From Nocardioides marmoriginsengisoli (lineage in GTDB: Bacteria; Actinomycetota; Actinomycetes; Propionibacteriales; Nocardioidaceae), in the NCBI RefSeq assembly GCF_003725695.1, contig NZ_RJSE01000007.1:882963-946962 (forward strand): a stretch of 64,000 bases of DNA, written 5' to 3'. Numbering within the stretch: the first letter of the stretch is position 1; each line of letters begins with the position of its first letter. Below, in pieces: positions 1-64,000 of this stretch. Both the position numbers and the translations under genes were made by a program. The notes under the pieces are model-generated. The model was given only the letters and a program-made list of their open reading frames with translations, had not been told where the DNA came from and did no database searches.

Positions 1-105
1 GGACCGGGCGACCCGATGCTCGCCCACAAGCAGGAGGAATACGTGCCGATCGAGCAGCTCCGCGTTTGCGAGTCCACCCTGCGCCGCTGGCTGGGGGAGC
101 AGTGA
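1..105 (+). CDS. dapE: C-terminus of probable succinyl-diaminopimelate desuccinylase (partial)
   Basis: The open frame entering from the left edge encodes 34 residues and a TGA stop. The tail begins GPGDPMLAHKQEEYVPIEQL and ends with an RRWLGEQ helix. It resembles the end of DapE metallopeptidases, where GDP-x-LAH holds a conserved metal-site histidine. DapE makes L,L-diaminopimelate for lysine and peptidoglycan. In many actinobacteria dapE is followed directly by a TIGR00730/LOG gene, as here, and the stop overlaps the next GTG start (GTGA). The identification rests on this short tail and on the neighbour. Confidence 0.6.
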   Translation, partial: GPGDPMLAHKQEEYVPIEQLRVCESTLRRWLGEQ

Positions 106-848
106 GCACCGGCGAGGGCCGGCCGGTCAAGCGCAAGGGGCCGACGTTCCTGCGCGACACGCAGGTCGACCTCTCCACCACCGACCAGCGGCTGCTCGAC
201 GACCACGGCCGGGCGGACTGGCTGCACACCGACCCCTGGCGGGTGCTCCGGATCCAGGCCGAGTTCGTCGAGGGCTTCGGCGCCCTGGCCGAGCTGGGCC
301 CGGCGATCGCCGTCTTCGGGTCGGCGCGGACCAAGCGCGAGGACCCCTTCTACGCGAAGGGCGAGCAGATCGGCGCCAAGCTCGTCGAGGCCGGGTTCGC
401 GGTGATCACCGGCGGCGGCCCCGGTGCCATGGAGGCCGCCAACAAGGGGGCGTCCGAGGCGGGCGGGGTCAGCGTCGGACTCGGCATCGAGCTGCCGTTC
501 GAGGACGGCGTCAACGACTACGTGAACATCGGCGTGAACTTCCGCTACTTCTTCGCCCGCAAGACCATGTTCGTCAAGTACGCCCGCGGGTTCATCGTGC
601 TGCCCGGCGGGATGGGCACCTTCGACGAGCTGTTCGAGGCGCTCACCCTGGCCCAGACCCAGAAGATCACCTCGTTCCCGGTGGTCCTGGTCGGCATCGA
701 CTACTGGTCCGGTCTACTGGACTGGCTGCGCGGGACGGTGCTCGCCGACGGCAAGATCTCCGAGGCCGACCTGGGCGCGCTGGTGCTGACCGACGACGTC
801 GACGAGGCGGTCGCGATCATGGCGGCCGGGAAGGCGACGAGCTCGTGA
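102..848 (+). CDS. LOG/TIGR00730 family nucleotide phosphoribohydrolase
   Basis: This 248-residue Rossmann-fold protein belongs to the LOG (lysine decarboxylase-like) family. Family members cleave nucleoside 5'-monophosphates to base and ribose 5-phosphate, and some release free cytokinin. The two signature motifs are intact: GGGPGAMEAAN at about residues 104-114 and PGGMGTFDE at 168-176. I chose the GTG at 102 because it overlaps the stop of the upstream gene (GTGA); the upstream in-frame start at 66 would lie deep inside that gene. The next gene starts on this stop codon. The fold and family are clear, but the physiological substrate in this organism is not shown by sequence. Confidence 0.88.
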   Translation: MSTGEGRPVKRKGPTFLRDTQVDLSTTDQRLLDDHGRADWLHTDPWRVLRIQAEFVEGFGALAELGPAIAVFGSARTKREDPFYAKGEQIGAKLVEAGFAVITGGGPGAMEAANKGASEAGGVSVGLGIELPFEDGVNDYVNIGVNFRYFFARKTMFVKYARGFIVLPGGMGTFDELFEALTLAQTQKITSFPVVLVGIDYWSGLLDWLRGTVLADGKISEADLGALVLTDDVDEAVAIMAAGKATSS

Positions 849-1189
849 TGACCTGGCTGCTCGTGGTGCTGATCCTGCTGGTCATCGGCGGGGTCGCGGT
901 GGTCGCGACCGGCGCCGGTGACCCGCTGGCGCCGGCGTACGACGACCGGCCGGACGTGCCGCTGCCGACCGACCGGCCGCTGACCGCCGAGGACCTGATG
1001 GAGGTGCGTTTCACCTCGGTCGTGCGCGGGTACCGGGCCAGCGAGGTGGACGCGCTGATCGCCCGGCTGGCGCAGCAGCTGTACGGCCAGCGCGCGGCCG
1101 GGAACGCGGCGCCCGCCCAGGGCCCCGTCCACGACCCCGCCCAGGACCCAGCCCAGGACCCCGCCCGGACCGACGAGCCGCCGGCCTAA
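848..1189 (+). CDS. Small membrane-anchored DivIVA-domain protein
   Basis: This 113-residue protein has one N-terminal membrane segment (about residues 3-20). It is followed by a DivIVA-like stretch (about 48-78, with LTAEDLMEVRFTSVVRGYRA, where the family has F...RGY...EVD) and then by a low-complexity tail with three DPAQ/DPAR-type units. DivIVA-domain proteins bind curved membrane or organise polar growth, but small versions like this one are uncharacterised. The ATG overlaps the TGA of the LOG gene, which suggests translational coupling. A GTG three bases upstream is an alternative start. Confidence 0.75.
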   Translation: MTWLLVVLILLVIGGVAVVATGAGDPLAPAYDDRPDVPLPTDRPLTAEDLMEVRFTSVVRGYRASEVDALIARLAQQLYGQRAAGNAAPAQGPVHDPAQDPAQDPARTDEPPA

Positions 1190-1201
1190 GGAGCTTCTCG
1201 C

Positions 1202-1960
1202 ATGCGTTTCTCGGGATCGGCGCTCGGCGTCGTACTCGTCGCCCTGATCCTCGGCCTGCTGGCCGCGCCCGTGCGCGCCGAGACCGGTACGACGGAGCGG
1301 GCCGCCGCGCCGACGGTGAACGAGATCCGGATCTTCGGGCGTTCGGTCAAGGGGCGGGCGCTGCGGGCGTACCGGGTCGGCGACCCCGCCTCGAAGACCA
1401 AGGTCGTGATGATCTCCGGCATGCACGGCAACGAGCCCGGCCCGGCGCGGATCCTGGAGCGCCTGATCCGCGGCGGCCCGATCGCCGGCGCCGACATCTG
1501 GCTGGTGCCGTACCTCAACCGGGACGGGCTCGCCCGGCACACCCGCAAGAACGCCCGCGGGGTCGACCTGAACCGCAACTTCCCGGTCAGCTGGGTCCGC
1601 CGTCCGGGGCACTACAACTCAGGTCCGCGGCCCGCCTCAGAGCCGGAGACCCGGTCGCTGATCCGGTTCCTCGGCAACGTCCGGCCGACGTACGTGATCA
1701 GCATGCACCAGCCGCTCAACGGGGTGGACACGTCGTACGGGAAGGCTCGTCCGCTGGCGCTGCGCCTGGTCGAGGGCCTGCGACTGCCGGCGAAGGTGTT
1801 CCACTGCAACAGCGGGTGCCACGGCACCATGACGCAGTGGTTCAATCGGACGTACGCCGGCGCGGCGCTGACCGTGGAGTACGGCGCTCGGATGACGACC
1901 ACTCAGGTCTACCGCACCGGTCCGACCGGTTTGCTCGGATCCGTGTTCGCATCCCGCTGA
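1202..1960 (+). CDS. Secreted M14-family zinc carboxypeptidase-like protein
   Basis: The 252-residue product has a signal peptide (hydrophobic core at about residues 8-22, cleavage likely after VRA near 26) followed by an M14 metallopeptidase domain. The zinc ligands are visible: H75 and E78 in MHGNEPG, and H169 in ISMHQP. The catalytic glutamate is probably E226 in TVEYGAR, and the substrate-binding block around NRDG and DLNRNFP is conserved. C202 and C206 could form an exported disulfide. M14 proteins of this compact kind trim peptides, often cell-wall muropeptides. A GGAG ribosome site precedes the ATG. The substrate is unknown. Downstream is a convergent enoyl-CoA hydratase gene and a 22-bp repeat array. 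Confidence 0.82.
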   Translation: MRFSGSALGVVLVALILGLLAAPVRAETGTTERAAAPTVNEIRIFGRSVKGRALRAYRVGDPASKTKVVMISGMHGNEPGPARILERLIRGGPIAGADIWLVPYLNRDGLARHTRKNARGVDLNRNFPVSWVRRPGHYNSGPRPASEPETRSLIRFLGNVRPTYVISMHQPLNGVDTSYGKARPLALRLVEGLRLPAKVFHCNSGCHGTMTQWFNRTYAGAALTVEYGARMTTTQVYRTGPTGLLGSVFASR

Positions 1961-2002
1961 TCGTTGGGGCCGGTGTTCTGGTCGCTCCAGTCGAGTGCGG
2001 CC

Positions 2003-2068
2003 CGATCAGAAGGGCCGACTCAAGGGACAAGAACGGCCCGTTCAACGGGCAAGAAGGGCCTACTCAAC
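2003..2068 (-). repeat. 22-bp intergenic tandem repeat, site A (three units)
   Basis: Three contiguous 22-bp units (2047-2068, 2025-2046, 2003-2024) read on the minus strand. Each starts with GTTGAGTAGGCC or a close variant, followed by a TTCT core. The first unit contains the stop codon of the enoyl-CoA hydratase gene. Related units occur at 5880-6006 and 17154-17248, always at the 3' ends of genes. See the finding on this family. Confidence 0.75.
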
Positions 2069-2855
2069 GACCTTCGAAGACCGGCTTCTCCTTGGCGAGG
2101 AAGGCGTCGACGGCGCGGCGGTGGTCGGCGCTCGCACCGGTGAGGTTCATCTTCGATCCCTCGTACGCCAGCGACTCGTCGAAGTCGTGCGTGGCCGAGA
2201 AGTTCACCGACTGCCGGATCGAGGCGTAGGACAGCGTCGGCCCGGAGGCCAGCTTCGCGGCCAGGGCGGCGGCCTCGGCGGCCAGGTCCGCGTCCGGGAC
2301 GACCCGGGTCGCCAGGCCGAGGCCGAGCGCGTCGGCGGCCGGGATCGTGCTCGGGAAGTAGAGCAGCTCGATCGCCTTGGCCTGGCCGACCAGGCGCGGC
2401 AGCGTCCACGAGGCACCGGTGTCGCAGGAGAGCGCGACGCCCGGGAAGGCCAGGTTGAACCCGGCCGACTCCGCGACGATCCGCAGGTCGCAGGCGAAGG
2501 CGAGGCTGGCGCCTGCACCGGCGGCGACGCCGTTGACCGCCGCGATCACCGGCTTCGGCATCCCGGCCAGCGTGCTCACGATCGGGTTGTAGTGCTTCTC
2601 GACGGTGGTGAACAGCTCGTCCGAGCTGCCGGAGTTCAGCAGCTCGACGTGCTCCTTCAGGTCCTGGCCGACGCAGAACGCCCGGCCGCTGCCGGTCAGC
2701 ACGACCGCACGGACCTCGGTGTCCTCGGCGGCTCGGGTGACCGCCGCGAGGAGCGCCTCCTTGGCGGCGATGTTGAGCCCGTTCATGCCCTCGGGGCGGT
2801 TCAGCGTGATGGTGGCGACGCCGCCGTCGACCTCGTAGATGACGGGCTCGGTCAT
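2064..2855 (-). CDS. PaaG-like enoyl-CoA hydratase/isomerase
   Basis: This 263-residue crotonase-fold protein (start ATG with an AAGGAG site 7-8 bases upstream) has the CoA/oxyanion elements GRAFCVGQDL (about residues 57-66) and NGVAAGAGASLA (about 108-119). Where hydratases carry a glutamate, it has an aspartate in SCDTGASWTLPRL (D145). That is the pattern of PaaG-type isomerases, which rearrange ring-1,2-epoxyphenylacetyl-CoA, rather than of simple hydratases. It is translationally coupled (ATGA) to a PaaX-family regulator, which supports a role in phenylacetate or related acyl-CoA catabolism. No other paa genes are nearby, so a different acyl-CoA substrate is possible. Confidence 0.83.
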   Translation of the reverse strand: MTEPVIYEVDGGVATITLNRPEGMNGLNIAAKEALLAAVTRAAEDTEVRAVVLTGSGRAFCVGQDLKEHVELLNSGSSDELFTTVEKHYNPIVSTLAGMPKPVIAAVNGVAAGAGASLAFACDLRIVAESAGFNLAFPGVALSCDTGASWTLPRLVGQAKAIELLYFPSTIPAADALGLGLATRVVPDADLAAEAAALAAKLASGPTLSYASIRQSVNFSATHDFDESLAYEGSKMNLTGASADHRRAVDAFLAKEKPVFEGR

Positions 2856-3637
2856 GGGGTGGCTCCTTCTCGGGTCAGGCACTGGTCGATGAATCGGGTG
2901 GCGGCGGGACGCAAGCGGTCCGCGTGCTCGTCGAAGAACGCGGCCGCACGGGCACCCGGCCAGTCCGCGGGAAGCAGGACGGCCGGAAGCCCCGGATCGG
3001 TGAAGAGGAACTTGCGCCAGCTGTGCAGCAGCTCCGAGCGTACGACGAAGGCCTGCTCGTCGCTCACCGGGCCGGTCGCGACCAGCTCACCGGCCTCGGC
3101 CAGCCAGGTGCGGTAGGCCGCGGCGAGCGTGTCGACGTCGAACGCCTTGAGCAGCAGGCTGCTCGGCGCGGCATCGGTGGCGCTGAACGAGACCACCGGG
3201 ACGGCCTCGTCGAGGAGGAGCTGGTCGACCTCGCCGGAGTGGTGCGGGCTGATCCAGGTGCTGTCGCTGATCGGCGCCATTCCGAGGAAGCGCAGCTGGT
3301 TGCGGACCCGTTCGCGCCGGACCCGGTCGGCGATCGGGCTCAGCACCCGGACCTGCCAGCGGCCGTCCCACCCGGCCGGATCGGTGCGGTAGATCCGAGC
3401 GGCGGCCTCGTCGAGGCGGGTCCGGGCGCGTTCGGTGAGGGCGTATCCGGGGCCTTCCGGGGTGGGATCAGCGACCAGCCAGCCCTGCGCGACCATCCGC
3501 GAGACGGCGGTCCGGGCCGCCGGCGCGCGCACCCCGAGAGGCTCCAGCATCCGGATCAGGGCAGCGACCGGAGCACTCCCGCCGCGGGTGCGCAGGTGGT
3601 CGCCGTACAGGTCGAACAAGGCTGATCTGGCATGCAC
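2852..3637 (-). CDS. paaX: PaaX-family transcriptional repressor
   Basis: The 261-residue product matches the PaaX layout. It has an N-terminal winged helix (about residues 1-70, with SALFDLYGDHLRTRGG and a recognition region around RTAVSRMVAQGW), a central domain, and a C-terminal PaaX domain ending near the last 20 residues. PaaX proteins repress phenylacetate catabolism genes and are released by phenylacetyl-CoA. I chose the GTG giving VHARSALF because it fits family length; the in-frame extension upstream runs through the divergent promoter region of the next gene. Its stop overlaps the paaG-like start (ATGA). The ligand is inferred from the family and the neighbour. Confidence 0.82.
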   Translation of the reverse strand: MHARSALFDLYGDHLRTRGGSAPVAALIRMLEPLGVRAPAARTAVSRMVAQGWLVADPTPEGPGYALTERARTRLDEAAARIYRTDPAGWDGRWQVRVLSPIADRVRRERVRNQLRFLGMAPISDSTWISPHHSGEVDQLLLDEAVPVVSFSATDAAPSSLLLKAFDVDTLAAAYRTWLAEAGELVATGPVSDEQAFVVRSELLHSWRKFLFTDPGLPAVLLPADWPGARAAAFFDEHADRLRPAATRFIDQCLTREGATP

Positions 3638-3764
3638 GGAGCCGAGTCTGCCGTACCCGGATCTCGCACGGATTGTCCGAGGCCATGCCTGATAGGGAAT
3701 AATGGGTGCGAACAGCGTCACATCTGCTCGGCGCTTTGATTCAGTCTGAGGAAGAGGTGTGCGC

Positions 3765-3932
3765 ATGGCGGCGATGAAGCCGCGGACCGGCGACGGGCCG
3801 CTGGAGGTCACCAAGGAAGGTCGTGGCATCGTCATGAGGGTTCCCCTCGAAGGCGGTGGACGGCTCGTGGTCGAGCTCAACGCGGAAGAGGCTCGCGCAC
3901 TCGGAGACGCTCTGAAGGACGTGGTCGGCTGA
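3765..3932 (+). CDS. DUF3117 domain protein
   Basis: The frame encodes 55 residues starting MAAMKPRTGDGPLEVTKEGR and ending ALKDVVG. This is the nearly invariant DUF3117 protein of actinobacteria, whose function is unknown. A GAAGAGG ribosome site lies about 9 bases before the ATG. It stands alone, divergent from paaX and followed by a strong terminator, so it is probably monocistronic. Sequence conservation across the phylum suggests a core role. Confidence 0.88.
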   Translation: MAAMKPRTGDGPLEVTKEGRGIVMRVPLEGGGRLVVELNAEEARALGDALKDVVG

Positions 3933-3971
3933 CGCCGGGCACCCACCATCACGACCGCGTCGACTGACGCG

Positions 3972-4014
3972 ACCGAAGGCCCCGACCCCGGTTTGCCGGG
4001 GCGGGGCCTTCGGT
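3972..4014 (+). terminator. Rho-independent-type terminator after DUF3117 gene
   Basis: An almost perfect hairpin with left arm ACCGAAGGCCCCGACCCCGG and right arm CCGGGGCGGGGCCTTCGGT encloses a short TTTG loop. One bulged base interrupts the stem. Only a weak T-rich stretch follows, as is common in high-GC genomes. It separates the DUF3117 gene from pepA. Confidence 0.8.
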
Positions 4015-4025
4015 ATTCTCACCTG

Positions 4026-5534
4026 GTGCCGTCGCCTTCCGCCGTGATTCCTCCGGCTTTCGTGCTCTCCTCGGGCCAGGTCGGCGCTGCTGCCGGCCTG
4101 GTGGCGCTACCGCTCCTGGACGACGACGGGGCCCTGACCCTCGGGCCGGGCGCCGCGGACCTCCAGGACCAGCTGGGCGACCTGGACCTGCTGGCGATGT
4201 TCGAGCAGGCCGGGGCCGGCACCGCGGCCGGCCAGGTGGCCAGGCTGCCGCTGCCCGGCCGCACCGTGCTCGGCATCGGGCTCGGGGACGGCGGCTCCGA
4301 CGCCCACCGCGCCGCCGGTGCCGCGCTCGCCCGGGCGGCCGTCGGCGCCGACGAGGTCGTCTCCACGGTCCAGGCCACCGCCGACGACGACGGCCTGACG
4401 GCCTTCGTGGCCGGTGCCGTGCTCGCCTCGTTCCGGTTCACGCTGCGCACGGCCCCCGCGGACGGTACGACGGACGCCCCGGTCGGCCGGATCGTGCTGG
4501 CCGGCACGGCGCCGGAGCGGCAGGACGTGCTCGACCGGGCGACGGCGATCGCCCGGGCCAGCGCCGAGGCACGTCGGCTGGCGACCACGCCGTCGAACAT
4601 CAAGTCCCCGAAGTGGCTGGCCGACGAGGCCGGCCGGCTGATGACCGGCGACAGGGTGCGGACGAAGGTCTGGGACCGGGCCGCCCTGGAGAAGGACGGC
4701 TTCGGCGGGATCCTCGCGGTCGGGCAGGCGTCGTCCACGCCGCCGTACCTGGTGCAGGCGGAGTACTCGCCGGCCAAGGGTGCGCGGCGGGCTCCGCACG
4801 TCGTCCTGGTCGGCAAGGGGATCACCTTCGACACGGGCGGGCTCTCGATCAAGCCCGGCGAGTCGATGGTCACCATGAAGCGCGACATGACCGGCGCCGC
4901 GGTGGTCGCCGCGACGATGAGCGCGCTGGCCGCCGTCGACTGCCCGGTGCGGGTGACCGGGCTGATGCCGATCGCCGAGAACGCGATCAGCGGCAGCGCG
5001 CTGCGGCCCGGGGACGTGATCACGCACTGGGGCGGCCGCACGACCGAGGTCACCAACACCGACGCCGAGGGCCGGCTGGTGCTCGCCGACGGGCTCGCCT
5101 ACGCGGCGGCCAGGCTGAAGCCGGACCTGCTCGTCGACGTGGCCACGCTGACCGGTGGCATCAAGGTCGCGCTCGGCCTGAGCACCGGCGGCTACTTCGC
5201 GACCGACGACGCGGCGGCAGCGGCGCTCGAGCAGGCCAGCATGGTCTCCGGCGAGCGGCTGTGGCGGATGCCGCTGGCCGAGGAGTACGAGAGCTTCCTG
5301 GCCTCGAAGGTCGCCGACGCCGACAACGCCCCCGGCCGGGCGCCGGCGATCACCGCCGCGCTCTTCCTGCAGCACTTCACGAGCTCGCTGCCGTGGGTGC
5401 ACCTGGACATCGCGTCGGTCGGCGACGCGCCCCGTGACGCCGGCGAGTGGACGCCCGGGCCGACCGGCTTCGGGGTCCGGCTGCTGCTGCACTGGCTCGG
5501 GTCGGCAGCACCCCTGGAAGGAGTGGGACGATGA
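4026..5534 (+). CDS. pepA: Leucyl aminopeptidase (M17 family)
   Basis: This 502-residue cytosolic metallo-aminopeptidase removes N-terminal residues from peptides. The C-terminal catalytic domain has the metal-binding run GKGITFDTGGLSIKPG from about residue 262, with the catalytic lysine nearby in MVTMKRDM. The M17 signature NTDAEGRL begins at about 344. The N-terminal domain is the variable macro-like region. I chose the GTG at 4026, because the frame's first TTG lies inside the preceding terminator. The stop overlaps the ATG of the next gene. Length and motifs are normal for the family. Confidence 0.93.
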   Translation: MPSPSAVIPPAFVLSSGQVGAAAGLVALPLLDDDGALTLGPGAADLQDQLGDLDLLAMFEQAGAGTAAGQVARLPLPGRTVLGIGLGDGGSDAHRAAGAALARAAVGADEVVSTVQATADDDGLTAFVAGAVLASFRFTLRTAPADGTTDAPVGRIVLAGTAPERQDVLDRATAIARASAEARRLATTPSNIKSPKWLADEAGRLMTGDRVRTKVWDRAALEKDGFGGILAVGQASSTPPYLVQAEYSPAKGARRAPHVVLVGKGITFDTGGLSIKPGESMVTMKRDMTGAAVVAATMSALAAVDCPVRVTGLMPIAENAISGSALRPGDVITHWGGRTTEVTNTDAEGRLVLADGLAYAAARLKPDLLVDVATLTGGIKVALGLSTGGYFATDDAAAAALEQASMVSGERLWRMPLAEEYESFLASKVADADNAPGRAPAITAALFLQHFTSSLPWVHLDIASVGDAPRDAGEWTPGPTGFGVRLLLHWLGSAAPLEGVGR

Positions 5535-5884
5535 TCGAGGAGTACGCCGGCCTGACGGTCCGCTGGTCGCTGGCCGAGGCGGCCGACGGGGTCGAGGAGG
5601 CGCTCGTGGACTACGTCGCCACCGTCTCCCACGCCCGGTTCACCGAGATGGAGGGCCTCCGGCTCAAGACCTGGCGGATGCGGCGCGGCGAGTGGTTCGA
5701 GGGGTGCTACGTCTTCGTCGACGACGCCGTCCGAGCCGAGTTCCAGGCGTCGTTCGCCGCGATCGCCGCGGAGTCGCCGGGGTCGCAGATCATCGGCTCG
5801 CCGCCGATCCTGATCGAGGAGTGCATGGTCGTCGCGCTCGCCGAGGGCGGTTCCGGCGCCCGGGCCTTCACCACCCGCGGTTGA
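5531..5884 (+). CDS. Small ABM-fold (YdhR-like) putative monooxygenase
   Basis: The 117-residue protein starts at an ATG overlapping the pepA stop (ATGA) and is probably co-translated with pepA. The pattern GLRLKTWRMRRGEWFEGCY followed by VFVDDAVRAEF and IEE resembles the dimeric alpha/beta-barrel YdhR family, where a short WxxxxGEWFxGxYxF strand pair is typical. Members are small heme-free monooxygenase-like proteins of mostly unknown substrate. No catalytic assignment is possible here. Its stop codon lies inside the first unit of a 22-bp repeat. Confidence 0.6.
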   Translation: MIEEYAGLTVRWSLAEAADGVEEALVDYVATVSHARFTEMEGLRLKTWRMRRGEWFEGCYVFVDDAVRAEFQASFAAIAAESPGSQIIGSPPILIEECMVVALAEGGSGARAFTTRG

Positions 5885-6006
5885 GTAGGCCCGATCTGTC
5901 TGCTGAGTAGGCCCGATCTGTCGGACGAAGGCGGAGTCACTCGACCGGAGGGGACGACTCGTCGGTAGAACGGGCCTGTTCGACCGGTGTCTTGGGCCCG
6001 TTCGAG
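5880..6006. repeat. 22-bp repeat, site B (two direct plus two inverted units)
   Basis: Two adjacent plus-strand units (5880-5901 and 5902-5923) share GAGTAGGCCCGATCTGTC exactly. Forty bases on, two contiguous minus-strand units of the same family (5963-5984 and 5985-6006) face them, so the two pairs could form a long imperfect hairpin between convergent genes. The inverted pair lies within the C-terminal codons of the 82-residue membrane protein, and the first unit holds the stop codon of the ABM-like gene. Confidence 0.72.
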
Positions 6007-6185
6007 GGGGTCGGGAGGGCGAGCTCGGCGACGAGGCTGAGCAGCACCCAGCAGACCGCGAGCGCGATCAGGTAGCGGGTCAGGGCGACGTCCAGCGGCA
6101 TCGTCCGGTCGACCAGGCTCGCCCACAGGGCGGGAGAGGCGACCAGGGTGGCGCCGGTGAGGACGGTCGGTGAGAGCGGGCTCAT
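5937..6185 (-). CDS. Small membrane protein at the end of the flagellar export operon
   Basis: The 82-residue frame starts at an ATG overlapping the flhA stop (ATGA) and has one clear hydrophobic helix (about residues 36-57, YLIALAVCWVLLSLVAELAL). The first 35 residues include a weaker hydrophobic stretch. The hydrophilic tail from about 60 is largely encoded by 22-bp intergenic repeat units, so the original protein may have been shorter. I do not recognise a family. Being the last cistron after flhA suggests an accessory flagellar role, but this is only context. Confidence 0.55.
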   Translation of the reverse strand: MSPLSPTVLTGATLVASPALWASLVDRTMPLDVALTRYLIALAVCWVLLSLVAELALPTPSNGPKTPVEQARSTDESSPPVE

Positions 6186-8269
6186 CCGGCCACCTGAATC
6201 GCGCCGGGCTCCAGGACCGAGTAGCGGGTCACCACACCGACCGACCGGACCTGGTCGGCACCGACGAGCTCGGTGTAGGCGAGGACCGGGAGCTGGTGCA
6301 GGGAAGGCCGCACCAGGCGTCGTACGGCGGGGCGGAGCTGCGGCGAGCAGACCAGCACCGGCCGCTGGTTGCGGTTCTCGGACTCGCTCAGGAACGTGGT
6401 CAGCTGGTTCAGCATTGACTGGCCGAGCTCGGGATCCATCGCCACCACGGCGCCCTGGTCGCTCGGCCGGAGGTCCTCGAGCAGCTGCTGCTCGAGCTGC
6501 GGTTCCAGGCTGATCACGTGCACGGTGCGTTCCTCGCCCGCTCCGCCGAGGTACGGCGCGACGATCGCCGGCCCGAGTGCCTGCCGGGCCGCCTCGACCA
6601 GGGCGTCCAGGTCCTTGGTGGAGGTGGCCTTCAGGGAGAGCGCCTCGTAGATCCGGACCAGGTCGCGGACCGAGACGCTCTCGTCGAGCAGCGTCTGCAG
6701 CACCCGTTGCACCTCGCCGAGGCTGAGCTGGGCCGGGGTCAGCTCGTCGACGACCACCGGGTGGCTGCGCTTGACCACGTCGGTGAGCAGCCGGACGTCC
6801 TCGCGGCCGAGCAGCCGGGACGCGTGCGTGGTGACCACCTCGGCCAGGTGGGTGGTGATCACCGAGGCCCGGTCGACGACGGTCGCACCGGAGAGCTCGG
6901 CCTGGTTGCGCAGCTCCGCCGGGATCCACTTGGCCTCGAGCCCGAAGACCGGTTCGGTGGTCGGCTCGCCCGGGATCGACCCCAGACCGCTCTGCCCGAG
7001 CTCGGGGGCGCCGATCGCCAGGACGGTGCCCGCCGGGGACTCGCCGCGGGCGACCTCGACCCCGAAGAGCTTGATCGCGTAGGTGCGCAGCGGCAGATCG
7101 AGGTTGTCGCGGGTGCGCACCGGCGGCACCACGATGCCGATGTCCGAGGCGACCTTGCGGCGCAGCGCCTTGACCCGCTCCAGCAGGTCGCCGCCGGCGT
7201 TCGGGTCGACCAGGTCGATGATGTCGGGGGAGAGCTCGAGGCCGAGCGGGTCGACCTGGATCTCTGCGGCGAGCACCTCCGGCGAATCCGGCGAGGGGAG
7301 CGCGGCCAGCGCGTCGGCGTCCGCCGCGACAGGCTCGCTGGTCTCGTCGATCCGGGTGCTCGCCAGCAGCATCAGGCCGCCGGCGATGATGAACGGCAGC
7401 TTCGGCAGGCCCGGGATCAGGCAGAGCGCGAGCGCCGCGAAGCCGGCCACCCGCAGCGGCGTACGGCGGGCGGTGAGCTGGCGGACGATGTCGGAACCCA
7501 TGTCCTGGTCGCCGACCGCGCGGGTCACGATCAGGCCGGTCGCCACCGAGAGCAGCAGCGCCGGGATCTGGGAGACCAGGCCGTCACCGATCGAGAGCAG
7601 GCTGTACGTCGAGATGGCGTCCCCGAACGGCATCCCCTTCTGACCGACGCCGATGCCGAAGCCGCCGATCAGGTTGACCAGGGTGATCACGATCGCGGCG
7701 ATCGCGTCGCCCTTGACGAACTTCGAGGCTCCGTCCATCGCGCCGTAGAAGTCCGCCTCGGCGTGCACCTCGAGCCTCCGGGTCCGGGCCTGCTCCTCGG
7801 TGATCAGGCCGGAGTTCAGGTCGGCGTCGATCGCCATCTGCTTGCCGGGCATGGCGTCCAGGGTGAACCGGGCCCCCACCTCGGCGACCCGGCCGGCGCC
7901 GTTGGTGATCACCACGAACTGGATCACCAGCAGGATCGCGAAGACGATCATCCCGACGATCAACGATCCGCCGACCACGAAGTGCCCGAAGGTGTCGATC
8001 ACCTTGCCGGCGTACCCGTCGAGCAGGACCAGCCGGGTGGCGCTGACGTTGAGGGCCAGCCGGAACAGCGTCATCACCAGGATGACCGCCGGGAAGGCGG
8101 CGAAGTCGAGAGGCTTGTTGATGAAGATCGCGGTCAGCAGGATCAGCAGCGCGCCGGTGATGTTCAGGGCGATCAGCAGGTCGAGCACCATCGCGGGGAG
8201 CGGGACGACCAGCATCACCACGATGAAGACGATGCCGATCGGCACGCCGAGCTGCGTCATGCGCTTCAT
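6182..8269 (-). CDS. flhA: Flagellar export gate protein FlhA
   Basis: The 695-residue product has the FlhA layout: eight predicted membrane helices in the first roughly 310 residues, the conserved cytoplasmic loop around GDAIAAIVITLVNLIGG, and a large C-terminal cytoplasmic domain that docks chaperone-substrate complexes. FlhA forms the nonameric ring of the flagellar type III export gate and couples to proton flow. The start ATG (MKRMTQLGVP) is the first with a normal N-terminus; upstream codons of the open frame lie in the gap after flhB. It follows flhB and precedes a small membrane protein with an ATGA overlap. Confidence 0.94.
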   Translation of the reverse strand: MKRMTQLGVPIGIVFIVVMLVVPLPAMVLDLLIALNITGALLILLTAIFINKPLDFAAFPAVILVMTLFRLALNVSATRLVLLDGYAGKVIDTFGHFVVGGSLIVGMIVFAILLVIQFVVITNGAGRVAEVGARFTLDAMPGKQMAIDADLNSGLITEEQARTRRLEVHAEADFYGAMDGASKFVKGDAIAAIVITLVNLIGGFGIGVGQKGMPFGDAISTYSLLSIGDGLVSQIPALLLSVATGLIVTRAVGDQDMGSDIVRQLTARRTPLRVAGFAALALCLIPGLPKLPFIIAGGLMLLASTRIDETSEPVAADADALAALPSPDSPEVLAAEIQVDPLGLELSPDIIDLVDPNAGGDLLERVKALRRKVASDIGIVVPPVRTRDNLDLPLRTYAIKLFGVEVARGESPAGTVLAIGAPELGQSGLGSIPGEPTTEPVFGLEAKWIPAELRNQAELSGATVVDRASVITTHLAEVVTTHASRLLGREDVRLLTDVVKRSHPVVVDELTPAQLSLGEVQRVLQTLLDESVSVRDLVRIYEALSLKATSTKDLDALVEAARQALGPAIVAPYLGGAGEERTVHVISLEPQLEQQLLEDLRPSDQGAVVAMDPELGQSMLNQLTTFLSESENRNQRPVLVCSPQLRPAVRRLVRPSLHQLPVLAYTELVGADQVRSVGVVTRYSVLEPGAIQVAG

Positions 8270-8338
8270 GGGGTTCGCTCTCTGGCAGGGCGCGCCGTCC
8301 ATGGCACAGCGGTCGACGTCGTCCTGGCGTCGGAGTCC

Positions 8339-9511
8339 CTATCGGGCGGTGCGCCCCGGAGTTGAGGAGATTCCGGCCCCGGGTTGCGGACGTCGCCGGC
8401 GTCCGGCCACCGGCACCGGAGGCAGCGCACCCTCGGGCCGTGGCGAACGGTGCTCCCCGCCGTGCTGGCCGCGGCTGCGCCGGCTGATCACGAAGGCGAG
8501 CACCTGGGCGACGGCGCCGAACAGCTCGGCCGGGATCTCGTCGCCGACCTTCGTGGAGCGGTAGAGCGCGCGGGCCAGCGGGACGTCGCGCACCAGCGGG
8601 ACGGTGTCCTCCGCCGCGAGCTCACGGATCCTCGCCGCGATCGCGCCGGCTCCACGGGCCACCACCCGCGGTGCTCCGCGCTGGGCGTCGTACCGGAGCG
8701 CGACGGCGACGTGGGTGGGGTTCACCAGGACGACATCGGCGGTCGCGACGTCGGCCATCATCCGGTTGCGGGCGGCGGCGAGCTGGCGGGAGCGCATCGC
8801 GCTCTTGACCATCGGGTCGCCCTCGGTCTGCTTGTGCTCCTGCTTGACCTCGTCCTTGCTCATCCGGGTCTGCTTGCCGATCCGGCGGCGCTGGACCAGG
8901 TAGTCGGCCGCGGCCATCGCGAGCCCGACCAGGCCGATGTTGCGGATCAGGCCGAGGGCCTTGTCCGAGACGATCTCGATCATCACCGGGATCGGGACCA
9001 GACCGCCGATCAGCGGCATCACCGACTTGATCGCGACGTAGGCGACCAGGGCCACGAACGTGCTCTTCAGCAGCATCTTCGCGCCCTCCCAGAGCGCGTG
9101 CGGACCGAAGACCCGCTTGGCGCCCTTGATCGGGTCGAGCTTCGACCAGGTCGGCTTCACCGTTTTCGTGGCCAGGAAGAAGCCGCCCTGGGCCAGCGCG
9201 GACGCGACGCCGATCAGCATCACCGCGCTGCCCAGCACCACGATGCTGAGGAAGACGTGCCGGGCGGCGTCGCCGAGAAGGGTCAGCGCCTGCGCCGTAC
9301 TGGGGTTCTCGACCGACAGGCTGGTCACCATGATCCGGCGGACCGCGCCGAGCTCGTGGGAGAGCAGCATCGGCATCGCCATCGCGACGACCAGCAGCGA
9401 GCCCCAGCCGCCGAGCTCCTGGGTGCGCGCGACCTGGCCCTCCTTGCGGGACTCCTTGAGTCGCTTCGGGGTGGGCTTCTCGGTCTTCTCGCCACCGTCC
9501 CCGGCGCTCAC
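8339..9511 (-). CDS. flhB: Flagellar export switch protein FlhB
   Basis: The 390-residue protein begins with the typical GEKTEKPTPKRLKESRKEG cytoplasmic leader. Four membrane helices follow, then a C-terminal domain with the autocleavage motif NPTH in VVLVNPTHVAVALRYD. Cleavage between N and P switches export from rod/hook to filament substrates. The start is GTG. After the conserved domain there is a basic, proline- and arginine-rich tail of about 45 residues that ordinary FlhB lacks. It sits between fliR and flhA, as in many flagellar operons. Confidence 0.93.
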   Translation of the reverse strand: MSAGDGGEKTEKPTPKRLKESRKEGQVARTQELGGWGSLLVVAMAMPMLLSHELGAVRRIMVTSLSVENPSTAQALTLLGDAARHVFLSIVVLGSAVMLIGVASALAQGGFFLATKTVKPTWSKLDPIKGAKRVFGPHALWEGAKMLLKSTFVALVAYVAIKSVMPLIGGLVPIPVMIEIVSDKALGLIRNIGLVGLAMAAADYLVQRRRIGKQTRMSKDEVKQEHKQTEGDPMVKSAMRSRQLAAARNRMMADVATADVVLVNPTHVAVALRYDAQRGAPRVVARGAGAIAARIRELAAEDTVPLVRDVPLARALYRSTKVGDEIPAELFGAVAQVLAFVISRRSRGQHGGEHRSPRPEGALPPVPVAGRRRRPQPGAGISSTPGRTAR

Positions 9512-9525
9512 GAGCCGCTCCGGGT

Positions 9526-9546
9526 CGTCTCGACAGGCTCGATGTC
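9526..9546 (-). repeat. Interspersed TCGAGCCTGTCGA repeat copy
   Basis: The flhB-fliR gap holds, on the minus strand, GACATCGAGCCTGTCGAGAC. This is the core of a repeat also present twice at 29444-29537 and once at 30603-30626. The core is an imperfect palindrome. Confidence 0.65.
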
Positions 9547-9551
9547 CGGAC

Positions 9552-10316
9552 TCACGGCGCTCCCGCTATCGCAGCCATCGCCTCGTTCGCCAGGTCGACC
9601 AGTCGCTCCATCGCTCCTGGCAGCACCGGGAAGGAGAGGCCGAGCAGCAGCAGGGTGAGGCCGATCTTGGCCGGGAACATCACGTTGAGCGCGTTCAGCT
9701 GCGGGGCGACCTTGGTGAGCAGGGCCAGGCCGAGGTCGGCGATGAAGAGCACCGCGATCAGCGGCAGCGCGATCTGGACGGCGGTGGTGAAGAACATCCC
9801 CATCGCGGTGACCAGGATGTCGGTCGGTCTGCCGACGTCCGGACTGGTCCCGACCGGGAGGAAGTGGAACGTGCGGAGCAGCCCGCCGACGACCAGCAGG
9901 TGGCCGCCGGTGGCGAAGAGCAGCATCGTCGCCAGCATCTGGTGGAACTTGCCGAACACGGTGTTCATGGTCAGCCCGAGCGGGTCGAATCCTTGGGCGA
10001 GCGCGAACCCGCCGAAGAGGTCGACCAGGCTGCCCGCGGTCGCGATCGCCTGGAAGAGCAGGTAGGTCACGAAGCCCATCCCGGCACCGATCAGCACCTG
10101 GGTGACGATGTTGACGGCCAGCGCCCAGAACGTCACCGGGATGTCGCCGCCGAGCCCGGGGGAGACCGCCAGCGCCAATCCCAGCGAGAGCACTACCTTC
10201 GCCATCGCCGGCACCGCGCGCGACGAGAACGGCGGCACGATCGCCAGCCAGGCGATGATCCGCACCGAGGCCAGCAGGTAGCCGATCAGCGGCTCGCCGG
10301 CGATGGAGATCGTCAT
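9552..10316 (-). CDS. fliR: Flagellar export gate protein FliR
   Basis: This 254-residue polytopic membrane protein has the FliR profile: about six hydrophobic helices, with an N-terminal VRIIAWLAIVPPFSSRAVPA segment and the mid-protein GFALAQGFDPLGLTMNT region. FliR joins FliP and FliQ to make the helical export channel inside the MS ring. The gene is 2 bases downstream of fliQ and keeps the canonical order fliO-P-Q-R-flhB-flhA. Confidence 0.93.
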   Translation of the reverse strand: MTISIAGEPLIGYLLASVRIIAWLAIVPPFSSRAVPAMAKVVLSLGLALAVSPGLGGDIPVTFWALAVNIVTQVLIGAGMGFVTYLLFQAIATAGSLVDLFGGFALAQGFDPLGLTMNTVFGKFHQMLATMLLFATGGHLLVVGGLLRTFHFLPVGTSPDVGRPTDILVTAMGMFFTTAVQIALPLIAVLFIADLGLALLTKVAPQLNALNVMFPAKIGLTLLLLGLSFPVLPGAMERLVDLANEAMAAIAGAP

Positions 10317-10318
10317 CG

Positions 10319-10588
10319 TCAGCTCAGCAGTCCGGGAAGACTCTCGAACAGGTCGACCGTGAAGTCCATCAGGGTGTGCAGCATCCAGTTGCCGCAGATC
10401 AGCAGGGCGATCCCGACGCCGATCACCTTCGGCACGAAGGAGAGGGTGAACTCCTGGATCTGGGTCATCGACTGGAACAGGGAGATGACGAAGCCGATCA
10501 CCAGCGAGGTCGCCAGGATCGGGGCGGAGAGCTTCAGCGCCACCAGCATCGTCTGGAGCGCGATCTGCATGATCGTCGTATCGGTCAC
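10319..10588 (-). CDS. fliQ: Flagellar export gate protein FliQ
   Basis: The 89-residue protein has two hydrophobic hairpin helices (about residues 12-42 and 50-75) and the family core around SLFQSMTQIQEFTLSFVPK. Four FliQ subunits pack around the FliP-FliR channel of the flagellar export gate. Length and position between fliP and fliR are normal. Confidence 0.93.
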   Translation of the reverse strand: MTDTTIMQIALQTMLVALKLSAPILATSLVIGFVISLFQSMTQIQEFTLSFVPKVIGVGIALLICGNWMLHTLMDFTVDLFESLPGLLS

Positions 10589-10592
10589 GGCG

Positions 10593-11429
10593 CTACGCCT
10601 GATAACTCGCGACCAGGGACTTGATGACCAGTCCCCAGCCGTCGACGAGGACGAAGAGCAGCAGCTTGAACGGCAGCGACACCATCACCGGCGGCATCAT
10701 CATCATGCCGAGCGCCATCAACGCCCCGCTGACGACGATGTCGATCACCAGGAACGGGATGAAGACGATGAAGCCGATGATGAAGGCCTGCTTCAGCTCG
10801 CTGAGCACGAACGCGGGCACCAGGGTCGCCATCGAGACGTCGTCGCGGTTCTTGGGCAGGTCGCGGTTGGCGACGTTGGTCAGCAGGGTCAGCTCGGCGT
10901 CATCGGTGTGGTCGAGCATGAACTCCTTCAGCGGCTTCACCCCATCGGCGTACGCCTGCGCGGTGGTCTTGTCGCCCTTGAGGTAGGGCTGGACGCCGGC
11001 GTCGTTGATGCTGCCCAGCACCGGCGCCATGATGAACAGGCTGAGGAAGAGGGCGAGCCCGGCGAGCACCTGGTTCGGAGGGGTCTGCTGGAGGCCGAGG
11101 GCGTTCCTGGTCAGACCGAGGACGACCAGGATCTTGGTGAAGCTGGTGCAGGTGAGCAGGATCGCCGGCAGCAGCGACAGCAGCGTCATCGCGATGATCA
11201 CGGTGACCGACGTACTCGGCTTCTCCGTCAGTCCGCCGAGGTCGACGGTCACCGACGTGTCGCCGGTGCTCGGGCCGTTCGGCCCCTCCGGCCCCGGGGT
11301 TGCCGGCATCGGTGCCAGGCCGGTGGCGGCGGTGGTCGGGGACGGCGCGGCCGTCGCCGCGACTGCCGGTACGACGACGAAGGCGGCCGTCGCGAGCAGC
11401 AGGAGCAGCAGCCGGCCGATCCGGGTCAC
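10593..11429 (-). CDS. fliP: Flagellar export gate protein FliP
   Basis: The 278-residue product starts with a cleavable signal-like segment (about residues 5-26), followed by an A/P/T-rich spacer. The conserved FliP body follows, with LLPAILLTCTSFTKILVVL and GLTRNALGLQQTPPNQVLAGLALFLS. The C-terminal helices include KQAFIIGFIVFIPFLVIDIV. FliP pentamers form most of the export channel. The start overlaps the end of fliO by 4 bases. Confidence 0.94.
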   Translation of the reverse strand: MTRIGRLLLLLLATAAFVVVPAVAATAAPSPTTAATGLAPMPATPGPEGPNGPSTGDTSVTVDLGGLTEKPSTSVTVIIAMTLLSLLPAILLTCTSFTKILVVLGLTRNALGLQQTPPNQVLAGLALFLSLFIMAPVLGSINDAGVQPYLKGDKTTAQAYADGVKPLKEFMLDHTDDAELTLLTNVANRDLPKNRDDVSMATLVPAFVLSELKQAFIIGFIVFIPFLVIDIVVSGALMALGMMMMPPVMVSLPFKLLLFVLVDGWGLVIKSLVASYQA

Positions 11430-11929
11430 GAGACCCGCCGAGTCGAGCCGCGCCCGGTGGCGACCTGGAACGCCTGCCGCCAGGTCTGGGCCGAGAGCAC
11501 CGAGCCGGCGAGCGGACCGGTCGACGGGAGAGAGGCGGCGGGGGCGGCGCGGTGCGATCCGCGGGCCGTGCGAGGCAGCGCGGACGCGGACAGCGAGCCG
11601 GCCGGGAGGTCGGCGCGGAGCGTCTCGACCAGGTCGGCGTCCGGGACCTCCGCGAACGAGAGCACCGCGGCGTCCTCGAGCTCGATCTCCTCCGGGTCGA
11701 GCTCGGCGAGCACGCTGATCTGCTGCTCGGTGGTGCCCAGCACCAGGACCCGGCTGCCGACCGTCACCACGGCGACCGCCGAGGTCCGGCTCAGCGGCTG
11801 CCGGTGGACGACCTGGACCATCGCCCCGGCGTTCCCGCGGAACTTCCGGGCGCCGAACCGCGCCAGCAGCAGGAGGAGTCCGACGACGATCGCCAGCGAG
11901 ACGACGAGTCGGAGGGTCAGCTCGAGCAC
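11426..11929 (-). CDS. fliO: Flagellar biosynthesis protein FliO
   Basis: The 167-residue protein has one N-terminal membrane helix (about residues 4-24) and the short FliO cytoplasmic domain (VQVVHRQPLSRTSAVAVVTV, then VLVLGTTEQQISVLAEL). A non-conserved 90-residue tail follows. FliO stabilises FliP during export-gate assembly. It is translationally coupled to fliP and lies 4 bases after fliN. Confidence 0.87.
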   Translation of the reverse strand: MLELTLRLVVSLAIVVGLLLLLARFGARKFRGNAGAMVQVVHRQPLSRTSAVAVVTVGSRVLVLGTTEQQISVLAELDPEEIELEDAAVLSFAEVPDADLVETLRADLPAGSLSASALPRTARGSHRAAPAASLPSTGPLAGSVLSAQTWRQAFQVATGRGSTRRVS

Positions 11930-11933
11930 GGCC

Positions 11934-12779
11934 TCAGCCAGCCGCGCTGTCGTCGATGATCTCAGTGAGCCGGAGGCCGAAGTCCTCGTCGACCACGACC
12001 ACCTCGCCGCGGGCGATCAACCGGCCGTTCACGAGCAGGTCGGCCGGGCTGCCGGCGGCACGATCGAGCTCGAGCACCGCGCCCGGGGTGAGAGCAAGCA
12101 GGTCGCGCACCGTCATCCGGGTGCGGCCGAGCTCCACGGTCACCTCCATGTCGACCCCGTGCAGCATCTCGATCCCGCGCGTCGGGAGCGGGGTGACGTT
12201 CGCGGCGGGAGTCTCGACCGGCGCGACGGCAGGGGTGCTCGGGGTCGGGGTGTTCGGGGCCGGCGCGCTCGGGGCCGGCGGCAGCGTCTCCGCGAACGGT
12301 GCCTCCGGGGCCGCGTTCGTCGCGGCGGCGACCAGCAGCCGGTCCTGGATCAGCACTGAGGCCGCGATCCCGGCACCGATCAGCGGTACGACGGTGAAGT
12401 CCGGCCCGAGGTCGGAGAGGACCAGGTCGAGGCTGACGGTCTGCGCCGCGCGCGCCGAGGCGCCGAGGGTCGCGGCGATCGCGTCCAGCGCCGGCTGGGT
12501 CGCGGCGGCCAGGTCGAGCCCGTCGATCGGGCTGGAGGCCAGGGCGCCGGTGAGCTCGTCGCCGACCAGGACCGCGATCCTGCCGGTCCGGGCCCCGTCC
12601 AGCTCGGTGATCGCAGCGCCGGAGAACGACGCGACCACGTGCTCGTTGCCGGGTTGGGCGCCGGCGGCGACCAGCGGGTCCACCGACGGGAGCACCGCCG
12701 CGGCGGCGCTGGCCGCGGCCAGCGCGAGGTCCGCACCGGTGAGCCCGGGGTTCTGTTCGGCGAAGGGGGAGGTGGTCAT
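11934..12779 (-). CDS. fliN: Flagellar motor switch protein FliN (long, FliY-like)
   Basis: The 281-residue protein ends in a SpoA/FliN domain (about residues 200-277, with VDMEVTVELGRTRMTVRDLL and GEVVVVDEDFGLRLTEI). The first 150 residues form a CheC/CheX-like domain seen in FliY-type switch proteins, joined by an A/P/T-rich linker. In FliY the extra domain dephosphorylates CheY-P at the motor; I do not see a clear E-x2-N catalytic motif here, so activity is uncertain. The start overlaps the fliM stop by one base (TGATG). Confidence 0.87.
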   Translation of the reverse strand: MTTSPFAEQNPGLTGADLALAAASAAAAVLPSVDPLVAAGAQPGNEHVVASFSGAAITELDGARTGRIAVLVGDELTGALASSPIDGLDLAAATQPALDAIAATLGASARAAQTVSLDLVLSDLGPDFTVVPLIGAGIAASVLIQDRLLVAAATNAAPEAPFAETLPPAPSAPAPNTPTPSTPAVAPVETPAANVTPLPTRGIEMLHGVDMEVTVELGRTRMTVRDLLALTPGAVLELDRAAGSPADLLVNGRLIARGEVVVVDEDFGLRLTEIIDDSAAG

Positions 12780-13744
12780 CAGGACTCCTTCTGGGTGCCG
12801 ACGATGAGGGCAGCGAGCCGCTGTCCCTGGGCGCCAGGCGTGGCGTGGGCAAAGATCTTGTCGTCGACCGTTACGTCCAGCGGTGCCGACGACGGATGGG
12901 CCAGCCGGACGACGTCGCCGGCCTGCAGCACGCTGAGGGCGTCCGGTCCCAGCCGCGTCGGCCGGAACCGGACGGCGACCTCCAGCGGGACGGTGGCGAA
13001 CTGGGCCTGGAGCAGCTCGGCCGCCTGGGCACGCTTGGCGCGCTCCCGGTCGGACGCCGGTGCCGGGGCCGCTGCCGTCGCCAGGTGGGGGAGCAGGCCG
13101 CTGAACGGCAGGCAGACCGTCATCCGGTGCGCCCGCTCGTCGATCCGCAGGTCGAAGGTCGCCACCACCATCACGTCGGCGGCGCCGGCGACCTGGGCGA
13201 ACTGGGGGCTGTACTCGATCCCGGTGACGGTCGGCTCCAACGGCACGATCCCGGCCAGCGAGTAGCGCATCTCACCGAGGAGCCGTTCGATCAGTCCGCC
13301 GATCACGCCGCTCTCGATCTCGGTGAGCGGGCGTTGCGGCTGATCCGGGTTGCCGGGCCCGCCGAGCATGTGGTCGACGCAGGACATGGTCGCCAGCAGC
13401 GGGATCTCCAGGACGCCGAGCCCCGGCATCGGGTCGGCGGCGAACATGGTCAGGTACGTCGAGGCGTCCAGCGAGTCGACGTACTCGGCGTAGCTGCGCT
13501 GGTCGATCGCGGTGAGGGCGACGCCGCAAACAGTGCGCAGCGACGAGGTGAAGACGGTGGTCGCCTGCCGGGCGAAGCCGTCGAAACCGAGCTGCAGGGT
13601 CCGGGAGTGCTCGCGGGAGAGCTGGATCGGTCGCCGGAAGTCGTACGGGACCGGTTCTGCGGTGCCGCGACGGCGCGCCCGGGCGCCCGACGACCCGGAA
13701 CGGGCGGCGGTGTTCGGTCCGGGAGCGGACGCAAGGAGACTCAC
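12779..13744 (-). CDS. fliM: Flagellar motor switch protein FliM
   Basis: This 321-residue C-ring protein has the YDFRRPIQLSREH entry motif at about residues 34-46, a central CheC-like domain with GLGVLEIPLLATMSCVDHML-type sequence, and a C-terminal SpoA domain. FliM links FliG to FliN and normally binds CheY-P through an N-terminal LSQxEIDALL peptide. That peptide is not present; the first 30 residues are A/G/S/R-rich. The start is a GTG. The gene is followed directly by fliN. Confidence 0.9.
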   Translation of the reverse strand: MSLLASAPGPNTAARSGSSGARARRRGTAEPVPYDFRRPIQLSREHSRTLQLGFDGFARQATTVFTSSLRTVCGVALTAIDQRSYAEYVDSLDASTYLTMFAADPMPGLGVLEIPLLATMSCVDHMLGGPGNPDQPQRPLTEIESGVIGGLIERLLGEMRYSLAGIVPLEPTVTGIEYSPQFAQVAGAADVMVVATFDLRIDERAHRMTVCLPFSGLLPHLATAAAPAPASDRERAKRAQAAELLQAQFATVPLEVAVRFRPTRLGPDALSVLQAGDVVRLAHPSSAPLDVTVDDKIFAHATPGAQGQRLAALIVGTQKES

Positions 13745-13794
13745 GTGGGGTCGTATCGGCCCCGCGCGAGGCGACCTGAGGTGTTACGGGTCGG

Positions 13795-14235
13795 CTACTG
13801 GGTGACGAGCTCGGTGAAGTACACCCCCATCACTTCCTTCTCGTAGCGCTCCTCGAGCTCCTTGACCAGCTCCTTCTTCAGTGCGGCGCGGTGCTTCGGG
13901 TCGTTGACCTCGGCCATCGGCAGTCCGGAGAAGATCTCGATGGTGGCGTCCAGTGCCTTGCTGCCGTCGGCCTCCTTCACGCCCTTGACCAGCTGCAGCG
14001 CGATCCCGATCCGCAGGTAGTGCTCGGCGGCGAGGTTGACCTGGATCGGTTCGAGGGTGACGACCTCGCCCGGGACCGGCGGGCCGGACTTCGCCGGCAT
14101 CAGGAACAGGTAGTACCCGCCACCGCCGAGGAGCAGTGCTCCGACGAGGAGGGTCACCAGCTTCTTCCTGCTCTTGCGAACAGGTGCGTCGACGGCTTCG
14201 TCGGCGGGTGTCTGGGGCATCGCGGTCACGGTCAT
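13795..14235 (-). CDS. fliL: Flagellar basal body-associated protein FliL
   Basis: The 146-residue protein has a basic cytoplasmic leader, one membrane helix (about residues 26-45, ending in GGGGYYLFLMP) and a FliL extracytoplasmic domain that ends YEKEVMGVYFTELVTQ. FliL rings surround the stator and help its assembly under load. The ATG overlaps the motB stop (ATGA), in line with a stator-linked role. Confidence 0.92.
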   Translation of the reverse strand: MTVTAMPQTPADEAVDAPVRKSRKKLVTLLVGALLLGGGGYYLFLMPAKSGPPVPGEVVTLEPIQVNLAAEHYLRIGIALQLVKGVKEADGSKALDATIEIFSGLPMAEVNDPKHRAALKKELVKELEERYEKEVMGVYFTELVTQ

Positions 14236-15140
14236 AGGAGCCCTCCTCGAGCCCAGTCGTACTCGGCGGCGTGGTCCTTCACCACGTCCTTGATCCGTGC
14301 ACGGGTCTCGCTCGGCAGCGTGGAGAGCACCACGATGTCCACCCGCTTGTTGATCGCCTGCGACCCGGGCTTGCGCGGGTCGATCAGCGGCTTGGTGTGC
14401 CCGAACGCCGAGGCAGTCAGCCGCGCCGCCGGCACCCGGTTGGCCTCGTTGAGCCGGCGCAGCACGGTCACGGCGCGGGCCGAGGAGAGCTCCCAGTCGG
14501 TCGGGTAGAACTTCGGCTTCACCTTCACCTGGTTGGTGTGGCCGTCGATCTGCAGCGGGTCCGGGATGTCGCGGAGGACCGGTGCCAGGGTGTCGACCAG
14601 GAGCTGCCCGCGCGCCGACAGCGACGCCAGGTTCGCGTCGAAGACGACGTGCCGGGAGACCAGGCTCAGCACCAGGCCGCGGTTGTCGATGGTCGCCTGG
14701 ACGTCGTCCTCCAGGTTGTTCTTGACCAGCGCCGCGTGCAGCCGCTTGAGCAGGTCGGCGAGCCGGTCGACCTCGGCCTCGGCGGCGGTGTACTGACGCT
14801 GGGCGACCTTGTCCTCGTGCTCGGCGATCGCCTTCGAGGTCTCCGAGGTCTTGGCACCCTTCACGTCCACGGTGAACCGCTGCGGAGCGATCGGGGCGAC
14901 GGCGGCGGCACCCGGCTGGTCGAGGATCGAGCTCGCACCGCTCTGGATCGAGGTCGACTGGCCGAACCCGGCGGCGAGGCCCTCGCGCAGCGCGTCGAAC
15001 TTCTTCTGGTCGACCTGGCTCATCGCGAACATCACGATGAACAGGACCATCAGCAGGGTGACCATGTCGGCGTACGTCACCAGCCAGCGCTCGTGGTTGA
15101 CGTGCTCGTCCTCGTGCTCGGCACGCTTCCGGCGGGGCAT
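14232..15140 (-). CDS. motB: Flagellar stator protein MotB
   Basis: The 302-residue protein opens with HERWLVTYADMVTLLMVLFI. This is the single membrane helix, carrying the proton-carrying aspartate (TYAD) typical of H+-driven stators. It is followed by a plug/linker and an OmpA-like peptidoglycan-binding domain (about residues 190-285, with QIDGHTNQ and WELSSARA). The start ATG gives MPRRKRAEHEDEHV; the longer open frame upstream is out of register with motA. It lies just after motA and overlaps fliL. Confidence 0.93.
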   Translation of the reverse strand: MPRRKRAEHEDEHVNHERWLVTYADMVTLLMVLFIVMFAMSQVDQKKFDALREGLAAGFGQSTSIQSGASSILDQPGAAAVAPIAPQRFTVDVKGAKTSETSKAIAEHEDKVAQRQYTAAEAEVDRLADLLKRLHAALVKNNLEDDVQATIDNRGLVLSLVSRHVVFDANLASLSARGQLLVDTLAPVLRDIPDPLQIDGHTNQVKVKPKFYPTDWELSSARAVTVLRRLNEANRVPAARLTASAFGHTKPLIDPRKPGSQAINKRVDIVVLSTLPSETRARIKDVVKDHAAEYDWARGGLL

Positions 15141-15142
15141 GG

Positions 15143-15913
15143 CTAGGCAGCCTCCGACTCGGGCTGCTGGCCGGCAGGCAGGAGCGAGCGCAGCTTCTGG
15201 GCGATGATCCGGGGGTTGGAGCCGGCCTGGATCGCGGCGACGCCCTCGATGGCGATCTCCATCCGGGCGCACTCGAGGTCGCCGAGCCTGCGGAGCCGGC
15301 TGGCGAGCGGCAGCCAGATCACGTTCGCGGACGCGACCCCCCACAGCGTCGCCACGAACGCGCCGGCGATCAGGTGACCGAGCTCGGCCGGCGCGGCGAG
15401 GTTCTCCAGCACGTGCACCAGCCCCATGACGGTGCCGATGATGCCGATCGTCGGCGCGTACGCACCGGCGTCGGCGAAGAACTTCGCGGCCTGCCGGTCC
15501 TCGGCGCGCTTGGCGTGGACCTCGGCCTCGAGGATGTCGCGCACCTCCTCGGGATCGGTGCCGTCGATCGCCATCGTGACGCCCTTGACCAGGAACGGGT
15601 CGTCGATCTCGGTGAGCGACTCCTCCAGGGCGAGCAGTCCCTCGCGGCGGGCGCGCTCGGCCAGGCTGACGACGTCGGGGATCATCGCGGCGGCCGGGTC
15701 GACCTTCCCGTTGAACGCGCGCTTGAGCGAGTTCGGGACGTTCTTGGCGTCCATCATGGTTCCGCCGGCGATGCAGATCAGGATGGTGACGCCGAAGACC
15801 AGCAGCAGCGGCGGCCCGAGGAGCAGGCTCATCGGGTTGCCGCCCTCGAGCATGTTGACGGTGATGACGACCGCGAAGCCGCCGCCGATGCCGATCGCGG
15901 GTGCCGGATCCAT
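15143..15913 (-). CDS. motA: Flagellar stator protein MotA
   Basis: The 256-residue product has the four-helix MotA pattern. Helices 1-2 lie at about residues 5-50, the cytoplasmic loop carries the charged residues that touch FliG, and helices 3-4 lie at about 150-210, including GAYAPTIGIIGTVMGLVHVL with the conserved proline. MotA5MotB2 units couple ion flow to rotation. The start overlaps the flbD stop by one base, giving the order flbD-motA-motB-fliL. Confidence 0.93.
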   Translation of the reverse strand: MDPAPAIGIGGGFAVVITVNMLEGGNPMSLLLGPPLLLVFGVTILICIAGGTMMDAKNVPNSLKRAFNGKVDPAAAMIPDVVSLAERARREGLLALEESLTEIDDPFLVKGVTMAIDGTDPEEVRDILEAEVHAKRAEDRQAAKFFADAGAYAPTIGIIGTVMGLVHVLENLAAPAELGHLIAGAFVATLWGVASANVIWLPLASRLRRLGDLECARMEIAIEGVAAIQAGSNPRIIAQKLRSLLPAGQQPESEAA

Positions 15914-16212
15914 CAGTGGTCCCCGTGCGCCGAGGACGTCCCCGCCGAGGGCAGCGTGGCCACCGCGGCGAGGGGCCGGTCCGGTGTCGGCTGGACGGGC
16001 TCTTCGGGAGCATCCGCCAGCCGGGAGCTGACGGCGACGATCTGGCCGCGGTAGGTGCGGACCGCTGCGATGATCTCGTCCAGGGACTCCGAGACGACGT
16101 ACTTCTTGCCGTCGACCAGGGTGATCACCGAGTCCGGCGTGGCGTCGATGCGCTCGATCAGGTCGGAGTTCAGGACGAACACCGATCCCGAGAGTCGCGT
16201 GAGCGTGATCAT
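15913..16212 (-). CDS. flbD: FlbD family flagellar protein
   Basis: The 99-residue protein starts MITLTRLSGSVFVLNSDLIE and continues with SVITLVDGKKYVVSESLDEI. This is the compact FlbD/SwrD domain (about residues 1-60), followed by a variable tail. In Gram-positives SwrD raises motor torque by acting on stators, which fits its place directly upstream of motA. The tail may be disordered. Confidence 0.88.
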   Translation of the reverse strand: MITLTRLSGSVFVLNSDLIERIDATPDSVITLVDGKKYVVSESLDEIIAAVRTYRGQIVAVSSRLADAPEEPVQPTPDRPLAAVATLPSAGTSSAHGDH

Positions 16213-16314
16213 GGGCGCACCTTCCTTGTGCGGCGTACTTGGTGGAGCCAGTACCGGGCCGTCCGTGGCCCTTCGAGGAGGTTGATCGGCGGCCGGTCGC
16301 CGTACCTGAGGGAT

Positions 16315-16719
16315 TCAGGGGCGACGGGAGCCGGCGACCAGCAGGACGGCGAACGCCCCGCCCACCACCGGTGCCAGCACGAGCATCCGCCGGGCGTCGT
16401 CACTGAGCGCGACGTCGTGGGTCTCGCCGTCGACGACCAGCGTCCTCGACCAGGCGTCCTTCCGTACCCGATCACCCTCGGTGAGCAGCGCGGCGACGGC
16501 CCGGTCCAGGTGGCGCGGGCCGTCGTCGTCGAAGCCCACCATCCAGACGTCGTCGACGCCGGGGTGCTTCTCGTGACGCAGCTCGATGCTGGTCACGGTC
16601 CCGTCCAGCGCGAGCGGGATCGTCGAACGGGCGACCATCGACCAGGCCGCGAGCGCGGCGAACGCGACACCGACGAGGAGGAGGGTCAGGGCCGCCCAGA
16701 AGCTCCTAGGAGAACGCAT
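16315..16719 (-). CDS. Membrane protein of unknown function in the flagellar region
   Basis: The 134-residue frame has an N-terminal membrane helix (about residues 8-28), a soluble beta-rich middle (with LDGTVTSIELRHEKHPGVDD, then VDGETHDVALSD) and a C-terminal helix (about 112-130). The arrangement, a small extracytoplasmic or cytoplasmic domain between two helices, resembles DUF3592-like proteins, but I cannot confirm this. It overlaps the upstream membrane-protein gene by 14 bases, so the two are probably translated together. A flagellar role is inferred only from position. Confidence 0.6.
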   Translation of the reverse strand: MRSPRSFWAALTLLLVGVAFAALAAWSMVARSTIPLALDGTVTSIELRHEKHPGVDDVWMVGFDDDGPRHLDRAVAALLTEGDRVRKDAWSRTLVVDGETHDVALSDDARRMLVLAPVVGGAFAVLLVAGSRRP

Positions 16720-17119
16720 ACGCGAACCCCGCGACGAGCAGCGCCAGGCCGGCGACCCCGGCGATGCCGGCCGACCGGTCGTACGGTCTGCCGTCGACCA
16801 TCCCGAACCCGGCGAAGACCGCCCCCAGGCTCTGGTTGGCCAGGTCGACCGGGTCGAACTCCGCCAGCCGGAACACGGTCGCCTCGGTGAAGACTCCGAG
16901 CAGGACGGCGGCGAGGACGCCGTACACGACCGGCCAGCGGCTGTTCCGGTCCAGCTCCACCACGATCGCGAGCAGCCAGAAGGTGCCGCCGGCACCGGCG
17001 AGGAAGTGCCCCAGGTAGTCGGTGCGATCCGGGAACAGCACGCCGTACGAGACGCCGACGAGGACGACCAGGACGAGCGAGAGGGTCAGCGTCGGGCGCG
17101 GCCAGCTGGACGCGTTCAC
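16706..17119 (-). CDS. Four-helix membrane protein, VanZ-like in shape
   Basis: This 137-residue protein is almost entirely hydrophobic, with about four helices and short loops carrying DRTDYLGHFLAGAGGTFWLL and RLAEFDPVDLANQSLGAVFA. The spacing of helices and the D-x4-H pair recall VanZ-like proteins, though without a decisive motif. It is the first gene of the block that continues through flbD to flhA and starts just downstream of the hairpin after flgE. Function is unknown. Confidence 0.6.
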   Translation of the reverse strand: MNASSWPRPTLTLSLVLVVLVGVSYGVLFPDRTDYLGHFLAGAGGTFWLLAIVVELDRNSRWPVVYGVLAAVLLGVFTEATVFRLAEFDPVDLANQSLGAVFAGFGMVDGRPYDRSAGIAGVAGLALLVAGFAYAFS

Positions 17120-17153
17120 CTGGTCTCCTCCGTTGAGCTCGGCGTCCTGGTCC

Positions 17154-17248
17154 GCCGAGTCGTGGGTTCTGCTCAGGCAATCTGACCAGAACCCGCAACT
17201 CGACGGACCAGAACGGCCTACTCGACGGTCAGGTCGGGCCCGCTCGAC
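17154..17248 (-). repeat. 22-bp repeat, site C (three units plus one inverted unit)
   Basis: Three contiguous minus-strand units (17227-17248, 17205-17226, 17183-17204) start GTCGAG and continue with GGCC or GCGG cores. The first unit begins one base after the flgE stop codon. A fourth unit in opposite orientation (17154-17175) pairs with the third to make the hairpin listed separately. Confidence 0.72.
17156..17202 (-). terminator. Hairpin at the 3' end of the flgB-flgE block
   Basis: The arms CGAGTCGTGGGTTCTG and CAGAACCCGCAACTCG are complementary except for two positions. An inner TCAG/CTGA pair extends the stem around a GCAAT loop. It lies between the flgE stop and the next minus-strand gene and is built from two oppositely oriented 22-bp repeat units. 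There is no U-tract, so it may act as an attenuator or RNA-stabilising stem rather than a simple terminator. Confidence 0.6.
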
Positions 17249-17249
17249 G

Positions 17250-18104
17250 TCAGCGCTTGATGTTGACGAGGTCCTCGAGCACCTGGTCGGAAGTGGTGAT
17301 CACGCGGGAGCTGGCCTGGAAGCCGCGCTGGGCGAGGATCAGGTTGGTGAACTCCGCGGCCAGGTCGACGTTGGACATCTCCAGCGCGCCGCCGATGATG
17401 GTGCCGTTGCGGCCCTGCCCGGCGACGCCGAGGGTGGCGGTGCCCGAGTTCGCGGACTGCCGGTACGACGTCTCGCCGACCTTCTCCAGGCCCATCGGGT
17501 TGTTGAAGTCGGCGATCGCGATCTGCGCCATCCCGCGCTGGATGCCGTCGTCGAAGATGCCGAGCAGCTTGCCGTCGCTGCCGATGCTGTACGACGTCAG
17601 GCCGACACCCGCGGGCACCGGCGGGGTGAGCGCCGAGAAGTCGAGGGTGACGTCGATCAGGCCGCCGGTGGGCAGACCCGCGGCGTCGAGCGCATAGCCC
17701 TGCACCCGGTTGCCGGTCGGACTGACGAGACCGCCGGTGTTGTCGAACGTGAACGCGCCGGCGCGGGTGTACAGCTGCTCGTTGCCCTTCCTGACTACGA
17801 ACATGCCGTCGCCCTGGATCATCAGGTCGGTCGGCCGGCCGGTGCTCTGGGTCGAGCCCTGGGTGAAGTTGGCGTTCGTGGCGGCGAGCTGCACGCCGAG
17901 CCCGATCTGGATCGGGTTGGTGCCACCGCGGTTGGCGTTGGCGGCCGACGAGCCGGTGAGCATCTGGCTGAGGGTGTCCTGGAAGACCGTCGAGGACGAC
18001 TTGAATCCGGTCGTGTTGGCGTTGGCGATGTTGTTGCCGGTGACGTCGAGCATGGTCTGGTTGACGCGGAGGCCGGAGATGCCGGCGAAGAGCGAACGGA
18101 GCAT
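17250..18104 (-). CDS. flgE: Flagellar hook protein (FlgE/FlgG family)
   Basis: The 284-residue protein has both family ends. The N-terminal rod/hook motif is LDVTGNNIANANTTGFKSS (about residues 20-38); the C-terminal motif is NVDLAAEFTNLILAQRGFQA followed by QVLEDLVNI. The central domain is short, as in the 264-residue Bacillus hook protein, and the position after flgD and fliK is that of flgE. FlgG cannot be excluded on sequence alone, but no other FlgE/F/G paralogue is in this region. A 22-bp repeat array follows its stop. Confidence 0.88.
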   Translation of the reverse strand: MLRSLFAGISGLRVNQTMLDVTGNNIANANTTGFKSSSTVFQDTLSQMLTGSSAANANRGGTNPIQIGLGVQLAATNANFTQGSTQSTGRPTDLMIQGDGMFVVRKGNEQLYTRAGAFTFDNTGGLVSPTGNRVQGYALDAAGLPTGGLIDVTLDFSALTPPVPAGVGLTSYSIGSDGKLLGIFDDGIQRGMAQIAIADFNNPMGLEKVGETSYRQSANSGTATLGVAGQGRNGTIIGGALEMSNVDLAAEFTNLILAQRGFQASSRVITTSDQVLEDLVNIKR

Positions 18105-18156
18105 GGTGGATTCCTTCTCTGGTCGGGTCTGTGCGGGTCGGGACTGAGTAGTCGGG

Positions 18157-18585
18157 CTAGGCGGTGGCGGGCTTGTCGGTGACGGAGACGACGTCCGCGA
18201 TGGCGAGCTTGGTGTCGCCGACGTCGAGGATCGGACCGGCGGACCCGAAGGTGACGCCGCTGACGGTGCCGCTCTGCGCGACCCCGTCCTTGTCGGTCCA
18301 GGTGACCTGCTTGCCGATCAACCCGCTGGCGCCGAACGCCATCTGCGCCGAGAACAGCGCGGCGGTCTGGTCGGCGACGGCCTGCATCTTCTCCAGCGCG
18401 GTGAACTGGGCCGACTGCGCCAGGAACTGGCTGGAGTCCGTCGGGTTCATCGGATCCTGGTAGCGCATCTGCGCGACCAGCAGCTGCAGGAACATGTCCT
18501 TGTCCGCGGAGCCCGCCGTACTGGTCGGTGCGCCGGTGGAGCTGAACATGCCCGAGGTGACGGCTTCTGTGGCCGGGATCGACAT
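18157..18585 (-). CDS. flgD: Flagellar hook capping/scaffold protein FlgD
   Basis: The 142-residue product is the short Gram-positive form. It has the conserved N-terminal block DKDMFLQLLVAQMRYQDPMN, then SSQFLAQSAQFTALEKM, and a small C-terminal beta domain (VTWTDKDGVAQSGTVSGV). FlgD caps the growing hook and is lost afterwards. I prefer the ATG giving MSIPATEAV, because GGAGGG lies about 7 bases before it; an upstream in-frame GTG overlaps the fliK stop. Confidence 0.9.
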   Translation of the reverse strand: MSIPATEAVTSGMFSSTGAPTSTAGSADKDMFLQLLVAQMRYQDPMNPTDSSQFLAQSAQFTALEKMQAVADQTAALFSAQMAFGASGLIGKQVTWTDKDGVAQSGTVSGVTFGSAGPILDVGDTKLAIADVVSVTDKPATA

Positions 18586-18596
18586 CGGTGCCCTCC

Positions 18597-19736
18597 TCAC
18601 ATGGTCAGGTCGACACCCGCGAGGCGGGGGCCGCTGACCGGTTGGGTTGATCGGACCTCCGGAAGCACCGGTTCGCGGTGCTGCCGAGGGCTGCGGTCGC
18701 CGTCCCTGGCGGGGTGATCCGCACGCGTCCCTGCGTGCTGGTCGGTGGGGCGGTCCGAGCCGGCGCCGAAGGACGCCCCGGTCGAACCGGTGGTGGGAGC
18801 CGGTGCCGCGTTCGGCAGGTCCCGTACGACGACCCGCGCGTCGGTGGCGCCGGCCCGCTCGAGCAGGCGACCGAGCTCGGGGCTGCCCTCGACCAGCGAG
18901 GCCTGGGCCTCCTGGCCGGCGGCGAGGCGGACGTGCACGGCCCCGGCGCGCATCGTCATCACCACCCGGACCTCGCCGAGGTGCTCGGGGTTGAGGGTGA
19001 GCGTGATCCGGTGGGTGCCGTTTCCGCGGCTGACCAGCCCGGTGACCTCGGGGAAGACCTGCGCGCTGACCCGGTCCAGCTGCGCGCTCGGGGCCGTTGG
19101 AGCGGCGGACGCGGTGGTGGGCGCGACCGGCGCGAGGACGCTGGGCACGGGAGCAGCGGTGCCCGACGGCTGGGCCGGCTGGATGGCTGCTCCGTTGGCG
19201 GGGGTGGCCGGCGCGCTGGCCGGGGTGCCGGCGGGCTCGTCCCCGGCCCCGTCGTACACCGACCTGCGAATGTCGCTGATGGGGTCCGTGGGAACCCCAA
19301 CCGTCTCACCCGTGACATTTGCATGTTCGGCGCCCGCGGGGGGCCGGGCCGGGGAGACCGCCGGGACCGGGGGACCGGCAGGCTCGCCCTGGTTGCCGTC
19401 GTACACCGACCTGCGAATGTCGCTGGTGGGGTCCGTGGGAATCCCAGGCGTCCCGCCCGTGACATTTGCATGTTCGGCGCACACGGTGTCCGAGGCCGGC
19501 GCGGGTGCCACGACCGGCGCGACGACCTGCGCGATCAGTGGCGGGTCGCCGGCCAGGGCCTGCCCGTCGGCCACCGGCATCTCGGCAGGCTCGCCGTCCG
19601 GCTCCTGCGCGTCCGGGCCGGGCGACCCCAGCGCGTTCAGCAGCGCCGCCAGGAAGTCGCCGGGCGCGGCGTCGGCGACCTCGCCGCCCGCAGCTGCCAC
19701 GGGTGCCGGAGTCGTTGCCAGGGGAGCGATGGTCAT
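18597..19736 (-). CDS. fliK: Flagellar hook-length control protein FliK
   Basis: The 379-residue protein has a long A/P/T-rich disordered first half and a C-terminal Flg_hook domain (about residues 225-305) with ITLTLNPEHLGEVRVVMTMR and SLVEGSPELGRLLERAG. FliK is a secreted ruler that triggers the FlhB switch. Two near-identical 28-residue segments (EHANVTG to DIRRSVYDG, at about residues 86-113 and 135-162) come from an 83-bp palindromic DNA element inserted twice in frame. The start overlaps the stop of the upstream hydrolase gene (ATGA). Confidence 0.88.
   Translation of the reverse strand: MTIAPLATTPAPVAAAGGEVADAAPGDFLAALLNALGSPGPDAQEPDGEPAEMPVADGQALAGDPPLIAQVVAPVVAPAPASDTVCAEHANVTGGTPGIPTDPTSDIRRSVYDGNQGEPAGPPVPAVSPARPPAGAEHANVTGETVGVPTDPISDIRRSVYDGAGDEPAGTPASAPATPANGAAIQPAQPSGTAAPVPSVLAPVAPTTASAAPTAPSAQLDRVSAQVFPEVTGLVSRGNGTHRITLTLNPEHLGEVRVVMTMRAGAVHVRLAAGQEAQASLVEGSPELGRLLERAGATDARVVVRDLPNAAPAPTTGSTGASFGAGSDRPTDQHAGTRADHPARDGDRSPRQHREPVLPEVRSTQPVSGPRLAGVDLTM
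19251..19333 (-). repeat. Palindromic element, copy 1, inside fliK
   Basis: An 83-bp segment about 87% identical to the copy at 19398-19480. Its ends are imperfect inverted repeats: ACCGACCTGCGAATGTC on one side and GACATTTGCATGTTCGG on the other. It is AT-richer than the surrounding gene and keeps the fliK frame open. Confidence 0.78.
19398..19480 (-). repeat. Palindromic element, copy 2, inside fliK
   Basis: Second copy of the 83-bp element, in the same orientation and 147 bp from the first (start to start, a multiple of three). A short central palindrome TGGGAATCCCA lies between the terminal inverted repeats. The encoded peptide again reads EHANVTG to DIRRSVYDG. Confidence 0.78.
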
Positions 19737-20674
19737 GAAGCCGCCTTCATCATCGAGAGCACGTTGCGGACGTAGTTCCGGGTCTCCGGGTACGGCGGGA
19801 TGCCGTCGTACTTGAGCACCGCGCCGGGCCCGGCGTTGTACGCCGCCAGCGCCAGGTCGGTGCGCCCGAACCGGTTCGTGAGGTCGCGGAGCATCCGGGC
19901 GGCGCCGTCGACGGCCTGGGCCGGGTCGAAGGAGTCGGTGACGCCGAGGCCGCGCGCGGTCCCCGGCATCAGCTGCATCAGCCCCTGGGCTCCCGCTGGG
20001 CTGACCGCCTTCGGGTCGTAGCCGGACTCCTGCTTGGCCACCGCGGAGAGCAGCGCGGCCGGGACGCCGTACTTCTCCGAGGCCGCGGTGAACAGGTCGG
20101 CGTACGGCGTCCGCGCGCTGACCCGGGAGGCGACGCCGAGCTCGCTGTCGGCGGGCACGATCCGGCGGATCATGTCCGGCGTGGAGGGCACGTCCACGAT
20201 CCGCACGTTCAGCCCGGTGCGGGGTGCCTCGATCATCTTGCCGTCGCCGACGTAGATGGCGATGTGGTCGGCGCCGTTGTTGCGGCTGGAGTTGTCCCAG
20301 GCGAGCAGGTCGCCGGGTTGGGCCTCGGCCAGGCTGGCGACCGGGGTGCCGGCGCGGGCCTGGTCGCTGGAGACCCGGGGCAGGTCGTAGCCGAGGTTCT
20401 TGTAGACCAGCTGCACCAGTCCGGAGCAGTCCAGGCCCTTCCGCGGGTCGGTACCGCCCCAGACGTAGGGCAGGCCGAGGTACTTGCGGGCCTCGGTCAC
20501 GACGGCGTCGCCGCTGGCCGGGATGTCGCCCGAGTACGGCGTCGCGGCCGTCTCGTCGAGCGCACCGGTGAGCGCCGAGGCGAACGCGGTCGAGGTGGTG
20601 GCCCGCGGGGGTGCCAGCATCGCCAGCTGGGACTGGATCTGCTGGATCCGCGCGGTGATGTCGGTGACGCTCAT
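19733..20674 (-). CDS. NlpC/P60 - lytic transglycosylase fusion (flagellar peptidoglycan hydrolase)
   Basis: The 313-residue protein joins two wall-cutting domains. Residues about 52-160 are NlpC/P60, with catalytic C83 in GLDCSGLVQLVY and H137 in ADHIAIYVG. Residues about 190-310 are a Slt-type transglycosylase, with E216 in AKQESGYDP and the GAQGLMQLMPGTA block. No signal peptide is visible; in a flagellar operon it could be exported through the flagellar gate, as FlgJ is. It sits between fliJ and fliK with ATGA overlap, and probably opens the wall for the rod. No separate flgJ is present. Confidence 0.85.
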   Translation of the reverse strand: MSVTDITARIQQIQSQLAMLAPPRATTSTAFASALTGALDETAATPYSGDIPASGDAVVTEARKYLGLPYVWGGTDPRKGLDCSGLVQLVYKNLGYDLPRVSSDQARAGTPVASLAEAQPGDLLAWDNSSRNNGADHIAIYVGDGKMIEAPRTGLNVRIVDVPSTPDMIRRIVPADSELGVASRVSARTPYADLFTAASEKYGVPAALLSAVAKQESGYDPKAVSPAGAQGLMQLMPGTARGLGVTDSFDPAQAVDGAARMLRDLTNRFGRTDLALAAYNAGPGAVLKYDGIPPYPETRNYVRNVLSMMKAAS

Positions 20675-21108
20675 CGGCCCGCCTCACGTCGGAGCCAGCG
20701 CTGCGCGGCGAGGTCGTCGAGGTCGCGCGCCTCGCGGCGGCCGGCCTCCTCGCGCCGGGCGGCGGCGCGTCGCTCCAGCAGCATCTCGATCGCGCCGAGC
20801 CGGGACTTGTCCTGGTGCCAGCGGGCCAGCGCGGCCTCGCTGATCGTGGCGGCCTGGTTGCGCTCCGCCTCGGCCGTGCCGAGGATGCCGCCGAGGACTT
20901 CGAGCGACTGGCGCAGTGCGAGGAACGTGGCGGCCGGACCGGACTCGAACGCGTCGGCCGCGTCCACCCGCGCCCGTAGCTCGTCGACCCGGGCCTGGGC
21001 GCTGCGCTGCTCGCCGAGCGCGGTCTGCAACCCGATCCGGCTGTCGGTCTCGCGTACCCCGCGGACCCGGGCGACCGCGGCCAGGCCGGCGTCGTGACGG
21101 GCGCTCAT
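20671..21108 (-). CDS. fliJ: Flagellar export chaperone FliJ
   Basis: The 145-residue protein is predicted to be one long coiled coil, rich in A, E, R and Q with heptad-like spacing and no globular motif. This is the expected appearance of FliJ, the stalk inside the FliI hexamer that energises the export gate. Its ATG overlaps the fliI stop (ATGA). Assignment rests on position directly after fliI, length and coiled-coil character, because FliJ sequences diverge strongly. Confidence 0.8.
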   Translation of the reverse strand: MSARHDAGLAAVARVRGVRETDSRIGLQTALGEQRSAQARVDELRARVDAADAFESGPAATFLALRQSLEVLGGILGTAEAERNQAATISEAALARWHQDKSRLGAIEMLLERRAAARREEAGRREARDLDDLAAQRWLRREAGR

Positions 21109-22415
21109 CGGGCCGCCTCCGGAGTGATCAGCGCGGCCAGCCGGTCCCAGCTCTCGGCTGTCGGCGTGGTCTGCTCCAGCGGCTGCTGGAGGAACGCGGT
21201 GATCTGCGGCAGCCGGGCGAGGGCGAGGTCGGCGTCCGCGTCGGCGCCCGGGACGTAGGCCCCGATCTCGACCAGCTCGCGGACGTTGCGGTGCGCCGCC
21301 AGCATCCGACGCAGCGCGGTCGCGTCGGCGCGCTGCTCGGGCACGGTGATCGAGCTGGTGACCCGGGAGATCGACTCCAGCACGTCGATGCTGGGGAAGT
21401 GGCCGGCGGTCGCGAGCGACCGGGAGAGCACCACGTGCCCGTCCAGGATCGAGCGGGCGGTGTCCCCGATCGGGTCCTGGAGGTCGTCGCCCTCGACGAG
21501 CACGGTGTAGAGCCCGGTGATGCTGCCGTCCGGGGAGGTCCCGGCGCGTTCGAGCAGCCGGGGGAGGAGGGTGAAGACACTCGGCGGGTAGCCGCGGGTG
21601 GCGGGCGGCTCGCCAGCCGACAGCCCGATCTCGCGCTGCGCCATCGCCACCCGGGTGAGGCTGTCCATCATCAGGACGACGTGCCGGCCGGTGTCGCGGA
21701 AGGACTCCGCGATCCGGGTGGCGACGAAGGCGGCCCGCAGCCGTTCGACCGGCGGGGCGTCGCTGGTCGCGACCACGACCACCGACCGGGCCAGGCCCTC
21801 GGGACCGAGGTCGTTGTCGAGGAACTCCCGCACCTCGCGGCCGCGTTCGCCCACCAGGGCGATCACCGAGACCTCGGCGTCGGTGCCGCGGGCGATCTGG
21901 GAGAGGAGGCTGGACTTGCCGACGCCGGATCCCGCCATGATGCCGAGGCGCTGGCCCCGGCCGCACGGCACCAGCGTGTCCAGGGCCCGTACGCCGAGGC
22001 CGAGCTGGGTCTGGATCCGCGGGCGGCTGAGGGCGTCCGGCGCGGCGTGCTCGACGGAGACCCGGGGCAGGTGCGCCAGGGAAGGTCCGCCGTCGATCGG
22101 GCGGCCGAGGCCGTCGACGATCCGGCCGCGCAGCTCGTCGCCGACGGGGATCCGCAGCGGACCGCCGGTGTGCCGGACCAGGGCACCGACCTGCAGCCCG
22201 GCGGTGTGCGCCAGCGGCAGGCAGATCAGGCCGCGCGGACCGCTGGCCGCGACCTCGGCCAGGGCCGAGCCGTCGATCTCGACGAGGTCGCCAACGGCGG
22301 CCGGGAGGCCGGTGACCAGGACGTGCAGGCCGATCAGCTCGGCGACCTTGCCGAGCAGCAGCGGGGCGGCCGCGGCCCGGGCCCGTTGCCCGGACTCGAG
22401 GGTGAGCAGGCTCAT
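21105..22415 (-). CDS. fliI: Flagellum-specific ATPase FliI
   Basis: The 436-residue ATPase resembles the F1 beta subunit. Its P-loop GSGVGKSS lies at about residue 165, the type III export ATPase block ATRGYPPSVFTLLPRLLERAG lies near 285, and the Walker B segment is RHVVLMMDSLTRVAMAQREI. It unfolds and delivers substrates to the export gate together with FliH and FliJ. The ATG giving MSLLTLESGQ overlaps the fliH stop; the long open frame upstream is antisense to the fliH reading. Confidence 0.93.
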   Translation of the reverse strand: MSLLTLESGQRARAAAAPLLLGKVAELIGLHVLVTGLPAAVGDLVEIDGSALAEVAASGPRGLICLPLAHTAGLQVGALVRHTGGPLRIPVGDELRGRIVDGLGRPIDGGPSLAHLPRVSVEHAAPDALSRPRIQTQLGLGVRALDTLVPCGRGQRLGIMAGSGVGKSSLLSQIARGTDAEVSVIALVGERGREVREFLDNDLGPEGLARSVVVVATSDAPPVERLRAAFVATRIAESFRDTGRHVVLMMDSLTRVAMAQREIGLSAGEPPATRGYPPSVFTLLPRLLERAGTSPDGSITGLYTVLVEGDDLQDPIGDTARSILDGHVVLSRSLATAGHFPSIDVLESISRVTSSITVPEQRADATALRRMLAAHRNVRELVEIGAYVPGADADADLALARLPQITAFLQQPLEQTTPTAESWDRLAALITPEAAR

Positions 22416-23050
22416 CGGAGCACCTCGCGGACGCGTTCGAGCGCGGTCGAGATCCGCAGGTCCAGGACGTGCTCGGCCGCCTCGACCAGGGCGTCGCCGC
22501 GGTTCAGCGCCGGGTCGGCGATCACGGTGGCGCCTGCCGCGGCGAGGGCCTCGGAACCGGCGAGCTCGTCCGGGTGCAGCCGGACCGTCACCAGGGGCTC
22601 GGGGGGAAGCAGCGCCAGCGCCCGCCGTACGACGTCCACGCCGACGGCGACCTGGTGCCCGACCAGCTCCACCAGCAGGTCGTAGGCGAGATCGCTGGCT
22701 CGCTCCTCGACCCGGGCGCAGGTCCCGGCGACCTGGTCGTGGAGGTGGCTGGCGGCGACGGCCAGGGCGGCGATCGCGGCGCGGTGCTCCTCGTCGCGGA
22801 GCACCGCGGCGGCGCGGCGGGCTTCCGCGGCGGCCTCGGCCTCGACGGCGGCCAGTGCGCGGGCGGCCCGCTGTCCCTCGGCCCAGCCGACCGCGTAGCC
22901 CTGGGACCGGGCCGCCGTCCGGGTGCTCTCGGCGAGGGAGGCCAGGGTGTCCTCGGTGACGGCGTCGCCGAGGACGGCGTTCGAGCCGAAGCGCGTCCAC
23001 ACCCCGGACCGGAGCTCCGGGAGCGCGAGGTCAGACGACGAACTCTTCAT
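22412..23050 (-). CDS. fliH: Flagellar assembly protein FliH
   Basis: The 212-residue product has an extended alanine/glutamate-rich helix (about residues 45-105) followed by a C-terminal domain with VGHQVAVGVDVVRRALALLP and VRLHPDELAG, as in the FliH/V-ATPase E-like stalk family. FliH anchors and restrains FliI at the C-ring. It overlaps fliG by 20 bases and fliI by 4. Confidence 0.87.
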   Translation of the reverse strand: MKSSSSDLALPELRSGVWTRFGSNAVLGDAVTEDTLASLAESTRTAARSQGYAVGWAEGQRAARALAAVEAEAAAEARRAAAVLRDEEHRAAIAALAVAASHLHDQVAGTCARVEERASDLAYDLLVELVGHQVAVGVDVVRRALALLPPEPLVTVRLHPDELAGSEALAAAGATVIADPALNRGDALVEAAEHVLDLRISTALERVREVLR

Positions 23051-24047
23051 CGTTCCCCCGTCGGACCATGATCTGCCCCTGCTCCTCGAGCTGGCGGATC
23101 GTGCGGATGATGGACTGCTGGGCCTCCTCGACCTGGGTCAGCCGGACCGCGCCGAGCAGCTCGACCTCCTCGACGAGGTTCTCCGCCGCACGGGTGGAGA
23201 GGTTCGTGGTGATCTTGTCCCGGACCTCGTCGGCGACACCCTTGAGTGCCAGGGCCAGCTCGTTGCCCTCGACCGAGCGCAGCACCAGCTGCACCGACCG
23301 GTCGTCGAGGCTGACGATGTCCTCGAACATGAACATCCGGCTCTTCACCTCGTCGGCCAGGGCCGCGTCGAGGGCTTCGAGGCCCTCCACGATCTGGCGC
23401 TCGGTGGACCGGTCGGAGCGGTTGATGATGTTGACCAGCGGGTCGACGCCGCCGACCCGGGACATCTCCGCGGGTTGCAGCATCGAGGAGAGCTTCCGCT
23501 CCAGGGTGCTCTCGACGGCGCGGATGATCTCCGGCGAGGTCCGGTCCATCACCGCGATCCTGTGCGCGACCTTCGCCTGCTGGTCGGGGGTGAGTCCGGA
23601 GAGCAGCAACGAGGCCTTGTCGGGCGTCATGTGGGCGAGCACCAGCGCGATCACCTGCGGGTGCTCGTCGACGATGAAGGACCGGAGCTGGGCCGGGTCG
23701 GCGCGGTGCAGGAACTGGAACGGCAGTTGGATCGCCGCGGCCTTGACCCGCTCCATGATCTCGGCCGCGCGCTCGGGACCGAGCGACTGCTCGAGGAGCT
23801 GCTGCGCGAAGGTGATCCCGCCCTGGGCGATGTGCTGGCGCGCGGTCATCATGTCGCGGAACTCGCTGATCACCTGCTGGGTCTCTGCGGTGCTGATCGA
23901 CTCCAGCCGGGCGATCTCGGCGGAGATCGCCTCGACCTCGGCGTCGGAGAGGTGGCTGAGCACGGTCGAGGCCCGGTCCCGCCCCATCTGGATCAGCAGG
24001 ATCGCGGCCTTGCGGACGCCGAGGCCGGCCAGCGTGCTGGCATTCAT
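23031..24047 (-). CDS. fliG: Flagellar motor switch protein FliG
   Basis: The 338-residue protein has the three FliG domains. The middle domain holds the EHPQ motif near residue 127, and the C-terminal torque helix carries alternating charges (about 285-310). FliG joins the MS ring protein FliF to the C-ring and takes force from MotA. The start overlaps the fliF stop by 4 bases, giving the usual fliE-fliF-fliG-fliH-fliI order. Confidence 0.94.
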   Translation of the reverse strand: MNASTLAGLGVRKAAILLIQMGRDRASTVLSHLSDAEVEAISAEIARLESISTAETQQVISEFRDMMTARQHIAQGGITFAQQLLEQSLGPERAAEIMERVKAAAIQLPFQFLHRADPAQLRSFIVDEHPQVIALVLAHMTPDKASLLLSGLTPDQQAKVAHRIAVMDRTSPEIIRAVESTLERKLSSMLQPAEMSRVGGVDPLVNIINRSDRSTERQIVEGLEALDAALADEVKSRMFMFEDIVSLDDRSVQLVLRSVEGNELALALKGVADEVRDKITTNLSTRAAENLVEEVELLGAVRLTQVEEAQQSIIRTIRQLEEQGQIMVRRGNDEEFVV

Positions 24048-25639
24048 GGGCGCTCCACCAGCCAGCCGCGGAGCAGCGCCGCGACGTCCTCGGGCTGCCG
24101 CTCGACCAGGGCGGCGAGCTCGTCGAGCATGTCCTCGGTCTCGGACTGCTCGGTGCTCTCCAGGGCGAGCAGGGCGGCCGAGGTCTCGACGGGCTGGGCG
24201 TTGGCGCGCTCGAGGGCGTCGAGGCGCAGCTGCTCCACGACGTACGACGTGGCCTCGGCGCGGGCCTTGGCGCGCTTGCGGCCCTTGAGCCAGGCGAGCA
24301 GCACGATCAGGGCGATCAGCACGACCAGTCCGCTGTTGCGCAGCAGGCTCATCTGCCGCGAGCTCGCGTCCGCCTTCGCGGCGGCGGCCAGCTCGGCCTT
24401 AGCGGCCTTCTCGGCGGTGCGGTCGAACGGCAGGGTGGAGACCTGGACGGTGTCGCCGCGGGCCGGGTTGATCCCGACCGCGCTGGTGATCAGCCCCTGG
24501 ACGACGTTCGAGTCGATGGTCCGCGCGGTGGCCGCGTCCAGGACGACGCCGACGTGCAGGTTGCGGACCGAGCCTGGCGCGTTCTCGCGGCGCTCGACAG
24601 TCAGGTCGACGGCGTTGTCCGAGGTCTCCGAGGACTTCTCGTAGACGCCGTTGCCGCCGCTGTTCGCGGTGCCGGAGGAGTCCATCTGGCCGTCGGGGCC
24701 GACGACCCCGGTCAAGCCCGAGCGGGCTCCGGCGCCGTTGTACTTCTCAGAGCTCTTGGTCGAGGAGAGCGGTGCGTTGTTCTTGTCGTAGCCGTACTTC
24801 TTGGTCTCGGTCACCGACTTGTCGAAGTCCAGGTTCGCGGTCACGGCGACGGTGGAGTTGCCGGGGCCGACGACCCGGTCAAGCATCGTCTGGATCCGGG
24901 AGTTCAGCTGCTGCTGGTAGTCGGTGACCTGCTGGTCGCGGGTGCTGGCCGCCGTACCGGCCGCGCCGTCGCCGCTGGACAGCATCCGGCCGGCGGAGTC
25001 GGTGACGGTGACCTTGGCGGGGTCCAGGCCGTCGATGCTGGAGGCGACCAGGTTGGTGATCGAGGTGACCTGCTCGGCGCTCAGCGTCGTCCCGGGCCTG
25101 GTGGCGATCAGCACGGACGCGGTGGCCGGGTCCTGGCTGTCGGCGAACACCTGCTTCTTCGGGATCGCCAGGTGGACGACGGCGGTCTGCACCCCGTCGA
25201 GCGCCTCGAGCGTCTTGGAGAGCTCGCCCTCCATCGCCCGCTTGAAGTTGTTCTGCTCCTGGGCCTGGGAGGTGGAGAGACTCTGCTTGTCCAGGATCGA
25301 GTAGCCGCCCTCGGAGCTGCCGCTCGGCAGGCCGGCGCCGGAGAGGGCGATCCGCGAGGTGTAGACCTGGTCCTTCGGGACCATCACGGTGGCGCCGCCG
25401 TTGGTGATCTTGTACGACACCCCGTCGGCGTCGAGCTTGTCGATGACCGCGGCGGCGTCCTTGCTCGACAGGTTGCTGAAGAGCGGGGCGTAGCTCGGCG
25501 TCGCCGCCCAGCGGAACACCAGGAACCCGGCGAGCAGCAGGGCCGCGGTGCCGAGCACGGCGACGACCTTCTGGCCGGTGGTGAACTCGGTGAAGGTCCG
25601 CTGGTAGCGCGCGAAGGTGCGGCTGATGGTGTCCTTCAT
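24044..25639 (-). CDS. fliF: Flagellar MS-ring protein FliF
   Basis: The 531-residue protein has membrane helices near residues 28-48 and 433-453. The periplasmic ring-building repeats between them include GYSILDKQSLSTSQAQEQN and RAMEGELSKTLEALDGVQTA. A C-terminal cytoplasmic tail ends in an acidic segment and WLVERP, where FliG binds. FliF assembles first and forms the MS ring. The gene overlaps fliE by one base. Confidence 0.94.
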   Translation of the reverse strand: MKDTISRTFARYQRTFTEFTTGQKVVAVLGTAALLLAGFLVFRWAATPSYAPLFSNLSSKDAAAVIDKLDADGVSYKITNGGATVMVPKDQVYTSRIALSGAGLPSGSSEGGYSILDKQSLSTSQAQEQNNFKRAMEGELSKTLEALDGVQTAVVHLAIPKKQVFADSQDPATASVLIATRPGTTLSAEQVTSITNLVASSIDGLDPAKVTVTDSAGRMLSSGDGAAGTAASTRDQQVTDYQQQLNSRIQTMLDRVVGPGNSTVAVTANLDFDKSVTETKKYGYDKNNAPLSSTKSSEKYNGAGARSGLTGVVGPDGQMDSSGTANSGGNGVYEKSSETSDNAVDLTVERRENAPGSVRNLHVGVVLDAATARTIDSNVVQGLITSAVGINPARGDTVQVSTLPFDRTAEKAAKAELAAAAKADASSRQMSLLRNSGLVVLIALIVLLAWLKGRKRAKARAEATSYVVEQLRLDALERANAQPVETSAALLALESTEQSETEDMLDELAALVERQPEDVAALLRGWLVERP

Positions 25640-25953
25640 CAGACCTGCATCCGCATGATCTCGGTGAACGCCTCGACGGCCTTGTTGCGGATCGCGACGG
25701 TGAGCTGGGTGGTCACCTGGGCCTCGGAGGCCGCGATCGTGTAGTCGTGGATGCTGGTGAGGTCACCGGTGGCGGCCTTGACGGCGAGCGCGTCGCTGCG
25801 GTCCTGAACCGACTCGAGCCGGTCCAGGCCGTCGAGGACCAGGTCCCCGAACTCCTGGCCGCCGGAGGTGCGGGCCGCCGCGGCGGGACTGACGCTGGGG
25901 GCGACGTACGGCGTGAAGCCGACGCTCTCGATCCCGGAGACAGACATGGTCAT
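25639..25953 (-). CDS. fliE: Flagellar hook-basal body junction protein FliE
   Basis: The 104-residue product carries the FliE C-terminal helix: [19 protein letters not shown], then [19 protein letters not shown]. FliE joins the MS ring to the proximal rod and is the first rod export substrate. It overlaps flgC by 4 bases. Confidence 0.92.
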
Positions 25954-26339
25954 CGTCCGATCTGGAGGGCTGCGGTGTAGGTGTCCTGGGCGTTCTTGGT
26001 GACCTGCACCGACGCCTGGAAGCCGCGCTGGGCCATCACCAGCTGGCTCATCTGGCTGGCCAGGTCGACCTCGGGGAGGCGGACGTTGCCGTCGGCGTCG
26101 GCCAGCGGGCTGTCCGGGTCGTTGACGACCCGCCCGATCGGGTCGGAGTACGCGACGCCGGCGACCTCGACGCCGCCGTCGGGACGGGCGCCGGCGATCA
26201 CCATCTGGCCCTGGAAGGCCTTCTCGCTGGTGCGGGTGGCGGTGTTCACGTTCGCGATGTTGTTGGCCAGCGCGTCCAGCCAGGTCTGGTGCATCCCGAG
26301 GCTGGTGTTGGCGATCCGGAGCAGGTCGAAGGCGCCCAT
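25950..26339 (-). CDS. flgC: Flagellar proximal rod protein FlgC
   Basis: The 129-residue rod protein has the N-terminal motif [14 protein letters not shown] and a C-terminal block [20 protein letters not shown]. FlgC is part of the proximal rod with FlgB and FlgF. It starts one base after the flgB stop. Length is typical. Confidence 0.93.
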
Positions 26340-26340
26340 G

Positions 26341-26715
26341 TCACTGGCCCGTCGCGGCGGTCTTGACCAGGTTGAACCGGTCGGAGACCGCCCGGGTCAG
26401 CATCTGGTACTGGAACTGGCTCTGGATCGCGCCCATCGTCTCCTTGCGCAGGTCGACGTTGTTGCCGTTCGCCCCGACCGGGGTGTCGGTCGGCGTGGTG
26501 GTGGCGCCGGTGTCGACCGGGGCACCCTCGCGTGCGGTGAACGCCCCGTCGTCGATGGCGGCCCGGAGCTGGGTCTCGAAGTCGACGCTGGTGGCGCGGA
26601 AGCCCGGGGTGTCGACGTTCGCGATGTTGTCGGCGATCACCCGCTGGCGCAGCGAGACGCCGTCGAGGGCAGTGGCCAGGACCTGGCTGACTGCGTCGGA
26701 CACGGCGAACGGCAC
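26341..26715 (-). CDS. flgB: Flagellar proximal rod protein FlgB
   Basis: The 124-residue rod protein has the motif RVIADNIANVDTPGFRATSV and the C-terminal FQYQMLTRAVSDRF. I chose the GTG giving VPFAVSDAV because GGAGG lies 5 bases upstream; the frame also opens at a TTG 33 bases further upstream that lacks a good ribosome site. It is the first gene of the long fli/flg block. The roughly 140 bases upstream must hold the operon promoter, but I see no convincing flagellar sigma-factor box. Confidence 0.9.
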   Translation of the reverse strand: MPFAVSDAVSQVLATALDGVSLRQRVIADNIANVDTPGFRATSVDFETQLRAAIDDGAFTAREGAPVDTGATTTPTDTPVGANGNNVDLRKETMGAIQSQFQYQMLTRAVSDRFNLVKTAATGQ

Positions 26716-26855
26716 GGAAGCCTCCGGTTGCGCTGAAGAGGGTGCCAATCCGTGGCGGGTGGGGCGAGCGATCCGTGCTCGGGGGGTTGTTCGGCTCCCG
26801 CGGGGAGGTCCTGAGTGGAAACGGACATTTAGTGCAGGTGGGGACGTTGGTCCCG

Positions 26856-27338
26856 CTACGCCACCAGCACGACCGACAGCCGGCCGCCGCCGTACCCGCC
26901 GACCTCGACCGCCAGATCCTCGCGCCGGCCCAGGGTCAGCGCCCTCGCCAGGACGTCGCCCGGGACCGGCGCGCCGGCGTGGTGGACGTCGTACAGCCGG
27001 ACGTGGCGGGCGCCGTTGACGTTGAAGAGCGAGGCGGCGATGTTCAGCACCTCGTAGACGTTCTCGCGGAGCACCTCCGGAAGGGTGCGCTCCTCGATCG
27101 CCGCCTCGGCCCCGGCCACCGGAACCAGTCCGATCGAGGCGCCGGCGTGCGCGGAGAGCGGCAGGTCGAGGGCGACCACCGCGGTCACCTGGAGCGAGTC
27201 GTCGACGTACACGGCGACCGTGCAGGGGTTGTTCGGGGTCGGGGCGAGGGGCGCGTTCGGCGCGACCTGGACGTCCCGGTCGAGCAGCTCGCCGAAGAGG
27301 TCGCGGATCTCCTTCGGGCTCGGCAGGTACGACGTCAT
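26856..27338 (-). CDS. CheC/CheX-like protein of the chemotaxis cluster
   Basis: The 160-residue protein has an alpha/beta pattern with PEVLRENVYEVLNIAASLFN (about residues 88-107), recalling the E-x3-N helix of CheC/CheX phosphatases. Several beta strands lie on either side (CTVAVYVDDSLQVTAVVAL and RLSVVLVA). The match is partial, and the protein could instead be a motor or receptor accessory. It is coupled (ATGA) to a cheY gene, which suggests a role in the same signalling branch. Confidence 0.55.
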   Translation of the reverse strand: MTSYLPSPKEIRDLFGELLDRDVQVAPNAPLAPTPNNPCTVAVYVDDSLQVTAVVALDLPLSAHAGASIGLVPVAGAEAAIEERTLPEVLRENVYEVLNIAASLFNVNGARHVRLYDVHHAGAPVPGDVLARALTLGRREDLAVEVGGYGGGRLSVVLVA

Positions 27339-27697
27339 CGCAGGACCGGCGCGAGGGCCTCGTCGAAGGCCTCCGGGGTGAACGGCTTCGCGATCAGGAA
27401 CAGCGCGCCGCCCGCCTCGGCCCGGGCCCGCATGTCCGGCGACCCCTCCGAGGTGACGAAGCCGAACGGCACCGCGGAGCCGGCGGCGCGGAGTGCGGCG
27501 AGCAGGTCGATCCCGTTCATCTCGGGCATGTTCCAGTCCGAGAGGACCAGGTCGGGCGCCTCGCTGCGCACCTTCTCCAGGGCGTCGCGACCGTTCTCGG
27601 CCTCGACGATGTCGTGACCGGCGTACCCGGCCTGGCGCAGGGTGCGGATCACGATCTGGCGCATCACCCGGCTGTCGTCGGCGACGAGGATCTTCAT
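27335..27697 (-). CDS. cheY: Chemotaxis response regulator CheY (first copy)
   Basis: A stand-alone 120-residue receiver domain has the acidic pair in VADDSR, the phospho-acceptor aspartate in LSDWNMPEMNG, the switch threonine/serine in VTSEGS and the lysine in AKPFTPE. It probably binds the motor switch when phosphorylated. The ATG giving MKILVADDSR is the natural start. It overlaps the CheC-like gene, and a second cheY lies two genes upstream. Confidence 0.9.
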   Translation of the reverse strand: MKILVADDSRVMRQIVIRTLRQAGYAGHDIVEAENGRDALEKVRSEAPDLVLSDWNMPEMNGIDLLAALRAAGSAVPFGFVTSEGSPDMRARAEAGGALFLIAKPFTPEAFDEALAPVLR

Positions 27698-27713
27698 GGT
27701 GCTCTCCTGGGTT

Positions 27714-28169
27714 CTAGGCGTGGACGTGGACGCTGACGACGAGCGGTGCGCCGCCCCAGCCGGCATCGAGGCGGCAGGCCTCGACGACGTCGGAGGGCCG
27801 CGCCACCCGCCCTGCCGCCACCACCGGGAGGGACAGGGTGCTGGGTCCGGGCATCAGGCTCTTCACGTTGCCGCCGATCATGTTGACGAGCTCGCCGACC
27901 GCGTCCGCGACGTCCTCGTCGGAGGTCGGGTCCAGGCCGTCGACCAGGCCGAGCATCCGGCGGGTGACCTCCGCAGCCATCGGTCCGGGCAGCTCCACGC
28001 TGACCAGGCCGCGCCACTCGCCGGTGATGCTGACGGCGGCGGACCAGCCGACCTCCAGGTCCCCGGCCGGTCCGGGGACCAGCGGCTCCTCGGTGCCCAG
28101 GAACGTGCCCCAGACCTCGTCGACCACCATCTGCACGTCGGTCAGCGACGGCGCGGACAGGACCGTCAT
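27714..28169 (-). CDS. cheX: CheX-type CheY-P phosphatase
   Basis: The 151-residue protein has the CheX/CheC catalytic helix ADAVGELVNMIGGNVKSLMP at about residues 86-105. In it E91 and N94 match the E-x2-N pair that positions water to remove phosphate from CheY-P. The flanking strand order fits the family. It lies between the two cheY genes, with an ATGA overlap to the upstream one, so it probably terminates signals from one or both. Confidence 0.8.
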   Translation of the reverse strand: MTVLSAPSLTDVQMVVDEVWGTFLGTEEPLVPGPAGDLEVGWSAAVSITGEWRGLVSVELPGPMAAEVTRRMLGLVDGLDPTSDEDVADAVGELVNMIGGNVKSLMPGPSTLSLPVVAAGRVARPSDVVEACRLDAGWGGAPLVVSVHVHA

Positions 28170-28549
28170 GCCGGCACCGGCTTCGCGACCAGGCCGAGGA
28201 GCTCCAGCTTCTCGGCGATGGCGTCGGGGGTGAACGGCTTGATCACGTACTCGTGCGCCCCGGCGGCGAGCGCCCGGACGATCTGGCCGTGCTCGCTCTC
28301 GGTGGTCACCATCATCAGGGTGATCCCGCGCCAGTCCGGGTTGGCCCGGACCCGGGTGATGAACGTGTAGCCGTCCATCACCGGCATGTTCCAGTCGATC
28401 AGGCACAGGTCCGGCACCCGGCCGGCCTCGAGGTGGTCGAGCGCCTCCTGTCCGTTGCCGGCTTCAAGGGTCTCGAAGCCGAGCTCGGTGACGGTACGAC
28501 GCAGGATGCTCCGCATCGCGCGGGAGTCGTCGATGATCAGCGCGTCCAT
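28166..28549 (-). CDS. cheY: Chemotaxis response regulator CheY (second copy)
   Basis: This 127-residue receiver domain contains IIDDSRAM, the phospho-acceptor in LIDWNMPVMDG, VTTESE and IKPFTPD. It differs clearly from the other CheY (for example in its last helix), so the two may have separate motor or timing roles. It is coupled to cheX downstream and starts 3 bases after the cheR stop. Confidence 0.9.
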   Translation of the reverse strand: MDALIIDDSRAMRSILRRTVTELGFETLEAGNGQEALDHLEAGRVPDLCLIDWNMPVMDGYTFITRVRANPDWRGITLMMVTTESEHGQIVRALAAGAHEYVIKPFTPDAIAEKLELLGLVAKPVPA

Positions 28550-28552
28550 GGG

Positions 28553-29395
28553 TCAGGCTCCTGTCAGGGCGATGGGCTGAAGGGTGGTCGTGGCGGGTCG
28601 ATGCAGCTGGGTCCGGCCGTGGGCCTCGCGGTTCCAGTCGTCCTCGAGGTCCAGGGTGGTCTCCGAGGAGCCGAGCAGCAGGAAGCCGTCCGGGGCGACG
28701 ACCTGGCGCATCCGGCGGAGGATGTCGCGCTTGGTCTCTAGGTCGAAGTAGATGAGGACGTTGCGCAGGAAGACGATGTCGAAGGTCGGCAGCAGCGGGA
28801 ACGGGGCGGAGAGGTTCAGCTGCTGGGTCCGTACCATCCGCTTCAGGTCCTCGCTGATCTCCCACTCGCTGCCGGCGCGGCTGAAGTACTTGACCAGCGA
28901 GGTGGCCGGGAGGCCGCGGTTCATCTCCACCTGGCTGTACCGGCCGGCGTCGACCCGGGCCAGCATGGTCGTGGAGACGTCGGTGGCCAGGATCTGCGCG
29001 GTCCAGCCGGCCGGGAGGTGCTGGTCGAGCAGCATCGCCAGGCTGTACGCCTCCTGGCCGCTGGAGCAGGCCGCGGACCAGATCGACAGGTGCCGGACGT
29101 GGCTCCGGGCGGCCACCATCGCGGGCAGCATCACCTCGGTGAAGGCCTGGTACGGCGCGTTGTCGCGGAACCAGGAGGTCTCGTTGATGGTGAGCGCGTC
29201 CAGCGCCTTGGCCTGCTCGACCGGGTCGGTGCGCAGCCGGGCCACGTAGCCGTCGACGTCGGCGCAGCCGGCCTCGCGGGCCAGCGGGAGCAGCCGGGCC
29301 TCGACCAGGTACTCCTTGCCGGGGTCGTAGAGCATCGCGGTCTCCCGACGGGCCAGGTCGGAGACGAAGGCGAAGCTCGGCGGGGAAATCGTCAC
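28553..29395 (-). CDS. cheR: Chemotaxis receptor methyltransferase CheR
   Basis: The 280-residue protein has an N-terminal helical domain and the SAM-dependent methyltransferase core: ETSWFRDNAPYQAF, then WSAACSSGQEAYSLAML (SAM loop), then FDIVFLRNVLIYFD. CheR methylates receptor glutamates for adaptation. It is transcribed divergently from cheB, and the roughly 150-base gap holds two copies of a 47-bp repeat. No receptor gene is in the window. Confidence 0.93.
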   Translation of the reverse strand: MTISPPSFAFVSDLARRETAMLYDPGKEYLVEARLLPLAREAGCADVDGYVARLRTDPVEQAKALDALTINETSWFRDNAPYQAFTEVMLPAMVAARSHVRHLSIWSAACSSGQEAYSLAMLLDQHLPAGWTAQILATDVSTTMLARVDAGRYSQVEMNRGLPATSLVKYFSRAGSEWEISEDLKRMVRTQQLNLSAPFPLLPTFDIVFLRNVLIYFDLETKRDILRRMRQVVAPDGFLLLGSSETTLDLEDDWNREAHGRTQLHRPATTTLQPIALTGA

Positions 29396-29443
29396 GGCGG
29401 GTCCATCGGTAGCCGCCCGGGATTCCTGAGCAGAAACCGCCCC

Positions 29444-29537
29444 GGACGTCGAGCCTGTCGAGACGCCTCAGCCCCGGTCGCGGACAGTCCGGACGTCGAG
29501 CCTGTCGAGACGCCTCAGCCCCGGTCGGGGACTGCCG
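29444..29537 (+). repeat. Tandem 47-bp repeat between cheR and cheB
   Basis: Two adjacent 47-bp units (29444-29490 and 29491-29537) begin GGACGTCGAGCCTGTCGAGA and continue with CGCCTCAGCCCCGGTCG. They are identical over the first 37 bases. The core TCGAGCCTGTCGA is shared with copies at 9526-9546 and 30603-30626. The array lies in the divergent promoter region just before the cheB start. Confidence 0.8.
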
Positions 29538-29548
29538 ATAGGACGCCC

Positions 29549-30601
29549 GTGATCCGGGTACTGGTTGTCGACGACTCGGCGCTGGTGCGCCGCCTCGTCA
29601 CCACGTCGTTGAGCCTGGACCCGGAGATCGAGGTGGTCGGGATCGCGGTGCACGGTCGCGAGGCGGTCGACCGGGTCGAGGAGCTGCGTCCCGACGCGGT
29701 CACCCTCGACATCGAGATGCCGGTGCTCGACGGCCTCGGTGCGCTAGCGGCGATCCGCCGGCGCCATCCGCGGCTGCCGGTGATCATGTTCAGCACCTTG
29801 ACCGAGAAGGGCGCCACCAAGACCTTGGAGGCGCTCTCGCTGGGCGCCTCGGACTTCGTCACCAAGCCGTCGAACACCACCTCGATGGCCGAGTCGATGG
29901 CCAGCGTCCGCGAGCAGCTGATCCCCAAGGTCAAGGCGCTCGTCGGCGCCCGCCGGGTGGTGGGGCCGGGACGTAGCGAGGGTCCGGCGCGGACACCACC
30001 GCCGGTCCGGGTCGCGGCACCCTCGACGACCCGCCCCGAGGTGCTGGTGATCGGCTGCTCGACCGGCGGACCGGACGCGCTCTCCCGGGTGCTCGAGGAG
30101 CTGCCGGGGACGTTGCGGGTGCCGGTCCTGGTGGTTCAGCACATGCCGCCGCTGTTCACCACGATGCTCGCCGAGCGGCTGGACCGGGTCTCGGCGCTCT
30201 CCGTGCGTGAGGCCGTCGAGGGCGACGTACCGGCTCCTGGGCAGGTGCTGGTCGCGCCGGGCGGGTTGCACCTGCGGGTACGGCGGTCCGCGGGCGTCGT
30301 ACGGGTGCATCTGGACGACGGCCCCCAGGAGAACTTCTGCCGGCCCGCCGTGGACGCGCTGTTCCGCTCCGCGGCCGAGGCGTACGGCGGCGCGGTTGCC
30401 GCTCTGGTCCTCACCGGGATGGGCCAGGACGGGCTGATCGGCTGCCAGCTGCTCGCCGAGCAGGGAGCCTGGATCGCGGCGCAGGACGAAGCCAGCTCGG
30501 TGGTGTGGGGGATGCCCGGGGCGGTGGCCTCGGCCGGCCTGGCCCACGAGGTGCTGCCGCTGGAGGACGTCGCCGGCAAGCTCGCTGCCGCTCTCGCGTA
30601 G
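29549..30601 (+). CDS. cheB: Chemotaxis protein-glutamate methylesterase/deamidase CheB
   Basis: The 350-residue protein joins a receiver domain (phospho-acceptor D54 in TLDIEMPVLDG) to a methylesterase domain. The esterase triad is visible: S171 in GCSTGGPD, H198 in VQHMPP, and an aspartate in LTGMGQDG near residue 293. CheB removes receptor methyl groups when phosphorylated by CheA. It starts at GTG (VIRVLVVDDSA) on the strand opposite cheR. A TCGAGCTTGTCGA repeat copy follows its stop. Confidence 0.93.
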   Translation: MIRVLVVDDSALVRRLVTTSLSLDPEIEVVGIAVHGREAVDRVEELRPDAVTLDIEMPVLDGLGALAAIRRRHPRLPVIMFSTLTEKGATKTLEALSLGASDFVTKPSNTTSMAESMASVREQLIPKVKALVGARRVVGPGRSEGPARTPPPVRVAAPSTTRPEVLVIGCSTGGPDALSRVLEELPGTLRVPVLVVQHMPPLFTTMLAERLDRVSALSVREAVEGDVPAPGQVLVAPGGLHLRVRRSAGVVRVHLDDGPQENFCRPAVDALFRSAAEAYGGAVAALVLTGMGQDGLIGCQLLAEQGAWIAAQDEASSVVWGMPGAVASAGLAHEVLPLEDVAGKLAAALA

Positions 30602-30602
30602 C

Positions 30603-30626
30603 GGACGTCGAGCTTGTCGAGACGCC
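30603..30626 (+). repeat. Interspersed TCGAGCTTGTCGA repeat copy after cheB
   Basis: The 24 bases following the cheB stop match the start of the 47-bp repeat upstream of the same gene, with one base change in the core (TCGAGCTTGTCGA). cheB is therefore flanked by the same repeat family on both sides. Confidence 0.65.
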
Positions 30627-30682
30627 GTGACGTGCGCGTGTTGCTCTCGGTCCACCACGGCCCGGTGACGCATCATGGATCC

Positions 30683-30931
30683 GTGGAGATCCTGCTCTGG
30701 CTGCTGCCTGCCGCCGTGGTGACCGGGATCGCCATGCTCTGGGCCGGCTGGGCCGGGCGCGAGGCCCCGGACCGGGAGCGTTCCGAGGCGGAGCAGGAGC
30801 GGTTCGCGGCGGCGATCATGCGGCCGCTGCCGACTGCGGCGAAGGCGCGTCCGCAACCCCGCTCGCGGGAGCGCAGTACCGGGGTGGCGGTGCGCCCCTC
30901 CGAGCGCGAATCGCCCCGCCGGTCCGCCTGA
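30683..30931 (+). CDS. Small membrane-anchored hypothetical protein
   Basis: An 82-residue frame starts at a GTG and gives VEILLWLLPAAVVTGIAMLW, one clear membrane helix. A charged cytoplasmic segment follows (REAPDRERSEAEQERFAAAI) with an arginine-rich tail. Short proteins of this shape often precede the YlbL/PDZ gene in actinobacteria, but their function is unknown. The ribosome site is weak; the frame also extends upstream without a convincing start. Confidence 0.5.
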   Translation: MEILLWLLPAAVVTGIAMLWAGWAGREAPDRERSEAEQERFAAAIMRPLPTAAKARPQPRSRERSTGVAVRPSERESPRRSA

Positions 30932-30977
30932 GCGGCCCGGCGCTCACCGGGTTGCGGTCATTTGAGAGGGTGGCTCC

Positions 30978-32036
30978 ATGAGTCGCCGTGCGGTCGCAGG
31001 CCTGCTCGCCCTCGGCCTGATCGCCGTCGGCGCGTTCCTGGGCCTGCGCGAGCCGTCCCCGTTCGTCCGGTTCAGCCCCGGTCCGACGGTCAACGTGCTC
31101 GGTCAGAACGGTGACAAGAAGATCATCACCGTCACCGGTCGCAAGACCTACGAGGACGACGGGGCCCTCCGGCTGGTGACGGTCTACGTCACCGGGCCCA
31201 AGGACGAGCAGAGCCTGGCCGAGACGCTGGTCGCCTGGGCCGACCCTGATGTCGCGGTGCTGCCGCACGACTCGGTCTACCGCGCGAACGAGACGAACAA
31301 GTCCTCGCGGCAGGAGTCCGCCGCCGAGATGACGTCCTCCCAGGACAGCGCCACCGCGGCGGCCCTGGGCGCGCTGGGCATCAAGTACCGGAGCGACCTG
31401 GCCGTCGCGCTGGTCGACAAGAAGGGAGCCTCGGCCGGACTGCTCAAGCCCGGTGACCTGCTCCGCTCGGTCGACGGCAAGGCGGCCGCGGACGACGCCG
31501 CGTTCATCGCCGCGATCAAGCCGCTGGCGCCGGGCACGAAGGTCCGGATCGGGATCAACCGGGGCGGAGAGGACCGCGAGGTCACGATCACCACCCGGCC
31601 GGCGCCCGACGACAAGACCAAGTCCCGGATCAACATCTCGATCACCAAGAAGCTGACCTTCCCGTTCAAGGTCGACATCAACCTGGACGACAACATCGGC
31701 GGCCCGTCGGCCGGCATGATGTTCGCCCTCTCCATCTACGACCTGCTGACCCCGGGGTCGCTGACCGGCGGCAAGGTGATTGCGGGCAGCGGCGAGATCA
31801 GCCCCGACGGTGTTGTCGGCCCGATCGGCGGCATCGGGCAGAAGATCGTCGCCGCCCAGCGCGACGGCGCCGAGTTGTTCCTGGTCGCCCAGGAGAACTG
31901 CGCCGAGGCGGCCGAGGCGCACTACGACAAGGACAAGATTCGACTCGTGAAGGTGCACAAGCTGAAGGACGCGATCGACGACCTCGAGGCCTGGCGGGCG
32001 AACCCGAAGGCCGAGCTGCCGGGGTGCGGCCGATGA
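30978..32036 (+). CDS. YlbL-type PDZ/Lon-like (S16) membrane protease
   Basis: The 352-residue protein has an N-terminal membrane anchor (about residues 4-22), a PDZ domain (about 130-210, with LKPGDLLRSVDGKAAADDAA) and a Lon-type S16 protease domain. The catalytic dyad is visible: serine in GGPSAGMMFALS (about 240) and lysine in GGIGQKIVAAQ (about 282). This is the YlbL family, an ATP-independent membrane protease implicated in cell-division checkpoint control in Bacillus. Its stop overlaps the start of the next gene (ATGA). Confidence 0.88.
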   Translation: MSRRAVAGLLALGLIAVGAFLGLREPSPFVRFSPGPTVNVLGQNGDKKIITVTGRKTYEDDGALRLVTVYVTGPKDEQSLAETLVAWADPDVAVLPHDSVYRANETNKSSRQESAAEMTSSQDSATAAALGALGIKYRSDLAVALVDKKGASAGLLKPGDLLRSVDGKAAADDAAFIAAIKPLAPGTKVRIGINRGGEDREVTITTRPAPDDKTKSRINISITKKLTFPFKVDINLDDNIGGPSAGMMFALSIYDLLTPGSLTGGKVIAGSGEISPDGVVGPIGGIGQKIVAAQRDGAELFLVAQENCAEAAEAHYDKDKIRLVKVHKLKDAIDDLEAWRANPKAELPGCGR

Positions 32037-32596
32037 CCGAAGCGCCGGCCACGCTGCACGAGAAGTCCGGTCCGCTCTACGCCGTGGTCCGTGAGCTCGA
32101 GGCGCACGCGAGCGAGTCGGGCTGGGATCAGCCCGAGCGGCTGTTCGCGATCGCCGACACCGCGGACCTGGTCCAGCGCGAGCCGGCGCTCGCCCAGGCG
32201 CTGGGGCTCGACGCGAGCAGCGGTGCCTTCACCCCGATCGAGCAGGACGCGCTCGGAGCGGGCCAGAGCCTGGAGGACGTGCTGGCCCGGATCACCTGGC
32301 CGGCCGAGGTCGCCGGCGTCGCCGCGATCGCCGAACGGCTGGTGCTGCCCCCGGGCGCCGACGACGCGATCCCGGAGGATCCGACCGGCGCGACCGAGTA
32401 CGCCGCCAACCACCCGGACCGCCAAGAGGTCCGGATCGTCGCCGCGGCGCTGCGCACCGGTGAGTCCGCTTGCGCTTTGCGGCTAAGGTCACATGACTCG
32501 GATGAACTCGTCCTGGCCGGGCCAGACCTGGTTCCCGGACTGTTGATGCAACTGCACGCCACGCTCGATCTGGAGGAGACAGCGGCCGATGAGTGA
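32033..32596 (+). CDS. PPA1309-family protein
   Basis: The 187-residue acidic soluble protein starts MTEAPATLHEKSGPLYAVVR and has a mid-region VARITWPAEVAGVAAIAERL-like block, then the C-terminal LVPGLLMQLHATLDLEE. This is the conserved actinobacterial PPA1309 family, of unknown function. It is typically encoded between the YlbL-like protease and the UPF0182 protein, exactly as here. It overlaps the upstream gene by 4 bases and the downstream one by 8. Confidence 0.8.
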   Translation: MTEAPATLHEKSGPLYAVVRELEAHASESGWDQPERLFAIADTADLVQREPALAQALGLDASSGAFTPIEQDALGAGQSLEDVLARITWPAEVAGVAAIAERLVLPPGADDAIPEDPTGATEYAANHPDRQEVRIVAAALRTGESACALRLRSHDSDELVLAGPDLVPGLLMQLHATLDLEETAADE

Positions 32597-35579
32597 CTTC
32601 TTCGCCGACGACGCCGAACCGGCGAACCCGCCCCCGCAGCGACCCGGCAACGGGTCCCGCCGTCCGCGCCCGCTGGTGCTGACGCTGATCGTGATGGCGG
32701 TGCTGCTGATCGCGTTCTCGCTGTTCGCGAACATCTGGACCGAGAAGCTGTGGTTCAGCAGCATCGAGTACTCCGACGTCTTCAACAAGCTGGTCTGGAC
32801 GAAGATCGGCATGTTCGTGGTCTTCGGCCTGCTGATGGGCCTGGTCGTCGGCGGCAACCTCTGGTTCGCCTACCGGCTGCGCCCGATGTTCCGGCCGAAC
32901 TCGCCGGAGCAGGCGAACCTGGACCGCTACCGCGAGGTGATCACCCCGATCCGCAAGGTGCTGCTGTTCGGCGCCAGCGCCGTGTTCGCGATCTTCGCGG
33001 GCGCCTCGGCGACGGGCCAGTGGCGGACCTTCCTGCTCTGGCAGAACGGTGAATCCTTCGGGCAGAAGGACGCCTACTTCAAGAAGGACGTCGGCTTCTA
33101 CGTCTTCACCCTGCCGTGGCTGCACTGGCTGGTCGACTTCATGATGACCGCCCTGGTGATCGGCCTGATCGCCGGCATCTTCGTGCACTACATCTACGGC
33201 GGCATCCGGTTGCAGTCGCGGACCGACAAGGTCTCCGGCGCGGCCCAGGCCCAGATCTCGGCGATGCTGGGTCTGCTGGTGCTGCTCAAGGGTGCCGACT
33301 ACTACCTGGACCGGTTCGACCTGACCAGCGCGTCCGGTCCGCTGATCACCGGGATGACCTACGCCCGCGAGCACGCCCAGCTGCCGAGCAAGAACATCCT
33401 GATGGCGATCGCGCTGGTCTGCGCGATCCTGTTCTTCGCCAACGTCTTCCGGCGGACCTGGACGCTGCCCGGGGTCGGGCTGGCGCTGTTCGCGCTCTCC
33501 GCGGTCGTGCTCGGCCTGATCTGGCCGGCGCTCGTGCAGCGGCTCCAGGTGAAGCCCGACGAGCCGGACAAGGAGGCGACGTACATCGCCAACAACATCC
33601 AGGCGACCCGGGCGGCGTACGGGCTGGACGACACCAAGGTGACGGACTACAGCGCGACGACCGCGCTGAACACCGCCGAGGTCCTGAAGTCGCCGTCGAT
33701 CCCGGGCATCAGGATCCTGGACCCGGCGATCGTCCGGGACGCCTTCGAGCAGCTCCAGCAGCAGAAGGCGTACTACACGGTGCAGCCGATCCTGGACGTC
33801 GACAACTACACCGTCGACGGCGTCAAGCGGGACATGGTGGTCGGGGCCCGCGAGATCAACATCAACGGTCTGCCGCCGGCCCAGCAGAAGTGGGCGAACG
33901 TGCACACCGTGTACACCCACGGCTACGGGATGATCGCGGCGTACGGCAACCAGCGCAACGGCGCCGGCGTCGAGGTGCCGTTGAAGGACAGCGGCGGCCA
34001 GCCGGTGTTCGCGGAGCGGTCGCTGCCGCCGACCGGGGTGCTCTCGAGCACCGACGACGGCTACCGCGGCCAGATCTACTTCGGTGAGAACAGCCCGAAC
34101 TACTCGATCGTCGGCAAGGCGCCCGGCGGCAAGGACGTCGAGCTCGACCTGCCCCAGGGCGGCGAGTCCGGCGGCATCTCCCGGGCCAGCACGTACGACG
34201 GCAAGGACGGCGTCGAGGTCGGCGGCATCTTCAACAAGCTGCTCTACGCGGTCAAGCTCGGCGACCCGAACATGGTGCTCTCGTCGCGGGTGAACTCGAA
34301 CTCGAAGATCCTCTACGACCGGTCGCCGATCAAGCGGGTGCAGAAGGTCGCGCCGTGGCTGACGATCGACAAGGACCCGCTGCCGGCCGTGGTCGACGGC
34401 AAGATCGTCTGGATCCTCGACGGGTACACGCTCACCGACCGGTACCCGCTCTCGGAGAAGCGCTCGCTGCAGGACATGACGTCCGACGCGATCAGCCCGC
34501 GGCCGACGTACGCGACCCTGCCGACCGACAACATCAACTACATGCGCAACGCGGTCAAGGCGACCGTGGACGCGTACGACGGCACCGTCACGCTCTACGA
34601 GTGGGACGAGGAGGACCCGATCCTGAAGGCCTGGGAGAGCGCGTTCCCGGGTGTGGTGAAGTCCAAGGACAGCATCCCGGAGGACCTGCTCGACCACTTC
34701 CGGTACCCGGAGGACATGTTCAAGGTCCAGCGCAACATCCTGGCCGAGTACCACGTGTCCGACCCGAAGGCGTTCTACGAGGCCAACGACAAGTGGGAGG
34801 TCCCGGCCGACCCGGACCGGACCACGACCAAGCAGCCGCCGTACCGGCTCTCCGTGGAGCCCGCGCCCGGTGAGTCCCCGGTCTACTCGTTGACCTCGGT
34901 CTACGTGCCGGCGAACAAGGACAACCTGACGTCGTTCATGTCGGTGGGGGCGGATGCCTCCGACCCGGAGACGTACGGCAAGTTCCAGATCCTGAGGTTG
35001 CCGGACTCGACGCAGTTCCAGGGACCCGGCAACGTCGCCAACCAGTTCAGCGTCGACCCGAAGGTCGCCGAGGTGCTGCGCAACTTCAAGACCGGTACCG
35101 ACGCGGGGGTCCGCTACGGCAACCTGCTGACGCTGCCGGTGGGCGGCGGCCTGCTCTACGTGCAGCCGCTGTACACGGTGCGCGAGGGCAGCTCCGGCAA
35201 GTACCCGGTGCTGCTCCGGGTGCTGGCGACCTACGGCAAGGACGTCGGGATCGGTACGACGCTGAGCGAGGCGCTGGAGAACATCGGCCAGGCGGCGGCG
35301 ACGCCGGCGGACGGGACCGACACCCCCGAGGTGCCGGAGCCCCCGGACGGCGGCACCGGCGGCACCGGAGGCGGCGGCGAGCTGCCCACCCGGGCGCTCC
35401 AGCTGCTGGCGGCCGCGGACCGGAAGTTCACCGCGGCCGATGCGGCGCTGCGCCGGGGCGACCTGACCGGCTACGCGACCAACGTGGCTGCCGGGCGCGA
35501 TCTCGTCGAGCAGGCGCTGGCGGTCGGCAAGAAGCAGACCAAGCCGACGCAGTCGCCGACCAGCACGGCCAAGCCGTAA
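32589..35579 (+). CDS. UPF0182 family large membrane protein
   Basis: The 996-residue protein has about seven membrane helices in the first 320 residues (first at about 31-53). A large extracytoplasmic domain follows (about 330-900), and a low-complexity tail with PEVPEPPDGGTGGTGGGG. The order and length match the UPF0182 family found across actinobacteria, cyanobacteria and firmicutes, whose function is unknown. It is the last gene of a three-gene overlapping set with the protease and the PPA1309 protein. Confidence 0.9.
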   Translation: MSDFFADDAEPANPPPQRPGNGSRRPRPLVLTLIVMAVLLIAFSLFANIWTEKLWFSSIEYSDVFNKLVWTKIGMFVVFGLLMGLVVGGNLWFAYRLRPMFRPNSPEQANLDRYREVITPIRKVLLFGASAVFAIFAGASATGQWRTFLLWQNGESFGQKDAYFKKDVGFYVFTLPWLHWLVDFMMTALVIGLIAGIFVHYIYGGIRLQSRTDKVSGAAQAQISAMLGLLVLLKGADYYLDRFDLTSASGPLITGMTYAREHAQLPSKNILMAIALVCAILFFANVFRRTWTLPGVGLALFALSAVVLGLIWPALVQRLQVKPDEPDKEATYIANNIQATRAAYGLDDTKVTDYSATTALNTAEVLKSPSIPGIRILDPAIVRDAFEQLQQQKAYYTVQPILDVDNYTVDGVKRDMVVGAREININGLPPAQQKWANVHTVYTHGYGMIAAYGNQRNGAGVEVPLKDSGGQPVFAERSLPPTGVLSSTDDGYRGQIYFGENSPNYSIVGKAPGGKDVELDLPQGGESGGISRASTYDGKDGVEVGGIFNKLLYAVKLGDPNMVLSSRVNSNSKILYDRSPIKRVQKVAPWLTIDKDPLPAVVDGKIVWILDGYTLTDRYPLSEKRSLQDMTSDAISPRPTYATLPTDNINYMRNAVKATVDAYDGTVTLYEWDEEDPILKAWESAFPGVVKSKDSIPEDLLDHFRYPEDMFKVQRNILAEYHVSDPKAFYEANDKWEVPADPDRTTTKQPPYRLSVEPAPGESPVYSLTSVYVPANKDNLTSFMSVGADASDPETYGKFQILRLPDSTQFQGPGNVANQFSVDPKVAEVLRNFKTGTDAGVRYGNLLTLPVGGGLLYVQPLYTVREGSSGKYPVLLRVLATYGKDVGIGTTLSEALENIGQAAATPADGTDTPEVPEPPDGGTGGTGGGGELPTRALQLLAAADRKFTAADAALRRGDLTGYATNVAAGRDLVEQALAVGKKQTKPTQSPTSTAKP

Positions 35580-35685
35580 CCAGCGGAGCCGGGGTGCCCG
35601 ACCGTCCGGTCGCGGCACCCTGGTTCATACTGGAGTCCCTCGGTACTTCGAGGAACGCCCGGTCGTCCAGCGTGGGGAGTGGAAG

Positions 35686-36282
35686 TTGCCTCGTACGTCC
35701 GACACGAGGCCGCCGGCCGAGCCCAGCTCGCAGGGCCAGAAGCTGCGCTACCGGCGGATGCTCGACGCCGCCGTCAAGCTCGGCTCGGTGCAGGACTTCG
35801 AGCGGGTGCAGATGCAGGACGTCGCCGCCGAGTCCGAGGTCGCGATCGCGACCCTGTACCGCTACTTCCCGTCCAAGGTGCACCTCTTCGTCGGCGTGAT
35901 GAAGGCCGCGGTCGACGGGATCGACCCGTCAGCGTTCGAGGTCCGCGAGGACCAGGACCCGGTCGAGGTGATCGGCGACCTGCTGATGCAGTTCACCCGG
36001 ACGATGTGCCGCAACCGCCGGCTGTCGATGTCGATGATGCAGGCGATGATCCTCTCCGAGGGCCTGGACAGTCCGGACTCGATCACCATCGAGTCGCTCT
36101 TCCTCGACCTGCTCCTCGGGATCGCCGGCTGGGCACCGGACGCGACCGAGGACCAGCGCCGCCGCTGCTGGCTGGTGATCCAGTGCTGGTTCGGCGTGCT
36201 GGTGACGACGCTCGCGGGGGAGCGCCCGATCGAGGAGTCCGAGACCGACGTACGCCGCGCCTGCGACCTCCTGCTCCGCTGA
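35686..36282 (+). CDS. TetR-family transcriptional regulator
   Basis: The 198-residue regulator has an N-terminal TetR helix-turn-helix (about residues 25-68) containing MQDVAAESEVAIATLYRYFP and then SKVHLFV. A helical ligand-binding domain follows. The general shape recalls the KstR group that controls sterol and lipid catabolism, but no target operon is adjacent, so this is only a suggestion. It starts at TTG after a GGGGAGTGG ribosome site. It is the last chromosomal gene before the initiator tRNA. Confidence 0.85.
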   Translation: MPRTSDTRPPAEPSSQGQKLRYRRMLDAAVKLGSVQDFERVQMQDVAAESEVAIATLYRYFPSKVHLFVGVMKAAVDGIDPSAFEVREDQDPVEVIGDLLMQFTRTMCRNRRLSMSMMQAMILSEGLDSPDSITIESLFLDLLLGIAGWAPDATEDQRRRCWLVIQCWFGVLVTTLAGERPIEESETDVRRACDLLLR

Positions 36283-36334
36283 CCGACCCGATTTGGGCGT
36301 AGGGGCCTTCACCCGGTAATGTTGTGTTCACCGA

Positions 36335-36408
36335 CGCGGGGTGGAGCAGCTCGGTAGCTCGCTGGGCTCATAACCCAGAGGTCGCAGGTTCAAATCCTGC
36401 CCCCGCTA
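36335..36408 (+). tRNA. Initiator tRNA-fMet (CAU)
   Basis: A 74-base cloverleaf has acceptor arms CGCGGGG and CCCCGCT and anticodon loop CTCATAA. The anticodon stem CTGGG/CCCAG contains the three G-C pairs diagnostic of initiator tRNA. The first acceptor pair is a C-T mismatch, also an initiator hallmark. The T arm is GCAGG-TTCAAAT-CCTGC, and the 3' CCA is not encoded. Mobile-element genes begin directly downstream, so its 3' end is the likely attachment site. Confidence 0.95.
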
Positions 36409-36427
36409 CAAATGCATAACCGCAGGT

Positions 36428-36466
36428 CAGAGGCCGTTTTCCGAGAGTTTCGGAAGGCGGCCTCTG
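36428..36466 (+). terminator. Hairpin terminator after tRNA-fMet
   Basis: An inverted repeat with arms CAGAGGCCG and CGGCCTCTG, extended by TTCCG/CGGAA, forms a strong stem 20 bases after the tRNA. The most likely role is tRNA transcript termination. It marks the boundary between chromosome and element. Confidence 0.72.
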
Positions 36467-36480
36467 GTGCGTTTCGGGCC

Positions 36481-36501
36481 GTTGGTTACCCGTTGGTTAC
36501 C
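36481..36501 (+). repeat. Direct repeat GTTGGTTACC x2
   Basis: Two copies of GTTGGTTACC separated by one C (period 11 bp, one helical turn) lie between the tRNA terminator and the excisionase-like gene. The position and helical phasing suit integrase or excisionase arm-type sites. This is inference from spacing. Confidence 0.45.
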
Positions 36502-36534
36502 GGGAGCTGCGACAGGTTGCACCCGGTCGAGGTC

Positions 36535-36575
36535 GCAGTGAGGCAGTTGGTGAGGGCGATTTCGGTCGCGGTGAG
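36535..36575 (+). promoter_or_regulatory. Candidate upstream regulatory element (copy X)
   Basis: The stretch GCAGTGAGGCAGTTGGTGAG, GGCGATTTCGG and onward to GGTGAG closely matches the region upstream of the type IV secretion operon (49102-49150), which differs mainly by a 12-base insertion. The rest of 36409-36701 contains the tRNA terminator and the GTTGGTTACC repeats; I see no credible gene in it. Confidence 0.45.
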
Positions 36576-36701
36576 CCTGTCGGTGAGGCCTTACTTGGTG
36601 CGTCTGGTTGGTGCTATCTCGCGCGCCATCCGTCCGACGTTGTCCACTTGATCGGCACCGAGGCACTTGGGCTTGGCACTACTGCTGACCAAGGAGCCGA
36701 G

Positions 36702-36920
36702 ATGGAATCACCGCTGCTGAGAATTCCCGAAGTCGTCGCCCGCCTGGGCGTCAGTCGGGCGAAGGTCTACGAGTTCATGGCGAGCGGCGATCTCCGCTCG
36801 GTCCGCGTGGGTGGCTCGAGACGCATCCGAGTTGAGGATCTCGACCAGTTCATCGCCGGGCTCGATGACGCCTGGCCACGCGGCGCCTACGCGCGTCGTC
36901 CGGTTTCGTCTCGAGGTTGA
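36702..36920 (+). CDS. Excisionase-like helix-turn-helix protein
   Basis: The 72-residue protein starts MESPLLRIPEVVARLGVSRA and continues KVYEFMASGDLRSVRVGGSRR. This is the MerR-like winged helix of the excise/Xis family that recognises DNA through VSRAKVYEF and the GGSRRIRVED wing. Such proteins direct excision of tRNA-integrated elements. AAGGAG lies 5 bases before the ATG. It is the first gene inside the element. No integrase gene is next to it, which is unusual. It could alternatively regulate transfer genes. Confidence 0.78.
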   Translation: MESPLLRIPEVVARLGVSRAKVYEFMASGDLRSVRVGGSRRIRVEDLDQFIAGLDDAWPRGAYARRPVSSRG

Positions 36921-37183
36921 GCGAAAGGCATACAGCCGATCCATGAGCATCGCTTCGACCGTGGTTCTCCACAGAGCTGCCCTGGTTGTAGCCGGTCGAG
37001 CGTTGCGGCGCTGAATCTGGATTCCCTGTCCATTGGCGAGGCGCAAATGCGCTTGGGACCGGGGAAGCCGAAGGAAGGTCTGCCGTGGCACTACGCCGTA
37101 TTCGCTCAATTCGACCTGTACGTATATCGCAAATCGGGCGTAACGTGACGAGCGCACCATGGGCCTACTCGGAGGAGCCTTGG
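36921..37183 (+). other. Intergenic region with a possible small or remnant ORF
   Basis: This 263-base region between the excisionase-like gene and the Tad operon holds no clear gene. One frame is coding-like: from the ATG at 37047 to the TGA at 37148 it encodes 33 residues ending WHYAVFAQFDLYVYRKSGVT. The same frame is open upstream of that ATG without another start. It may be the tail of a decayed gene. The Tad operon promoter must lie here. Confidence 0.35.
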
Positions 37184-37777
37184 ATGTCGACTGTACGAAT
37201 TCTGCTCGCGACGGCAATTGTGGTGGCGTCCTGCGCCTCGTGCGCGGACAGAACTGGCGCCGCTACGCCGAGCAACTCTGCGAAGCCGTCGGAGTCCATC
37301 GCAGCATCGCCGACGCAAGCGGTACCGCCGTATCTCGCGTCGTACACAGCCGAGGAACGGGCGGCGTACTCCGACGCGCTGGCAGCCGAGGATGCCTTCG
37401 ACACCAGCAACGCTCGGTTCCTCGCAAAGGGCAAGACGCTAAAGGCGGCTAGCGACTTCTATCACCGCTACTCAATCGACTGGGTGCAGGACTGGACGAA
37501 CCTGGCTGAGCTCGCGAACAACCACGTGACGGTGACCGGAAAAGCTTCGGTTGTATGGGTCCGGCCGTCGCAGATCGATCTGGCGACAAAGAGCGGATTG
37601 GGTGTCGTCGTTCTGCGGCGTTGTGTGGATTCCTCGAAAGTGGCTGTCACCCAGAACGGGCATCCCCTCGCACAGCCGCACTTGGACAAGCGCCATGTCG
37701 TGCGGGTGCGGATGGAGAAACGGACGGGTGAGGCTTGGTGGAGGTCCGGCATCGCAGAGCGGGGTGCGGCATGTTGA
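37184..37777 (+). CDS. Putative lipoprotein, first gene of the Tad-like operon
   Basis: The 197-residue protein starts MSTVRILLATAIVVASCASC. A lipobox-like VASC gives a lipidated cysteine at residue 17, with a second Cys at 20. A serine/threonine/proline-rich stretch follows. The folded part from about 55 includes SFYHRYSIDWVQDW-like aromatic sequence and VTVTGKASVVWVRPSQ. It has the general look of exported NTF2-like proteins encoded in actinobacterial mobile elements, but I do not recognise a family. GGAGGAG precedes the ATG. It overlaps the next gene by 7 bases. Confidence 0.6.
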   Translation: MSTVRILLATAIVVASCASCADRTGAATPSNSAKPSESIAASPTQAVPPYLASYTAEERAAYSDALAAEDAFDTSNARFLAKGKTLKAASDFYHRYSIDWVQDWTNLAELANNHVTVTGKASVVWVRPSQIDLATKSGLGVVVLRRCVDSSKVAVTQNGHPLAQPHLDKRHVVRVRMEKRTGEAWWRSGIAERGAAC

Positions 37778-38706
37778 GGGGCCGGATCGTGGCGGTCATT
37801 CTTGTTGCCACGCTGCCGCTGATCGGAGCTGTTCGCCCAGCAATCGCGGATAGCGGATGCCCGGCCGGATCAGCACCTGTACACATTCACAACGACGTCA
37901 TCTGCGTGGTCGTAACTGACCCGGGTACGCCCGACAGTCCCGGAACACCGGCGAGCCCTGGTGGCAGTGCAAATCAGCCTGTGGGCTGTTTCAAGACGGA
38001 TGGCACCAAGGTTCCGTGTGCAACTGATCTCGGAGTCTGGTGGCCTGGCCACCAGTGCTACGCAGAGAGGACGGATGCTCCAGCGGGGTCGCCGGCGTGG
38101 CAGGGGCATGGCGACGGAAGCGTGTGGATTTGCTCGATCTGCGTCATGGTCGGGAACATCAGCACGTGCCACGCCGACGTGATTTGGGTGGCTCCTGGAC
38201 AGGCGCCAGGACCACCTGATCCTGGCCAGCTCGCTTCGGTTGCTGTAGGGGTCATGCCGCTTGAGAGAGCGGAAGTTCGCACAGCACCACAGGCTCCGGA
38301 TCACACATACATCGGCGTCGAGAACTGGCTGTGGGTGCCGCAGTCGCAGTGGAAGACACTGTCGAAGACCGTGGCGGCGGGAGGCACGTCGGTGACGGTG
38401 AGGGCAACGCCGCGTCAGGTTGTGTGGAATATGGGCCTGGCTAAGACCAGGTGCTACTCGGCAGGCATTGCCTGGCGCTCCGGGATGACTGATGCAGCTG
38501 ACACCCCGTGTGGGTTCACCTACGAATCCTCATCGGCTTCCAAACCTGATGGCGTCTTCGCGATCTCAGCGACTATTCGGTACGACGTCGAGTGGACGTG
38601 CACCGGCGCCTGCACGAGAGCATCGGGAACGCTCGGTCTTGTCGATGCACCGGCCGGCGTCGGAACGTTGCGGGTACTACAACGCCAGACGGTGGTGGTC
38701 CGATGA
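37771..38706 (+). CDS. Secreted protein of the Tad-like operon
   Basis: The 311-residue product has a signal peptide (about residues 6-25, ending AIA-DSG) and then a cysteine-containing extracellular protein with a P/G/T-rich linker (residues about 50-75). It has about nine cysteines in the mature part (for example CPAG, CYAERTD, ICSICVM, CTGACTR), which suggests several disulfides. I do not recognise a domain. Its ATG overlaps the lipoprotein stop, and its own stop overlaps the CpaB start, so it belongs to the pilus operon and may be a surface or tip component. Confidence 0.6.
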   Translation: MLRGRIVAVILVATLPLIGAVRPAIADSGCPAGSAPVHIHNDVICVVVTDPGTPDSPGTPASPGGSANQPVGCFKTDGTKVPCATDLGVWWPGHQCYAERTDAPAGSPAWQGHGDGSVWICSICVMVGNISTCHADVIWVAPGQAPGPPDPGQLASVAVGVMPLERAEVRTAPQAPDHTYIGVENWLWVPQSQWKTLSKTVAAGGTSVTVRATPRQVVWNMGLAKTRCYSAGIAWRSGMTDAADTPCGFTYESSSASKPDGVFAISATIRYDVEWTCTGACTRASGTLGLVDAPAGVGTLRVLQRQTVVVR

Positions 38707-39407
38707 CAACCGATTCGGATCAAAAAGTGCCGGTGGCGGGTCCGCGGAATACCCCTAACGGTCTGGCTGGTGCGAGCTCGCGGTCTAGGTCAACCGAGTT
38801 GCCGCGGGTTCCCCGCCGCTACGGGCAGTGGGCGGCCGCGGTGCTCTTCGTACTGGTCGCGGTCCTTGTCGCTGGGTGGCTCTGGCAGCAGAAGAGCGAC
38901 AAGCAGGAGGTGCTTGCGGTGGTGCACGCCGTACCTGCCGGTTCGGTGATCACTAGCGATGACCTCAAGGTCATCGAGGTTGCTGGCCTCAAGGACAGCA
39001 TCGCGGCGGCCGACCTGGAGAACGTTAAGGGGAGTACCGCTGCGGTGGGCCTGGTGGCCGGTCAGGTCCTCACGCCGGGCGTGGTCGCGGCGAATCCGAT
39101 GCCGGGAAAGGGTGAACGGGTCGTCGGGCTGGACCTCGATGCCACCCGCGCACCAACTGGGCTTCAGGCAGGCGATGTGGTGATGGTGCTCGCAGTACCT
39201 CCGGCAGGTGATGCCAGCGGGCCGGCAGAACTCGAGTCGCCGACGGTTCTCGCGGAGGTGACCACTGTCCTTTCCGCTGACCACATCGAGGGGGCCGGCA
39301 CCCGGTTGACCCTCGTCGTCGCCCAAAACGTTGCCGCCCGGGTCGCTTCCTTTGGCGCTGCCGGTCGCGTCGCACTGGTGCAGATGCCATTGGGAGGGGA
39401 CAACTGA
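38703..39407 (+). CDS. cpaB: CpaB/SAF-domain pilus assembly protein
   Basis: The 234-residue protein has a disordered N-terminus, one membrane helix (about residues 45-65) and an SAF domain. The SAF domain opens with VVHAVPAGSVITSDDLKVIE (about 77-96) and continues through GLDLDATRAPTGLQAGDVVM. This is the CpaB/RcpC type found in Tad pilus systems, which helps stabilise the secretion channel at the wall or outer layer. It overlaps both neighbours (ATGA upstream, one base downstream). Confidence 0.82.
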   Translation: MTTDSDQKVPVAGPRNTPNGLAGASSRSRSTELPRVPRRYGQWAAAVLFVLVAVLVAGWLWQQKSDKQEVLAVVHAVPAGSVITSDDLKVIEVAGLKDSIAAADLENVKGSTAAVGLVAGQVLTPGVVAANPMPGKGERVVGLDLDATRAPTGLQAGDVVMVLAVPPAGDASGPAELESPTVLAEVTTVLSADHIEGAGTRLTLVVAQNVAARVASFGAAGRVALVQMPLGGDN

Positions 39408-40219
39408 TGTTGGTTGCCATCTGCTCCGACAAGGGATCACCCGGTGCCACAACGACCGCACTGGTGCTCGCATCAGCTTGGTCGAGCCCGACCATCGTGG
39501 TTGAGGTCGACCAAGCCGGCGGCGACCTCGGCGTCCGGCTACGCCACGGTCGAGGCACCCCGTTCCCCGAAGCACCGACCGTATTGACCGTGGCGACCGC
39601 AGCCCGGACGAGCAGCCCACCCGATCTGGTTGGCCGCTACGCCCAGGTGTTCACCAAGTCGGTCTCGGTCGTGCCCGGCGCGCTCCTGGCTGAACAGGTC
39701 GGCGGCATCGCTGACTGGGCGCCTTTGGCGGATGCACTCGCCGTCTCTGAGGTGCCCGTCTTCGCCGACCTCGGTCAGCTGCACGCAGGTTCGCGGCTGT
39801 TGCCGATTGCAGCTCGGGCCGACGTGGTCGTCGTCGTTGGACGGCCCGATCCCGGCTCGGTGATCCGGCTCCGGGAACGGCTTTCACGCCTTGCCCCTGA
39901 CCTGGGGGCATTGCGCGGCAACTCTTCTCGACTGTTCCCGATTCTGGTTACCTCGACCAGGCACGGACCTGGCGACATGGCGGATCTTCAAGCGGTTCTC
40001 GCCCCCACACCCTCCAAACCATTTCTGGTGGGCTCGGGCTTTCTCGCGTTGGATCCCGCGGCAGTTCGCCGGTTGGAATCGGGCGAGGAGCCGACAGGCC
40101 GGTTGACCAGGACCGCCCTGATGCGATCGGGCCGTACGGTCGCGCAGGAACTCGCACGAGTTCTCGACAGCACTCATCGGGTACCCACATCGGGTGCAGC
40201 CACCGTGGGTGCGCCGTGA
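39407..40219 (+). CDS. CpaE/TadZ-like ParA-family protein with altered P-loop
   Basis: The 270-residue protein has the fold order of a MinD/ParA ATPase: a P-loop region SDKGSPGATTTALVLASAW (residues 7-25), a switch region VVEVDQAGGDLGVRL and VPVFADLGQ, and a later VVVVGRPDP strand. The P-loop lysine of GKT is alanine (GAT), so ATP binding or hydrolysis may be weak. CpaE/TadZ places the Tad machinery in the cell. Its stop overlaps the GTG of the TadA gene. A paralogue with the same substitution is encoded in the type IV secretion operon. Confidence 0.75.
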   Translation: MLVAICSDKGSPGATTTALVLASAWSSPTIVVEVDQAGGDLGVRLRHGRGTPFPEAPTVLTVATAARTSSPPDLVGRYAQVFTKSVSVVPGALLAEQVGGIADWAPLADALAVSEVPVFADLGQLHAGSRLLPIAARADVVVVVGRPDPGSVIRLRERLSRLAPDLGALRGNSSRLFPILVTSTRHGPGDMADLQAVLAPTPSKPFLVGSGFLALDPAAVRRLESGEEPTGRLTRTALMRSGRTVAQELARVLDSTHRVPTSGAATVGAP

Positions 40220-41523
40220 GCGACCTGGACTACAACCTCGTCAAGCGGCTCCAGGCCGAGCTGGGCCGAATCCGTCAAGACGAGATCGCCGGGCGTCGAT
40301 CCGGCGGCCTCCCAGCGCTTGCCGGACAAGACGCGCATCAGCACGGCAAAGCACTGGTTCAACGCGTCGTGGGCAACCACGAGTCACAGCTGGCGGAATC
40401 CGGAGCAGAGGCCCTCGCGTGGGAGGAACGACAGGACCTGGTCGAGGCACTCGAAGCGCGCCTGTTTGGGGCCGGGAACTTGCAGTTGCTGCTCGACGAC
40501 GAGCGTGTGGAGAACATCGACATCAACGGCTTCCAGCATGTCTTCGTGGAGTACGCCGACGGGACCACGGCCAAAGTGCGTCCTGTCGCCGGGTCCAACG
40601 AGGAGCTCGTTGAAACCATCCAGACCCTCGCTGCCCACGAAGGACTTTCCGCCAGGGCCTTCGATGTGGCAAACGTCAGGGTTAATCTCCGGCTCCCCGA
40701 TGGGTCACGGTTGTACGCGGTCCAGTCGGTCACCCGGACGCCAGTGGTTTCCATCCGTCGGCACCGGCACTCCCGCGTCGGCCTCAAGGACCTGATCGGG
40801 CTCGGCACCCTTGATGAGGATCTTGGTGACTTCCTGACTGCTGTGGTGAAGGCCCGGAAGAACGTCATGGTCGCTGGAGGGACAAGTGCAGGCAAGACAA
40901 CGTTGCTGCGTGCCTTGGCTGCCGAGATCGGTCCCGAGGAGCGCCTCCTGACCGTAGAGCGGTCACTCGAACTTGGACTGGACGAAGACACCGATGCCCA
41001 CCCGAATGCGATAGCGTTCGAGGAGCGGCTCGCGAACGCCGAGAGTGCCGGGGCGGTCACGATGGCAGAACTCGTGCGCGACACGCTCCGGATGAATCCG
41101 TCCCGGGTGATCGTGGGGGAGGTCCTGGGCGATGAGGTCGTCACCATGCTCAACGCCATGACTCAGGGAAACGACGGGTCCCTGTCCACGATCCACGCGA
41201 ATTCGTCCGCGGACGTGGTCCACAAGATCGCGACTTACGCCATCCAGGCCCCCGAGAGGCTTCCGTGGGAAGCGTCGGTGCGCCTGGTCGCGTCCGCGCT
41301 CGATTTCATCGTGTTCATCCGCCGTGTCCGCACCGAGGATGGGCAACGACGGATCGTCGAATCGGTCCGGGAGATTGCTGGCATCACCGAAGACGGACAA
41401 CTCGCCACCAATGAACTCTGGGGACCTGACGGGTTCGGTCAGACGCTACGCAGTCACGGCGTCCAGGTCCGATGCCAAGACGACCTGATCGCTGCGGGCT
41501 GGCGACCCGAAGGCGGTGCATAG
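40216..41523 (+). CDS. tadA: TadA/CpaF secretion ATPase
   Basis: The 435-residue hexameric ATPase of the type II/IV secretion superfamily has the Walker A GGTSAGKTTLLRAL at about residue 220. Its Asp-box region is MNPSRVIVGEVLGDEVVTML, and the His-box NDGSLSTIHANS is present; the N-terminal domain includes VENIDINGFQHVFVEYADG. It powers Flp pilin assembly. The start is a GTG overlapping the previous stop (GTGA). All catalytic boxes are intact. Confidence 0.9.
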   Translation: MSDLDYNLVKRLQAELGRIRQDEIAGRRSGGLPALAGQDAHQHGKALVQRVVGNHESQLAESGAEALAWEERQDLVEALEARLFGAGNLQLLLDDERVENIDINGFQHVFVEYADGTTAKVRPVAGSNEELVETIQTLAAHEGLSARAFDVANVRVNLRLPDGSRLYAVQSVTRTPVVSIRRHRHSRVGLKDLIGLGTLDEDLGDFLTAVVKARKNVMVAGGTSAGKTTLLRALAAEIGPEERLLTVERSLELGLDEDTDAHPNAIAFEERLANAESAGAVTMAELVRDTLRMNPSRVIVGEVLGDEVVTMLNAMTQGNDGSLSTIHANSSADVVHKIATYAIQAPERLPWEASVRLVASALDFIVFIRRVRTEDGQRRIVESVREIAGITEDGQLATNELWGPDGFGQTLRSHGVQVRCQDDLIAAGWRPEGGA

Positions 41524-41525
41524 CC

Positions 41526-42431
41526 GTGACGTCCTTCCCATCGATGATCGCGTTCATCGCAGTCGCCGCCTGCATCGCGCTGGGCCTGATGGCATTGGTG
41601 CAACTGGCCCGCGGCCGTTCAATAGCGCCGACATTCCTGTTTCAGCGCGCCAAGCTGGGGAGCGATCGGGTGCGCCATCTGGGCATCTCGGTTGGTGCCG
41701 GGATCCTCGTACTCGTGCTGACTCGTTGGCCGCTGGCCGGGGCCGCTGCGGGCGTCCTAGTCTTCGGGTGGCCTCGGCTCTTCGGTGGGGCCGCAGTCGG
41801 ACGCCGTCAGCTCGCGATGATCGAGGCCATCGCAGCCTGGACCGAATCATTGCGGGACACGGCAACTGCTGCTGCCGGACTTGAACAGGCCATCCCAGCC
41901 ACTCTTCCGGCGGTCCAACCGTTACTGCGCGCACCGGTGCGTGAGCTGGCCGCTCGTCTTGATGGCCGGGTGCCACTCCCAGAGGCATTGGCGCGCTTCG
42001 CCGACGACGTCGACGATCCGGCAGCGGACATGGTCGTGGCGGCTTTGTCTCTCAACGCCCGCCAACGTGCCGGCGGTCTCGACCGGATCCTGACATCACT
42101 GGCGTTGTCGTCTCGCGCGGAGCTGGAGATGCGGCGCAAGGTCGAACTTGAGCGCCGGTCGCTGCGACGTCAAGCGCAGCGGATCGCTCTGGCCGTGGCT
42201 GGGTTCGCTATCGCTCAGGCGATATTTGCGCGCGGTTGGGTCGCCCCCTACTCGAACCCGACAGGGCAGCTGGTGCTTGCAGTGTTCTTCGCCTGCTTCG
42301 TTGGCGCCTTCGCCCGGATGAAGTCTCTGGCTGCAAGCGAACCGGAGCCACGGTTCCTGACTTCGCCGGACCAGGTCACCGAGATCGCGTCCTACAAGCC
42401 GCGCTTCTCCCGGACCGGCGATCGCCCATGA
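41526..42431 (+). CDS. tadB: TadB-like inner-membrane pilus platform protein
   Basis: The 301-residue protein has membrane helices near residues 5-25, 55-80 and two at the C-terminus (about 225-275). Between them lies a cytoplasmic T2SSF/GspF domain with ATAAAGLEQAIPATLPAVQP and LALSSRAELEMRRKVELER. TadB and TadC form the platform turned by TadA. It starts at GTG 2 bases after tadA and overlaps tadC by 4. Confidence 0.82.
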   Translation: MTSFPSMIAFIAVAACIALGLMALVQLARGRSIAPTFLFQRAKLGSDRVRHLGISVGAGILVLVLTRWPLAGAAAGVLVFGWPRLFGGAAVGRRQLAMIEAIAAWTESLRDTATAAAGLEQAIPATLPAVQPLLRAPVRELAARLDGRVPLPEALARFADDVDDPAADMVVAALSLNARQRAGGLDRILTSLALSSRAELEMRRKVELERRSLRRQAQRIALAVAGFAIAQAIFARGWVAPYSNPTGQLVLAVFFACFVGAFARMKSLAASEPEPRFLTSPDQVTEIASYKPRFSRTGDRP

Positions 42432-43330
42432 TCGCCTTCATGCTCGCCTCCGGGCTCGTCGCAGTAGCCACCTTGCGTGTCTACCGGCTTGCGTTCCCGC
42501 CCCGTGTCGATCTCGTCACCGCCGTCGGTCGTTGGGACGAGTCGCGAGCACGTCCGAGCCGCGTCCAGAGCATCCGGGCCACCTCGAGCGACACGCTGAC
42601 CGGGCGACTCGGATCGTTAGTGGCAGAGCAGCTGATGCGGCGAGCGCGGAACCTGGGATCGCTTACGCAGGACTTGGCGATCTCGGGCGCAACCCTCGAA
42701 GAGCACATGTCGAAGTCACTGGCACTCGCCGGCGTCGGCTTCGTCGGACCGATCGCCATCGTCAGCTTCCTCGACGCCCTCGGCCTCGGCCTTCCACTGA
42801 TCTTCGGGCCGATTCTCGGCATCGGGCTAGCAGGGGCGATGCTGGTCGTGGTCCACCATGAACTCCAGGAGAGCGCTCGCAAGAGTCGCGCGGAGTTCCG
42901 TAGAACCCTGTCGATCTATCTCGACCTTGTCGCGATGTCGATGCAAGCCGGACGTGGGCACAGTGAAGCGCTGCCAGCCTCAGCCGCCATCGGCAGCGGA
43001 TGGGCGTTCACTCAACTACAGGACGCAATCGAAGGCGCCCGGTTCAGCGGCGTAACGCCGTGGACTGCGCTGGGTCAACTGGGCGAGCGACTCGGGCTGC
43101 GTGAGTTGACGGACCTCGAAGGGGCGCTACGCCTGGCCAACGACGACGGCGCAAAGGTACGAGCCACTCTCATCGCGCGTGCCGAAACGCTGCGAGCCCA
43201 GCGGATCGCAGACGCAGACGCGGCTGCAGCCCAGGCGACCGAATCAATGAAGTTCGCCCCGATCGTCATGGTCTTCGTTTTCCTCAGCTACGAGCTCTAC
43301 CCGTCCGTGGCCAGGCTCTTCGCCGGCTGA
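42428..43330 (+). CDS. tadC: TadC-like inner-membrane pilus platform protein
   Basis: The 300-residue product has a T2SSF domain (about residues 155-275: RRTLSIYLDLVAMSMQAGRG, then DAIEGARFSGVTPWTAL) bounded by helices at about 95-140 and a C-terminal one (APIVMVFVFLSYELYP). It pairs with TadB. The ATG overlaps the tadB stop (ATGA). Confidence 0.82.
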   Translation: MIAFMLASGLVAVATLRVYRLAFPPRVDLVTAVGRWDESRARPSRVQSIRATSSDTLTGRLGSLVAEQLMRRARNLGSLTQDLAISGATLEEHMSKSLALAGVGFVGPIAIVSFLDALGLGLPLIFGPILGIGLAGAMLVVVHHELQESARKSRAEFRRTLSIYLDLVAMSMQAGRGHSEALPASAAIGSGWAFTQLQDAIEGARFSGVTPWTALGQLGERLGLRELTDLEGALRLANDDGAKVRATLIARAETLRAQRIADADAAAAQATESMKFAPIVMVFVFLSYELYPSVARLFAG

Positions 43331-43382
43331 CCTGCCAACAACTCGACCAAGCCCAATCCAACTAGCGACTCGGAGAACGCAG

Positions 43383-43571
43383 ATGGACGACATCAGATTC
43401 TGGATCACCTGGTTCCGCACCCGCATGGCTCAGGCTCACCGCGACGAGGGCGGCTTCACAGCTGTCGAATGGCTCTTCGTCGCGCTGGGTGTCATCACGA
43501 TTGCCGGCATTGCTGTGGCCGCAGTCAAGACTTATGTCACAGGCCAGACCACCAAGCTCGGGAACCCGTAA
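43383..43571 (+). CDS. Flp-type pilin
   Basis: The 62-residue protein has a charged leader (about residues 1-23, ending RDEGG) followed by FTAVEWLFVALGVITIAGIA. The glutamate five residues into the hydrophobic helix is typical of Flp and type IV pilins, and cleavage would be after GG at about 24. It is the likely major pilus subunit. It lies between tadC and the TadE-like genes. A CpaA/TadV prepilin peptidase gene is not present in the operon, so a chromosomal one may serve. Confidence 0.75.
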   Translation: MDDIRFWITWFRTRMAQAHRDEGGFTAVEWLFVALGVITIAGIAVAAVKTYVTGQTTKLGNP

Positions 43572-43589
43572 GCGTTCGGGGGAGTGGGC

Positions 43590-43991
43590 ATGAGGCGACT
43601 GAACCAGCACCGCGACGAGGCAGGGGCGATCGCGGTGGAGTTCCTACTCACCATCGTCATGCTCATTGTCGTGTTCATGGTGATGTTGCAGTACGCCGTC
43701 AAAGCCCACGCTCAGCAGATCGCCACGGCCGCAGCCGAGGAAGCACTAGCTGCAACCTCCAGCTACGGCGCCACGACCGCCGACGGCGAGAACGCTGCCA
43801 AGACCTACCTGATCAACCTCGGCCCTGGCCTGGGCAACTCCACCGTCAAGGTCACCCGCACCGCGAACACCGCCACGGTGACCGTGACCGGCGAGGTGGA
43901 CCAGTTGATCCCGTTCCTGCCAGTGACGGTGAGCGTCCACGTCGAAGGCCCGATCGAACGGTTCGTCCCGACCGCTGCGGACACACCATGA
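43590..43991 (+). CDS. TadE-like pseudopilin
   Basis: The 133-residue protein has a short leader, then GAIAVEFLLTIVMLIVVFMVML, a TadE-type helix with the conserved glutamate. The extracytoplasmic domain ends with PVTVSVHVEGPIERFVP. TadE-like proteins are minor pilins or tip components. GGGGGAG lies just before the ATG; the open frame also includes a GTG two codons upstream. It overlaps the next gene by 4 bases. Confidence 0.75.
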   Translation: MRRLNQHRDEAGAIAVEFLLTIVMLIVVFMVMLQYAVKAHAQQIATAAAEEALAATSSYGATTADGENAAKTYLINLGPGLGNSTVKVTRTANTATVTVTGEVDQLIPFLPVTVSVHVEGPIERFVPTAADTP

Positions 43992-44434
43992 ACCGCCCAG
44001 ACCAGGCACACCACCCGGGTCGCCGAGATCGCGGTGAGGACGGTTCCATGGCCATCGAGCTTGTGCTGCTGGCCCCCGTGCTCGTCGCCTGCATCGTGGT
44101 CATCGCTGGCGGTGCCCGCTACGTCGAGGCTCGCGGCCAAACCGACAGTGCAGCTTTCGCTGCTGCTCGCGCGGCCTCACTGACCAGCAACCAAGAGGCG
44201 GCAGTCGCCGCCGGACGATCCGCTGCCGCTCGGTCGCTGGCCGAACGAGGTCGCGCCTGTTCGACGCTGGAAGTGCACATCGACGCCCACGACTTCCGCC
44301 GCGGCGGCAACATCCGCGCATCGGTGACCTGCATCGCCGATCTCTCCGACCTCGCAGGCTTCGGATTCCCCGGCCACAAAACCTTCACCTCGACCGCGAC
44401 AGTTCCGCTCGAACAACACCGAGACCTACCGTGA
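43988..44434 (+). CDS. TadE-like pseudopilin
   Basis: The 148-residue product has a basic leader with GEDGSMAIELVLLAPVLVAC. The TadE helix glutamate is again a few residues inside the hydrophobic segment. The extracytoplasmic part has two cysteines (RGRACSTLEV and SVTCIADL) that could form a disulfide. It is the second of three consecutive pseudopilin genes with overlapping ends. Confidence 0.75.
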   Translation: MNRPDQAHHPGRRDRGEDGSMAIELVLLAPVLVACIVVIAGGARYVEARGQTDSAAFAAARAASLTSNQEAAVAAGRSAAARSLAERGRACSTLEVHIDAHDFRRGGNIRASVTCIADLSDLAGFGFPGHKTFTSTATVPLEQHRDLP

Positions 44435-44847
44435 GAACCCGTGCGCGCAGCGAGCGGGGGAGCGCTTCGGTCTGGGCGGTGCTCGTGACCGCTGGCGCCT
44501 TCACCCTGCTCTTGGGACTCGTCGTGGACGGCGGCCGAGTCATCGACTCAAGACTCGCCTCCACCCGCACGGCCGCACAAGCAGCCCGAAGCGGAGCCGA
44601 TGCACTGTCCGCGGCAAGCGTCCGCAACGGCAAGGACGAGATCGCCGTCGCCACCGCGATCAACCGCGCCGAGAAGTACCTCCGCGACGCTGGAGTGACC
44701 GGATTCGCTCGCGTAGTCGGGCCCACCGTCACGGTCACGGTCACGGGCAGGTCGACCACCGTGATCCTCAGCGTGATCGGCATCAAATCCTTTCCCATCG
44801 AGGAAACGCAGAGCGCCGAGGCCATCAACCAGGGAGCACAGCCATGA
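44431..44847 (+). CDS. TadE/TadG-like secretion protein
   Basis: The 138-residue protein begins SERGSASVWAVLVTAGAFTL after a basic leader, with one membrane helix (about residues 12-34) and VVDGGRVIDSRLASTRTAAQ after it. This resembles the Rv3654c/TadG N-terminal form, in which the von Willebrand domain of TadG is lacking. The start is a GTG overlapping the previous stop. It is probably a minor pilus subunit or assembly factor. Confidence 0.7.
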   Translation: MRTRARSERGSASVWAVLVTAGAFTLLLGLVVDGGRVIDSRLASTRTAAQAARSGADALSAASVRNGKDEIAVATAINRAEKYLRDAGVTGFARVVGPTVTVTVTGRSTTVILSVIGIKSFPIEETQSAEAINQGAQP

Positions 44848-47800
44848 CCACGATCCAGCGAACTGCGACCGTGACCAGGGCCGCTGCAGCCGTGGCCTTC
44901 GTCCTGGCGTTTGTCGCCGGCGTCCCCATCCTGCTCATTGCAATGATCGGCAACCCGGTCCCGGAAGGCTGGACTCTGAACTCTCCGTTGACAGACCACG
45001 CAGTGCTCGGCCTCATCGCCTGCCTCGCATGGATCTTCTGGGCACAAATGACCCTCTGCCTCGCGGTGGAGGTGATCGCTGAGGTCAGGATCGCCGCGGG
45101 CCGACCCGCAGATTGGCTCAGCCGAGTCCCCGGAACCACGGGAGGTCAGCAAGCCCTCGCCCGCGCACTAGTCCAGGCCGTCGTCGCTGTCGGACTCACC
45201 TCTGCTGTCGCGACCGCCACACCAGGACCCTGGACGATGCCGGCAGGAGCGACGTCCGGGACCTCACTGCAGCCAGCCCACGACGTCACCACCCCTACAT
45301 CGACCTCTGCCACCCTGCCACGACCCCCGACGCAGCTCGCGCATCCGCCCGTTCAACAGCGATCAACCCACGCAACGATGGTCGAGGTCACCAAAGGTGA
45401 CTCTCTGTGGTCGATCGCAGCACAGCACCTCGGGAGTGGTGAGCGTTGGCGCGAAATCGCCGCCCTCAACGAGGGGCGTCAGATGCCCGACGGTGTCCAC
45501 TTCCGAAGCGCGACCTCCATCCTCCCTGGCTGGAAGCTGATGGTCCCCGCCCCAGCAGTCGTCTCGGGGACCACAGCATCCGAGACGACAGTTAGCGACC
45601 TGATCACGGTCGAACGCGGGGACACCCTTTGGGGCCTGTCCGAGGAGGCTTACGGGGACGGCAAAGACTGGCCCAAGATCTTCGAAGCCAACCGCGCCAC
45701 GATCGAGGACCCCGATCTGATCTTCCCCGGCCAGCAACTTCGGACACCAGGCACCCACTACAACGCCCCGGCGACGAGACCGCCCAAGCCTGCGCACCAC
45801 AACCACCCCCAACAGCCATCCACCGGGACGCAGGAGCCACCGGCTCATCAAGCTCCGCCGACGACGGTGCCGACGCCGGCACCGCCAGCGCTGTCCGGGG
45901 AACAGCCGCCTGTATCGCGTTTCGACAAGCCCACTGACGCGACGCATCCGAATGTCACCGCCGACGCGGATGGATCGGGCGCGCTTGCACGCTCGCTGAT
46001 CGGCAGCGGCGTCTTCCTCGCGGGAGGACTCTTCCTGGCGCTGATCGCCCGCAGACGCAACCAGTTCCGAACACGGCGATCCGGACGAACTATCGCCCGG
46101 ACGCCAGACGCATTGATCGAAACTGAACGAACGGTGCGCACTGCCGGCTCAGCGGGAGGCGAAGCCGCTGAATTTCTTGACCTTGCTCTCCGAGACCTGG
46201 CAACTCGACTCCGGTCCTCCGGAGGAGATATGCCGGAGGTACAGGCAGCACGGCTCACCGAGGCGCACCTGGACCTGATGATCGGGGGCTCGGCCACTGA
46301 CCCGCCAGCGCCCTGGATGGTCGCCGACCGGGGAACCTGCTGGAAACTGGCGCGTGACCATCGCCCGGTCGACGCTGATATCGCGGCTCCCTATCCGACC
46401 CTGGTCTCCGTCGGCGCCGACGATGACGGCGGAACCTGGCTGATCGACCTCGAAGCCGCCTGCGTGCTCCACGTTGTCGGTGACCAGCCAGCCGCAGCCG
46501 GCCTGGTCAGGTTCATGGCAGCCGAACTAGCGACGAACCCGTGGGCGAACACCGTCGACGTTGCACTGTGCGGTGTTGCCGCTGAGTTGATCCCGCTCAA
46601 CCCGACCCGTTTGGCGGAGGCAGCCGAACTCGACATCGGAAAGCTGACCAAGTCCGCACGACGAATCCGCGAGGCCGCCGAAGCAACGGGCCTGGGCGTC
46701 CTAGAAGGACGCCTCAGCGGACTGGGTGCCGACAGTTGGATGCCGTCAGTCCTTCTCGCCGACGTCGGGACCAAACACATCTACAGCGGCGAGGTCGACG
46801 GAGTCCTTGAGGAACTCTCCCGACTCCGCGGCCGGAACGCCATCGCGCTCGTGGCTATCGGTCCGGACGAGGTCGCGGAGGGTGCGATACGGTTGACGGT
46901 CGATAGCGCCGGACGACTCGTGACGCCGTGGGCCACCCTGGAGGCCAACCGCCTCGGACACGATGAGGCAACCGCGCTGGCTGACCTCTTCGCCGCATCT
47001 GAGGCCGATGCTGCCGACGAACCCATGCCCATCGCGTCCCGCGTCGACGGCACCACGAACGATGTGGACGTGGCCGGGGCCCTGACCGACGACGTCACAG
47101 ACACGCGCAACGGAGTAGGCGGGCCGACCTCGCTCCTTCCACGTCCCGACGTCGAGTACCTGGCGGCGGCTGCGACGACGGGTGAGGATCTTGCAATTCT
47201 CGCGCCGGCAGTCACACCGGGGATTCGGGACCGTGTCCTGAGCGACGACGCGACGCTGGAGGCCGACCACGCAGGCTGGACCGACGTCGCCGAGACGAGG
47301 CCGAAGCTACATCTGCTCGGGCCAGTCGAGGTCCACGTAGCCGGCGACAGCCCTCATGACGTGGAGCGCCGCACCGCCTACTACGCCGAACTCATCGCCT
47401 ACCTCGCCACCAGGCCGGACGGAGTCACACCCCAACAGATGGCCGAGGCATTCTCGATGCAGACCAACAGCCTGCACAGCAGAATCGCCACGCTGCGCAA
47501 GTGGCTCGGCGCCGACCCCCTGACGGAGGAGTTGTACCTACCCGAATCGACGCTCACAGCAGCAAGTAAGGCCCGCGGCATCCCCGTCTACCAACTCGAC
47601 GGCGTCCTCAGCGATGCCGACCTCTTCACACGACTCCGGGCCCGCGGTCAGGCGCGCGGACCCGCAGGGATCGAGGACCTCGTCTCCGCGCTCCGACTCG
47701 TCGCAGGCAAGCCCTTCGACCAACTGCGCCCCGGAGGCTACGGCTGGCTGGCTGAGAACCCGGTGGACCATTACCTGACCGCTGCCATCGTGGACGTCGC

Positions 47801-48056
47801 CCACATCATCGCGACCCACGCGCTCGCCGAGAACGATCCCGAACTCGCCGCCTGGGCCGCTGAGCGCGCGATCGCCGCAGCACCCTGCGAAGACAAGCCA
47901 CGTCTCGACCTGGCCCGAGCCCAAACCACACTCGGTCGCCCCGACGAGGCCAAGGAGTACGTCGCAAGCGAGATCTTCAACCGAAGCGACGACGGCGACG
48001 CGCCACTCGAGCCTTCGCCGCGAACCAGCCAGGTGTTGGGACTCGGGACACTATGA
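44844..48056 (+). CDS. LysM - BTAD membrane-anchored regulator of the Tad-like operon
   Basis: The 1070-residue protein has membrane helices near residues 12-35 and 50-75 and further hydrophobic stretches up to about 135. Two LysM domains follow (about 178-235, VEVTKGDSLWSIAAQHLG; about 252-303, ITVERGDTLWGLSEEAYG), then a P/T/Q-rich linker, a helix at about 388-408, a long cytoplasmic region, and at the C-terminus a winged helix (about 817-890) with a BTAD/TPR module (to about 1050). LysM binds peptidoglycan and BTAD is a SARP-type regulator module. It may sense the wall during pilus assembly, which is inference. It is coupled to the TadG-like gene. Confidence 0.82.
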   Translation: MTTIQRTATVTRAAAAVAFVLAFVAGVPILLIAMIGNPVPEGWTLNSPLTDHAVLGLIACLAWIFWAQMTLCLAVEVIAEVRIAAGRPADWLSRVPGTTGGQQALARALVQAVVAVGLTSAVATATPGPWTMPAGATSGTSLQPAHDVTTPTSTSATLPRPPTQLAHPPVQQRSTHATMVEVTKGDSLWSIAAQHLGSGERWREIAALNEGRQMPDGVHFRSATSILPGWKLMVPAPAVVSGTTASETTVSDLITVERGDTLWGLSEEAYGDGKDWPKIFEANRATIEDPDLIFPGQQLRTPGTHYNAPATRPPKPAHHNHPQQPSTGTQEPPAHQAPPTTVPTPAPPALSGEQPPVSRFDKPTDATHPNVTADADGSGALARSLIGSGVFLAGGLFLALIARRRNQFRTRRSGRTIARTPDALIETERTVRTAGSAGGEAAEFLDLALRDLATRLRSSGGDMPEVQAARLTEAHLDLMIGGSATDPPAPWMVADRGTCWKLARDHRPVDADIAAPYPTLVSVGADDDGGTWLIDLEAACVLHVVGDQPAAAGLVRFMAAELATNPWANTVDVALCGVAAELIPLNPTRLAEAAELDIGKLTKSARRIREAAEATGLGVLEGRLSGLGADSWMPSVLLADVGTKHIYSGEVDGVLEELSRLRGRNAIALVAIGPDEVAEGAIRLTVDSAGRLVTPWATLEANRLGHDEATALADLFAASEADAADEPMPIASRVDGTTNDVDVAGALTDDVTDTRNGVGGPTSLLPRPDVEYLAAAATTGEDLAILAPAVTPGIRDRVLSDDATLEADHAGWTDVAETRPKLHLLGPVEVHVAGDSPHDVERRTAYYAELIAYLATRPDGVTPQQMAEAFSMQTNSLHSRIATLRKWLGADPLTEELYLPESTLTAASKARGIPVYQLDGVLSDADLFTRLRARGQARGPAGIEDLVSALRLVAGKPFDQLRPGGYGWLAENPVDHYLTAAIVDVAHIIATHALAENDPELAAWAAERAIAAAPCEDKPRLDLARAQTTLGRPDEAKEYVASEIFNRSDDGDAPLEPSPRTSQVLGLGTL

Positions 48057-48068
48057 TCAGCCGCCGCT

Positions 48069-48572
48069 ATGGCGCCTGATCCGCGGGACAAGTCCCAACG
48101 CGGGCGCAAGTCGAAAGCGACCAAGCTGCCCCAGGTTCGCACGGGACCATCACCTGATGATGCCCACGAGATCGTCTACTTCCGCCGCCACGCCTCCGAC
48201 GACCCCAGCCAGACCGAGCCTGGGCGCGGGGCCTTGAACTCGTATCCGACTTCGGTCCGAGCAAAAATCCGTGCCGTTCTGATCGCAGTGGCAGCTGCAC
48301 CACCCAAACGGTTCGCGGGTGGTGGCTACTGGGAGGCAATGAAGGGCGAGATGAGCGGGTGGTTCGAGATTCGTGCCGACGGTCCTGGGCGCCACCACTG
48401 CCGACTATTTTGTCTTCTTGACTATGCCGCGCAAGGCCGGGAGAAACCGTTGCTCGTCGTGGTCGACGGGCGCGACAAGCCCTTCCGCACGACCCTCTCC
48501 GCCTCGGACTACGTGGCTGTGAGGCGAATGGGCCAGGAGTACCTCGCCCGCAATCCAAGATCAGTGAGCTGA
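48069..48572 (+). CDS. RelE/HigB (Gp49)-like putative toxin
   Basis: The 167-residue protein has a basic leader, then a compact domain: EIVYFRRHASDDPSQTEPGR, RAKIRAVLIAVAAAPPKRFA, YWEAMKGEMSGWFEIRADG, RHHCRLFCLLDYAAQGREKP, PLLVVVDGRDKPFRTTLSAS. This strand-helix order resembles Gp49-like RelE/HigB endoribonucleases. The gene lies 12 bases after the LysM-BTAD gene in the same direction, so it is probably read from the pilus operon. The next gene, convergent with it at 4 bases, encodes an HTH protein that could be the antitoxin. Family assignment is moderate. Confidence 0.65.
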   Translation: MAPDPRDKSQRGRKSKATKLPQVRTGPSPDDAHEIVYFRRHASDDPSQTEPGRGALNSYPTSVRAKIRAVLIAVAAAPPKRFAGGGYWEAMKGEMSGWFEIRADGPGRHHCRLFCLLDYAAQGREKPLLVVVDGRDKPFRTTLSASDYVAVRRMGQEYLARNPRSVS

Positions 48573-48576
48573 CGGC

Positions 48577-48990
48577 CTACGCGGGCACCTTTGGTTTGCG
48601 AGTGCGCATACCGTTCAGATGCCGGGCTAGGCCATTCGCGTCGGCGCTGTGTCCTTCGAGCAGGGGCTTGGTGACCTGACGACGCTCGACTTCGGGAAGC
48701 GGCTCGAGGGTGATCCTCATCCCGAGTGCTGCCGCCACCTCAGCGAGCGTGCCGAGCGTCGGATTAGGGTTGTCCGAAGCGAACAACCGCCGGATCGTCG
48801 CAGGTTCGACCTGGATCGCGCGGGCAAGCTCGGCCTTGGAGAGCCCAGCAGCAGTGCGTGCCTCGTCGAGCTCGTTCACGACGGCGTCGATCGTTGCGAT
48901 CCGCATCGACTCCACGACGTACTCGCGGAGAAATGCCGGGTCCTCCAAATCGCGAGCAAGGTCATCCCAGAACGCGCTGTGTTCAGCCAT
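48577..48990 (-). CDS. XRE-type HTH protein, putative HigA-like antitoxin
   Basis: The 137-residue protein has a helical N-terminus (MAEHSAFWDDLARDLEDPAF) and an XRE helix-turn-helix at about residues 46-105 (LSKAELARAIQVEPATIRRL, TLGTLAEVAAALGMRITLEP), then a basic tail. This two-part layout is common among HigA-type antitoxins. GAGAGGAG lies 7 bases before the ATG. A GTAGCAT-type inverted repeat just upstream could be its own operator. It reads toward the toxin-like gene instead of sharing its operon. Confidence 0.68.
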   Translation of the reverse strand: MAEHSAFWDDLARDLEDPAFLREYVVESMRIATIDAVVNELDEARTAAGLSKAELARAIQVEPATIRRLFASDNPNPTLGTLAEVAAALGMRITLEPLPEVERRQVTKPLLEGHSADANGLARHLNGMRTRKPKVPA

Positions 48991-49019
48991 TGCACTGCTC
49001 CTCTCAACCGATATGCAGC

Positions 49020-49035
49020 GTAGCATAAATGTTAC
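49020..49035. promoter_or_regulatory. Inverted repeat, candidate antitoxin operator
   Basis: GTAGCATAAATGTTAC is a 16-bp imperfect palindrome (6 of 8 positions paired) in the only AT-rich part of the gap, 30 bases before the antitoxin-like start. The neighbouring TATGCT and CATATC hexamers on the minus strand could be -10 boxes. Autoregulation is typical for HTH antitoxins but not shown. Confidence 0.5.
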
Positions 49036-49101
49036 GAAATGGGGGCCTGGGTCAAGCACACCTAGGACCTTTCCACGGATCTACCCCCGCCTGATCCAGC
49101 C

Positions 49102-49150
49102 GCGGTGAGGCCGTTGGTAAGCCAACTGGTGAGGGTCGAGTTCGACCGTG
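49102..49150 (+). promoter_or_regulatory. Candidate upstream regulatory element (copy S) of the T4SS operon
   Basis: GCGGTGAGGCCGTTGGTAAG is followed by CCAACTGGTGAGGG and GTCGAGTTCGACC. It contains two inverted repeats, GTTGG-TAAG-CCAAC (49113-49126) and GGTCGAGTTCGACC (49134-49147). It matches the region upstream of the excisionase-like gene (36535-36575) apart from an inserted 12-base stretch. It lies just before the first gene of the secretion operon. Confidence 0.5.
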
Positions 49151-49183
49151 AGTGCCCATTCGCACTCTCGGAAGGCATCTGCC

Positions 49184-49987
49184 ATGTCGTCGATCATTCA
49201 TGTAGGCATTGAGCCATCAAACCTGGCGGAGATCGTTGAAGGCGAGATCTGGGATCGCTGGCTCGGAGCCGAACCGGCTCTGGCTGGCGTCAACTCGTTG
49301 GCTGAACTCGATGCTTTGCGCGGCTCTGCCACTGACGGTCCTCTCGGCGCTTTGGTACGTCTGGCGGCCTGCGACGGTGGTGACGACGAGGTGGCCGGAA
49401 TCGCGGTGGTCCACCAGCTTGAAGGCGGGGTTCGGCAACTGATTCGTCAGTTCCGCAATCTCACTGACGACGTCGAAACGGTAGTCGTCGAGGCGCTGTG
49501 GGAACAGATCCGTACCTTCCCGTGGCAGCGCCGCACCCAGTCGTACGCCGCAAACCTGATCTACGACACCAGGGCGGCGGTCATCGCGCTGCTACTGCCC
49601 GACACAACTCGGCGCGGCCCGAAGCCGGTCGTCCTCATTGACCCGCAATCGGGACTGCTGGACGTCGTCGCCGGGTCCAGAGAACCCGGTACCGACGAGG
49701 ATCTCTGCGATGCCAGGGACCAGTTGGCTGACCTTCTCAGCTGGGCAGTTGCGACCAACGCCATCACACCTGAGGATGCTCGCCTTCTGGTGGAGCTTGT
49801 GGCTGCCGATCGTGGTGCCCTCGACACCCAAGGCCGTCAGTGGGCGCGAGGAGCGTGCTCGGTCGCTGCGGTGGCCAAGGTTGCTCAGCATCGCGGACTC
49901 TGCACGAAGACCGTGTTTCGCCGACGCGATCAGGCGCTGGCCAGTCTGCGTGCGACCGCTGGACGCTACTTGAGCGAAGTTGCCTGA
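49184..49987 (+). CDS. Sigma-like HTH protein, first gene of the T4SS operon
   Basis: The 267-residue protein has an alpha-helical body. It includes a tryptophan-rich segment, LWEQIRTFPWQRRTQSYAAN (about residues 103-122). Near the C-terminus a helix-turn-helix (CSVAAVAKVAQHRGLCTKTV, FRRRDQALASLRATAGRYL) looks like region 4 of sigma factors. The remainder does not match a known sigma family clearly, so it may be an element-specific regulator. A GGAAGG ribosome site precedes the ATG. Its stop overlaps the next start. Confidence 0.5.
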   Translation: MSSIIHVGIEPSNLAEIVEGEIWDRWLGAEPALAGVNSLAELDALRGSATDGPLGALVRLAACDGGDDEVAGIAVVHQLEGGVRQLIRQFRNLTDDVETVVVEALWEQIRTFPWQRRTQSYAANLIYDTRAAVIALLLPDTTRRGPKPVVLIDPQSGLLDVVAGSREPGTDEDLCDARDQLADLLSWAVATNAITPEDARLLVELVAADRGALDTQGRQWARGACSVAAVAKVAQHRGLCTKTVFRRRDQALASLRATAGRYLSEVA

Positions 49988-50271
49988 TGAGTGTCCACTC
50001 GGCCACGTTGCATGTGCTTGACATCGACATGTACATCGACGAAGCCGCATCAGCCGCGTTGCCGTTCCAGGCAGGCGATGCCGAATGGGTCGCTGACCTG
50101 CTCGATACCTTCCGCGACGGGGATCTCGATGTCCTCGTCGAGCAGCTCGGAGCGCTCCTGGCATCGCTGCGTCAGGCAGCAAAGGCCCGGCAGATCCTCG
50201 CCGGGATCAACCCGGGGCTATTGCGCGAAGGAATGCGCGTCCGAGCGACAAGGCGAGAGGGCCAGTCGTGA
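49987..50271 (+). CDS. Hypothetical protein in the T4SS operon
   Basis: The 94-residue acidic protein starts MSVHSATLHVLDIDMYIDEA, has a helical middle (AEWVADLLDTFRDGDLDVLV) and a basic C-terminus. No membrane helix or signal is visible, and I recognise no family. Its ATG overlaps the upstream TGA and its own end overlaps the ParA-like gene by 4 bases. Confidence 0.55.
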   Translation: MSVHSATLHVLDIDMYIDEAASAALPFQAGDAEWVADLLDTFRDGDLDVLVEQLGALLASLRQAAKARQILAGINPGLLREGMRVRATRREGQS

Positions 50272-51125
50272 CCATCACAGCTCCTCGAGTGACGACCGTC
50301 TCTGAACTGATTGCTGCGGTCCGAGCGCAACAGGATGGGGGAGCAGCCCATGCCACTCCCGCGACCTCAGTGACCTCAGAGACCCCGCCCCGCACCGCGA
50401 GCCCGTCGTTGCTCGTTGTCGCAGCTCACGCCGGTGCCGGTGCGACCACCGTCAGCGTCGCTCTGGCCGATGCCCTGGCTGCCGCGTTGAGCGACGCGAC
50501 AGGGCGGTCCGCGCGAGAAGTACACCTGATCGATGGCGCGCCCACGGAGCGGTCCGGGATGCTCGCCGCGACAGACCGCGACATGGCCAACGCCGGAAGT
50601 TCATGGCGAATGGGTCGCCGCAAGGCGGTCAGGGTCTTTCGTCCGGTGCACTCCATGTCGCCGTCCGACCTACCACCCCTGCCGCCGTGCGGGTCCGCCC
50701 TTGTGGTCACCGATTCGGGCACGGACTGGAGGACCCTGACCTCCACTCCGAACCCGTTGTGGCCACCCCAGGAGGGTGTCGAGCTGGTGGTGGTCTTTCG
50801 GGCGACAGTCCCAGGCGTACGCCAGGTCGAAGGGGCGCTGGCTGCGCTTCCGGACAATCCGCACGTGGTGGGCGTTGGCTCGAAGCGCTGGCCGACCCCC
50901 GTGGCCGCGGCCTTCGGCCCCCGACTGGGCAGCGCCCAGAGCAAGGACCGGGTCGCTCTGTTCCCAGCCGATCGCCACCTCGAACTCAACGGAATCGATA
51001 CCGAGCCCTTCTCCAAGCCCCTGGCTAGCGCAGCCACCGAACTGATCGAACTCATCTGGCCCGACATCACTGGGGCTTCCGTGAACCAGACCACGCATCG
51101 GAACAAGAAGGGCCTACGCCGATGA
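50268..51125 (+). CDS. ParA/CpaE-like protein with altered P-loop (T4SS operon)
   Basis: The 285-residue protein has a disordered N-terminus and a ParA-like domain from about residue 45, with AAHAGAGATTVSVALADALA at the P-loop. The GKT lysine is alanine, as in the CpaE-like protein of the Tad operon. Later strands LVVTDSGTDW and LVVVFRATVPG sit where the switch II region belongs. It may position the transfer machinery without normal ATP turnover. The start is GTG, with overlaps of 4 bases on both sides. Confidence 0.65.
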   Translation: MTITAPRVTTVSELIAAVRAQQDGGAAHATPATSVTSETPPRTASPSLLVVAAHAGAGATTVSVALADALAAALSDATGRSAREVHLIDGAPTERSGMLAATDRDMANAGSSWRMGRRKAVRVFRPVHSMSPSDLPPLPPCGSALVVTDSGTDWRTLTSTPNPLWPPQEGVELVVVFRATVPGVRQVEGALAALPDNPHVVGVGSKRWPTPVAAAFGPRLGSAQSKDRVALFPADRHLELNGIDTEPFSKPLASAATELIELIWPDITGASVNQTTHRNKKGLRR

Positions 51126-51397
51126 TCATGCTCGACATCAACAACGTCTGCGCCCAGGCGCCAACAGGCATCGCGCAATACACCGACCTACTCATGAGCT
51201 GGGTCAAGTACGGCGTCGCGGCGGTCATCATCATCGCCGGGTTCATCTCCGTCGGCGCCATGGTCATCGGACGCATTGGCAGCATGTCCCGAGCCGCCCA
51301 AGCCGGCGCCTCGGGTCTCGTCTACGTCGTCTTCGCCGCAGTCGCTTACGTAACCATCTACGGGATCCTGTGGGCGATCGTCGGGAAGGGCTGCTGA
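51122..51397 (+). CDS. Small two-helix membrane protein, VirB2-like
   Basis: The 91-residue protein has two membrane helices (about residues 25-50 and 65-88) with a short polar loop. It also has a cysteine at each end (DINNVCAQAP and IVGKGC). This is the shape of VirB2/TrbC-like or PrgF-type T4SS subunits. Its position before the VirB8-like and VirB6-like genes supports that role. The similarity is structural, not by motif. Confidence 0.6.
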   Translation: MIMLDINNVCAQAPTGIAQYTDLLMSWVKYGVAAVIIIAGFISVGAMVIGRIGSMSRAAQAGASGLVYVVFAAVAYVTIYGILWAIVGKGC

Positions 51398-52197
51398 TGT
51401 CCAAGCTCGCCTTGGCCAAACTGGTCACTGGACCCCAAGAGTGGGACCGACGCAGACTGCAAGTGCTGCTCGCCATTGCCGTGCTCGTCGTCATCGCGGT
51501 CGCAGCCGGCATAGTGTGGTCCGTCCAAGCCCTGATCACCGGCAGCGACGCTAGCGCCAGCGACACGGCGGCCTCGAGGTCCAGCGAACAACAGGTTACA
51601 GGCTCCGCACAGGCGGGCACGACACTCGCAGAAGCCCAACCGGGACCTCTGTCTACCGGCTCGACCGGCACCATCGCGCTCCCACAAGCAGCCAAGCTTG
51701 GCGAATCGCAGGTGGCCACCGGCTTCCCAAGAACCTCAGCGGGCGCGTTGGCACAGTTGATCGCGATCGACCAACGCGCCATCGGCTCTGCATCGGTGGT
51801 GACGGCACAAGACGTCATCGCGACGTGGGCGATGCGCGGCGGACCCACCGCCCAGACTTGGTCCGGTGTCGAAGCAGTCACCGTGTTGCTGTCCTCGGCC
51901 GGGCTGCCAGCAAACGGCAGCACCGAGCTTCAGATCGCCCTGGACCCGGCTATGGGAACGGTCAAGACAGACCCAGCGACCGCGAGCGTCATCGGGTGCG
52001 TCGACTTCGTCGTCACCATCACCGCTGGCCGCAGTCCCGCGAACCGGATCGCCGTGGCCGATTGCCAGCGGATGGTCTGGAACGAAGGCCGCTGGATGAT
52101 CGGTCCAGGAACCGAGCCTGTGCCGTCACCATCGTTGTGGCCGGGCACGCAAGCTTCCTACGACTCCGGCTACCAATGGCTGGAGGTCAGCCCATGA
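51397..52197 (+). CDS. VirB8/TcpC-like conjugation protein
   Basis: The 266-residue bitopic membrane protein has a short cytoplasmic leader, one helix (about residues 25-48) and an extracytoplasmic part rich in S, T and A. It then has an alpha/beta region of about 130 residues ending SYDSGYQWLEVSP. The layout fits VirB8/TcpC-type channel components of Gram-positive T4SS, which have NTF2-like domains. The start ATG overlaps the previous stop. Confidence 0.65.
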   Translation: MSKLALAKLVTGPQEWDRRRLQVLLAIAVLVVIAVAAGIVWSVQALITGSDASASDTAASRSSEQQVTGSAQAGTTLAEAQPGPLSTGSTGTIALPQAAKLGESQVATGFPRTSAGALAQLIAIDQRAIGSASVVTAQDVIATWAMRGGPTAQTWSGVEAVTVLLSSAGLPANGSTELQIALDPAMGTVKTDPATASVIGCVDFVVTITAGRSPANRIAVADCQRMVWNEGRWMIGPGTEPVPSPSLWPGTQASYDSGYQWLEVSP

Positions 52198-53636
52198 ACG
52201 CGCTGCTCGTGCCGTTGATCGACCTGAACCCGTTCCACTGGATGGGCGACAAGGTCAAGGAGGGCCTCTCTGACGCCTTCACCTCGATGATGATGTCGCT
52301 GTGGTCAGCCGGCCTCTGGCTGATCGACATGGTCTTCGGCGTCATCGACAAGTTCACCACCCCCAATGTCGCCGACCCGGGCCTTGGCCACCTCTACGGC
52401 ATCACCTTGTGGCTGTCATTCCTCGTCGCCCTGTTCATCGGCTTCGGCCAAATCGGGGTGGCAGCAATCCGGCGTGACGGCCGGTCGCTCGGTTCGTTGG
52501 CAGTTGGGGTGGCCCAGTATGGCGCGGTCGTGTCCGGCTGGGTCGCGATCTGCGCGGGACTGATCCTCGGCTGCGCTGGACTGACCCGCGGGCTGCTCCA
52601 CGAGATGCTCAACATCGATAGCTTTGCGGGCTACTCAGCATCGGCCGGAATGACCAACCACGTGACCGGCACCGTCCAGTCAGCCGTGCTCGGCGTGTGC
52701 TCGCTGTTCCTGCTCATCCCGGCAGCCTTCGGCTACCTGCTGATCATGTTGGTCCGCGAGGCCGGACTGATGATCCTCACCGCGACCATGCCCATCGCAG
52801 CAGCTGGCGCACTGGGGGAGGGAACCAAGGCCTGGATGTGGAAGTCGATCCGTTGGTTCGCAGCCGCGAGCTTGACTGCCCCGCTGCTCGCCCTGGTGGT
52901 TGGCATCGGCGTACAGATCTCACGTGCCGCATTCCCCGACGGACCGGCCACGCCTGGTTCGGACCTTGGCCAGGGGCTGACCACTGTCGCCCAGCATCAG
53001 GTCGCCGACAGCGCAACGAATGTCGGCATGGCCGTCGTCGGCTGCGTGATCTTCTTCATCGCCTGCTTCTGCCCGATGGTGCTCTTCCGGCTCCTCGCGT
53101 TTGTCGACCCAGGCACGTCCTCGGGCGCGTCATTTCGTACGACCATGGCCGCCAACGGTGGCGTCTCCGGGCTCGTCTCCGGAAGGCGCGGCGCCCAAGA
53201 CCAGGGCTCCGGTGCTGCCACCGACGTCAGCTCTGACGGCCGGGCCGCCAGCGAAAGCTCGGCCGATTCCGCGACCGCGAACCGGTTCCAGTCGAAGTTC
53301 GCGCACGCGTTCGGTGCGGCGGGCAAGGCAGCCGGCGTCGCCATGGGCGCCGTCGGGACGGTCGCCGCCACCGGGGCGTCCATGACCGTTGACGTGATGG
53401 GACAAGCCGGCATTGGCAACCAGGGCTACTACGACACGACACCGCCTCCTCGAGGTGGGAAGGGTCCACAGCCCCGCACCCGCGCCGGGCACGGCTGGGA
53501 CCCGCACCACGGTGCCGCCAATGACCCTGCCCACCTCGGCAGCGCAGACGGCGGGGGTGCTGGCGGCGTTCCGGGCAACGAACTCGTTGGCGATCTTGGC
53601 GAAGATCTTGGTGGCGAAGCTGCGTTCCTCGCATGA
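52194..53636 (+). CDS. VirB6/TrbL-like polytopic T4SS protein
   Basis: The 480-residue protein has about six to eight membrane helices between residues 35 and 305 (for example TLWLSFLVALFIGFGQIGVA; GVCSLFLLIPAAFGYLLIML). A long hydrophilic C-terminal tail rich in G, S, A and D follows. VirB6/TrbL proteins form the inner-membrane translocation pore. The tail is of low complexity and probably extracellular or cytoplasmic and disordered. It overlaps both neighbours by 4 bases. Confidence 0.75.
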   Translation: MNALLVPLIDLNPFHWMGDKVKEGLSDAFTSMMMSLWSAGLWLIDMVFGVIDKFTTPNVADPGLGHLYGITLWLSFLVALFIGFGQIGVAAIRRDGRSLGSLAVGVAQYGAVVSGWVAICAGLILGCAGLTRGLLHEMLNIDSFAGYSASAGMTNHVTGTVQSAVLGVCSLFLLIPAAFGYLLIMLVREAGLMILTATMPIAAAGALGEGTKAWMWKSIRWFAAASLTAPLLALVVGIGVQISRAAFPDGPATPGSDLGQGLTTVAQHQVADSATNVGMAVVGCVIFFIACFCPMVLFRLLAFVDPGTSSGASFRTTMAANGGVSGLVSGRRGAQDQGSGAATDVSSDGRAASESSADSATANRFQSKFAHAFGAAGKAAGVAMGAVGTVAATGASMTVDVMGQAGIGNQGYYDTTPPPRGGKGPQPRTRAGHGWDPHHGAANDPAHLGSADGGGAGGVPGNELVGDLGEDLGGEAAFLA

Positions 53637-55144
53637 TCACCTACGGCGCAACCGCGACCCGCGACCGACAAGGCTGGTTCTTCGGCCTGACCGGACCACA
53701 AGTGTTCCTGGTGCTCGGCACCGCCCTGCCTTGCTGGCTCGCCATGGCCGTAGGGGCGTGGGCCGCGCTCCTGGGGCTCATCCCGCTCTGGCTCGCCGCG
53801 GTCGCCCTGATCTGCGTACCCGTCCGAGGCTGGTCAGCCGCCCAATGGATCGGCATCCTCGCCCGACACCTTGTCGGACACCTCACCGGCTGGACACGTT
53901 GGCAATCCAAAGCAGCAGCCGGCGACCTGGACGATCACGGCGAGGCAGACCTACCCGGCGTACTGACCGGCATTGAGATCCACGACGGACCACCAATGTC
54001 CGGAAGGACCTCCCGCCCGGCGATCATCCAAGACCACAGCGCCCGGACCTGGGCAGCCACCGCACGGATCGTCCACCCCGGTATCGGGATGAGCGATGAG
54101 GACGAACGGTCCCGGATGGGCGCCGGCCTAGCCGAGCTCTTCGAAGCAGCCTCAGCAGCGGGCCAACTCCACCTCCTCGCACTCCAGGTCCGAACCATTC
54201 CCGACGACGGCACCGAACGAGCTGAATGGGTCCGACAGCACGCCCGTGAGAACGAGCCCGCGCTGAGTGCTCAGATCCACACCCAACTTGAGATCGCCAT
54301 CAACGGCGCCGCTGTGCGCACCGAAGCCTTCGTGACCGTCGTCGTCCGCGATGAGGTCATCGCCAAGGACGCCCGCCGAGCCGGACGAGGAGTCACCGGT
54401 CGAGCGCGAATCCTCTACGGAATCCTCGCCGAGGTCGAAGCCAGGCTCACCGGGGCCATCGGTTGCACCCACGCAACGTGGCTCGATACCGCTGCACTTG
54501 CTGCCGCGATCCGTACTGGCTTCGAACCCGGAGACGCCCCGGCGCTCGCCGACGCGGCCATCCATCACGCCCACGACGAGACGATCCCTGCGGGGATCCC
54601 TGTCGGTGCCGCGGGCCCCACCAACACCTCCACCGCCTTACGGTCCTACCGCCACGGCGACTGGGAGTCGATCTCCACGACGATCCTCCTACCCCGCAAG
54701 GGCGCAGTGATGGGTGCGCTCGCACGCGCGCTGGTCCCCTCCCAGATCGGGGAACGTCGAGCGCTCACCGTCTTCTACCGACCCGTCGGCCAAGGGGTCG
54801 CCGACCGCAGCACCAGCCGCGCCGAGATGTCGGCTGCGATGGCTGCCGAGATGCGCCGCAAGGTTGGTCGTGTCGAACGGGCACGGGACCGACGAGCCGT
54901 TGAAGAGCTCCACGTCACCGACGAGAAGCTCGAACGTGGCCGCTCCTTGGTCAAGGTGTCCTCGGCCATTTCCATCACCGTCCCAGCCGTTTGGAATGCC
55001 CAAGACTTCGGTCGGCGCCTGGACGCCTCGGTCCGGCTCTGTGGCTTCACTCCATTGCCCCTCGACGGTGCCCACGATGCAGCCTTCGCAGCAGCGACCA
55101 TCCCGCTGGGAACAGGGCTCCCGAACCGTCGCGGAGCAAGGTGA
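53633..55144 (+). CDS. SCO6880/PrgI family T4SS protein
   Basis: The 503-residue protein has a hydrophobic N-terminal hairpin (about residues 22-65) and a large soluble domain with HSARTWAATARIVHPGIGMS, SRMGAGLAELFEAASAAGQL and DWESISTTILLPRKG. This matches the actinobacterial SCO6880 family, which combines a PrgI-like membrane part with a VirB4-N-terminal-like region. It precedes and overlaps the VirB4 gene, as usual for this family. Confidence 0.78.
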   Translation: MITYGATATRDRQGWFFGLTGPQVFLVLGTALPCWLAMAVGAWAALLGLIPLWLAAVALICVPVRGWSAAQWIGILARHLVGHLTGWTRWQSKAAAGDLDDHGEADLPGVLTGIEIHDGPPMSGRTSRPAIIQDHSARTWAATARIVHPGIGMSDEDERSRMGAGLAELFEAASAAGQLHLLALQVRTIPDDGTERAEWVRQHARENEPALSAQIHTQLEIAINGAAVRTEAFVTVVVRDEVIAKDARRAGRGVTGRARILYGILAEVEARLTGAIGCTHATWLDTAALAAAIRTGFEPGDAPALADAAIHHAHDETIPAGIPVGAAGPTNTSTALRSYRHGDWESISTTILLPRKGAVMGALARALVPSQIGERRALTVFYRPVGQGVADRSTSRAEMSAAMAAEMRRKVGRVERARDRRAVEELHVTDEKLERGRSLVKVSSAISITVPAVWNAQDFGRRLDASVRLCGFTPLPLDGAHDAAFAAATIPLGTGLPNRRGAR

Positions 55145-56655
55145 CGCTGATGAGCCCGCGAAGAAACACCACATCCTCAGCGCGATCGCTGGATGAGCTT
55201 CTCACTGACTTCGGCGGACAGATGCCCCGCAAGGAGACAGCAGCCGTCGAGCCGCCAGCAGACAAGTTGTTTCCCAAGGTCGTCCGCGCCCGCGGCACCC
55301 GTCACCGAGGCCACGGCTGGGCGCCGACTCTGCCACCGTTGGCTGGCTACCAGATGACCTCCGAACAAACCCCGGTCACATGGCCCCTGATCGCCGGCGA
55401 CGGGCTACCACCGACCGGTGCGCCAATGGGGTTCAACGTGCTCTCGGGCGGGTCGTTCTACTGCGACCCCATGGGCTGGGTCAACGACGACAACATCGGG
55501 GTCACCAACCCGAACGTATTCATCTTCGGCAAGCCCGGCCGCGGAAAGTCTGCGTTGGTCAAGGCATTCATGCTCCGGATGATTCGCTTCGGTTACCGTT
55601 CCCTGGTCCTGGGTGACGTCAAGGACGAGTACGAGGACATCTCACGAGCACTCGGCGTCGAGCCTTACCGGATCGGCCCCGGCCTGTCTGGGCGGATCAA
55701 CCCACTCGACTTCGGTCCCCTCGCCCAGGACTGGGAGGCCCAAGACCGGGTCGAGTGCGCCCGACGCGGCGCCATCCTCTTCAACCGCTGGCTGGCACTG
55801 ATCCGCGGCCTGGTCGGGTCGCAGAACGTGCCCTTCACTCCCACCGAGAGCCGGGTCATGAACCGCGTCCTACGCGACCTCACCGGCTGGTCCCGCGGAC
55901 AGTCCAAACTCACGCAGATCACCATCCCTATGGTCTGGGCAGCACTGGACACACCCACCGACGCCCTCGTAACCGAATGCCGCTACGAGACCCGCCAAGA
56001 CTTCTTCGACGGCACCCGCGGACTGCGCGACGCCCTCGGCTCTCTATGCGAAGGCGAACTCGAAGGCCTCTTCGACACCGCCTCCACCTTCCAGCCGAAC
56101 TGGCGCGCACCCATCCAGACGCTCTCACTGAACACCCTGCACGCGAACGGCAACGAGGCCGCCGTCGGGATCGCCCTGATGTGCCTCAACTCCTGGGGAC
56201 AGGGGATGCGTGAGATGGCCGAACCGGGCGACCGGCGCATCGTCCTGCGCGACGAAGCCTGGATGCAAACACGCCTCGGCGTCGAGGCCGTCAAGACCCT
56301 TGACTCCAACCTGCGGATGTCGCGCAACGACGGCGACATCCAACTCGTCACCTATCACAAGCCCTCTGACCCGCTCTCCGCTGGAGACCAAGGCAGCCAG
56401 GCTGCGCAGATCGCCAAAGACCTGCTGCACCTGGCCGACGTGCGGATCCTTCTGGGCCAAGACGACGAAGTCGCCGCCGAACTCGGCCACCTACTCGGCC
56501 TGAGCCGCATGCAACAAGAGCTCGTCACGGGGTGGGCGATGGGCGACAAGGGCCGCGCCCTTTGGATGGTCGGCGACCAGCGCTACAAGGTCCAGACAGT
56601 GCTCACCCCCCTCGAACGCCGGCTCACCTACACCAACGAAGCCATCGCAGGCTGA
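55141..56655 (+). CDS. VirB4-like T4SS ATPase
   Basis: The 504-residue ATPase has the Walker A FGKPGRGKSALVKAF at about residues 128-142, Walker B-like RRIVLRDEAWMQ near 368 and DVRILLGQDDEVAAEL near the C-terminus. The separate N-terminal domain of classical VirB4 seems to be supplied by the SCO6880-type protein encoded upstream. I chose the GTG overlapping the previous stop, with GGAG about 6 bases before it; an ATG three codons on is possible. It drives substrate transfer and channel assembly. Confidence 0.83.
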   Translation: MTLMSPRRNTTSSARSLDELLTDFGGQMPRKETAAVEPPADKLFPKVVRARGTRHRGHGWAPTLPPLAGYQMTSEQTPVTWPLIAGDGLPPTGAPMGFNVLSGGSFYCDPMGWVNDDNIGVTNPNVFIFGKPGRGKSALVKAFMLRMIRFGYRSLVLGDVKDEYEDISRALGVEPYRIGPGLSGRINPLDFGPLAQDWEAQDRVECARRGAILFNRWLALIRGLVGSQNVPFTPTESRVMNRVLRDLTGWSRGQSKLTQITIPMVWAALDTPTDALVTECRYETRQDFFDGTRGLRDALGSLCEGELEGLFDTASTFQPNWRAPIQTLSLNTLHANGNEAAVGIALMCLNSWGQGMREMAEPGDRRIVLRDEAWMQTRLGVEAVKTLDSNLRMSRNDGDIQLVTYHKPSDPLSAGDQGSQAAQIAKDLLHLADVRILLGQDDEVAAELGHLLGLSRMQQELVTGWAMGDKGRALWMVGDQRYKVQTVLTPLERRLTYTNEAIAG

Positions 56656-56658
56656 CCC

Positions 56659-57720
56659 GTGGGCAACCACAGCGCAGCCAAGTACGGAGCACCGCTACTC
56701 CTCGGCGGTGTTGCTCTTCCGATCCTGTTCCTCGCCCTGATCGGCAGCCAGGCCTCCCAACCTCCCGACCCCTGCGGCCACGGCGTCGTCGCAGATCCCG
56801 CCACAACTGTCGCGAACCAGAAGATCGACGCCGAACAGATGTCGGTCGCCACGCAGATCGTCGCGGCCGCACGCGCCTTCGGGCCCACCTCGAACAAGCC
56901 CCATGCCGCTGTCATCGCCCTGGCAACCGCACGACAGGAATCAGGCATCCGCAACCTCGGCTACGGCGACCGCGACTCCCTCGGCGCGTTCCAGCAACGA
57001 CCCTCACAAGGCTGGGGGACAATCGATCAGATCCGAAACGTCTCCCACGCGACCACGACATTCCTTCAACACCTCGTACGGGTCCCCGGATGGGAGACCA
57101 TGCGGGTGACCGACGCGGCAGCGACCGTGCAACGGCCAGCCGAGGAATACAGTGGCCTCTACGAACAATGGGTTCCCCTCGCAAACGACCTAACCAAACA
57201 GCTCTGGCCCGGCGCCATCCTCGCCCTGGCTGCAGCAACGAACACGCAGTCTTGTAACCCGATCGTCCTGGCAGCAGCCGGCACCATCGTCTATCCGGTC
57301 CCGGCCACGTTCACCGCAACCAACCAGAACAACTGGGGCCACAGCGGAGGCCACTGGAGTAGCTGGCACACCGGCACCGACTTCTCGGTCCAATGCGGCA
57401 CCCCAGTCCTCGCCGCGACCAGCGGCACCATCGGCATCGACAGATCCCAAAGCTGGGCAGGGCCCTGGCTCGTCACGGTCGTCACCGGACCCAGCTCGCT
57501 AGCCACCTGGTACGCGCACATGCAACAGGTCCTGGTCTCACCAGGCCAAGTCGTCACAGCCGGACAACAAATCGGCAAGGTCGGGGCGCTCGGCAACGCC
57601 ACCGGGTGCCACCTGCACTTCGAGGTCCACCTACACAACGGCAGCATCTATGGACCCGACAACACCGATCCGACACCCTGGCTGGCTGCTCATGCGGGGC
57701 GCGCTGCAGGGCCTGGGTAG
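56659..57720 (+). CDS. Lysozyme-like / M23 peptidase wall hydrolase of the T4SS
   Basis: The 353-residue protein has an N-terminal membrane anchor (about residues 10-30). A lysozyme-like domain follows (about 60-185, with ARQESGIRNLGYGDRDSLGA, then FQQRPSQGWG). The C-terminal M23 metallopeptidase domain has the zinc ligands in HTGTDF (H237, D241) and HLHFEVH (about 317-323). It probably cuts glycan strands and cross-links to let the conjugation channel pass the wall. It starts at GTG three bases after the VirB4 stop. Confidence 0.85.
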   Translation: MGNHSAAKYGAPLLLGGVALPILFLALIGSQASQPPDPCGHGVVADPATTVANQKIDAEQMSVATQIVAAARAFGPTSNKPHAAVIALATARQESGIRNLGYGDRDSLGAFQQRPSQGWGTIDQIRNVSHATTTFLQHLVRVPGWETMRVTDAAATVQRPAEEYSGLYEQWVPLANDLTKQLWPGAILALAAATNTQSCNPIVLAAAGTIVYPVPATFTATNQNNWGHSGGHWSSWHTGTDFSVQCGTPVLAATSGTIGIDRSQSWAGPWLVTVVTGPSSLATWYAHMQQVLVSPGQVVTAGQQIGKVGALGNATGCHLHFEVHLHNGSIYGPDNTDPTPWLAAHAGRAAGPG

Positions 57721-57768
57721 GGGCCTTCGCTCGATTCAGGCTCTGACGCAGGGTGAACCAACAACCTG

Positions 57769-58314
57769 ATGTCCATTCGCCCTCCTCTACTGCACTTGGT
57801 GAAGCATGGAAGCAATCCAAGGTCGCGACCGCTGATGCGTGTCCAGAGTCAACGGACCGATGTTCTCCCGCTCACCTGGGAACTGCCGGCAGGCCTAGGA
57901 CTGACCTGGTGCCTGGCAGCAGTCCTCGCACTTCCAGTCGGCCAGGGATTGGCCTACCTTCTTGTCGGCGAGCCGTTCGCGTGGCCCGACCAGGCGTTGG
58001 GCCAGAGTCTGCTGGGTCTGCTCGCGGGCGAGCCCGGGCGAGGTTTTCCCGTCGCGGTCGCAAGCAACTGCCCGCAGGCGGGCCTGGTGTACGGATGCAT
58101 CGCACTGGTTGAGGTGCTGGTCGCAATTGTCGCTGTCTGGGCGTTGGGATGGTGGTGGAGGACGGTCGGGCCCGCTGCGCAGTTCGGGCTCGCGAGTCGC
58201 CACGAGGTCCAGGCCGTACTCGGGCCGCGTGTGCTCCGCAAGCGGCGCAAGACGATTCGCCCGGACACCGTCGCGCCAACGTCGAGCTGGTTCTTCCGGC
58301 GGGGTCAGCCGTGA
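57769..58314 (+). CDS. Membrane protein upstream of VirD4 (possible split N-terminus)
   Basis: The frame encodes 181 residues; an in-frame ATG at 57835 would give a more typical 159. Two membrane helices (about residues 43-66 and 108-128) frame an extracytoplasmic loop with a pair of cysteines (SNCPQAGLVYGC). A basic cytoplasmic tail follows. VirD4 coupling proteins usually have exactly such an N-terminal two-helix segment, whereas the next gene's product lacks one. The stop overlaps the next start (GTGA). It may therefore supply the membrane part of a split VirD4. Confidence 0.65.
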   Translation: MSIRPPLLHLVKHGSNPRSRPLMRVQSQRTDVLPLTWELPAGLGLTWCLAAVLALPVGQGLAYLLVGEPFAWPDQALGQSLLGLLAGEPGRGFPVAVASNCPQAGLVYGCIALVEVLVAIVAVWALGWWWRTVGPAAQFGLASRHEVQAVLGPRVLRKRRKTIRPDTVAPTSSWFFRRGQP

Positions 58315-59741
58315 CTCGAGAGCAGCTCGCCGAGATCGGATGGCCCTTGGGCAAGTCGACGATTCCACGGGGTGTGGACCTGTGGGTGCCCTTCGACCGC
58401 ACCGTCGGCGTCTACGGACCCCAAGGCTCCGGAAAGACGCTCGATCTTCTGACGCCTGCTCTGCTGTCGGCGCCCGGTGCCGCCCTGGTGACCCTGACCA
58501 AGCCAGAGGACCTATTCCTGACCCTCGACGCTCGCGCCCAAGACGAACGCCCGGTACACGTCCTCGACCCCTTCGATCTGGCACCAGGCGTTCCGCAGCT
58601 GATCTGGGACCCGATCGACGGCTGTGAGGACTCCATGACAGCCGAGCGGCGCGCTAAGGCATTCACCGCGGGAACTGTCGGCGGCGCCGTCACGCGAGGA
58701 ACCGGCGACGATGCCGCCCGCTTCTACGCGGCCGAAGGAGCCAAGGTCCTCCAGGCGTACTTCCACTCGGCGGCGCTAGCCGGGGCCTCCCTCGACGACG
58801 TACTCACCTGGCTCTCGGACCCTCACAACGCGGGACAGCCAGAGGAGATCCTGCGGACGCACCCGGGCGCCGCGCCTTTCTGGGACGGCCTGTTGCGCGG
58901 CGCAATCCACGGCGACGACCGCACAGCAGGGAACACGATCACAACTGTTCAGCAAGCAATGGCGTTGTTCTTTCAAGAATCGATCCGGCGACGCTGCGCG
59001 CCCGGTCCCGGTCGCCCAGCGATCGACCTCAAGGCTGCGATCGAGGCCGGCGGCACGATCTACCTGCTTGGCCGTGACGATCCCTATGCCTCTGCCTCCC
59101 CGCTGATGACCGCGATCGCTGAACACGTGCTCGACACGGCGCTGGGCATGGCCATGGCTTCGCCCTACGGTCGATTGTGCCCGTCATTCTTGGCCTGTCT
59201 GGACGAGTTGCCATCGACCACACCACTACCCACGCTCCGGACACGGATCGCAAACGAACGCGCGCTCGGACTGTCATTCATCTACGCCGCCCAGACCTGG
59301 CGCCAACTCGTCATCTGCTACGGGGAAGACGAAGCCCGCACCATGTTCGGACTGACCAACAACATCGTGGTCTTCGGTGGTGGCAAGGACATCGAGTTCT
59401 ACAAGGAGATCTCCGACCTCCTCGGTACGACGCGGGTCGCTCGGCGCAGCTTCAACCTGAGCCACGGCGCCTGGGGCAGCAGCTTCTACGGCGACGACGT
59501 GCCGGTCCTCCGACCAGAAGAGATCCGCCGACTCCCAGAGCGCCACGCCTTGGTGGTGGCGGAGAATGCCAAGCCGTTCATCGCTCGGCTGTCCAGGTGC
59601 ATCGACGGTAAGGCCGGTCGCGCCTTGCTGAGCGCCCAGACGGAAGCCCGGTCACGTGCCAATCGAACGCGAGGAGGTCGCCGATGGCGGACCAACCTAC
59701 ACGTCTTCTCGCTGTTCCTTTTCCGTCACCGTCGCCGGTAG
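58311..59741 (+). CDS. VirD4/TraG-type coupling ATPase without membrane segment
   Basis: The 476-residue protein begins VTREQLAEIGWPLGKSTIPR and has a Walker A YGPQGSGKTLDLL at about residue 33. The Walker B region is LACLDELPST near 293, and the TraG C-terminal block includes LSFIYAAQTWRQL and TMFGLTNNIVVFGGG. The soluble part is complete, but the usual N-terminal helices are absent. The GTG overlaps the stop of the two-helix protein. The C-terminus (KAGRALLSAQ and onward) is arginine-rich. It is the DNA-recruiting pump of the T4SS. Confidence 0.85.
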   Translation: MTREQLAEIGWPLGKSTIPRGVDLWVPFDRTVGVYGPQGSGKTLDLLTPALLSAPGAALVTLTKPEDLFLTLDARAQDERPVHVLDPFDLAPGVPQLIWDPIDGCEDSMTAERRAKAFTAGTVGGAVTRGTGDDAARFYAAEGAKVLQAYFHSAALAGASLDDVLTWLSDPHNAGQPEEILRTHPGAAPFWDGLLRGAIHGDDRTAGNTITTVQQAMALFFQESIRRRCAPGPGRPAIDLKAAIEAGGTIYLLGRDDPYASASPLMTAIAEHVLDTALGMAMASPYGRLCPSFLACLDELPSTTPLPTLRTRIANERALGLSFIYAAQTWRQLVICYGEDEARTMFGLTNNIVVFGGGKDIEFYKEISDLLGTTRVARRSFNLSHGAWGSSFYGDDVPVLRPEEIRRLPERHALVVAENAKPFIARLSRCIDGKAGRALLSAQTEARSRANRTRGGRRWRTNLHVFSLFLFRHRRR

Positions 59742-60325
59742 TAGTCGCCAACTTGGACGAGCTGCGACTCGCAGCAGCGATCCCGCCTGAATCGGAGCAC
59801 GAGCTCCGTCGGCTATCGACACTCCCGCGTCCCTGGGATCCGCCGACCTGCCCTGATGAACTCCGGTGCCTGATCTACGTGTGGCTCGATGAGGTTGTCG
59901 CTTGGATCAACGAAGAGCACACCTGGCGCACCGATCACGTGATCCCGATGTGCTGGCAAGAACACCCCCACATCGTTCACGAACTCGCCACGATCGCCTG
60001 CCTGCGTTGGGAGGCGGCGTACGCCGTGACCTCGACCGCACTGGAGGAATGGCACCGCTACGCGCTGCCCACCTTCCTCGATCGGATCTCTCAGCGCATC
60101 GGCTCGACCGGCTGCCCGCCGGGGCGCCACCAGGCGCATCCAGGCGATGCGCGCAACGCCATCTATCGCGAAGGCGATGAGTCGACTCGACGGCGTGAGC
60201 ATCGTTGGCAAGACACTTCCGATCCGCGCGATGGCGCGGACCCTGACGGATCGATCGCGGCAGATATGACGCACCCATCGCGGCAGATAGAATCGTTGCA
60301 GCCTCACGACGCTTGGAGACTTTGA
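59684..60325 (+). CDS. DUF4913-like protein after virD4
   Basis: The 213-residue protein has a central domain with LIYVWLDEVVAWINEEHTWR, MCWQEHPHIVHELATIACLR and YALPTFLDRI. These resemble the tryptophan/histidine pattern of DUF4913, commonly encoded next to conjugation genes in actinobacteria. The tail is hydrophilic. The ATG has GAGGAGG just before it and overlaps virD4 by 58 bases. A roughly 115-base gap without a clear terminator separates it from the convergent Argonaute gene. Confidence 0.6.
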   Translation: MADQPTRLLAVPFPSPSPVVVANLDELRLAAAIPPESEHELRRLSTLPRPWDPPTCPDELRCLIYVWLDEVVAWINEEHTWRTDHVIPMCWQEHPHIVHELATIACLRWEAAYAVTSTALEEWHRYALPTFLDRISQRIGSTGCPPGRHQAHPGDARNAIYREGDESTRRREHRWQDTSDPRDGADPDGSIAADMTHPSRQIESLQPHDAWRL

Positions 60326-60441
60326 CCGCATCCGGTGGGCGTGTCTCCTAGCCAGAGCCGACGAACTCAGGTCGTCATCCTTGACGATGTACCAGGAACT
60401 CCCAGCGCACCGGCGCAGGGCGGTTGGAGGGCCGCTCGTGA

Positions 60442-61860
60442 CTACATGAACAGCCGGAACTGGTAGCTGTCGTCCGGCAAGTGCGGTACCCGGCTGATCA
60501 TTCGTGCGAGCCGCTGACTGTAGGAGATGGTCACCGGGGTCAGCCCGTACAGGGCGTCGTTGTTCCAGTCGAGCTTCGACAGCGCAAGGATCTCGCTGGC
60601 AGGAATCTCCAGGGGGCCGGCGCCGGCGTAGCGCTTGAACGCAATCGGGGTCGGCAGCGCCTTGGCCGCCTGGTTGTAGTTGTCGCCCTGCAACGCGACA
60701 CCCTTCGCCGTGCCGGCGACCCACAACAGAGCCTCCCGTTCAGAGAGGTATTGGAGAGATCCGCGGTCCACGGGCCAGCTGTTGGGGACCGCCGCGCTGC
60801 CAGTGCCGCGACGCAGGGTGACGCCAGTCCAGGGTGTGTCTGCACGCACCTGGAGGCACTCGATGTCAGCCACGGCCGGGCTCCACGCGTCGAAGACCCC
60901 GGCGACCTCTTCCTCACGCCAGGGCGTCGTCTTGTGGATGACAAGACGCTGTGGCAGCGCCCCTGCTCGGCGGCGCTGGTAGAGGCGGGCGCTGCGTGCC
61001 ATCACAGTGCGCATCTCGTCGCGTGTCAGGTGCGGGTTCTCCAGGTCCCGGTCGGCGCCGACGTTGTAGGCAATGAACTCGAAGCCGCCGCCTTCGGCGT
61101 CGAAGACCTGCGAGCAGCAGGTGACGAACTCGTCGGCGGTTCCGCCGCGGATCGCGTAGGCCAACCCGAGGTACGCAGTGTCGGTCTGGGTCGGCTGCAC
61201 CATTCGGAACGGCACACCGCCGGACTTGGTAAGCAGCGCGATCGATAGGCGCCAGTACATCGAGCACTGGTACTTGAATCGCAGGGCAGAGGCCTCGCGG
61301 ACCATCTGGATGGGGCACCCAAGTGGCGCGGCCATCGCCTTCAGGCGATCGTGCAGGTCCAGCGCACCGTCTGAGCTGAGTCTGAGAGGCTCCCAGGCTT
61401 CAGGCAGGAGGACGACGATGACATCCCAGGAGTCGCGGATGGTGTGCAGGTGCCGGACGGCACGGGCCAGCGCGTCGCTGAGCCGCTCGTGCGCGTCAGC
61501 TCCGGTGCCGATCTCGCTGCTCCTGATGTCGACGTGGGCGTCGGACTGGGGAACCAGGTCGGCTTTGAACAGTGCCCCGAACCCCGGGTACCGCGGTACG
61601 TACGCACGACGGTCGCCGGGTTCGTGCACCTGGGTGGCGCCGCGGAGAAAGCCGTAGAGCTTCTGCTTCTGACCATCTAGCGTGATCGTGGCCAACCGCA
61701 CGCTGTCGGTCGGCGGGCCTGCGTACGGACCGTGGTCGAGTAGGCCGACGAGCGGATGACCCGATGTTGCCGGGTTCGGAGTGCTGTCGAACTTCAGCAT
61801 CGGTTCCTGAAGGATCGTGTGCGGCGCCCACGGTTGGCGGGGGTCGACGTCGTGGCTCAT
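60442..61860 (-). CDS. Short prokaryotic Argonaute (catalytically inactive)
   Basis: The 472-residue protein has the MID-PIWI layout of short Argonautes. The MID guide-pocket region is at about residues 183-220 (PIQMVREASALRF, then KYQCSMYW, with the conserved lysine K212 in LLTKSGGVPF). The PIWI domain follows, with AYLGLAYAIRGG, LVIHKTTPW and a hydrophobic C-terminus ending FRLFM. The RNase H positions are lost: the first aspartate is alanine in LGLAYA, the HxD site reads HKT, and the last is SQR. It probably senses guide-target duplexes and activates the SIR2-APAZ partner. Its ATG overlaps that gene's stop (ATGA). Confidence 0.9.
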   Translation of the reverse strand: MSHDVDPRQPWAPHTILQEPMLKFDSTPNPATSGHPLVGLLDHGPYAGPPTDSVRLATITLDGQKQKLYGFLRGATQVHEPGDRRAYVPRYPGFGALFKADLVPQSDAHVDIRSSEIGTGADAHERLSDALARAVRHLHTIRDSWDVIVVLLPEAWEPLRLSSDGALDLHDRLKAMAAPLGCPIQMVREASALRFKYQCSMYWRLSIALLTKSGGVPFRMVQPTQTDTAYLGLAYAIRGGTADEFVTCCSQVFDAEGGGFEFIAYNVGADRDLENPHLTRDEMRTVMARSARLYQRRRAGALPQRLVIHKTTPWREEEVAGVFDAWSPAVADIECLQVRADTPWTGVTLRRGTGSAAVPNSWPVDRGSLQYLSEREALLWVAGTAKGVALQGDNYNQAAKALPTPIAFKRYAGAGPLEIPASEILALSKLDWNNDALYGLTPVTISYSQRLARMISRVPHLPDDSYQFRLFM

Positions 61861-63659
61861 GCTGACCTCCAGCTATGTGCTGAGAACGCGCCGAGGGTAA
61901 AGCCGCCGAATGTGTCGGGCACGCAGGCGCGGGGAAGGCGAAGCGAGACGTCCTTGCGGTGAGGTGCGATCGAAGTCGCCCACACATCGATGATGCCGGC
62001 CCACGTCTCATTCTGCTTGCGCTGCACCCAGCGTTCCCGACGCCAGTCCGCTGCCGGGTCGACGACCATCATTTCGTGGTCCTCGTCGCGTTCGAGTCGC
62101 TCGACCCAGGTGAACGGGACGAAGATCATCCACGGAACCCCCCATCGCCACTCGACGTGGACACGCGCCGCCTCCGCCCAGGCGCGCTGTTCTCCACGCC
62201 GGTTCAGCCCGCGACCTTCTCCCAAGTGCCCGGTGACCTGGCCGTCGTAGGCTTTCTTGAAGCGGCGAAGCGCGTGTTTCCGAGGTTCGCTGAGGTCCTC
62301 CCACTCGTGCAGCAAAACCAAGGCGTCGTGACGCGTCATCCTGGCTCGGGCCGGCAGCCACGATGCGATCGACTTAGCCAGACCCTGGACGAGCAGCCCT
62401 TGCAGGCCCGGCTCCGGGATGCCGCCGGTCAGGTCGATGTCGACGACCTCGGGAGCGGTGCCAACGATTCGTTCGAACTGCTCTGAGTCACCCCAACCCC
62501 ATGCGCTTCCGCCAGCGTGGACAGCAACTCCGCGCCACTCGGCTTCCTTAGCTCGCCGACGGAACTCCTCGTTGTCGACGCCGGACAGCGGAGCGTGCAG
62601 GACCGATGTGGGAGCGGCCAGGAGCGGGAGCGCGTTGTAGCGGATGATCGGGTAGCTGCGTTTGCCCTCCTCGGGTGGAGAGGCGGCCGCGACCCGGGAC
62701 GCTGGTTGTAGACCATTGATGTACGTGCGGGCGCCTTCGGTGAGCTCGGCTTGCAGGACGAGGCTGGCCATCAGCTCGTCGAAGGTCTCCAACGCCACCA
62801 GGTAGGAGGACACACCCCGCTCGGTGGCGGCCTCTAGGAGACGGCGCACCCGATCGGGTACACGGTCTGGCTCCCGTGCGAACCACCACAGGCCAGCAGG
62901 CCAGGCGCTGTCGGGCAGCGTCGCGCTCTCCAGCATCTCCATGACGCTCTCATCGCGGCCACTGTAGCCCACGACGGCCAGTCCCACGTTCCGGCTGACG
63001 TCCTGAACGGACTGGCGCAGCACCTGGTCTTGCGCAACCAACTCGTCGGTCAGGTTCTTCAGCGACGACTCCCGGAAATCTCCGTGGAGCTTGACCAGGA
63101 GCGGATGATTCTCGGAGGACAGGATGTGGCGCGCACGGTCGACGCTGTTCAGCGCGGCGACGTTCAGGCGCCGCGGATCTCCTACGTCATTGACAGCGGA
63201 GTAGGACTCGGCGGCGGCTTGTTCGATCAGATCGTCGAAGTTGGTCGTGGTGGCGATGTCGATGAAGCCAGCGGTCATCAACGCCCCGAAGATCCTCTGA
63301 CCGTAGCTCGGGCTACAGCCCTTCAAGATGCCTTGCAGGTACGAATGGCGAGCCGACTCGTCAGGCAGTGCCAGCTTGAACGCGCAGGAGTAATCGTCCG
63401 CGGAGCCGAACAGCACCATACTGTTTCGGCCGTCGAAGTACGAGGTCAGTGCGGAGCGGACGTTCGGGTCGTTCGCGTTCAGGTTCTGGCGGACAAGGCC
63501 GTGCCGTTCTGCGTAGACACGCAGGAGCAGGTCGTCACGGACTTGATTCGCCGTCCGCAAGCCTGCCGACGCGCTCGCGCCGGCACCAAGGAGCCATGCG
63601 AACCGCTGGGGCTGAACAGCCCAGGCCCGCACGAAGGTGCCCTGATCGACAAAATCCAC
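61857..63659 (-). CDS. SIR2-APAZ NADase effector of a SPARSA system
   Basis: The 600-residue protein has an N-terminal SIR2 domain (about residues 15-280). It contains GAGAS at 25-29, TTNFDD at 138-143 (N140), KLHGD at 190-194 (H192) and GYSGRD at 231-236, so the NAD-hydrolysing site looks intact. From about 315 to the end is an APAZ region, the Argonaute-binding module. In known SPARSA systems the complex uses RNA guides to detect invading DNA and then depletes NAD+. The start is GTG with a weak ribosome site. A LexA-like box lies 25 bases upstream. Confidence 0.9.
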   Translation of the reverse strand: MDFVDQGTFVRAWAVQPQRFAWLLGAGASASAGLRTANQVRDDLLLRVYAERHGLVRQNLNANDPNVRSALTSYFDGRNSMVLFGSADDYSCAFKLALPDESARHSYLQGILKGCSPSYGQRIFGALMTAGFIDIATTTNFDDLIEQAAAESYSAVNDVGDPRRLNVAALNSVDRARHILSSENHPLLVKLHGDFRESSLKNLTDELVAQDQVLRQSVQDVSRNVGLAVVGYSGRDESVMEMLESATLPDSAWPAGLWWFAREPDRVPDRVRRLLEAATERGVSSYLVALETFDELMASLVLQAELTEGARTYINGLQPASRVAAASPPEEGKRSYPIIRYNALPLLAAPTSVLHAPLSGVDNEEFRRRAKEAEWRGVAVHAGGSAWGWGDSEQFERIVGTAPEVVDIDLTGGIPEPGLQGLLVQGLAKSIASWLPARARMTRHDALVLLHEWEDLSEPRKHALRRFKKAYDGQVTGHLGEGRGLNRRGEQRAWAEAARVHVEWRWGVPWMIFVPFTWVERLERDEDHEMMVVDPAADWRRERWVQRKQNETWAGIIDVWATSIAPHRKDVSLRLPRACVPDTFGGFTLGAFSAHSWRSA

Positions 63660-63684
63660 CCTCGATGTTCACACGGGGTCGTAA

Positions 63685-63700
63685 CCGAACCTGTGTTCGA
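63685..63700. promoter_or_regulatory. LexA/SOS-box-like operator upstream of SPARSA
   Basis: CCGAACCTGTGTTCGA matches 11 of 12 fixed positions of the actinobacterial LexA box TCGAAC-N4-GTTCGA. It is centred about 33 bases before the SIR2-APAZ start codon, within the 100-base gap to the upstream gene, where LexA could block transcription. No well-formed -10/-35 pair is evident. Confidence 0.6.
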
Positions 63701-63759
63701 CACGCGCCGACGTAGATTCCAGCCAGCTGACCAAAACGAACCGTCAGGATGTCGGTTTC

Positions 63760-64000
63760 TCACATCTCGAAGTTGTTGACCCGGTCCTCGAGCTCGGAGT
63801 ACCGATTCACGGTCGCTTCGAATGGTTCGTGGACCTCGCTCATCGCCTTCTTCAGCATCTGTCGGTGGTCAGCGTTGAACGGAACCTGGATACCGGCCTC
63901 GATCCACTGCATGGCCGACGCCATCGGGCCGGTCTGGAGGAACGCGTCGGTTGCATCGAAGACATCGCAAGCTTGTGGGAACCCAGTCGGCGTATCGGGG
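63760..64000 (-). CDS. C-terminal part of an unidentified protein (cut by window edge)
   Basis: The minus-strand frame running in from the right edge gives 80 residues and a TGA stop. It is acidic and helical, with TGPMASAMQWIEAGIQVPFN, ADHRQMLKKAMSEVHEPFEA and a tail ELEDRVNNFEM. No family is recognisable. It lies 100 bases upstream of the SIR2-APAZ gene in the same direction. The LexA-like box is between them, so it may be a separate transcription unit or the first part of a defence operon. Confidence 0.6.
   Translation of the reverse strand, partial: PDTPTGFPQACDVFDATDAFLQTGPMASAMQWIEAGIQVPFNADHRQMLKKAMSEVHEPFEATVNRYSELEDRVNNFEM

Follow-up and report, generated by a model that had tools for sequence, protein, structure and literature searches.

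The window, a stretch of 64,000 nucleotides of Nocardioides marmoriginsengisoli DNA (contig NZ_RJSE01000007.1, positions 882,963 to 946,962), contains a two-gene operon that is very probably a SPARSA defence operon, NAD+-depleting and carried as cargo by an integrated conjugative element. This reading is based on the sequence and domains of the two proteins, the conservation of the SIR2 active site, the replaced slicer residues of the Argonaute, the selection on both genes and the element context. SPARSA is a known type of system, and the window copy looks intact and ordinary and is probably functional. The added interest comes from the tie of its clade to MOBF conjugative elements and from a changed guide-base pocket. 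No published account of an actinobacterial or element-borne SPARSA was found in open-access papers.

The SIR2-APAZ and short Argonaute proteins

The operon features two overlapping genes on the reverse strand:

61857..63659 (-), SIR2-APAZ gene, 600 aa, GTG start
63659-62730 (-), SIR2 NADase domain, about residues 1-310, limits by analogy with Geobacter
62651-61860 (-), APAZ of the same protein, about residues 337-600, limits by analogy with Geobacter
61857..61860 (-), ATGA stop/start overlap from SIR2-APAZ to Argonaute, read from the sequence
60442..61860 (-), short Argonaute (MID-PIWI) gene, 472 aa

Both genes and their frames are exactly where the initial annotation put them, at 61857-63659 and 60442-61860. 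The ATGA overlap that it described is present at 61860-61857 and suggests translational coupling of the two genes, and the NADase motifs that it named were all located in the 600-aa product: GAGAS (residues 25-29), TTNFDD (138-143), KLHGD (190-194) and GYSGRD (231-236). Its assignment to SPARSA is borne out by PADLOC, in which the Argonaute matches the class I short pAgo model pAgo_I nearly over its full length (4.2e-167) and the SIR2-APAZ protein matches Aga_SIR2-PNTD1-PNTD2 over residues 42-599 (5.9e-138). Single-sequence phmmer searches against the Geobacter SPARSA chains, the best solved relatives, gave 7.9e-90 for the Argonaute and 5.7e-51 for SIR2-APAZ. The solved SPARSA structures found (PDB 8in8, 8jkz, 8jl0, 8k87, 8k88, 8y7z, 8y80, 8y82) are all from one Geobacter sulfurreducens system. 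Pfam matches of the two genes consist of SIR2_2 (7.7e-15) and a sub-threshold Piwi match (0.33), and NCBIfam gave no match above its cut-offs for the operon proteins.

Profile searches for APAZ and PIWI, proposed earlier as a test, matched both. The 14-row profile of the SIR2-APAZ proteins (A1) aligns end to end with the Geobacter chain, 1-591 with 8jkz_A 1-580 (2.7e-131), which places an APAZ on the SIR2 protein. The 472-aa Argonaute aligns from residue 10 to its C-terminus with residues 8-473 of the Geobacter Argonaute (GsAgo), leaving no N or PAZ domain. Alignments A1 and A2 leave out L028, which has the same BLAST coordinates as L027, and L034, a 930-aa fusion. The two genes adjoin on one strand in the window and in the 13 relatives aligned. 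AlphaFold single-chain models built from five-row alignments were poor, with a pLDDT of 39 for the Argonaute and 52 for SIR2-APAZ. A 486-aa gene (63760 onwards, L002:222-1682) lies some 100 bp upstream of the operon on its strand. It was discounted as a further member of the operon, since neither Pfam nor PADLOC matches it and the fetched flanks (about 1.5-11 kb) of 13 other SPARSA loci contain no homolog at E 1e-8.

The Geobacter system (GsSPARSA) has the same two-gene layout, with lengths of 587 and 473 aa compared to 600 and 472 aa in the window, and shares the SIR2, APAZ and MID-PIWI domains, a PIWI without slicer residues, the essential SIR2 residues and the 5'-phosphate residues. SPARTA (TIR-APAZ/short pAgo) and SPARDA (nuclease-APAZ/short pAgo) share the MID-PIWI short pAgo, and the window Argonaute matches other solved short pAgos by sequence. 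Both systems have an APAZ partner protein, as SPARSA does, but differ in the effector domain, which in the window is SIR2.

A SIR2 pocket lacking NAD-binding residues would have refuted the initial annotation; by alignment, the catalytic and NAD-binding residues are kept in the window copy. The residue alignment consists of 15 SPARSA proteins (L028, the duplicate of L027, included) and a partial Geobacter sequence, 16 rows in all. Mutagenesis described in PMC10781750 found that alanine mutants of GsSir2 N142, H186, F143, D144, Y226 and F287 are without NADase activity, and all six residues are kept in the window as N140, H192, F141, D142, Y232 and F293. Y226 is the only essential residue that varies across the 16 rows (C in L071, F in L072). 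The Y89/R190 pair, the joint loss of which abolishes activity, is present in the window as Y90 and R196. Mutants of R30, S38 and E262 keep activity according to PMC10781750, and these positions are variable in the alignment, with A30, N38 and P268 in the window.

The PIWI domain of the window Argonaute is without slicer residues at three of the four TtAgo positions. Alignment of the 14-row Argonaute profile with TtAgo by hhalign puts R238, T311 and Q449 opposite D478, D546 and D660, which together with E512 are the catalytic residues of Thermus TtAgo. The earlier claim that all RNase H residues are replaced holds for these three positions, and it does not extend to the fourth, E512 (the glutamate finger), which has no reliable alignment. 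In the MID domain the 5'-phosphate residues H170, K174 and Q185 (GsAgo H166, K170 and Q181) are identical in 16 of 16 rows, Geobacter included. GsAgo H166A and Q181A are still active and K170A alone fell in the mutant series of PMC10781750; H166 and Q181 are dispensable singly in Geobacter, which makes the conservation of these two contacts a weak proof of function.

The pocket for the guide 5' end differs from that of the Geobacter protein. GsAgo R190 and N195 touch the second guide base, and the loss of N184 kills activity. R190 and N195 correspond to F195 and S200 in the window Argonaute; all 15 non-Geobacter rows share S200, and position 195 is aromatic in 14 of these 15, with Q in L072. 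N184 is not conserved, its counterpart being R188 or E189 depending on the placement of a one-residue gap in a loop that is one residue longer in the window, whereas D164 is retained as D168. The GsAgo-type 5'-AU guide contacts are thus absent, although these are a trait of the studied member and do not define SPARSA. The replacements by F195 and S200, along with the lack of a conserved N184, predict a different guide 5' preference. The effect of the pocket change may be modest, since the Geobacter system is switched on by 5'-U and 5'-A guides alike, as stated in PMC10474274. Additionally, the Geobacter target-DNA contacts N82 and Y84 are A and V in the window, and Y359 is W.

The probable conjugative element and its cargo slot

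The operon is the probable cargo of an integrated conjugative element, as suggested by a tRNA-Met site, a TrwC relaxase and a TraG coupling protein. The element features are as follows:

36335..36409 (+), tRNA-Met(CAT), its 3' end contributing to the presumed left attachment site
38592..44434 (+), Tad/T2SS-like genes (SAF, T2SSE ATPase, two weak T2SSF, TadE), by Pfam
44844..48056 (+), LysM-TPR protein; L027 has a homolog (36% identity) next to its transfer genes
54991..56655 (+), P-loop ATPase, perhaps VirB4/TraC-like
56659..57720 (+), M23 peptidase of the transfer cluster, by Pfam
58149..59741 (+), TraG/VirD4-type coupling protein (Pfam TraG-D_C 1.1e-25)
59684..60325 (+), backbone gene after traG, 213 aa, left border of the cargo slot
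74868-80228 on the window scale, beyond the window end, TrwC relaxase-helicase-primase, 1786 aa (Pfam 2.6e-89)

The initial annotation had proposed a tRNA-fMet element. The tRNA-Met(CAT) at 36335-36409 reads as an initiator, as it lacks the first acceptor pair and has GGG:CCC in the anticodon stem. A 37-nt core at 36375-36411, made up of the last 35 nt of the tRNA and 2 more, is repeated at C2:1154092 and C2:1218236 on the same contig, 235 and 299 kb from the tRNA; a search for a repeat closer to the tRNA, within 87 kb, gave none. The three copies suggest that two tandem elements probably occupy the tRNA site, with the division between them a candidate only. SPARSA and the transfer genes of the window sit in the first tract, of about 235 kb. 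The empty site is supported by short matches, for example 84% identity to G020 over 76 nt, about half of which is tRNA, and the two-element division is therefore not proven. No gene beyond the third copy common to six relatives was found, which leaves the right-hand border with the host without synteny support.

A search for two integrase families, PF00589 and PF07508, found none inside the 235-kb tract, and the case for independent movement of the first element is limited accordingly. The sole PF00589 match on the contig is at C2:1164809 in the second, neighbouring tract, and a PF07508 recombinase is found only on another contig. The P-loop ATPase at 54991..56655 matches AAA_10 (0.005) and the TraG P-loop (0.027), both below the curated cut-offs, and nSTAND3 slightly better. 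T4SS-type actinobacterial ICEs with a MOBF relaxase, a class treated in PMC3218068, are like the window element in their TrwC relaxase, TraG-type coupling protein and tRNA site; the window element differs in that no PF00589 or PF07508 integrase lies inside and the VirB4 match is weak. The TrwC relaxase is the single TrwC of the whole genome.

The annotation had placed the operon where the conjugation genes end. It lies instead inside the element, in a slot between TraG and the relaxase, because the relaxase lies further on. The slot was compared in 20-kb stretches starting from TraG in six relatives whose TraG is 71-80% identical; G278, the fourth listed, was left out as it has less than 3 kb beyond TraG. 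Homologs of the 213-aa gene, which has no Pfam or PADLOC match, follow TraG at 60-73% identity in all six relatives fetched. The order TraG, 213-aa gene and TrwC relaxase is kept in five of the six, with gaps of 1.2, 4.1, 1.7, 0.2 and 0.5 kb between the 213-aa gene and the relaxase match, and the sixth has no relaxase within the 20-kb stretch. The same gap is 14.5 kb in the window element. The earlier view of the operon as element cargo is strengthened by this insert, which is missing in five of six relatives of the same backbone, and by the SPARSA relatives found near TrwC.

The 14.5-kb slot contains SPARSA, the 486-aa gene and CBASS-type genes, namely an oligonucleotide cyclase (3e-130), a CapP-like peptidase (2.9e-15) and two proteins with weak matches, one to a nucleoside-deoxyribosyltransferase and the other to CARF (2.4e-6). 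PADLOC matched three of the ten proteins scanned with it. In four relatives, ten proteins from the slot or close to it were scanned: four match candidate conflict or defence models (PDC-S29, PDC-M63B, PRTase_III-A and CARF6), with two of these matches weak, and the remaining six match none.

Relatives and their association with TrwC

The nearest relative found is the SPARSA of Granulicoccus phenolivorans (L026), with protein identities of 88% for the Argonaute and 86% for SIR2-APAZ. Granulicoccus belongs to the Propionibacteriaceae, another family of the same order as the Nocardioidaceae of the window genome. The operon DNA is 84% identical over 3.25 kb (63691-60444), no DNA similarity was found beyond the operon ends, and the Granulicoccus neighbours are Gabija-like. 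The copy of Nocardioides pelophilus (L030; G192 has the same coordinates), from the same family as the window genome, is just 74% identical. In the tree the window and Granulicoccus copies group together with a support of 97/96, the pair joins Geodermatophilus LHW52908 and N. pelophilus with 100/100, and three further Nocardioides copies are placed apart. The plain reading of this pattern is a horizontal transfer of the operon, a process reported for pAgos in general in PMC6299218. The operon is under purifying selection relative to the Granulicoccus copy, with dN/dS values of 0.067/0.560 (about 0.12) for the Argonaute and 0.073/0.710 (about 0.10) for SIR2-APAZ.

The distribution is patchy. 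Among 24 genomes from the genus, the window's own is the single one with SPARSA. An Argonaute match of some kind is found in 16 of 341 genomes of the family, five of which (own included) are nearly full length with E < 1e-150, and in 11 of 396 genomes of a phylum sample, four of which (own included) are nearly full length with E < 1e-80. Matches are found in 84 plasmid records, each below 60% identity. A phage origin was considered and rejected, as phage records gave no match to the operon.

TrwC is located on the SPARSA contig within 33 kb in seven of eight members of the clade, the eight-row tree branch that holds the window copy, with L028 left out of the counts as a duplicate of L027 and contig identity checked for four members. 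The distances are 11.2 kb in the window, 16.4 kb in L026, 21.4 kb in L027, 2.7 kb in L029, 32.9 kb in L030, 14.1 kb in G256 and 22.9 kb in G205; the remaining member, G305, has no TrwC match. A TraG homolog is on the SPARSA contig about 11 kb away in L027, about 44 kb in L030 and 10 kb in G256. The chance expectation at a 35-kb limit is 0.34 of 8, and the value of 2e-10 for seven of eight is a guide only, as the limit was set once the distances were known, the loci are related and so not independent, and the TrwC copy numbers include fragments and one sub-threshold match. Outside the clade, none of three genomes has TrwC on the same contig (G602 and G361 have no TrwC, and in G575 it is on other contigs), and three plasmid-borne relatives are typed by PLSDB as MOBQ, MOBP and non-mobilizable, which indicates that not all SPARSA follow the TrwC pattern.

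The position of SPARSA within these elements differs. In the window it is found between TraG and the relaxase; in L027 it is flanked by homologs of the LysM gene and of the transfer gene that comes next; and in L029 it adjoins the relaxase. These differing positions speak for repeated capture of SPARSA by such elements rather than one inherited insertion. Among ten proteins neighbouring such loci, six match defence models and four match none; the matches are a weak Gabija-like pair in L026, a Gabija pair together with a DRT reverse transcriptase in L029, and PDC-S28 in L068. Additionally, a SPARSA copy on a Rhizobium plasmid adjoins Qat.

Proposed mechanism and competing explanations

By analogy with the Geobacter system, the short Argonaute and SIR2-APAZ would form a heterodimer in which the MID pocket binds a small guide RNA and the channel between APAZ and PIWI checks the pairing of the guide with invader DNA. 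Guide-target pairing would then turn on the SIR2 NADase, which would drain the NAD+ of the cell and halt the invader with an abortive outcome. The operon would be carried in an element slot with other defence genes, and its branch would travel on such elements. Protection against phages and rival plasmids would presumably benefit host and element alike.

The same proteins might mainly serve exclusion of one element by another, with the conjugative element using SPARSA to abort cells that a competing plasmid or element has entered and not primarily to stop phages. The TrwC found near SPARSA in seven of eight clade members and the two tandem elements seemingly present at the tRNA site would fit this role, as would the action of short pAgo NADase systems on plasmids as well as phages described in PMC10474274. 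The neighbours, however, include general antiphage systems (the CBASS-type cyclase, Gabija, DRT and Qat). Defence islands are also common on mobile elements without any exclusion role, and a main role in exclusion is possible but on the unlikely side. Still less likely is a broader proposal, in which the SPARSA branch is a specialised and recurrently captured weapon in the defence slots of actinobacterial MOBF elements that uses guides with a 5' end unlike that in the Geobacter system and acts mainly on conjugative DNA entering the cell.

A decayed or silenced copy kept by hitchhiking on the element would agree with the patchy occurrence in the genus, but both frames are open and full length, dN/dS relative to Granulicoccus is about 0.1 and the six SIR2 residues essential in single mutants are all retained, which makes decay highly improbable. 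It is equally hard to credit that the operon is a chromosomal defence operon located near transfer genes by accident. Neither integrase family was found in the interval and no gene past the third repeat is common to the six relatives, as such an accident would allow; against it, the operon lies downstream of a tRNA with a repeated 3' end and separates TraG and one further gene from a relaxase that in five of six relatives is 0.2-4.1 kb away.

The preferred reading, an NAD+-depleting SPARSA carried as element cargo, makes two questions accessible. The link between the clade and TrwC makes it testable whether conjugative elements use RNA-guided immunity with DNA targets on each other. In the window copy and its Granulicoccus sister (86-88% identical), both intact and actinobacterial, the guide-base pocket differs from that of Geobacter, so that comparison can test how guides are chosen.

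Attachment sites and an integrase-like stretch

The single tRNA-Met site probably holds two tandem elements of ~235 kb and ~64 kb, as judged from the three copies of the att core that are found on the window's own contig (C2).

C2:919337, tRNA-Met att core
C2:1154092, tRNA-Met att core
C2:1218236, tRNA-Met att core

The cargo slot also includes a short stretch of integrase-like DNA, which shares 78% DNA identity over 215 bp with the integrase gene adjoining the tRNA in the relative G005.

C2:954527-954741 (L002:8027-8241, on the sequence past the window end), integrase-like stretch, 215 bp

The ORF at this stretch, L002:8009-8350, gave no match in a Pfam search. The stretch may be an integrase remnant left from an older insertion.

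Defense genes in the cargo slot and a possible conflict system in a relative

The slot that holds SPARSA also features CBASS-type genes, and a same-genus relative, L092, carries a gene group after TraG.

L002:5530-9278 (past the window end, at 69068-72816 on its scale), CBASS-type genes
L092:10314-16412, CARF protein, ORC-CDC6-like, PRTase-CE, and HAD-like genes

The CBASS-type set consists of an oligonucleotide cyclase, a CapP-like peptidase, and a protein of 516 aa that matches nucleoside-deoxyribosyltransferase weakly and is possibly an unusual effector. The L092 group is a possible conflict system.

Other SPARSA loci

In another actinobacterium, one 930-aa frame (L034:1498-4290, minus strand) matches both SIR2-APAZ and Ago, and is apparently a fused form of the two. 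The L074 and L075 SPARSA operons, located on Sagittula and Paracoccaceae plasmids, one conjugative and one small, are closely similar to each other, and both are immediately preceded by a Fic-family gene. The contig L028 bears the label Bacillus sp. AZ43 (unverified), and its match coordinates are identical to those of Geodermatophilus L027; the Bacillus label is probably wrong.
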